DNA of 23,049 nt from a virus: positions 1-23,049 of IMG/VR virus record IMGVR_UViG_3300032053_000550, one strand, 5' to 3'. Positions 1 to 23,049 of this stretch are shown here, in pieces; positions within the stretch are counted from its first letter, which is position 1, and the number at the start of each line of letters is the position of its first letter. Under the pieces are notes generated by a model that saw nothing but the letters and a program-made list of their open reading frames with translations, was not told the DNA's origin and made no database searches. Made by a program: the position numbers and the translations under genes.

Positions 1-67
1 GTGTTGTTTTCAATCCATTGTACTGTTCAGCTTTCTGTTTTAATTCTTCCATAGTAAATTCTGCCAT
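1..67 (-). CDS. Partial CDS, N-terminus of an unknown protein
   Basis: This is the first 22 codons of a minus-strand gene that runs off the left edge of the window. The ATG (65-67) is preceded by a GGAG Shine-Dalgarno site at 74-77 with good spacing. It starts just after the stop of the lipoprotein gene, so it is probably the next gene of the same leftward operon. The visible residues begin MAEFTMEEL and are rich in Glu, Lys and Gln, as in a helix, but nothing identifies a family. The start is supported; the function is unknown. Confidence 0.6.
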   Translation of the reverse strand, partial: MAEFTMEELKQKAEQYNGLKTT

Positions 68-76
68 GACAATCTC

Positions 77-313
77 CTAATCACTTAACTTACATTCGCT
101 GCTGTTCGTAATCACCAGCACACATTCCCCACCCTTTACTGCGCTGAATGCCACACAAACAGGTTCCGAGCCATTTGAACATGCCTGGGTGATGCTCTTT
201 GCCCCATCGCTAAACCCCTGCGTATAATTATCCCCACCAGGCGCAATACACCCACTACTCATTACTACTAAAATACTACAAATTACTATCAACCCAAATT
301 TTTTCTTATCCAT
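77..313 (-). CDS. Small predicted lipoprotein
   Basis: A 78-residue protein with a classical lipoprotein signal: a basic start (MDKKK), a hydrophobic stretch at about residues 6-18, and a lipobox-like MSSGC ending at Cys22. The mature part is about 56 residues and has three further Cys (in QACSNG, PVCVAF and GECVL, with one more near the end in SECKL) and two N-x-S/T sequons. It would be exported and anchored by a lipid at the outer face of the cell membrane. A run of G (GGGGGG) precedes the ATG and can serve as ribosome binding site. No family was recognised. Viral lipoproteins of this size often alter the surface of the infected cell, for example by blocking superinfection, but that role is a guess here. 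Confidence 0.7.
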   Translation of the reverse strand: MDKKKFGLIVICSILVVMSSGCIAPGGDNYTQGFSDGAKSITQACSNGSEPVCVAFSAVKGGECVLVITNSSECKLSD

Positions 314-543
314 TCAATCCCCCCTACTATATATTGTATCTTTGCACTCTTGACATACAACCTATTGTATGTTTTAACCATAAAGGGGGCATTGCTACTA
401 CATGCCCCCAGTTTAGGTGGGAAAATGGGTAACCCACCGTTGAATCCTTCATCTTCCAGCTCATTATTACTGTCGTGAGCAGGCAAATAAGCTTTTCGCC
501 AGGGGTGGCGGTTTTGATAAAAGTGTCCGAGCATAGACTTCAT
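289..543 (-). CDS. Doubtful 84-aa open frame
   Basis: An 84-codon frame from ATG 543 that overlaps the first 25 bases of the lipoprotein gene. Its composition is protein-like (it contains GFNGGLPIFPP), but no Shine-Dalgarno site precedes the ATG and no domain is recognisable. It also runs across a perfect inverted repeat (354-371) that looks regulatory. It could be a genuine unknown gene, a decayed gene, or non-coding DNA carrying the lipoprotein promoter. I favour the doubt. Confidence 0.3.
   Translation of the reverse strand: MKSMLGHFYQNRHPWRKAYLPAHDSNNELEDEGFNGGLPIFPPKLGACSSNAPFMVKTYNRLYVKSAKIQYIVGGIEWIRKNLG
354..371. repeat. Perfect 7-bp inverted repeat upstream of the lipoprotein gene
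   Basis: CATACAA, a 4-base spacer (CCTA), then TTGTATG: seven perfectly paired bases on each side. It lies 41-58 bases upstream of the lipoprotein ATG (313), and an AT-rich TATA-like stretch (about 329-338) sits between them. This arrangement suits an operator or a short RNA hairpin. No protein partner is identifiable. Confidence 0.4.
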
Positions 544-668
544 TACAGGCTTAGACGTGATAAGGGATGAATGACCCGCTCTGGCGAAGATTTTCAGGAG
601 TCACCCCTTTACTAGCAAAGGATGATTGCCCCACCTGCAAATAATTACCACCTTCCCCTCTTAGCGAT
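544..668 (-). other. Intergenic stretch with no convincing gene
   Basis: A 125-base gap in an otherwise overlapping operon. On the minus strand it holds a 27-codon frame from GTG 634 (or 29 codons from TTG 640) to a TAA at 551-553. Its predicted peptide looks protein-like (FASKGVTPENLRQSG), but it lacks a clear start site. It may be a broken gene or a very small one. I saw no tRNA signature or terminator. Confidence 0.35.
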
Positions 669-812
669 TTATGTCTCCTGTAATACCTTGGTTTTTGAGT
701 TCTCTTTACAACCACCCAGGCACTTTACACACCTATAGATTGGCAATGTTCCATTTTGCTTCTCCATTACCCCGATTATTACCATATCATTCCCACATTT
801 AGGACATTTCAT
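669..812 (-). CDS. 47-aa zinc-ribbon microprotein
   Basis: A short gene of 47 codons plus TAA. It begins MKCPKCGNDM and has a second Cys pair in YRCVKC about 23 residues later, which is a standard CxxC...CxxC zinc ribbon. The ATG overlaps the stop of the upstream 187-aa gene (ATGA), and a GGGGG ribosome site lies 7-11 bases before it, so start and coupling are well supported. Such microproteins are common in archaeal and phage genomes, where they bind nucleic acid or a partner protein. The specific target here is unknown. Confidence 0.75.
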   Translation of the reverse strand: MKCPKCGNDMVIIGVMEKQNGTLPIYRCVKCLGGCKENSKTKVLQET

Positions 813-1372
813 AGACATCCCCCTTTATTTGCCATGTTAACTACAAATTCTACTGTTGGCTTCTCATTGCCATTATAATTTAAAAACCCACCTAAGTCTT
901 TTTCAAATGTTTTATAGAGGTCTTCAGGTCTTATTGGCAGTAACCTGAAAAACTCTCCTTTGTAATGTTCTAGATGTTCGGCTTCTATTGCTTTCAGATG
1001 GTCTTTATCGGAAGATACCTCAACAATCATCACTTCATCTTTTTCTATAAAAGGCGGGCAACCATAAAAGTCTCTGACTTCTTCAATAGCATTTATTGCT
1101 ATTCTTATGGAAATCTTCAGTTCATTTGAAATAACAAACCCCAGACTCTTTCTTAACATAAACTCATACTGGCATAATGCAAGAAGGTTCATGGGGTCAT
1201 ATATCTCCCCAAGACTGAATCTTTTCTCTCCTGCATGAGTGCTTATTTGTTTTAGGTTATTGAATACCGCCTGGTCGAATTTCCCACCAAACAGGTTATA
1301 TCTTAGTTCCTGCAACCCTGCCAATATCAAATGAACTTTGAAAATCTTGTCCAGGCCATCAGCGTATTTCAT
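809..1372 (-). CDS. Hypothetical protein, 187 aa
   Basis: A well-supported gene by length and context, but I do not recognise its family. The ATG at 1372 is preferred over one 18 bases upstream because its ATGA overlaps the stop of the preceding 55-aa gene and it has a GAGGA site in front. The protein looks soluble and alpha/beta: a helical first half (residues about 1-100), then a segment with alternating hydrophobic and charged residues (VMIVEVSSDKDHL), then an acidic, aromatic-rich C-terminal part. There are no TM segments or signal peptide. Its stop overlaps the ATG of the zinc-ribbon microprotein downstream, so the two are translationally coupled and may act together. Confidence 0.6.
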   Translation of the reverse strand: MKYADGLDKIFKVHLILAGLQELRYNLFGGKFDQAVFNNLKQISTHAGEKRFSLGEIYDPMNLLALCQYEFMLRKSLGFVISNELKISIRIAINAIEEVRDFYGCPPFIEKDEVMIVEVSSDKDHLKAIEAEHLEHYKGEFFRLLPIRPEDLYKTFEKDLGGFLNYNGNEKPTVEFVVNMANKGGCL

Positions 1373-1536
1373 GACATCTTCCTCTCGCATTCTTTAATAG
1401 TTTTTCTTATTGCCAGATTTATAACCTGTTCGAGTGGAATCTGATTATCGGCAATAGACCATAGTTTTTTGAAATTGAGGTCTTCAGAAACCCAACCCCA
1501 CACTTTGCACGCCAGCAAATCAGAATCCGATTGCAT
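1369..1536 (-). CDS. Hypothetical protein, 55 aa
   Basis: A small gene starting MQSDSDLLACKVWGW. I chose ATG 1536 because GAGGAG lies 6 bases upstream; earlier in-frame ATGs (1563, 1554) lack such a site and would lie deeper in the preceding microprotein gene. It begins 17 bases inside the end of the 36-aa zinc-ribbon gene and ends in an ATGA overlap with the 187-aa gene. The sequence is mostly helical with two Cys and several Trp. No family is recognised; a small regulator or adaptor is possible. Confidence 0.5.
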   Translation of the reverse strand: MQSDSDLLACKVWGWVSEDLNFKKLWSIADNQIPLEQVINLAIRKTIKECERKMS

Positions 1537-1630
1537 ACTTTCTCCTCTTTTCATCACATTCACGACAGCGCTCTATCCCCTTTACCTCAATAGTGTATGC
1601 TGTTTCTTTACCACAGACTTTGCATTGCAT
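1520..1630 (-). CDS. 36-aa zinc-ribbon microprotein
   Basis: A 36-codon gene starting MQCKVCGKET, with the second Cys pair in ERCREC about 17 residues later: a minimal CxxC...CxxC zinc ribbon with almost nothing outside the metal site. The ATG is preceded by GGGGGG at a usable distance. It overlaps the end of the upstream 103-aa gene by 49 bases and the start of the 55-aa gene by 17 bases, in different frames. This dense packing is typical of viral operons. No specific role can be given. Confidence 0.65.
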   Translation of the reverse strand: MQCKVCGKETAYTIEVKGIERCRECDEKRRKYAIGF

Positions 1631-1893
1631 TTAATCCCCCCTTTCTTTCTGTTACCTAAAAACATTGAGCACTCCAGTGGAGTATGTGTTTTGGGGTTTA
1701 CAGGAATCAAGAAGTCCAGCATATCTTTGGCTATATCTTTTGAGTTGCACAACTGATATGAGTAATCCAGGTGCAAGTCCCAGATTGCACACCCATAACC
1801 CCTGCCATCTTTTTTGTCAACATAATTCCTGCACTTAAAACAGTATGCCTGCTGATATCCTTCTCCAGCACTCCCATTTGAAAAGTATGCCAT
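1582..1893 (-). CDS. Cys-containing hypothetical protein, 103 aa
   Basis: Starts three bases after the RNA ligase stop, with AGGA in front of the ATG. The central part has a CFKCRNY motif followed by Cys in YGCAIWDLH and QLCN, which suits a single zinc site (C-x2-C-x(n)-C-x(n)-C). The layout resembles small zinc-binding hypothetical proteins often seen in phage early regions, from memory. The last 16 or so residues (from GGIKCN) are Lys-rich and overlap the next gene in another frame. No TM or signal. Function unknown. Confidence 0.6.
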   Translation of the reverse strand: MAYFSNGSAGEGYQQAYCFKCRNYVDKKDGRGYGCAIWDLHLDYSYQLCNSKDIAKDMLDFLIPVNPKTHTPLECSMFLGNRKKGGIKCNAKSVVKKQHTLLR

Positions 1894-1895
1894 AA

Positions 1896-2519
1896 TTATT
1901 CCTTATGCCTTATCCCCTGATACCAGCTAAACATATCCCTACGGAGTTTTGCCATTCTTCCATCAGGATGAGTAAAGACAATCCCTTCCACAAAACCATT
2001 TTTCCTGCCTTCTTCACCATGAGTCATAGATGCATAAAGCGGAATCAAATCCTTTTCAAACCAGTTAGATATACTCTGGAAATCTTTAGGATATTTGCCC
2101 CATGACTTATACATCAGATTCTTCTGGCAAATTGTCTGAAATGGTATCCATATATGTTCTTCCAATTTGTAAGGATTCCCATTAATTTTTGGACCTATCA
2201 ATTCTCCGAAGTGTTGTCCGTCACCGAGAAATTCCATATAACCTCTTTCAAACGAGTTAAGCAAACCATCAATGATAAACTTTTTCCCTTTATTAAAAAA
2301 CGGTAACCTCGTTGTTCTATTCCAAATACCAGCAACAATACCATCAGTAATCAGTATGCTTACGTTTGTGCCATGTAACTTTTCTATTGCCATGACTTTA
2401 TCGTCTTCAAAAACCCATTCCATCCCATCAGCAATCTTGGGTGTTACGATGTAATCTCCATTAATCTCTTCTCTTACAAATGGGCTTTCTATTTTCGGGA
2501 AATCTTTTATTTCAGTCAT
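1896..2519 (-). CDS. Rnl2-like RNA ligase, catalytic domain only
   Basis: Covalent nucleotidyltransferase that seals RNA ends with ATP through a lysine-AMP intermediate. Motif I is EKLHGTN with the nucleophile Lys at about residue 47. A motif III-like HFGELIGPKINGNPY has its Glu near 106, motif IV is EGIVF near 178, and motif V is AKLRR near 191. This order and the KxHGTN form match the Rnl2 branch (PF09414 type). At 207 residues it consists of the adenylyltransferase domain alone; T4 Rnl2 has an added C-terminal domain. The ATG at 2519 is preferred because AGGTG lies 6 bases before it. Viral ligases of this type are known to repair RNAs, often tRNAs, cut by host defences. That role is inferred here, and no end-healing kinase or phosphatase is visible nearby. 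Confidence 0.88.
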   Translation of the reverse strand: MTEIKDFPKIESPFVREEINGDYIVTPKIADGMEWVFEDDKVMAIEKLHGTNVSILITDGIVAGIWNRTTRLPFFNKGKKFIIDGLLNSFERGYMEFLGDGQHFGELIGPKINGNPYKLEEHIWIPFQTICQKNLMYKSWGKYPKDFQSISNWFEKDLIPLYASMTHGEEGRKNGFVEGIVFTHPDGRMAKLRRDMFSWYQGIRHKE

Positions 2520-2520
2520 A

Positions 2521-2625
2521 TTAACACCTATCATCTGCTTCTACCATGAAACGACACTGTGGGCAATAATAATCATCAGTCCCAGTAATGCGTCTCATAT
2601 CCCCATTACAATTTTTGCATTTCAT
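2521..2625 (-). CDS. 34-aa zinc-ribbon microprotein (start uncertain)
   Basis: Begins MKCKNCNGDM with a second Cys pair in YYCPQC about 18 residues later: a clear CxxC...CxxC zinc ribbon. It ends 1 base before the RNA ligase ATG, and its final codons contain the ligase's ribosome site. No Shine-Dalgarno site precedes ATG 2625. The same frame stays open upstream through a protein-like stretch (SHWEWDLFGDNGQGES) past the end of the previous gene. The true product may therefore be longer, made by an unusual start or by frame change from the gene at 2708-2902. Confidence 0.6.
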   Translation of the reverse strand: MKCKNCNGDMRRITGTDDYYCPQCRFMVEADDRC

Positions 2626-2636
2626 AAATATGGTTG

Positions 2637-2706
2637 GGAGTGGCGAACAGGATTCTCCTTGCCCGTTGTCACCAAACAGGTCCCACTCCCAGTGACTTCC
2701 GTCACT
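2637..2706. repeat. Nested inverted repeats between two operon genes
   Basis: Two separate self-complementary elements lie in the 82 bases between the 64-aa gene and the zinc-ribbon ATG. AGTGAC-TTCC-GTCACT (2691-2706) is a perfect 6-bp stem with a 4-base loop, placed directly after the stop codon in transcript order. GGGAGTGG (2637-2644) pairs with CCACTCCC (2683-2690) across about 38 bases. The transcript could fold into two stacked hairpins, perhaps governing translation of the zinc-ribbon gene or of the ligase. Confidence 0.4.
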
Positions 2707-2707
2707 A

Positions 2708-2902
2708 TTATCTCTTTTTACCTTTTCTAAGCCTGCCAGCTCTGAGGTTCCTAATGTCCATATCAAGGACAGTGAAACACCCATTACACAGTGCTTCCCA
2801 GACCTTTTGCGGTGGTGCGTATATTGTAACTTCTCTGTAATACTCTTTATCAACACCAGTTGTCCTGGTGCAAAGATTTACGATGGTTTTGACTTTTGAC
2901 AT
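2708..2902 (-). CDS. Hypothetical protein, 64 aa
   Basis: Starts immediately after the mini-TFB stop (TGA then ATG) with GGGGGAAG in front, so translation is probably coupled. The protein begins MSKVKTIVNLCTR, has a central helical stretch (QKVWEALCNG), and ends in a strongly basic tail (LRAGRLRKGKKR) that could contact nucleic acid. No family recognised. Its reading frame ends two bases before a hairpin, and the +1 frame beyond continues into the zinc ribbon downstream; see the finding on this junction. Confidence 0.55.
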   Translation of the reverse strand: MSKVKTIVNLCTRTTGVDKEYYREVTIYAPPQKVWEALCNGCFTVLDMDIRNLRAGRLRKGKKR

Positions 2903-3181
2903 TCACTTCCCCCTTAACTCTATATCACTAAGTATGCGATAATATTTCCGAATTGCATGATGACTGAATCCAGTGAGCTTATACAAGTCACTTTGATGGA
3001 GTATATCACCTTTTTCTTTGGCTGCCACGCAAACCGCCGAGACGAACATAATCTTCCGGTTTCCTTCATATCCACGAAGTTTCTGTGCTATCTCTATTCC
3101 TTTGTCAAGCGTTTCCTTGCTAACACCATTTGTCAACAAGATATCATATTCTTCTTTTACGACCTCGTCAAAGGTTCGCAT
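2903..3181 (-). CDS. Mini-TFB: single TFIIB-like cyclin-fold domain protein
   Basis: A 92-residue protein whose middle (about residues 41-88) lines up by eye with the second cyclin repeat of archaeal TFB: a helix like SAVCVAAKEKG in place of the AAAAIYIAAK pattern, a helix HQSDLYKLTG in place of QREVAEVAGV, then SHHAIRKYYRILSDI in place of TEVTIRNRYKEL. That last pair is the helix-turn-helix which in TFB reads the BRE upstream of the TATA box. The N-terminal zinc ribbon, B-reader and first cyclin repeat of full TFB (about 300 aa) are all missing. I start at ATG 3181, 4 bases after the RHH stop; a TTG at 3199 is possible. It sits second in the operon behind a DNA-binding regulator, which suits a transcription role: redirecting or blocking host initiation. 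Family call is inferred from pattern, not alignment. Confidence 0.62.
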   Translation of the reverse strand: MRTFDEVVKEEYDILLTNGVSKETLDKGIEIAQKLRGYEGNRKIMFVSAVCVAAKEKGDILHQSDLYKLTGFSHHAIRKYYRILSDIELRGK

Positions 3182-3185
3182 GGTC

Positions 3186-3332
3186 TCACTTTTTAACAAA
3201 CTCCTTTTCTAGTAAGTCTCTGATGAATTTGCTTCTGTTGCCCTCACACTTCTCATCCAGCTTCTTTAGCAACTCAACTGAAAGAGCTACTGTAATAGGC
3301 ATTAACCACTTGTCTCTGCTTATGCTTCTCAT
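3186..3332 (-). CDS. Ribbon-helix-helix transcriptional regulator, 48 aa
   Basis: A 48-codon gene with the CopG/Arc-type pattern: a short strand (MPITVAL, about residues 11-17) that would sit in the DNA major groove as a dimer, helix 1 (SVELLKKLDEKC), the turn GNRSKF, and helix 2 (IRDLLEKEF). These proteins bind short palindromes as dimers. The gene is first in its operon, and a palindrome (3333-3345) lies directly before its ATG. Autoregulation is therefore the simplest reading. A TATA-like box 19-28 bases upstream and the lack of a Shine-Dalgarno site suggest a leaderless mRNA. Confidence 0.8.
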   Translation of the reverse strand: MRSISRDKWLMPITVALSVELLKKLDEKCEGNRSKFIRDLLEKEFVKK

Positions 3333-3345
3333 AGTATCACATACT
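3333..3345. promoter_or_regulatory. Putative operator, 13-base palindrome
   Basis: AGTAT-CAC-ATACT: perfect 5-bp arms around a 3-base centre, lying between the TATA-like box and the ATG of the ribbon-helix-helix gene, where it would cover the transcription start. Size and symmetry suit an RHH dimer pair. No second copy of the full palindrome was noticed in the window. Confidence 0.45.
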
Positions 3346-3361
3346 TTATTATATTATAATG
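3346..3361 (-). promoter_or_regulatory. TATA-like promoter of leftward operon B
   Basis: Read on the minus strand, an ATTATAATATAAT stretch centred about 24 bases upstream of ATG 3332. The gene has no Shine-Dalgarno site, so transcription probably starts at or very near the ATG. The region 3333-3394 otherwise contains no gene and also separates this operon from the ASCH gene ending at 3395. Confidence 0.5.
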
Positions 3362-3394
3362 TAGTGGTTTAAAAACATTTCTATACTTCTGTAT

Positions 3395-3955
3395 TTATTT
3401 AAGCCAATCCCAACGATAAACGAAAAATTGTTGTATCTTTTTTAATGAATAATGTGAGTTAAACCAATCTAACATTTCTTGTGCATTAGAGAATCCATCA
3501 AGAACAGCTAACTCATCGGATATATCCTTCCCATCCGCTGACATTTCAATCTTGAATACTTGTGTTATTTTTCCATATCCCAGTATCTTCGGGAATTTAT
3601 CCAAAACACAATGTTGTATGTTTTTCTCTACAGCATCCTTATGTAAGCTACCAAGTTCAGGACTATAATATGTTTCATTGCCACATCGGGAACAAAACCA
3701 ACTATCTTTTGGACTATTTCTTGATTTCCACTCTACTCGAAATTTTTCACCTATTTTGAATCTTGGTTGTTTAAGAACATCATATCTTTGGCCAAGACAC
3801 TTTCCTAATCTACCATCTTTATTCCATTCCAAATTAATTATAACATTACATTTTCCAGCATTAATAGTCTTCCAAGCTGGCCTTATTGTCTGCCCGCATG
3901 TGTGGTTCAGCAGTTTCGGTAACTTCTCAACACAACTGAAAGACATCACTTTCAT
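3395..3955 (-). CDS. ASCH-domain (PUA-like) protein with an inserted zinc-binding segment
   Basis: A 186-residue protein with the ASCH pattern. An early segment HTCGQTIRPAWKTI leads into a strand rich in charged residues. A late block has FPKILGYGKITQVFKI followed by LDGFSNAQEMLDWFNSHY and the closing strand FFVYRWDWL, the typical ASCH ending. In between, WFCSRCGNE and further Cys/His (HKDAVEKNIQHC) suggest a zinc site in a loop. ASCH folds belong to the PUA-like superfamily, which binds RNA or modified nucleotides; some members are nucleases. The ATG has GGAG 9 bases upstream. It is the last gene of leftward operon A, adjoining the two-TM gene. Exact substrate unknown. Confidence 0.75.
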   Translation of the reverse strand: MKVMSFSCVEKLPKLLNHTCGQTIRPAWKTINAGKCNVIINLEWNKDGRLGKCLGQRYDVLKQPRFKIGEKFRVEWKSRNSPKDSWFCSRCGNETYYSPELGSLHKDAVEKNIQHCVLDKFPKILGYGKITQVFKIEMSADGKDISDELAVLDGFSNAQEMLDWFNSHYSLKKIQQFFVYRWDWLK

Positions 3956-3956
3956 A

Positions 3957-4160
3957 TCATTTTCTCCATTTTATGTGTTCTTTCATGTATATTATGGTAT
4001 ATGCGCTGATAACAATCAAAACGATTACTGCAATGATGGCAATACACCAAACTATTGCTGCCATAACCATGTTTACTAAGGTTATGAATGATATTGCATC
4101 TGTCAGTATTGCTGCTGCCAATATCATGCAAACCCCTAATATAATTGCTGCACCTATCAT
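3957..4160 (-). CDS. Small membrane protein with two TM segments
   Basis: A 67-residue protein that is nearly all hydrophobic: a first TM helix at about residues 2-20 (GAAIILGVCMILAAAIL) and a long second hydrophobic stretch at about 26-55 (VMAAIVWCIAIIAVIVLIVI), ending in a basic tail (MKEHIKWRK), which would be cytoplasmic. I start at ATG 4160 because GAGGGA precedes it and it follows the stop of the zinc-ribbon gene; an upstream ATG at 4202 would add 14 polar residues. Function unknown: a holin-like or membrane-remodelling role is conceivable but its early-type operon argues against lysis. Confidence 0.6.
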   Translation of the reverse strand: MIGAAIILGVCMILAAAILTDAISFITLVNMVMAAIVWCIAIIAVIVLIVISAYTIIYMKEHIKWRK

Positions 4161-4162
4161 AT

Positions 4163-4288
4163 TTATTCCCTCACCACTGCTTTTGGAGTACATGCTTTGC
4201 ATAAACTCCAGATAGTATAATCTCTTTCAACGTTATTGCTTACATATACACTAAATACCATTTTGCATTTAGCACATTTTGTTAGCAT
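4163..4288 (-). CDS. 41-aa zinc-ribbon microprotein
   Basis: A 41-codon gene reading MLTKCAKCKMVF, with a second Cys pair in LCKAC about 21 residues later. Its ATG shares one base with the stop of the upstream zinc-ribbon gene (TGATG), with GAGGGA in front, so the two are translationally coupled. It ends 2 bases before the start of the membrane protein. Another CxxC...CxxC microprotein in the early operons; no target can be named. Confidence 0.7.
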   Translation of the reverse strand: MLTKCAKCKMVFSVYVSNNVERDYTIWSLCKACTPKAVVRE

Positions 4289-4509
4289 CACAACATTCCC
4301 TCATCCGTCATGATTTGTTGTATCTGCTCTTTTGTATATCCTTTCCGATAGAGCATGTGAGCATACCTTACTTTCTCCTGGTGGTCTGCCATGTCCTCGA
4401 TGTCCTTGTCATGCTGACATTTAGCACAAAACCCATACTGGCTTTTTACTGAAATAAAAAGGGCACCACATTTTTTACACCTAAAGTTATTGGAGTGTGT
4501 CTTATACAT
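4288..4509 (-). CDS. 73-aa zinc-ribbon protein with helical tail
   Basis: An N-terminal zinc ribbon (FRCKKCGALF then YGFCAKCQHD, about residues 9-33) is followed by a charged helical region of about 40 residues (ADHQEKVRYAHMLYRKGYTKEQIQQIM). The second part resembles a small helix-turn-helix: GYTKEQIQQIM is the type of turn found in Myb/Hin-like recognition helices. It could thus be a DNA-binding regulator with a zinc head, but this is inference. It starts 5 bases after the possible OB-fold gene and overlaps the next microprotein by one base. Confidence 0.65.
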   Translation of the reverse strand: MYKTHSNNFRCKKCGALFISVKSQYGFCAKCQHDKDIEDMADHQEKVRYAHMLYRKGYTKEQIQQIMTDEGML

Positions 4510-4514
4510 TACGA

Positions 4515-5114
4515 TTACCCTACTACTGCAGCGTAATACTCATCCAATCCTTCAGCTTCTTTTTTGGCAGCCAGTTGCTTTTTCATTATAACATCGGTAT
4601 TGGCATCCAGTTCGCTGCCAGGTTTGGCACCTTTGCCCTTCATTCCTATGACTCTCACCATTATTTCAGCTTCGGCTATGTCCATCAAAGCAGCTATCTT
4701 TTGTGGGTCAATGTTCTCAGGATTCATTGTCAGATTCACTGAGTATGTTTTTGTCAGAACCTTGTCATAACTGCCTGCTTTTATGACTTCAGCTACAACT
4801 TCCTGTGTAATGCCAACATGGACTTTTGGCATTGCTAATATTTTTATCAGTTCATCAAATTTTGGACTTGGTGCAGTCGTTGGTGCTTGTCCTAATCTTT
4901 TTGGAAGCTTGATGTTATGATAAACAGCACCAGTAGAAGATGTGCTGTCTTCATATTCAAATTCAGCAATTTCCCCTTCTTTCCAGGGAGATATACCCCA
5001 TACTTCATAGGCAATACCATCTTCTAATGATATTCTGGTTTTGTCTTTATCTCCAAATTTTGTTTTTATCATTTTTGTTTCTGTTTTTATGACTTTTCCC
5101 TTAGCTTGTGGCAT
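4515..5114 (-). CDS. Possible OB-fold nucleic-acid-binding protein, 199 aa
   Basis: The N-terminal 75 residues have the alternating-strand look of an OB fold used by single-stranded DNA-binding proteins: KGKVIKTETKMIKTKFGD, then RISLEDGIAYEVWG, EGEIAEFEYED and YHNIKLPKR. A Thr/Ala/Pro linker (PTTAPSP, about 77-83) leads to a helical middle with acidic stretches (MDIAEAEIMVRVIG), and the C-terminus is Lys-rich then ends EGLDEYYAAVVG. Its position second in an early operon fits a DNA replication or ssDNA role. The ATG has AAAGGTG at good spacing. No catalytic motifs. Family assignment is by general pattern only. Confidence 0.45.
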   Translation of the reverse strand: MPQAKGKVIKTETKMIKTKFGDKDKTRISLEDGIAYEVWGISPWKEGEIAEFEYEDSTSSTGAVYHNIKLPKRLGQAPTTAPSPKFDELIKILAMPKVHVGITQEVVAEVIKAGSYDKVLTKTYSVNLTMNPENIDPQKIAALMDIAEAEIMVRVIGMKGKGAKPGSELDANTDVIMKKQLAAKKEAEGLDEYYAAVVG

Positions 5115-5124
5115 ATTTTCACCT

Positions 5125-5322
5125 TTATTCTATATAATATTCCTCTTTCCCAGGTCTTACTTTTATGACTCCATTGCTAATAAGTGTTGCCCTGAGTATC
5201 TGTGCCAGGTCTATAGCAGACTTTCCTTCGGCGGTAAGACCGATATAACCTACTTTTGACCCTTTCAACTTTTTCCCCTTTACAACTTCCTGTATTATTA
5301 TCTGGTGTGTTAGTGCTACCAT
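5125..5322 (-). CDS. Hypothetical protein, 65 aa, first gene of leftward operon A
   Basis: A 65-residue basic protein beginning MVALTHQIIIQEVV, with a central GYIGLTAEGKSAIDLAQILR stretch that looks like a strand-turn-helix. The ATG has AGGTG 5 bases upstream. It sits at the divergent promoter, back to back with the terminase. Small proteins at this position are sometimes regulators or terminase small subunits, but no helix-turn-helix or other motif is clear here and it faces away from the terminase. Function unknown. Confidence 0.55.
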   Translation of the reverse strand: MVALTHQIIIQEVVKGKKLKGSKVGYIGLTAEGKSAIDLAQILRATLISNGVIKVRPGKEEYYIE

Positions 5323-5337
5323 ATTATCACCTATATG

Positions 5338-5363
5338 TATATTAAACGTTGGCTTTATAAAGC
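5338..5363. promoter_or_regulatory. Divergent promoter with a palindromic TATA element
   Basis: GCTTTATAAAGC at 5352-5363 is a perfect 12-base palindrome containing a TATA box readable in both directions. Rightward, its first T lies 31 bases before the terminase ATG (5385), the spacing seen at the other late promoters, and would give a leaderless mRNA. Leftward, it would start transcription near 5331, at the AGGTG site of the 65-aa gene. A second leftward candidate, TTTAATATA (5346-5338), lies 24 bases before that ATG. Confidence 0.6.
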
Positions 5364-5384
5364 TATGGGTTACATATATAAACT

Positions 5385-6671
5385 ATGAATGACAGATTCA
5401 TCAAACTCATTTTCACAGACCCAGTTTATTTTTTTGAGTATGCTACAAACAAGAAACCTTATGACTATCAGTGCAAATTCTTGCGTTGTGAGGATAAGAG
5501 GATAACGGTAAGAGCGGGAAGACAGTGCGGAAAATCCACAATGATAACTGTCAAAGCCCTTTTTGATGCTATAATGAATCCTAATTATCTCATTCTTATA
5601 ATCGGTGCTTACCAGAAGCAAGCTAATGAAGACTTTTACAAAATAAAGGAATATATCAACATGGTAGACTTCGTTAAGATGCAGGTAGAACGTGAAACAC
5701 TGACGCAGATTGAATTTAAGAACAAAAGCAGGATACTTTGTCTGCCAGCAGGTCGGGCAGGAGCATCCATAAGGGGATATTCACCACAACTAATCATCTT
5801 TGATGAAGCTGCATTTGCTTCGGATAGGGTATATGAAGCCATCGAACCATCTGTCGCTGTTACAAAAGGTGGTATAATTCTGACATCAAACACTTTTGGA
5901 AAGTCTGGATTTTTCTATGAATCATTTGATGATGCTTCTGGATTCACCAAATTTCATGTTAAAGCCAGCGATTGCCCTGGTTTTTCAAAAGAAGATTTAG
6001 AACGCCTTAAAAGAACAAAGCCAGAAATTGTCTATGCTCAGGAGTATGATGCGGAGTTCATAGAAGAAGCCGATAATTACTTTAATATGAATCTGATAAA
6101 ACAATGTATCAATGATGAAATTGAAATAAATGGACCTGAGGGAGACAAAGAATATATCATGGGTGTTGATTTAGCACGCATGGGTACGGATTCATCAGTT
6201 TTTATGATTGGAGAACTTTCAGACGACAAGATATTCGTAAGGAAGATTATAGCAACAATGAAAAAGCCAGCTACAGACGCAATAGGCAGGATAAAAGATT
6301 TGCATAGAGTCTTTGATTTCAAAAGAATATATGTTGATGAATCCAGCATAGGTGGTGCTATTTATGACATACTTGAAGAAAGTGAACTACCAATCATCCC
6401 TTGCAAGTTTTTCTCTCATGAGAAATCCGAGCTTTTTAAATCACTTAAATTGCAGATGGAACAAAAGAAAATATTCTATCCAAATAACCAGCAACTTGTA
6501 ACCGAAATGGCTAATCTTAAATACTCATTCACATCAAATGGTTTGCTGAGTTTAAAACCACCAGCAAAAGGACATGATGATATGGTAGATGCTTTGGCAC
6601 TTGTTTGTAAGCATTTCAATACAATAAAGTATGACCAAAGTGGTGATGATTTCCCAATGAAGTCTGGTTAA
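5385..6671 (+). CDS. terL: Terminase large subunit (DNA packaging ATPase/nuclease)
   Basis: The motor that cuts concatemeric viral DNA and pumps it into the procapsid through the portal. The ATPase domain shows Walker A GRQCGKST (about residues 44-51) and Walker B LIIFDEAAF (about 138-146), and the coupling segment ILTSNTFG lies about 30 residues later. The RNase H-like nuclease domain follows with its acidic residues in MGVDLARMGTDS (about 258), IYVDESS (about 315) and GHDDMVDAL (about 395). At 428 residues it is on the short side for the family but all motifs are present. It has no Shine-Dalgarno site and would be read from a leaderless mRNA. No small terminase subunit is recognisable beside it. 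A separate promoter lies between it and the portal. Confidence 0.96.
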   Translation: MNDRFIKLIFTDPVYFFEYATNKKPYDYQCKFLRCEDKRITVRAGRQCGKSTMITVKALFDAIMNPNYLILIIGAYQKQANEDFYKIKEYINMVDFVKMQVERETLTQIEFKNKSRILCLPAGRAGASIRGYSPQLIIFDEAAFASDRVYEAIEPSVAVTKGGIILTSNTFGKSGFFYESFDDASGFTKFHVKASDCPGFSKEDLERLKRTKPEIVYAQEYDAEFIEEADNYFNMNLIKQCINDEIEINGPEGDKEYIMGVDLARMGTDSSVFMIGELSDDKIFVRKIIATMKKPATDAIGRIKDLHRVFDFKRIYVDESSIGGAIYDILEESELPIIPCKFFSHEKSELFKSLKLQMEQKKIFYPNNQQLVTEMANLKYSFTSNGLLSLKPPAKGHDDMVDALALVCKHFNTIKYDQSGDDFPMKSG

Positions 6672-6680
6672 TTTTCAAAA

Positions 6681-6692
6681 ACCTTATATAAT
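6681..6692 (+). promoter_or_regulatory. TATA promoter for the portal operon
   Basis: ACCTTATATAAT, with TTATATA at 6684-6690, lies 30 bases (first T) before the portal ATG at 6714. The ATG has no Shine-Dalgarno site, so a leaderless transcript is expected. An A-rich CAAAAACC stretch lies directly upstream where an archaeal BRE would be. Confidence 0.65.
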
Positions 6693-6713
6693 GTCTAACT
6701 GGTATAATATTAT

Positions 6714-8339
6714 ATGAGACTCCCTTTGTTAAATTTAAATATATCGAGAAAAGCGGAAACAATTAAAAATGATTTTTTCCTTCGTTCTGGCAACACTTCT
6801 CCTGAAAGTCACTTGCTTGCTTTGGCTGATATTATTCCTGATAAAAAAGGCGAGAAGAAAACTACCAATGACACACTTCCATTAAAGCGGATAGAGTTCA
6901 GCAAACTTGAATTAGCATATACACTTGATGAGGTCTCAAATAGGTGTGCTAATTTTTATGCACTTCAGGTGTCTGGTCCTGGTTTTGATTTAGTTGGTGA
7001 CCCAAAATCGGTTGCCATTCTGAGAGATTTTAATTATTCTGTAAGATTGAAATTGAAAATAGAGGAGATAACAAGGGATTTGTGTATCTGTGGCAACTCA
7101 TTCTGGGAACTCATACGAAATTCCAAGAATGATATTGTTGATATACAGCGTATTGACTTTAAAAAAATAGATTATGTGCGTGATGAATATGGTCATGTGA
7201 AAGAGGATTCTAGCGGAATACCAGTTGGCTATGTTTTTGGTTTGAATACAAAATCGCCTGTATATTTTACTGATGGGAAAGAAGGAAATAACAACAGAGA
7301 AGATATCTTACATTTCAAATTGTTTTCGTTTGGCAATGAACTCGCTGTTGGTTATATGGAACCATGTTTCAAGATTATTTATCTTAAACTTAATGTGAGG
7401 GATGGTCTTGCTCAGGCAAGTTACAGAATAGGCCATCCACTTCATGTCATTTATGTCGGCGATGCTCCAAACCCAAAGATAGGTTATGCAGGCCACCTGC
7501 CAAATGACAGTATGGTTAGCAAGATTGACAATGAATTTCAGAATATCGAGACAAAACACAAATTCGTCATGCCATATTATGCTAAAGTCGAGCAACTAAA
7601 GCCAGATGCCGGACTTCCACAGAGAGAACTGCTTGATTATTGTGATTCAAGGATATCTGGTTGTTTTGGTATTCCACTTGAACTTGTTATCGGCGAGGGA
7701 AAAGGTAACAAAGCTACAATGGAAGTTGCTATTACTCGTGACCTTGATAGAAGAATCAGGAGCATACAAAATAAAGTATCAGTGGAAATAGAGTCAATAC
7801 TTTTCCCACAAATTTTGGAACAGAATAACATAAAAATCTCCAAGCTCCAGACACCAATCATGAGATGGAGAGAGATAACTCCTGCGGACCTTAACAGAAA
7901 AGCCAAGAGAATAATATCCTACATAGAAGCTGGAGTGTTAATGCCGGAAGACATAAGGGAACAGGTAATAATCGAAGAAAGCCTTAGACTTCCAACTAAT
8001 AGAATGAAAGAGATAGAACAGAAAGGCGTGGAAACACTGGCGCTTGATGATATGAACGTCATAAGTTACCTGGAATTGATAAAAGTCTCTTTCCCATATT
8101 CACAGGTTATACTTCTTGTTGAAGAATTACTGGCAAGATTGACAAAAGTAAACAAACTCTCAATGATAGAATCAATGCATATAGAAGGCAAGAGATTTGT
8201 CAGTGTCACGGAAGCATTGTTTGTGATGAAATATATTAGGGATAATTACAAAGATAAAAAAATCCAGCAGATATGCTTTCAATTAATTGAACTCATCAAA
8301 CTCAAAGACCTAAGGGTATCGGAGGGAAGATATGACTGA
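6714..8339 (+). CDS. Portal protein
   Basis: Forms the dodecameric ring at one capsid vertex through which DNA enters and leaves. At 541 residues it has the usual portal size. The stem/clip region ends in a characteristic block around residues 305-370: SRISGCFGIPLELVIGEG, KATMEVAITRDLD, then a long helix ending ESILFPQIL. Earlier segments such as GNSFWELIRN and IDFKKIDYVRDEYGHV are also typical of the SPP1/HK97 portal group. The last 120 residues are helical and rich in Leu, Lys and Glu. It directly follows the terminase, as in most tailed viruses. Its 3' end overlaps the next gene by 8 bases. Confidence 0.92.
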   Translation: MRLPLLNLNISRKAETIKNDFFLRSGNTSPESHLLALADIIPDKKGEKKTTNDTLPLKRIEFSKLELAYTLDEVSNRCANFYALQVSGPGFDLVGDPKSVAILRDFNYSVRLKLKIEEITRDLCICGNSFWELIRNSKNDIVDIQRIDFKKIDYVRDEYGHVKEDSSGIPVGYVFGLNTKSPVYFTDGKEGNNNREDILHFKLFSFGNELAVGYMEPCFKIIYLKLNVRDGLAQASYRIGHPLHVIYVGDAPNPKIGYAGHLPNDSMVSKIDNEFQNIETKHKFVMPYYAKVEQLKPDAGLPQRELLDYCDSRISGCFGIPLELVIGEGKGNKATMEVAITRDLDRRIRSIQNKVSVEIESILFPQILEQNNIKISKLQTPIMRWREITPADLNRKAKRIISYIEAGVLMPEDIREQVIIEESLRLPTNRMKEIEQKGVETLALDDMNVISYLELIKVSFPYSQVILLVEELLARLTKVNKLSMIESMHIEGKRFVSVTEALFVMKYIRDNYKDKKIQQICFQLIELIKLKDLRVSEGRYD

Positions 8340-8577
8340 AGAATCTAGGTATGTCCAGATTTTTGCTACACAATATACTCAGAAAATAGCATATAATGCA
8401 AGTGGTATGGCTGAATATATAGGTGAAGCAAAACCAGGGGTTGCAGCTGGTGTGATTGGATGGAGAATAAAGAAACTCACTTATGATGGAACCAATGTAA
8501 CTGACATCCAATGGGCAGATTCAACTAATGAATTTGTGAAAATTTGGAACTCACGATTGACTTATACTTATGGTTAA
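8332..8577 (+). CDS. Small conserved virion-type protein, 81 aa
   Basis: A short protein with a pattern seen in many phage structural regions: an N-terminal strand (VQIFATQYTQKIAYN), then GVIGWRIKKLTYDG, NVTDIQWADSTNEFV and a C-terminal NSRLTYTYG. From memory this block recurs beside tail-fibre or portal genes in unrelated phages, where its function is not established. It starts within the end of the portal gene with GGAGGG 6 bases before the ATG, and ends overlapping the next gene. It may be an adaptor or cap for the large surface proteins downstream. Confidence 0.65.
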   Translation: MTEESRYVQIFATQYTQKIAYNASGMAEYIGEAKPGVAAGVIGWRIKKLTYDGTNVTDIQWADSTNEFVKIWNSRLTYTYG

Positions 8578-10642
8578 TATGAACATGAAATTATTGCTGA
8601 TAAGTTGCATCTTGGCATTTATGATTACATTTACATATGCTTCAGCTTATAGTTTTCTTACGATATATAACCCTTTTACGGGGCGCTTAGATTACTATGC
8701 GGTTTACACAACAAATGATACGCTTGTAGCAACAATAAATCTAACTGATAGTAAATTCAATGGACTTCTTGGGTATGGTAATCTAACTCTTTGTGCTGAA
8801 GGACAGATATTAAAAACATCTTCAGGCGTTTGGACATGTTCCATTGACCAATCAACAGCAGGCTCCAGTGCAAATTATTGGCAAGCAATAGGAGGTTGGA
8901 TGTTCCCGAACACTACCAGTGGTGGTGATTATGATGTAAATGTTACAACTCTAAGGATTGAAGGTTCATTACAAGGTGCAAATATTGGTTTGAAATCAGG
9001 AAATATATCAGATACCCCATGGTATTATACAATAGCAAATATTTCTGGTCTGGAGAAATGCTATATAGCAGGTGCTAATTTAACTACAAGCCCCACTTTT
9101 TATTGGAGTGGTGCAAATATCACTACAAGTCCCACGCTCTGGTGGAACACAGCAAATGTTTCAGGACTTTCTAAATGTTATATATCTGCTTCTAATGTTT
9201 CAGGTCTTGAAAAGGCATACATATCAACCTTAAATATATCAGCACTCGGTTATTACTATTCCCCTGCAAACCTTACAATAAGCCCTACATTCTGGTGGAA
9301 CATAGCCAATGTGAGTGGTCTGGAAAAATGCTATATATCCAATGCTAATGTCACAACCACACCAACCATGTACTGGCATCCTGCCAACCTTACAATCAGT
9401 CCCACATTCTTCTGGAGTTACGCAAACCTCACAGTCAGCCCGACTGCTTACTGGTCACAAGCCAATATCACAGGGCTAGGTGCCTGGAAGGACTTTTATT
9501 ATGCGACTGGCAATATAACAGGCACAGTCTGGACAACCTGTTCCAATGGCACATTCAGGGACAAGATTAATACAACATTCACTATAAGCGCAGGGCACAT
9601 AAGCCTCGAGTCAGTAACCTATGATGGCACACTGGGCTATGACAACCTTACAAAATGTTCAGATGGTCAGGTGCTTAAGATGTCAGGTGCCAACTGGGCA
9701 TGTGGCACAGACAATACAGGCGCTGCATCAGGTTCCAATTACTGGCAGGTCATAGGCGGGTGGATGCAGCCCAACACCACATCAGGCGGTGATGTTGACG
9801 TGAATATGTCCACACTCAAGGTTGACGGTGCGATAACTGGTCCCAACTTTGCTATAAAATCAGGCAACATATCCGATACCCCATGGTACTACACGACTGC
9901 CAATGTATCAGGGCTGGAAAAGTGTTACATAGCTGGTGCAAACGTTACCACAAGCCCGACACTGTACTGGCACACAGCCAACATATCAGGATTAGAGAAA
10001 TGTTACATTGCAGGAGCCAACCTGACTACAAGCCCCACATTCTACTGGTCAGGTGCAAACATAACAACCAGCCCCACATTATGGTGGAACACAGCAAACG
10101 TGTCAGGTTTAGAGAAATGCTACATAAATACAGGCAATATATCTGCATTAGGATACTATTACAGTCCAGCCAATTTGACTATAAGTCCAACATTCTACTG
10201 GTCAGGTGCTAATATCACTACAAGCCCAACGTTATACTGGCACACAGCAAACATATCAGGTCTCAGCAAGTGTTACATATCAACCTTAAACATATCAGCT
10301 CTTGGTTACTACTATTCACCTGCAAATATAACAAGTACGCCCACCATGTACTGGGCAGGAGCCAACCTTACAACCAGTCCAGTATTTTACTGGAACCAAG
10401 CAAATATCACTGGATTAGGGGCATGGAAGGATTTCTATTACGCATCTGCAAACTTGACTGCACCTGTATGGACTATTGCTTCAAACGGAACTTTTGTGCA
10501 TAAGACTGGCGATTCCATGACAGGTTCTTTGAACATAACAAACCAGAATATCACAGCAAAAGGCGTGCCTAATGGATTGATGGGTTCTAATGGAACATGC
10601 ACAATTATATATGGTCCGACATCAAGATTGGAGATTTGCTAG
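8570..10642 (+). CDS. Exported repeat glycoprotein, possible fibre or surface adhesin, 690 aa
   Basis: A signal peptide at residues about 6-27 (hydrophobic LLLISCILAFMITF, then TYASAYS) implies export. The rest is two related halves. Each begins with a fibre-like segment (GYGNLTLCAEGQIL / GYDNLTKCSDGQVL, each ending in a W-x-C element) and a conserved spacer (NYWQ.IGGWM.PNTTSGGD). Each then runs into tandem 12-13-residue units of the types ANLTTSPTFYWSG and ANVSGLEKCYIAG, and ends in ANITGLGAWKDFYYA. About 30 units are present and every one carries an N-x-S/T sequon, so the protein could be heavily N-glycosylated outside the cell. Three in-frame ATGs (8570, 8579, 8585) are possible; none has a clear ribosome site, and the first overlaps the previous gene. 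A receptor-binding fibre or infected-cell surface protein are the main options. Confidence 0.7.
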   Translation: MVNMNMKLLLISCILAFMITFTYASAYSFLTIYNPFTGRLDYYAVYTTNDTLVATINLTDSKFNGLLGYGNLTLCAEGQILKTSSGVWTCSIDQSTAGSSANYWQAIGGWMFPNTTSGGDYDVNVTTLRIEGSLQGANIGLKSGNISDTPWYYTIANISGLEKCYIAGANLTTSPTFYWSGANITTSPTLWWNTANVSGLSKCYISASNVSGLEKAYISTLNISALGYYYSPANLTISPTFWWNIANVSGLEKCYISNANVTTTPTMYWHPANLTISPTFFWSYANLTVSPTAYWSQANITGLGAWKDFYYATGNITGTVWTTCSNGTFRDKINTTFTISAGHISLESVTYDGTLGYDNLTKCSDGQVLKMSGANWACGTDNTGAASGSNYWQVIGGWMQPNTTSGGDVDVNMSTLKVDGAITGPNFAIKSGNISDTPWYYTTANVSGLEKCYIAGANVTTSPTLYWHTANISGLEKCYIAGANLTTSPTFYWSGANITTSPTLWWNTANVSGLEKCYINTGNISALGYYYSPANLTISPTFYWSGANITTSPTLYWHTANISGLSKCYISTLNISALGYYYSPANITSTPTMYWAGANLTTSPVFYWNQANITGLGAWKDFYYASANLTAPVWTIASNGTFVHKTGDSMTGSLNITNQNITAKGVPNGLMGSNGTCTIIYGPTSRLEIC
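8999..9532 (+). repeat. Coding tandem repeat block 1 (about 14 units of 36-39 bp)
   Basis: About 14 consecutive units of 12-13 codons, from GNISDTPWYYT to GNITGTVW, nearly all beginning A-N-x-T/S. Two unit types alternate irregularly: x-SPT-x-aromatic-W and SGLEKCYI. A single longer unit (ANITGLGAWKDFYYA) closes the block. Codons are AT-rich at third positions in the first part of the block. Confidence 0.85.
9863..10471 (+). repeat. Coding tandem repeat block 2 (about 16 units of 36-39 bp)
   Basis: About 16 units of the same two types as block 1, starting 864 bp after it and with the same opening and closing units, so the whole half-gene was duplicated. Unit order and number differ from block 1. 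One stretch of 32 residues (from about 10018) is identical to one in block 1 (from about 9074), but 18 of its 32 codons differ. Confidence 0.85.
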
Positions 10643-10651
10643 GATTATGAT

Positions 10652-13600
10652 ATGGCAAGGATTTATCAACAGACGATTATAAAATGGGCTAAATCAATAG
10701 GCTTGCCAGCAGGCACAATAGGTTCTGTAATTGTGTTATACATTTTGTATTCTATTTTTGTGGGGGATATAACAGTCACAGGAAATACCAATGACATGAA
10801 ATGCTGGGGAGCCGACATGAACAATGATGGCAGCATGTTCTATTCCAACTGGACACCACAGAAATACAATGGGGAATATGAAGCGTGTTTTTTCATAGTA
10901 AACTTTACAGCAAATAGGGATAGCTTCTGGTATCCTATTAACTATGACCCATGGGAAAGGAATGAGTCTTTCATGTTTAATCCATCAGTAAAATCATGGA
11001 AGATATATCGTTCATGGGGAAAAGGCTGGAGAGAGATACCAATGACAATATCATGTACTGGGACATGGTGCGGTTCACCAGACAATACAGGAACACAGAA
11101 ATACTCAGTAGCATGGAGAGATATGAGAGCTTATACCGTCATGGTTGTTGCAGAAAAACACAATCCAAAAGATGTGATTAAATGGAAATTCGATATCGTT
11201 GACCCGTTGTGGTTAAGTGCACTTTCAGATGAATATTCATATAAAGTAATTACATCAACCAATGTGGACTTCAAGGGACAGAAAGAAGTCACAGACAACG
11301 GCTGGAAGTTTGCCAACAACTCAGGAATAATCTTCTCAGCGCCATCGGAACTGCAGTGTGACTGGTTTGACAACGGGCCACTAAAACACTGCAATACAGT
11401 CGTGGAAGTAACAAACAGGGATGGGATAGCACTGTCGCTCAACGGGCTTAAGTACACGTTTTCGGGACTAGAGAAGTATAACCCTGTTATAGAGTATTCT
11501 ACAGATGCGACAAGGTACTTTGAGCCTTTGGAGTACAAAGATGAGAATGATACTTTGCTTCTTGTCGTGAACGTGGAACGTTACAGCTGGGACAAATGGC
11601 AGAAGGTAGCTAACAGCGTGGTTCTGCCTGAACGGTACGCAATAAGGGCTGGGTTCTATATGCCAAAGTATGAAAGAACCCATTATAACTTCACACTTGA
11701 GGGGCTGGCTGGAGGATTTATACCAATAAAATATGATCTGGACCCAGAGGTTGGAGAGTGTGGCTCATTGACAACAAATACCAGATACTATAACTTGACA
11801 AGAGACCTAAATAGTTCTGGGGATTGTATGACAATCACAGCTAGTGATGTGATATTTGATTGTAATGGATTCAATATAACATATGGAAAAGATGGAACAG
11901 CGAGCTCTATAGGAATTGATTCTTTTTCGGGAAGCAATAAAACAATTAAAAACTGCAAAATAGATGAAGGCTCGTTAAACTGCACAACATCATGTGCTGC
12001 CATTTCTGTTGGAACAGATGAAACAATCTTAAACAACACAATATATGTCACAAGCGGCGACGGAATACTATTGACAAGCAACAGCCATATAATAGAAAAC
12101 AATACCATCTACACAAGACAAGGTGATTGTATAGCAGTCGGAGCCAGAGACATAAACACAATAAAAGGAAACATATTGAATTCAACCGAAGATTATTCCG
12201 GAACCCCATATGGTATATATATGTCAAGCGGTTCAATCAGTAACACAATAACCAACAATTACATCTGGGCTGGAGGCACGACTGCAACAGACGCAGCAGT
12301 TTACCTGTCGAACTCCGATGACAACATATTCATAAACAACACGATAATATCAAGCAGCGCAGGGTATGCAGTCTATTTGCGTGCAGGGAGCCAAAGGAAC
12401 TATTTCTACAATAACACAATAATACACAGGGCAGGAGAAATAGCCATTGATTCCATAACAGGCTCAAGCGAAAATGTATTCGACAAGATATATGTTGAAA
12501 GCAGCTGTTCGACACAAACAGCCCTTTTTGCAGGGACACAGGGAATAATAATCAATAACTCAGTGTTCAACAACACAGCAAACGGATATGCACTAGACTT
12601 CTCGACACAATCAGGGAATTTCACAGTAGAGAATACGCTTTTGAAAGCTACCAACGACTATGGACTACACATGCAAAACATAAACGGCATTGACGCAGCA
12701 GGGGCAAATAACTCAGTATTCAGAAACGTGGAAATAATATCAGAAACACAGAATACAATTTATTTTAATACAAACATCACTTATGGAAGGTTCATAAGCC
12801 TTAACGTAACAGCAGGTTCAGACGATTATGCAATATATTTTGCTTCTGGCAACCACACAAGGTTCGAGGACAGTATATTCAAAGGGTTTCCAGCAACTAA
12901 TGCTGACATGAGAATGGACGCAACAACAATAAACATATCTTTCATTAACTGCACGTTCAGAAAGCTGGTATTTGTAGGTACATGGGCAGCAAACAGCCCT
13001 GAAGCATACATCACAAAGGAATGGTGGTGGAGAGGATATGCAAAAGATACAGCAGGAAACCCATTATCTGGGGCATCCATTGAGATATACAACTCAACAG
13101 GGCATTTACAAAACAACATGACAACAGGGGCAGACGGGTACACCGCAAGGATGAACCTGATAGAATATCTGTCAAACGCATCAGCAAAATATTTCTTCGC
13201 ATCACCATATACATTCAACGCAACAAAAGGGGGATACACAGATGCAGACATAACAGGATGGAACTGGACTGACAACAACATGACATTCGAGTTTATGCTT
13301 GCAGGCGGAGCCCCAGCAGGCGACTCCACCGCCCCAGCCGTCACGCTCTATTCGCCCCCTGACCAGAACAAAACCAATTCCACAACCATAACTGTCAATT
13401 TCGTGTGCAACGCAACCGACAACATCAAAGTAGAAAACGTCACATTGTACCATAACCAGACAACATGGCATGCAAACGTCACAAATACCACATCCCTAAA
13501 TGCAACTCAGACAACATTTTCAGTCGGTGCCTTTACAAATGGTACTTATCTTTGGATATGCAGAGCATGTGATAACTCCAGCAACTGTGCGTATGCGTCA

Positions 13601-13870
13601 GCCAACAGGACTTTTGAAGTAGGGTATAACGTAGCAGTTTCAGCAAGTACATGCGCCTGTGCCAGCATACAAGCGGGAACAGCAATTAACTGTGCTGAGA
13701 ATTGCACGATAACTGCTTGCAATGCCAATGGGCAGAACATAGTAATATCAGGATTCGGCAGGATTATAGTCACAGGTGACGTTTCAAACTATGGAAAGCT
13801 CACAATAAAAGGCGTGAGCAGCAGTAGTACATGCAATGTCAAGTGTACAACAGGATGCTTTAGGAGATAA
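10652..13870 (+). CDS. Membrane-anchored beta-helix surface protein with Ig-like domain, 1072 aa
   Basis: A single TM helix near the N-terminus (about residues 22-38, GSVIVLYILYSIFVG) with a short basic cytoplasmic end would anchor it with the bulk outside. Residues about 41-365 form an unrecognised, Trp- and Tyr-rich domain. From about 368 (GECGSLTTNTRYYNLT) a right-handed parallel beta-helix of NosD/PbH1 type runs to about 770, seen as short turns such as SNSHIIENNTIY and DDNIFINNTII. A CarbReg-like segment follows (AKDTAGNPLSGASIEIYN, about 795-812). Next is an Ig-like domain starting APAVTLYSP (about 893), and the end is a Cys-rich tail (about 998-1072). N-x-S/T sequons are frequent. The layout matches archaeal host surface proteins more than tail fibres, though beta-helices are also used by tailspikes to bind or cut glycans. 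Confidence 0.72.
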   Translation: MARIYQQTIIKWAKSIGLPAGTIGSVIVLYILYSIFVGDITVTGNTNDMKCWGADMNNDGSMFYSNWTPQKYNGEYEACFFIVNFTANRDSFWYPINYDPWERNESFMFNPSVKSWKIYRSWGKGWREIPMTISCTGTWCGSPDNTGTQKYSVAWRDMRAYTVMVVAEKHNPKDVIKWKFDIVDPLWLSALSDEYSYKVITSTNVDFKGQKEVTDNGWKFANNSGIIFSAPSELQCDWFDNGPLKHCNTVVEVTNRDGIALSLNGLKYTFSGLEKYNPVIEYSTDATRYFEPLEYKDENDTLLLVVNVERYSWDKWQKVANSVVLPERYAIRAGFYMPKYERTHYNFTLEGLAGGFIPIKYDLDPEVGECGSLTTNTRYYNLTRDLNSSGDCMTITASDVIFDCNGFNITYGKDGTASSIGIDSFSGSNKTIKNCKIDEGSLNCTTSCAAISVGTDETILNNTIYVTSGDGILLTSNSHIIENNTIYTRQGDCIAVGARDINTIKGNILNSTEDYSGTPYGIYMSSGSISNTITNNYIWAGGTTATDAAVYLSNSDDNIFINNTIISSSAGYAVYLRAGSQRNYFYNNTIIHRAGEIAIDSITGSSENVFDKIYVESSCSTQTALFAGTQGIIINNSVFNNTANGYALDFSTQSGNFTVENTLLKATNDYGLHMQNINGIDAAGANNSVFRNVEIISETQNTIYFNTNITYGRFISLNVTAGSDDYAIYFASGNHTRFEDSIFKGFPATNADMRMDATTINISFINCTFRKLVFVGTWAANSPEAYITKEWWWRGYAKDTAGNPLSGASIEIYNSTGHLQNNMTTGADGYTARMNLIEYLSNASAKYFFASPYTFNATKGGYTDADITGWNWTDNNMTFEFMLAGGAPAGDSTAPAVTLYSPPDQNKTNSTTITVNFVCNATDNIKVENVTLYHNQTTWHANVTNTTSLNATQTTFSVGAFTNGTYLWICRACDNSSNCAYASANRTFEVGYNVAVSASTCACASIQAGTAINCAENCTITACNANGQNIVISGFGRIIVTGDVSNYGKLTIKGVSSSSTCNVKCTTGCFRR

Positions 13871-13884
13871 ACCAGGAGGTAAAT

Positions 13885-14190
13885 ATGGTTTTTAAAACAA
13901 GCGAGGGAAGAATGGCAGACAACATACAAAAGATACAGATAGACATAGCCAAGATAGAAGAACACCTGAAAAACATAAATGGCAAGGTGACAAGGACAGA
14001 TGCAGATTTATGTAAATTGAGCGATAAGCATGTTTATGATGTGAAGTGCATAGAGGATAAAATAGACAAGTTTTCGGGTGATATTGTAAATAACAAAGTT
14101 GAGATAGCTAAAATAGCAGGAGTCAGTGGATTGGCAGGACTCGGTGGCGGTGGCGGAATGATGTTAGTGTTAAAGGCAATAGGAGTATAA
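13885..14190 (+). CDS. Coiled-coil protein with a C-terminal hydrophobic segment
   Basis: A 101-residue protein preceded by one of the best Shine-Dalgarno sites in the window (AGGAGGT). Residues about 10-75 are strongly helical with heptad-like spacing (QKIQIDIAKIEEHLKNI and further blocks). The C-terminus is Gly-rich and hydrophobic (GLAGLGGGGGMMLVLKAIG). This coiled coil plus membrane-tail layout resembles XhlA/hemolysin-type phage proteins associated with holins, but the hydrophobic tail is short for a TM helix. It could instead be a membrane adaptor for the two large surface proteins encoded just upstream. The neighbours favour the second idea slightly. Confidence 0.55.
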   Translation: MVFKTSEGRMADNIQKIQIDIAKIEEHLKNINGKVTRTDADLCKLSDKHVYDVKCIEDKIDKFSGDIVNNKVEIAKIAGVSGLAGLGGGGGMMLVLKAIGV

Positions 14191-14200
14191 AGAGAAATAA

Positions 14201-14608
14201 ATGACTGAAGAATTACAATGCCAACATGGTATTTATCTGGTAAAGCCTTACGGCCAGCTTTTTGCTAATGGAAATATAACCAGTTTTGTAAAGACATGCA
14301 AAATAGAAACCGCAGGCAGTAAATTTTATGTTTGTTCCGGTTCAGAAGTCTATGGGATAATAGAAATACTTGAATGCCAGGAAGTTGATACAGAAGGTTT
14401 CAATAGACTGTTTGCCGAGCATAGAGTCAGTGATTTCTACAGGAAAATCTGGTGGGGAAAGGTTGAAAAGTTATATAATCACAAATTCAAAACCCTACAA
14501 GTTTTTAAGACTCCCATACCATATAAATATAGGAATAGTAAAATCGGGATAGTTGAACATATAACATTAAATGGTGTAAATGGAAAAGAAGAAAGCCAAA
14601 CTGTATAA
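14201..14608 (+). CDS. ASCH/PUA-like hypothetical protein, 135 aa
   Basis: Starts with a strand-turn GIYLVKPYGQLFANG, then FVKTCKIETAG, YVCSGSEVYGIIEILECQEV, a helical segment (FNRLFAEHRVSDFYRKIWWG), and ends with KLYNHKFKTLQVFKTPIPYKY. The order (basic strand, V-x-G-I-I-E-I-L strand, helical insert, late strand with aromatic end) resembles a compact ASCH or PUA-like fold. The assignment is by general pattern. Unlike the early ASCH protein it has no zinc motif. The gene sits directly before the capsid protease and overlaps it by 29 bases, so it may be a head-assembly factor that only shares the fold. Confidence 0.5.
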   Translation: MTEELQCQHGIYLVKPYGQLFANGNITSFVKTCKIETAGSKFYVCSGSEVYGIIEILECQEVDTEGFNRLFAEHRVSDFYRKIWWGKVEKLYNHKFKTLQVFKTPIPYKYRNSKIGIVEHITLNGVNGKEESQTV

Positions 14609-15305
14609 GAAACCTGACGGTTTGAATTTGGAAATTCTGGAAAAATGTAAATGCAAGGAAATCATTACAATGCCACTCAAAGGTTTTGATGGCATAGATG
14701 TGAATTATTGTGTTAATGGTTTTGAGAACTGTGTCCAATCCCTTTCTTTTGATACAACATGGGATAAAGACCGAATGCTACTTTTTATGAGAAGATATGG
14801 CAAACAGGTTTTGGACTTCAAGACAGGTGATATGCCTGAAAGATTACAAAGAATAGACATAAACTGCAATATAGAATACTTAGGGAAACCTTTTAAGATG
14901 CCTTATGAGTTTGAGTTCATTGCACTCAAAGAAGGCAAATTTAATAACGTAATATATACAAAGGAAGAACTCAAAAAAGGTTGCATGACATTAAACGGCA
15001 AAGATATTACTATTGACCATTCTAAATCGGTTGAAGGTATAGTTGGCGAGGTTACTGATGTCTGGTGGAATGAGAAAGATGAAAGGATTGAAGGGAAGGG
15101 TGTAATCAAAGATGAAAAGATTGCTCACATGGTTCATGATGGAAGGATAAAAGGTGTCAGTGTTGAGGTCTTTGTTGACTATAAAAAAACACCGCAGGGA
15201 TTGGAAGGAACTGATTATGAGTTTGTTGCCATTTCATTGGTATCCCGTCCAGCATGTCCAACCCCACTTTGTGGAATAAAACAAAACATTGGAGTTTTAA
15301 ACTAA
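14580..15305 (+). CDS. Capsid maturation (prohead) protease
   Basis: Cleaves scaffold and capsid precursors inside the procapsid. The C-terminal half (from about residue 108) shows the phage prohead-protease pattern. YTKEELKKGCMTLNGKDITIDHSKSV carries the likely catalytic His in DITIDHS (about residue 147), followed by GIVGEVTDVWWN and EGKGVIKDEKI. GVSVEVFVDY carries the likely catalytic Ser (about residue 197), and VAISLVSRPACP is the usual closing strand. It is closest to the XkdF/DUF2213 style of the family. The N-terminal 100 residues are unrecognised. It is followed by a new promoter and the scaffold gene, the expected order. Confidence 0.82.
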   Translation: MEKKKAKLYKKPDGLNLEILEKCKCKEIITMPLKGFDGIDVNYCVNGFENCVQSLSFDTTWDKDRMLLFMRRYGKQVLDFKTGDMPERLQRIDINCNIEYLGKPFKMPYEFEFIALKEGKFNNVIYTKEELKKGCMTLNGKDITIDHSKSVEGIVGEVTDVWWNEKDERIEGKGVIKDEKIAHMVHDGRIKGVSVEVFVDYKKTPQGLEGTDYEFVAISLVSRPACPTPLCGIKQNIGVLN

Positions 15306-15325
15306 TTTTGAGTTAGCATTATATA
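15306..15325 (+). promoter_or_regulatory. Late promoter, copy 1 of a repeated 20-base element
   Basis: TTTTGAGTTAGCATTATATA, starting at the base after the protease stop codon. Its TATA box (TTATATA, 15319-15325) has its first T 29 bases before the scaffold ATG (15348), which lacks a Shine-Dalgarno site, so a leaderless mRNA is expected. The same 20 bases occur at 21702-21721. Confidence 0.75.
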
Positions 15326-15347
15326 GGATACATTGCAAAGTTAATCT

Positions 15348-15947
15348 ATGGAAGAACTCGAAATATCGGAAGTCCTTCAGAATGAAGTAAGTCCAAAGGT
15401 TGACTGCAAGGAAAATGCTAAACAGGAAGAAATACTCAAAGCTGAAGTAACAGTGAACACGGTTATTCCGGTTGAAGCAAAACCTGTCGAGAACTCCAAA
15501 CCAATAGAGTCTGTTTCAGAAATAACATCCCCAGAATCAAAAGGCAAACTGACACTTAGCGTATCTGATTTTGAATCTCTTAGTGTTGAAGAGCTTATGG
15601 GTCTTGCCTGTCAGACATTTGAATGCCTGAAAGTCAAGATGGCAAAAAAGACGTTGCCAGATGAAGATAAAGAAGACCCTGAAGAAGATGCCTGTAAAAA
15701 GAAACCAAAAGAAATGGCAAAAGAGTTCATAAATGAGATGGAAAAGAAAGCCAAAGAAAATGAGAAACTTTCCAAAGATATTACTCAACTCACTGCTAAG
15801 ATTCAGGAATTGGAGAATAAAGGCGTAAAAAAAGCAGTTGAAACCTTAGAAGATACTACTAAAGACGCAACCACACCACAACCTGAAACACCAGTAAAAG
15901 GTAAAATGGTGTTCAGAAAAGATGGAAGCGTCTATCAATGGGATTGA
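15348..15947 (+). CDS. Probable capsid scaffolding protein
   Basis: A 199-residue, very charged protein placed between protease and capsid genes, the classic position of a scaffold. The N-terminal third is low-complexity and acidic. A middle segment (LSVSDFESLSVEELMGLACQTFEC) is more ordered. A long coiled coil occupies about residues 110-160 (KEMAKEFINEMEKKAKENEKL and LTAKIQELENK). A Thr/Pro linker then leads to a conserved-looking C-terminal peptide (MVFRKDGSVYQWD) that could bind the major capsid protein, as scaffold C-termini do. It leads its own transcript from the repeated promoter. Confidence 0.7.
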   Translation: MEELEISEVLQNEVSPKVDCKENAKQEEILKAEVTVNTVIPVEAKPVENSKPIESVSEITSPESKGKLTLSVSDFESLSVEELMGLACQTFECLKVKMAKKTLPDEDKEDPEEDACKKKPKEMAKEFINEMEKKAKENEKLSKDITQLTAKIQELENKGVKKAVETLEDTTKDATTPQPETPVKGKMVFRKDGSVYQWD

Positions 15948-15977
15948 TGAGTTTAAATATAGGAGGATAAAGGAGAA

Positions 15978-16409
15978 ATGACACTGAACATGATTAGTGC
16001 CGAGGCGGGATGCTTTACAGCATACGCTAATGCAGCGATTGATGCAGGAGCTTTCGTAAAGTCCATTAGCAGCAACGATGTAGTGACAAGTTCGGGACTA
16101 TCCACATACGTTACTGAAGATATAAAGGTCGAAGAAGCTGATGACGCTTCAACAGATTACACAATCGTCGTTGGTTTAGCTGGCGCAGATGCCGCAGCAG
16201 CAGCATATTTGCCAGTTTACACTGAAGGTCTTTTTATCGTCAGGGCAGGTGAAGCAGTAGCAGTGGGCGGATGCGTCCAGCTTGCTGAAGACACCGACGA
16301 GTATGAGGTAGACGCACTAGACTCTACATACGGCGAACACAAGATTGGCAGAGCATTAACAGGAGCATCGGCAGCAGACGCATACCTAATCATTTTACTC
16401 CGAATTTGA
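15978..16409 (+). CDS. Probable capsid decoration (cement) protein
   Basis: A 143-residue, Ala/Gly/Val-rich, all-beta protein of the kind found just before the major capsid gene in many tailed viruses (DUF2190-like). Characteristic parts are TAYANAAIDAGAFVKS at the start, TIVVGLAGADA, then EGLFIVRAGEAVAVGGCVQLAED and a final IGRALTGASAADAYLIILLRI. Such proteins clamp the outside of the expanded capsid. Two ribosome sites lie upstream (AGGAGG and AAAGGAG, the nearer 3-7 bases before the ATG), suggesting strong translation, as suits a stoichiometric capsid component. A TATA-like TTTAAATA at about 15954-15961 is probably too close to the ATG to be its promoter. Confidence 0.7.
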   Translation: MTLNMISAEAGCFTAYANAAIDAGAFVKSISSNDVVTSSGLSTYVTEDIKVEEADDASTDYTIVVGLAGADAAAAAYLPVYTEGLFIVRAGEAVAVGGCVQLAEDTDEYEVDALDSTYGEHKIGRALTGASAADAYLIILLRI

Positions 16410-16411
16410 AT

Positions 16412-17284
16412 ATGAAAACGTTACAACAGCTTGCAGACGAAGGTGAACTTTTTTATGCATTCGAGAGTGAACTGGTTAAGCAACAGCTTTATGACATTGT
16501 CAAGGAAGCCTCAATAGAGAATAGAGTTGGTAGGCAACTTGTTGATGTAATAAATCTAAAGTCTGGTGCAGCACTTGATATAATAACTGCTGATAAAGAC
16601 TCAATGGAGTTTAGAAGAATCGCCGAAGGTGCGCTAATACCAGTAGACACAGAAGCATACACAAAGGCCACAGTGACACCCGCTAAATGGGGTAACAGAG
16701 TTGTAATCTCAACTGAGCTTCAGGAAGATGCCAACTGGGATGTTATGCAGAGAAACCTCAGACAAGCAGGTAGGGAAGCAGGAGTCAGGGAAGATGTGAT
16801 AATTTTCACAGCATTCAACGACTCAACATACGGTTTCCCAGGAACAAGTGGTCAGTATGGAACATCCGCTGGTACGGAAATATCTGTGACAGACATAGCC
16901 AATATGATGTATGGTCCGGAATCAAAGGACTACAATCCAAATGTATTGGTTCTACATCCATCACAGGTGAAAGAACTCAGGCAGATAGACACTTTCGTGG
17001 AAGCTGACAAAGTTGGAAGCAGAGTAACATTTGACAAAGGCTTTGTTGGAAAAATCTTCGGTATGGACGTTGTAATTTCAAGGTCAGCATGGGTTGGACA
17101 GACATCAACAGAATACGCATGGTGTCTTGACACAACTGAAGCTGGTGTACTTGTAGTTAGAAGGCCACTTACAATGAAGACATATGAACTTCCTGAGAGA
17201 GATGCAATAGGCGTTGCGGTAACATTCCGTGAAGAAGCAAGAGTGCTTCGACCCGAGGCAGGGTACAGATTGACAATCAGTTAA
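16412..17284 (+). CDS. Major capsid protein, HK97 fold
   Basis: The shell protein. At 290 residues it has the size of a mature-length HK97-fold capsid protein without a delta domain, consistent with a separate scaffold. Typical elements are an N-terminal helical arm, AEGALIPVDTEAYTKATVTP leading to KWGNRVVISTELQED (E-loop/spine region), a helix ending AGREAGVREDVIIF, NPNVLVLHPSQVKEL with KGFVGKIFGMDVVIS (A and P domains), and a closing MKTYELPERDAIGVAVTFREEARVLRPEAGYRLTI. I start at ATG 16412, two bases after the decoration stop; no Shine-Dalgarno site is seen, so it probably relies on coupling to that gene. A TTG at 16406 is a less likely start. Confidence 0.9.
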   Translation: MKTLQQLADEGELFYAFESELVKQQLYDIVKEASIENRVGRQLVDVINLKSGAALDIITADKDSMEFRRIAEGALIPVDTEAYTKATVTPAKWGNRVVISTELQEDANWDVMQRNLRQAGREAGVREDVIIFTAFNDSTYGFPGTSGQYGTSAGTEISVTDIANMMYGPESKDYNPNVLVLHPSQVKELRQIDTFVEADKVGSRVTFDKGFVGKIFGMDVVISRSAWVGQTSTEYAWCLDTTEAGVLVVRRPLTMKTYELPERDAIGVAVTFREEARVLRPEAGYRLTIS

Positions 17285-17316
17285 ACTGATTGTTTAAGGG
17301 AATCACTACGATAGAT

Positions 17317-17520
17317 ATGGTTAAAATTAAAAATGCTAAAATAGTAACAGACAGACCTGTAGAAGCGATAACACTGGAGAAAGCAAAACCTCTCCAGACA
17401 AAAGAAAATCTTGATGTTATTGTTCGCAGGTTAAGAAATGAAATCGAAAATTCCACAACAATAACCATTCCTTTAGACAAAGCAGTTGAAATATTGAGGT
17501 CTCTGGAAAAACACTTATGA
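17317..17520 (+). CDS. Hypothetical protein, 67 aa
   Basis: A small basic protein beginning MVKIKNAKIVTDRP, with ENLDVIVRRLRNEIEN and a C-terminal helix AVEILRSLEKHL. It lies just after the major capsid gene, where small head proteins or chaperones are often found. An upstream TTG (17290) could extend it by nine residues, but ATG 17317 is a more ordinary start. Its stop overlaps the next gene's ATG (ATGA). No family recognised. Confidence 0.55.
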   Translation: MVKIKNAKIVTDRPVEAITLEKAKPLQTKENLDVIVRRLRNEIENSTTITIPLDKAVEILRSLEKHL

Positions 17521-18845
17521 AAGGGTTCATAAAATACACTTTAGGAATTTTTGGTTTTGCTTTATTCTTATCTATCATTTACTCACTAACTTTCACATTA
17601 GCAGCTCCAACCACATTCACATTTGCTGCTACGTCAATAGCAAATAATAGTTTTATCACAGCAAACTGGTCATGGATAAACTTTACATCCAATGAAGATT
17701 TACTCAACGCATCATGCCAGATTTTTCATTTCAACGGTAGTATACAAAATAAAACATTAAGTAATACTTCCCTAACAGCATGGGGAGTTAATATATCAGC
17801 ATTAGTTGACAGTCCTGTTGGAAAGAGTTATAATTTTACTTGTCATTCCACAAATAGAACTGGGACTCGTGCTACCAGTGATATATATTTCTTTGAAATA
17901 GACAGCCAAGCACCAACAATGTCTAGTCATTGGGTTTATGGTTTATATAATACATCAGGTGGCAATTTCATTGAAGTGTTCCAGAATATGTCTGATGCAA
18001 ATACAGATGCCTGCAAATTTTTAATCTGGTATGAAGTAGTAACTCCGGCTGTGAATCCACAGGCAACTACCAAAACATTTGTACTGGGTAATACGTTGGC
18101 TGGTACGTTAGTATCAACTACAACACATGAAAAGAACTGCTCACTTAATATAACATGGACAGATATAGAAGTTGCTGGCAAAAGAGGTCAGTTTTTGATA
18201 GAAGGTTGGTCTAATGACAGTGTAGGACGTGAAACCAAATCACTTCAGAACCTTACATTAGTATATAATAAACTGGTAGCAGGATATTGGACACCACTTG
18301 GTCATGTAGAAGCATCCAGGACACTGTTACAGTGGGCTTACAAAGCATATTTCATGAACATAAGCTATGTATCGGTATTCAATAATACATATGGTTTGCA
18401 CAACTTTACAACTTATAGAGCTAACTATTCAGCAAGTAACACTTCTATAATAGATGCTGGTAATGTTAGCGGACTATATGTATACCCAGCAGTAAACTGG
18501 GGACTGATAAGATATGATTCGACATCAACTGCAAATTGCTGGCTTTATGCAGCCAATACAACTGTCAATCTAACGATAACACCAACTGGAATAAAAACTC
18601 CGTGGAACCTTGTAGCTATGGTTTATACAAATACAACTGCAGCAATAGCAAATAAATCAGCTAGTATAACATTCGTTTCATGGCATAATGCATCAGATAC
18701 AAGATGCCCTGGTGGATGTTACATAACACACAAAAAGGGATGGGATTTCAATGCCAATGTTACCATTTATAGAGGAGAAGCAATGTGGATACTGACAAGT
18801 ACAAATGGTACAACATCAAATGCAGGAGTTGCACTTTCGAGGTAA
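17517..18845 (+). CDS. Exported sequon-rich surface protein, 442 aa
   Basis: An N-terminal signal or anchor (about residues 7-28, LGIFGFALFLSIIYSLTF) directs it across the membrane. The body is all-beta in character and dense in N-x-S/T sequons. An Ig-like domain at about residues 30-125 has the pattern FTSNEDLLNASCQIFHFNG ... YNFTCHSTNRTG, with two Cys at typical distance, then DSQAPTM begins a second domain. The C-terminal half (from about 250) is rich in aromatic residues and ends in a Cys-containing segment (DTRCPGGCYITHKKGW). No C-terminal anchor is visible. It is translated by ATGA overlap from the gene before it. It resembles host archaeal surface proteins; its place between capsid and connector genes is unexpected. 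Confidence 0.68.
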   Translation: MKGFIKYTLGIFGFALFLSIIYSLTFTLAAPTTFTFAATSIANNSFITANWSWINFTSNEDLLNASCQIFHFNGSIQNKTLSNTSLTAWGVNISALVDSPVGKSYNFTCHSTNRTGTRATSDIYFFEIDSQAPTMSSHWVYGLYNTSGGNFIEVFQNMSDANTDACKFLIWYEVVTPAVNPQATTKTFVLGNTLAGTLVSTTTHEKNCSLNITWTDIEVAGKRGQFLIEGWSNDSVGRETKSLQNLTLVYNKLVAGYWTPLGHVEASRTLLQWAYKAYFMNISYVSVFNNTYGLHNFTTYRANYSASNTSIIDAGNVSGLYVYPAVNWGLIRYDSTSTANCWLYAANTTVNLTITPTGIKTPWNLVAMVYTNTTAAIANKSASITFVSWHNASDTRCPGGCYITHKKGWDFNANVTIYRGEAMWILTSTNGTTSNAGVALSR

Positions 18846-18848
18846 AAT

Positions 18849-19610
18849 ATGAAAACTAAACTATCTTTCGGGCTTATAATTGGACTGACATTCATGATGG
18901 CATTTGCTTCAGCACTTTCGCCACCGCTTCCAATAAGCGGAACGGTATATGATGAAGGTAATACTGATGGAATTGATGTTACCATATACAACGTCAGAAC
19001 AGGTGAGACTCAGATAACAACAACCGAATTTGGCGGACAATATCTTTTCGACTGGGCAAATACCAACCTTAAATATACAGACTATGACCAGTTCCAGATA
19101 ACAGTAAGAGGCATTACAAAGACAATAACATTTACTGGAGGGCCAATAGAAGCCAATTTTGATTTCACAGGCGATGGCACTTGTCCAGAATGCCCTTCTT
19201 GTGGTACATGCCCAACAGACACAACTCCATATTCAGAATGTAATTCATGTTGTCAAGTAGACCTTACACCATACGAAACATGTGATGCTTGTTGCCTGGC
19301 TTGTCCAGAACAGACACCATGTCCATCACAGACACCTTGTCCAATACCCACACAATGTGAAACTAATGAATGTCCAGTATGCGACACAACAGTAGCGTCA
19401 ATAATAGCCGTAATAGCAGGGCTAATATTAGGAGCTGGTGGTAGTGTCGGAGTGCAAGCGTATAGGAATGCCAAAGGTGGCGTGACAGTAAAGCACAAAC
19501 ATGCTGGCATAAGAGGTTATCACGACATAAATACAGTACATAATAATCCATTATATAGGCACGCAAAAGGAGAATTAACACCTAATTTGCCTAATAAGGT
19601 AGAGGGATAA
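18849..19610 (+). CDS. Membrane-anchored protein with CarbReg-like head and Cys-rich stalk, 253 aa
   Basis: A signal peptide (about residues 5-22, ending ASALS) leads into a carboxypeptidase-regulatory-like beta sandwich (about 26-110: PLPISGTVYDEGN, TTEFGGQYLFDWANTN). A stalk of about 70 residues (about 112-184) follows with 16 Cys, many in CxxC or CC pairs, including a repeated D-x-TPY-x-x-C-x-x-CC unit and PSQTPC-type units. A TM helix (about 186-208, SIIAVIAGLILGAGG) then precedes a basic cytoplasmic tail rich in His (VKHKHAGIRGYHD). Signal at one end and TM at the other make it a type I membrane protein with its head outside. GAGGT precedes the ATG. The role may be adhesion or anchoring at the cell surface; the exact function is unknown. 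Confidence 0.68.
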   Translation: MKTKLSFGLIIGLTFMMAFASALSPPLPISGTVYDEGNTDGIDVTIYNVRTGETQITTTEFGGQYLFDWANTNLKYTDYDQFQITVRGITKTITFTGGPIEANFDFTGDGTCPECPSCGTCPTDTTPYSECNSCCQVDLTPYETCDACCLACPEQTPCPSQTPCPIPTQCETNECPVCDTTVASIIAVIAGLILGAGGSVGVQAYRNAKGGVTVKHKHAGIRGYHDINTVHNNPLYRHAKGELTPNLPNKVEG

Positions 19611-19612
19611 AT

Positions 19613-20026
19613 ATGCCACAAGCACCATTTCCAATAACAGGAACGGTAACATACAATTCATCAGTATTGCAGGGAGCCAAAGTATGGGCGCAGGATATAA
19701 CAGAGGGGACAATGGCTTATGCGCAGGAGAACCTTACTTTCGCATACACTAATGCCAGTGGACAATATGTCATTGACCTGGCAAACATAACATCAGCGTA
19801 TGCCAATCTTGATAAGATAAGAGTATATTGTGAAATAGAAAACATGGGAACATGGAGTGATATTGTTATATCACTCGGCGAGGGTTCGGCATCATGCGAC
19901 TTTACGATTACAAGAAAGAGCGGTCTCACTGACGGAATAAAGTCCACAAAAGATACTAGTGGTAAATATGGATTATCATCTCTTGGAAGAGGCATGAAGA
20001 TAGGAATGAAAGATGCTCTTCAGTAA
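19613..20026 (+). CDS. CarbReg-like beta-sandwich protein, paralogue of the preceding gene's head
   Basis: A 137-residue protein whose first 100 residues follow the same plan as the head of the protein just upstream: PFPITGTVTYNSS against PLPISGTVYDEGN, then NASGQYVIDLANITSAYANLDKIRV against FGGQYLFDWANTNLKYTDYDQFQI, and both close with a D-F-T strand. It has no signal peptide or TM segment, so it should stay in the cytoplasm and could be a virion part. The tail (SGKYGLSSLGRGMKIGMKDALQ) is Gly-rich and basic. GAGGG lies upstream of the ATG, two bases after the previous stop. A domain duplication with changed destination is the likely origin. Confidence 0.62.
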   Translation: MPQAPFPITGTVTYNSSVLQGAKVWAQDITEGTMAYAQENLTFAYTNASGQYVIDLANITSAYANLDKIRVYCEIENMGTWSDIVISLGEGSASCDFTITRKSGLTDGIKSTKDTSGKYGLSSLGRGMKIGMKDALQ

Positions 20027-20034
20027 GGATTTTC

Positions 20035-20421
20035 ATGAGCAAAGCAGACAGAATTAAGGTATGCAAGAATACATTGACTGTTGCTACTGCTACCACTTGG
20101 TCTGAAGGGACTGTTTATACTGATGTCATTGATGGAGAAATTATAAAAGTTGTTTTTGATTTCACAAGTTCTGATGCTGATGCAGTAATTTCATTAAAGA
20201 CCAGGGATACACCAGCAGAAACGGTAGCCGAGATAACTGGTTGGGCATCTGATGTTACACTTTACCCAGTTGTTGAAGCCAAAACTAATGCCAATGCTAC
20301 AGCAGCAGCGGCCACTAAAACAAACGTTTTCACAAGATATGTTGTGAAAGGAAGCCTGGCAATCACCTGCTCGGCAGCCACAGCACTTGATACGGTTACT
20401 GTAAAAGTATATTGGAGGTAA
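20035..20421 (+). CDS. Probable virion beta-sandwich protein (decoration or head fibre type), 128 aa
   Basis: An all-beta, Ala/Thr/Val-rich protein: KNTLTVATATTWSEG, TDVIDGEIIKVVFDFTSSD, VISLKTRDTPAETVAEITGW, a low-complexity Ala/Thr loop (NANATAAAATKTN), YVVKGSLAITCSAA and a final DTVTVKVYW. This looks like a small jelly-roll or Ig-type structural protein used as a head decoration or minor virion component; similar short proteins often stand between capsid and connector genes. No signal peptide. AGGA lies before the ATG. Function by context only. Confidence 0.55.
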   Translation: MSKADRIKVCKNTLTVATATTWSEGTVYTDVIDGEIIKVVFDFTSSDADAVISLKTRDTPAETVAEITGWASDVTLYPVVEAKTNANATAAAATKTNVFTRYVVKGSLAITCSAATALDTVTVKVYWR

Positions 20422-20422
20422 C

Positions 20423-20650
20423 ATGGAAGTTAGGCCAGTAAAGAGTATGGCTGAAAGACCCCCATGCCAGCTCAAGATTTCTGAACAATGCGATGGCAAA
20501 GCACTCATGAGAATATCGTTAAAGAATGGTACTCCTGTTAATGTGTGCCATTTTTGCCGATGGCTTAACAACTATGGCGAAGAATGGAATCCTGTTGGAA
20601 TGTATGTGAACCAGAAATACGATCAGGTGAATAAAGGGAGAATGATTTGA
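20423..20650 (+). CDS. Zinc-finger hypothetical protein, 75 aa
   Basis: Four Cys in the order C-x7-C-x18-C-x2-C (PPCQLKISEQC ... VNVCHFCRW) suggest one zinc site of treble-clef or zinc-ribbon type, placed in the first two thirds. The rest is polar with Asn, Tyr and Lys. A strong GGAGGT precedes the ATG, one base after the stop of the preceding gene. Its location among connector genes is unusual for a zinc finger; it could assist assembly or be carried along with the late operon. HNH nuclease residues are not apparent. Confidence 0.6.
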   Translation: MEVRPVKSMAERPPCQLKISEQCDGKALMRISLKNGTPVNVCHFCRWLNNYGEEWNPVGMYVNQKYDQVNKGRMI

Positions 20651-20651
20651 T

Positions 20652-20933
20652 ATGCGTTCCATGCGTTGTCCTAAATGCTCATTTTGGATATTCTATGATG
20701 AAAGAACAGAAGTAGATATAGTTCATCAGTGCCGAGACGCAACTGGTTCACGATTACAAAGGAAAGAGGAGTTTAATCATCAGGGAACAAGAGTAACCCT
20801 AAAAATGGACGAGAAAGACTACTGGGACCAGATGGGCATAAATCCACTGCAACCCAGAAGAGTATTAACACCAACAAAATTCAAAAATCAGTTTAAAACC
20901 AATACAAACGTAGACTACTATATTGAGGTATAA
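20652..20933 (+). CDS. Zinc-binding hypothetical protein, 93 aa
   Basis: Starts with a half zinc ribbon (MRCPKCSFWIFYDE) and a third Cys with a nearby His in VHQCRD about 17 residues later, so the site may be of C-x2-C-x(n)-H/C type. The C-terminal part is basic and polar, with KMDEKDYWDQMGINPLQPRR. It follows the previous zinc protein by one base after its TGA, with GGGAG upstream. A second in-frame ATG (20661) is equally possible. The two zinc proteins form a pair before the connector genes; function unknown. Confidence 0.58.
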   Translation: MRSMRCPKCSFWIFYDERTEVDIVHQCRDATGSRLQRKEEFNHQGTRVTLKMDEKDYWDQMGINPLQPRRVLTPTKFKNQFKTNTNVDYYIEV

Positions 20934-20935
20934 CT

Positions 20936-21304
20936 ATGGCATATACAACATCAGCTAAAGTGAGAGATGTAACGGGATTGACTACAACAGACATAGCTGA
21001 TGCTGATTTAGATGACATAATAACCTTAGCTGACAAGCAACTTGACAGCATACCAGATGTCACTTTTGATTCTTCAACAGCAGAACTAGCTTCTACTTAT
21101 CTTTGCGCTTCACTGGCACTCAGGAACTTAGCCAGCAAGACAATGACTAGCCCAACAAGTTATTCACTAGGCAGGTTGAGGGTTGACAACAAAAGTGTTG
21201 TCGAACTGAGGATGGCACTTGCCCAGAATTTCATGGATAATTATAATTCTATCGTGTCATTCGTGACAGATGGAACAGGAATAAAGAAGATACAAACAGA
21301 TTGA
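20936..21304 (+). CDS. Head-tail connector protein (gp6-like)
   Basis: An all-helical 122-residue protein with the usual pattern of the portal-adjoining connector ring: an N-terminal DVTGLTTTDIADADLDDIITLADKQLD, a second helix pair ELASTYLCASLALRNLASK, and a final long helix VVELRMALAQNFMDNYNSIV. These proteins extend the portal channel after packaging (HK97 gp6, SPP1 gp15 group). GAGGT lies before the ATG. It is directly followed by a stopper-type protein, the expected partner. Confidence 0.7.
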   Translation: MAYTTSAKVRDVTGLTTTDIADADLDDIITLADKQLDSIPDVTFDSSTAELASTYLCASLALRNLASKTMTSPTSYSLGRLRVDNKSVVELRMALAQNFMDNYNSIVSFVTDGTGIKKIQTD

Positions 21305-21311
21305 GGTAATT

Positions 21312-21701
21312 ATGGCTTTATCAGCACAAATAATATCAGACTTTGGTGGCATCATAGATACCCATGGCTCTACTGTTAATGTCTATTTAGCACCGACTTA
21401 TACTTACGACACAGAAGGCAATGATAGCATTGCAAAAGGTACCGCCACTAGTGCCAAAGCGCTTGTTTTTAATGAAAGAGGCGAGATGGCAACATCACAA
21501 CCAGAAGGTATTGACGTGGAACTTAAATATGAAATCTACTTAAAAAGCACAGTAGGAACGATATCAGTCAATGATTTGATTTCATGGGGTTCAAAGTATT
21601 ACAGAATCATAAGCATAGATGAAAATCCGTTGGACACCGAAACTGTGACATTTTATTACCTGACAGCGGAACGCATACAACCTCAGTCCAAAGTCAGCTA
21701 G
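21312..21701 (+). CDS. Head closure (stopper) protein
   Basis: A 129-residue beta-barrel-like protein with the typical late segment SVNDLISWGSKYYRIISIDENPLDTETVTFYYLTAERI, which matches head closure proteins of the SPP1 gp16 / HK97 group. The central part (ALVFNERGEMATSQPEG, VELKYEIYLKSTVG) also fits. This protein plugs the portal-connector channel until tail joining. GAGGT precedes the ATG. Its stop codon is followed at once by the second copy of the repeated late promoter. Confidence 0.7.
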   Translation: MALSAQIISDFGGIIDTHGSTVNVYLAPTYTYDTEGNDSIAKGTATSAKALVFNERGEMATSQPEGIDVELKYEIYLKSTVGTISVNDLISWGSKYYRIISIDENPLDTETVTFYYLTAERIQPQSKVS

Positions 21702-21721
21702 TTTTGAGTTAGCATTATATA
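21702..21721 (+). promoter_or_regulatory. Late promoter, copy 2 of the repeated 20-base element
   Basis: Identical over 20 bases to 15306-15325 and likewise placed directly after a stop codon (the stopper's TAG). The TATA box (21715-21721) lies 31 bases before an ATG at 21746 that opens an 18-codon frame, and 78 bases before the tail-completion ATG (21793). The remaining intergenic bases (21722-21792) hold that short frame and a GGAGG ribosome site. Confidence 0.75.
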
Positions 21722-21745
21722 AGGTAAAAACAAAAATTAAGCCTG

Positions 21746-21802
21746 ATGAGTCCTTTATGGATGAAGAAACCCCCCTGTATGGAGGATAGAAAATGGCCGT
21801 AA
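21746..21802 (+). CDS. Putative 18-aa leaderless leader peptide
   Basis: An 18-codon frame (MSPLWMKKPPC..., ending KWP then TAA) whose ATG sits 31 bases after the first T of the TATA box, exactly where the other operon-leading genes begin. It spans the GGAGG ribosome site of the next gene and ends 10 bases inside it. It may be a small leader peptide whose translation opens or controls that site, or simply chance. Supported by spacing only. Confidence 0.35.
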   Translation: MSPLWMKKPPCMEDRKWP

Positions 21803-22236
21803 GTGTAAGTACAATCACTACAAATATCTGGGATGCAATACAGACAATCATAAGTGGCAATACTACAGTAGACAACAATTCTACTGCTGTTTATGGGACA
21901 TATCCTCAACAGTTCATTGATTCTGCTGGAGGGCTTCCAATGGTTATAGTACACAAACCCGAGGTGACAGAACAAAGGATTACAATGACCAAAAAGAAAT
22001 TCCTTATTTCTATCAGGATAGAATCCTTTACTGACAACGCTGCTGGTCTTAAAGTGCTTTCTGATGCAGTAAGGAACGCCCTCGAAACCAATAAAGTTAC
22101 CACAAGAGGCAGCAACCAGCTTTATCATTTTAAAATAGTCGAAGATACAGAAGATTTTGACTTAAGGGCAAACAAAAGAGTACACCGCAACATACTTGGT
22201 GCTTCATATGAGTTTGTCGGTGGAGGAGATTTATAA
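21793..22236 (+). CDS. Tail terminator or tail-completion protein
   Basis: A 147-residue protein in the position of the minor tail/terminator gene. It has an N-terminal TTNIWDAIQTIISG helix, then GGLPMVIVHKPEVTE, a strand pair KKKFLISIRIESFTDNA, a helix LKVLSDAVRNALETN and a closing HRNILGASYEFVG. This alpha/beta order (helix, strands, helix, long strand) is that of tail terminator proteins such as lambda gpU and SPP1 gp17. GGAGG lies 7-12 bases before the ATG. Its stop overlaps the next ATG by one base (TAATG). Confidence 0.62.
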   Translation: MAVSVSTITTNIWDAIQTIISGNTTVDNNSTAVYGTYPQQFIDSAGGLPMVIVHKPEVTEQRITMTKKKFLISIRIESFTDNAAGLKVLSDAVRNALETNKVTTRGSNQLYHFKIVEDTEDFDLRANKRVHRNILGASYEFVGGGDL

Positions 22237-22718
22237 TGGCTAATATACTGACAATCAACATTGATGACAGAAAAGCAAGGGATATGTTAGGCAGAATCAG
22301 AAAAAATCTTCCACAAGTCAATGATAAAGGAGCCAAAAAAGTTGCTGACATCTATGCCGAAGAGATAAAATTCAGGATGTATGCACATAAATTTACTGGA
22401 ACTTCTATGGGAGATTTGGATTTGGGTGGCATAAAAGTTGAAGATGGTAAATATGTTGTCAGAGCGCCAAAATATCTCTGGTATGTTGACCAGGGAACTA
22501 AACCACATTTCGTTAGTCTTTCAAAGCATCCAGAACTATATGATTGGGCAAGAATGCACGGTATGAATCCTTATTATTTACGTTATAAAATATCCAAAGA
22601 AGGAACAGAAAGATATGGTGTCATCAGGGATGGAATTAAAGCGGGTGATAAGAGATTCAGGCAAATCCTGAAACAACATTATGATACTTATATTGAATCT
22701 AAAGGGAGGAATGTATGA
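22236..22718 (+). CDS. HK97 gp10-like head-tail joining protein
   Basis: A 160-residue protein with the features of the HK97 gp10 group: an N-terminal LTINIDDRKARDMLGRIRKNL, a helix GAKKVADIYAEEIKFRM, and then the typical element GKYVVRAPKYLWYVDQGTKPH, where Y-x-x-x-x-x-G-T-x-P-H is the hallmark. Members assist joining of head and tail. The C-terminal part contains HPELYDWARMHG and basic helices. The ATG overlaps the preceding stop and has GGAGGAG upstream; the stop overlaps the next start (ATGA). Confidence 0.72.
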   Translation: MANILTINIDDRKARDMLGRIRKNLPQVNDKGAKKVADIYAEEIKFRMYAHKFTGTSMGDLDLGGIKVEDGKYVVRAPKYLWYVDQGTKPHFVSLSKHPELYDWARMHGMNPYYLRYKISKEGTERYGVIRDGIKAGDKRFRQILKQHYDTYIESKGRNV

Positions 22719-22894
22719 AATATAAAATCACCAACTTAATGCCAGATACTCGGCAGTTCAATTCACACGGTACAATAGTTGTAATCAAAGGTCATGCGTC
22801 ACTTGTAATTGACGACTTTATTGAACTTCCTAAAGAGGTCTTTAAGGTTGAAGAGTTTGAAAAGATTCCTAAAAAGGGAAAATTGAATAGTTGA
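22715..22894 (+). CDS. Hypothetical protein, 59 aa
   Basis: A small gene starting in an ATGA overlap with the gp10-like gene, with GGGAGGA 5-10 bases upstream. It begins MKYKITNLMPDTRQFN, continues with strand-like TIVVIKGHASLVID and a Pro/Lys-rich end (LPKEVFKVEEFEKIPKKGK). Similar short beta-hairpin proteins lie before the tail tube gene in several tailed viruses, where their function is unclear. No metal site or TM. Confidence 0.62.
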   Translation: MKYKITNLMPDTRQFNSHGTIVVIKGHASLVIDDFIELPKEVFKVEEFEKIPKKGKLNS

Positions 22895-22916
22895 TTAGAA
22901 GAATTGGAGGTAAACT

Positions 22917-23049
22917 ATGGGAGTAGATGTATGGTCAGAAACCGCATTGGTAGCAATTACACAATCAACTGCGTCGACAAATACTGATGTCATATTCCAC
23001 ACGATAACTGAGACTGTTGATATTGACATGGGCGAAAAGGATTTTGAAA
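22917..23049 (+). CDS. Probable major tail tube protein, N-terminus only
   Basis: The gene runs off the right edge; 44 codons are visible. GGAGGT lies 7-12 bases before the ATG. The visible part starts MGVDVWSETALVAITQ and ends with TVDIDMGEKDFE, which resembles the N-terminal beta strands and the D-x-D/G-E-K-D-F-E type of loop in major tail tube proteins. Location after the tail-completion genes is as expected. Its identity is thus likely but rests on few residues. Confidence 0.5.
   Translation, partial: MGVDVWSETALVAITQSTASTNTDVIFHTITETVDIDMGEKDFE

Follow-up and report, generated by a model that had tools for sequence, protein, structure and literature searches.

The window analysed here is the whole 23,049-base stretch at positions 1-23,049 of IMG/VR virus record IMGVR_UViG_3300032053_000550. 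Its plus strand carries an HK97-type head gene set consisting of terminase, portal, protease (weakly assigned), scaffold-like, major capsid and neck genes, and the left part of the minus strand is occupied by a cluster of mostly small genes (Table 1). Long repeat-bearing proteins, probable fibres, are encoded between portal and protease (8332-14190, plus strand). The scaffold-like gene gave no family match and has only a C-terminal DGSVY-WD in common with its counterpart in the nearest relative (L003; E 0.94). The gene at 22236-22718 matches phrog_5 with an E of 5e-6. The leftward cluster also encodes an RNA ligase-like protein (1896-2534, minus strand; PF09414, E 3.6e-6; phrog_14301, E 8.9e-13). 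The best isolate match of the capsid protein is Halogranum tailed virus 1 (26%), which together with the TATA/BRE layout described below points to a tailed virus, probably of an archaeal host; a Bacillus phage matches the capsid at 23%, so the archaeal host falls short of proof. A host search through proviruses returned no relatives in two genome scans.

Table 1. Coordinates of the promoter elements and genes in the window, and of the repeated element in the nearest relative (L003/L010).
Feature	Position	Strand	Description
TFB-repeat-like ORF	2903..3181	-	92 aa, in early cluster; predicted to fold like one cyclin repeat of TFB/TFIIB
Third BRE+TATA copy	5348..5361	+	GTTGGC-TTTATAAA, before terminase gene
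Terminase large subunit gene	5385..6671	+	Pfam PF03237, E 3e-17; predicted leaderless from the third copy by spacing
Portal promoter TATA box	6683..6691	+	In 42-nt gap; A-rich BRE AAAACC, without GTTRGC
Copy 1	15306..15325	+	TTTTGA; BRE-place hexamer GTTAGC, 15312-15317; TATA box ATTATATA, 15318-15325
Scaffold-like gene	15348..15947	+	Headed by copy 1, leads to major capsid gene; predicted leaderless
Major capsid protein gene (HK97 type)	16406..17284	+	Pfam PF25209, E 1.4e-12; PF05065; phrog_1650
Copy 2	21702..21721	+	GTTAGC, 21708-21713; TATA box, 21714-21721
Connector/tail genes	21793..22718	+	Headed by copy 2; 21793-22236 no assignment; 22236-22718 tail completion/Neck1
AATCTWTATAWA copy	L003:2250		Protease/scaffold gap
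AATCTWTATAWA copy	L003:4238		Behind capsid gene
AATCTWTATAWA copy	L003:10035		Right behind homologue of gene 21312-21701 (28% identity, E 2e-9)
AATCTWTATAWA copy	L010:11457	-	Before a further gene

As the earlier note had reported, the 20-base sequence TTTTGAGTTAGCATTATATA occurs in two exact copies, both on the plus strand, and the window holds no further copy at up to three mismatches. The chance expectation for an exact 20-mer pair is 0.01, and the longest exact repeat in 200 Markov-1 simulated genomes of the window measured 13-18 bases. It is the longest exact repeat of the window outside a repetitive gene, the only other exact 20-mer repeat lying within the repetitive fibre gene (10037/10190). 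The two copies are alike over 43 nt at 79%, with 23 of their first 25 bases identical against a shuffled maximum of 17. The pair is therefore alike beyond chance and a third partial copy exists, as in a shared promoter set. Each copy starts right after a stop codon (TAA at 15303-15305 and TAG at 21699-21701), with the preceding CTA common to both (CTAA vs CTAG), and each heads a gene block, scaffold-like/major capsid behind copy 1 and neck/tail-completion behind copy 2; all of this had been described correctly from the letters. That each copy adjoins a stop codon seems to reflect a compact genome and not to be a feature of its own; the portal gap is arranged likewise, the gaps measuring 42 nt.

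A position right behind stop codons would also suit a 3'-end signal for the transcripts that lie upstream, either a U-rich terminator or an RNA processing site, and the TTTT run, which is present in the portal gap too, agrees with such a role. However, neither copy has a terminator-like plus-strand hairpin or an Rfam match of note, and the spacing between TATA box and ATG would be left unexplained, which makes a 3'-end signal very improbable. The 20-mers are best read as archaeal core promoters, each composed of a BRE and a TATA box. Four plus-strand gaps preceding gene blocks contain TATA boxes, at 5354, 6683, 15318 and 21714. Counted 23 bases on from the final A of the box, the spacing of Pyrococcus (PMC6640164), the predicted start falls 0-2 bases from an ATG in all four gaps, compared to a background of 7%. 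The ATG spacing fits the promoter-type layout of the earlier note, with a predicted start about 23 bases behind the TATA box. Leaderless messages are predicted at 5385, 6714 and 15348, because the predicted start coincides there with the gene's own start codon; for copy 1 it is the A of the ATG, 23 bases behind the box. A search for sigma-70 promoters (TTGACA, TATAAT, spacing 16-18) at copy 1, copy 2 and 5348 gave no match at any of the three sites, and the bacterial reading was discarded; the single 9/12 match, at 21787, lies downstream of copy 2. Altogether, it is likely that the 20-mers function as promoters, and the element is real and most likely functional, a promoter pair of known kind.

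At copy 2, the predicted start lies by the ATG (21746) of an 18-codon ORF, not by that of the main gene at 21793. This ORF (21746-21802, plus strand; MSPLWMKKPPCMEDRKWP) begins 2 bases from the predicted start, and its stop overlaps the start codon of gene 21793. The GGAGG ahead of the latter gene could form a hairpin with CCCCCC (21769-21787). The overlap and the hairpin would fit translational coupling with gene 21793. In the same leader, CTGATGAGTCC resembles a hammerhead core, but a ribozyme was rejected in view of the missing Rfam match.

The hexamer GTTAGC fills the BRE place directly before the TATA box of both 20-mers. It keeps G at -6 and A at -3, the bases preferred by TFB (PMC11065993), although that preference may not describe the host's own BRE; only GC at -2/-1 is off the usual pattern. 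The earlier statement that the hexamer is not a typical purine-rich BRE is therefore too strong. Within one mismatch, the hexamer accompanies three of the 48 TATA-like boxes on both strands (15318, 21714 and 5354), all of which head virion gene blocks. The box at 5354 belongs to a shorter third copy of the BRE and TATA part, which the earlier note omitted; it departs from the 20-mers at one base of the hexamer and two of the box, and GTTGGC has G at -6 but also G at -3. This copy was noticed after the fact; a match with one mismatch or none has a chance probability of 0.004 at any single given place. Its TATA box (5354-5361) is palindromic, with the leftward reading CATAGC-TTTATAAA, and might also serve the leftward early genes, beginning with the gene that starts at 5322. 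A second candidate leftward TATA box sits at 5384-5377, so shared use of the palindromic box is possible rather than proved. BRE-TATA-BRE arrangements exist in Pyrococcus, where TFB determines the direction (PMC6640164).

Six related contigs were found via the capsid protein, only one of which is close enough for comparison (L003/L010, capsid identity 64%); searches via the terminase added just one 23% match, and those via the portal nothing new. None of the six records carries the 20-base element at one mismatch. A search of IMG/VR with TTTTGAGTTAGCATTATATA gave no match, and its 18-mer core gave two, both inside antisense ORFs and taken as chance. The proposal of a virus-specific recognition site upstream of the TATA box gains from recurrence within the genome (GTTGGC at 5348), whereas the expected conservation in relatives failed: at these junctions, the nearest relative uses another sequence. 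That virus has a repeated element of its own, AATCTWTATAWA, with four exact copies in gaps, in coding direction, and the copies at L003:2250 and L010:11457 are identical at 23 of 25 bases. Those at L003:2250 and L003:10035 give both 20-mer junctions matched promoters in other letters. BLASTP of genes 21793-22236 and 22236-22718 against those genes of this relative that were compared detected no homology. Matched pairs in L007 (18/25) and L008 (20/25) hardly surpass their shuffled maxima (17 and 19, respectively), too weak for a general rule to be claimed, and none was found in L006. The counterpart of the fibre block lies behind the homologue of gene 21312-21701 in the relative (L003:10164 on), indicating that the block moved between the two viruses.

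These comparisons bear on whether the promoters are simply of the ordinary host type, with GTTAGC an acceptable BRE read by host TFB and a recent duplication or gene conversion event behind the identity of the pair. The hexamer fits the preferred BRE by its G at -6 and A at -3 (PMC11065993), the predicted portal promoter does without the hexamer, and the relatives use other letters. On the other hand, the third copy has the hexamer in common but differs in its flanks, a pattern that copying a segment would fail to produce, and the relative likewise keeps a matched set. Ordinary promoters of this sort are a serious possibility, but we lean against them. Instead, we propose that the 20-mers are archaeal-type core promoters and that one common factor reads both of them as well as the match before the terminase gene, switching the virion genes jointly, and consider this probable. 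The two 20-mers would start separate transcripts, one of the head block and the other of the connector/tail block. The same initiation or activator factor would read both of them and the third match, and would keep the shared part constant within the genome; packaging and virion genes would come on together in this way. Candidates for the factor are host TFB, acting alone or together with an activator, and a viral TFB-like protein. For a common factor speaks that there are only three hexamer-bearing boxes, all at the head of virion gene blocks; against it stand the portal promoter without the hexamer and the post hoc third copy with its three changed bases. The 20-mers are a probable dedicated late signal, where we infer the late timing from gene content only.

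Known archaeal virus promoters offer two parallels. SIRV2 and other Sulfolobales viruses have shared early-gene promoters, and as in the window, several promoters of one genome have near-identical BRE, TATA box and flanks; the flanks vary from virus to virus, a further likeness (PMC11065993). By contrast, the Sulfolobales set drives early anti-defence genes and has a purine-rich BRE (PMC11065993), whereas the present set precedes virion gene blocks and has GTTRGC in the BRE place. The GTC element of SIRV1 and SIRV2 is likewise a virus-specific element alongside the TATA box, but is located downstream of it (PMC5569661), while the shared part of the 20-mers lies upstream, in the BRE place.

The early cluster contains a candidate reader of the BRE-place signal, a speculative function for ORF 2903-3181. 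A single-sequence model (pLDDT 74) gives it five helices, with TFIIB, archaeal TFB and Brf2 as the best structural matches (Foldseek E 0.04) and the TFB of Saccharolobus solfataricus rod-shaped virus 1 as the best among viral proteins. Cyclins rank close behind, so the fold alone is not decisive. Ten sequences went into a profile of TFB repeat 2, namely eight fetched loci, human TFIIB and the P. woesei core, the last identical to PDB 1ais/1d3u. The ORF scores 14.7 bits against this profile and 2.7 against that of repeat 1; the highest of 2658 scored shuffles reached 10.2, and no other ORF of the window exceeded 2.7. In TFB, contact with the BRE is made by repeat 2, as in the 1d3u complex. The ORF has no Pfam match, PF00382 included, no relatives were found for it, and a sequence search of the PDB returned designed barrels and noise. 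A response regulator assignment (NCBIfam E 2e-4) was rejected as far under the cut-off and in conflict with the fold. Having one repeat and neither zinc ribbon, B-reader nor first repeat, the protein is termed TFB-repeat-like, not a TFB.

Made early, this protein might bind GTTRGC beside TBP and recruit host machinery to late promoters or redirect it there; its effect on the palindromic box (5354-5361) would be to favour transcription in the late direction. The fold matches headed by TFIIB/TFB/Brf2 and a rudivirus TFB, the repeat 2 score above every shuffle, and the established role of repeat 2 in reading the BRE are consistent with such a viral reader. Virus-encoded TFBs do exist (PMC10544981). 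However, without zinc ribbon, B-reader and first repeat, the protein would not by itself recruit RNA polymerase as TFB does, and it could equally compete with host TFB. Moreover, the model comes from a single sequence with a Foldseek E of only 0.04, the ORF lacks relatives, and nothing links it to GTTRGC. We therefore regard a viral reader as unlikely. An attractive and speculative extension is that the virus has a TFB repeat that stands alone and reads the BRE with a specificity of its own, for which GTTRGC would be a private BRE marking the virion blocks and flipping early to late at the palindromic TATA box between two different BREs; we give this even less credence.

Helper-dependent initiation is known from weak-BRE promoters with TFB recruiters, such as fla/EarA, the ara-box and TFB-RF1, and an off-consensus BRE with a good TATA box could create the same dependence here (PMC5512572). 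Those systems have recruiters, whereas any activator or activator site at the promoters of the window would be hypothetical. Among viral TFBs, ORF43 of HRTV-DL1 was found in virions (PMC10544981). This protein, gp32 of Acidianus rod-shaped virus 3 and the TFB of Saccharolobus solfataricus rod-shaped virus 1 are TFB-related, like the window ORF by profile and predicted fold. They differ in size, with 270-310 aa and two repeats (HRTV-DL1 and ARV3 sequences), compared to one repeat in the 92-aa ORF. The relative keeps matched promoters at the same junctions in changed letters, a pattern that joint change of promoter and reader would produce, although it may have other causes. Early/late timing in tailed archaeal viruses is little known, and the promoter pair, ordinary in kind and of interest in detail, provides with the TFB-like protein a testable idea for late gene switch-on. 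The genome is a small closed test set: three promoters have the common signal and one virion promoter lacks it, and a palindromic early/late box and a TFB-like protein of one repeat complete the set.

Two neighbours of ORF 2903-3181 are worth recording. In the same cluster, ORF 2521-2856 ends at its C-terminus in a short CxxC...CxxC zinc ribbon (2521-2625, minus strand), which matches that of TFIIB weakly and below the cut-off (PF08271, E 0.016). Directly upstream lies a 48-aa ribbon-helix-helix ORF (3186-3332, minus strand; PF01402, E 1.6e-4), whose gap may hold a leaderless promoter of its own.
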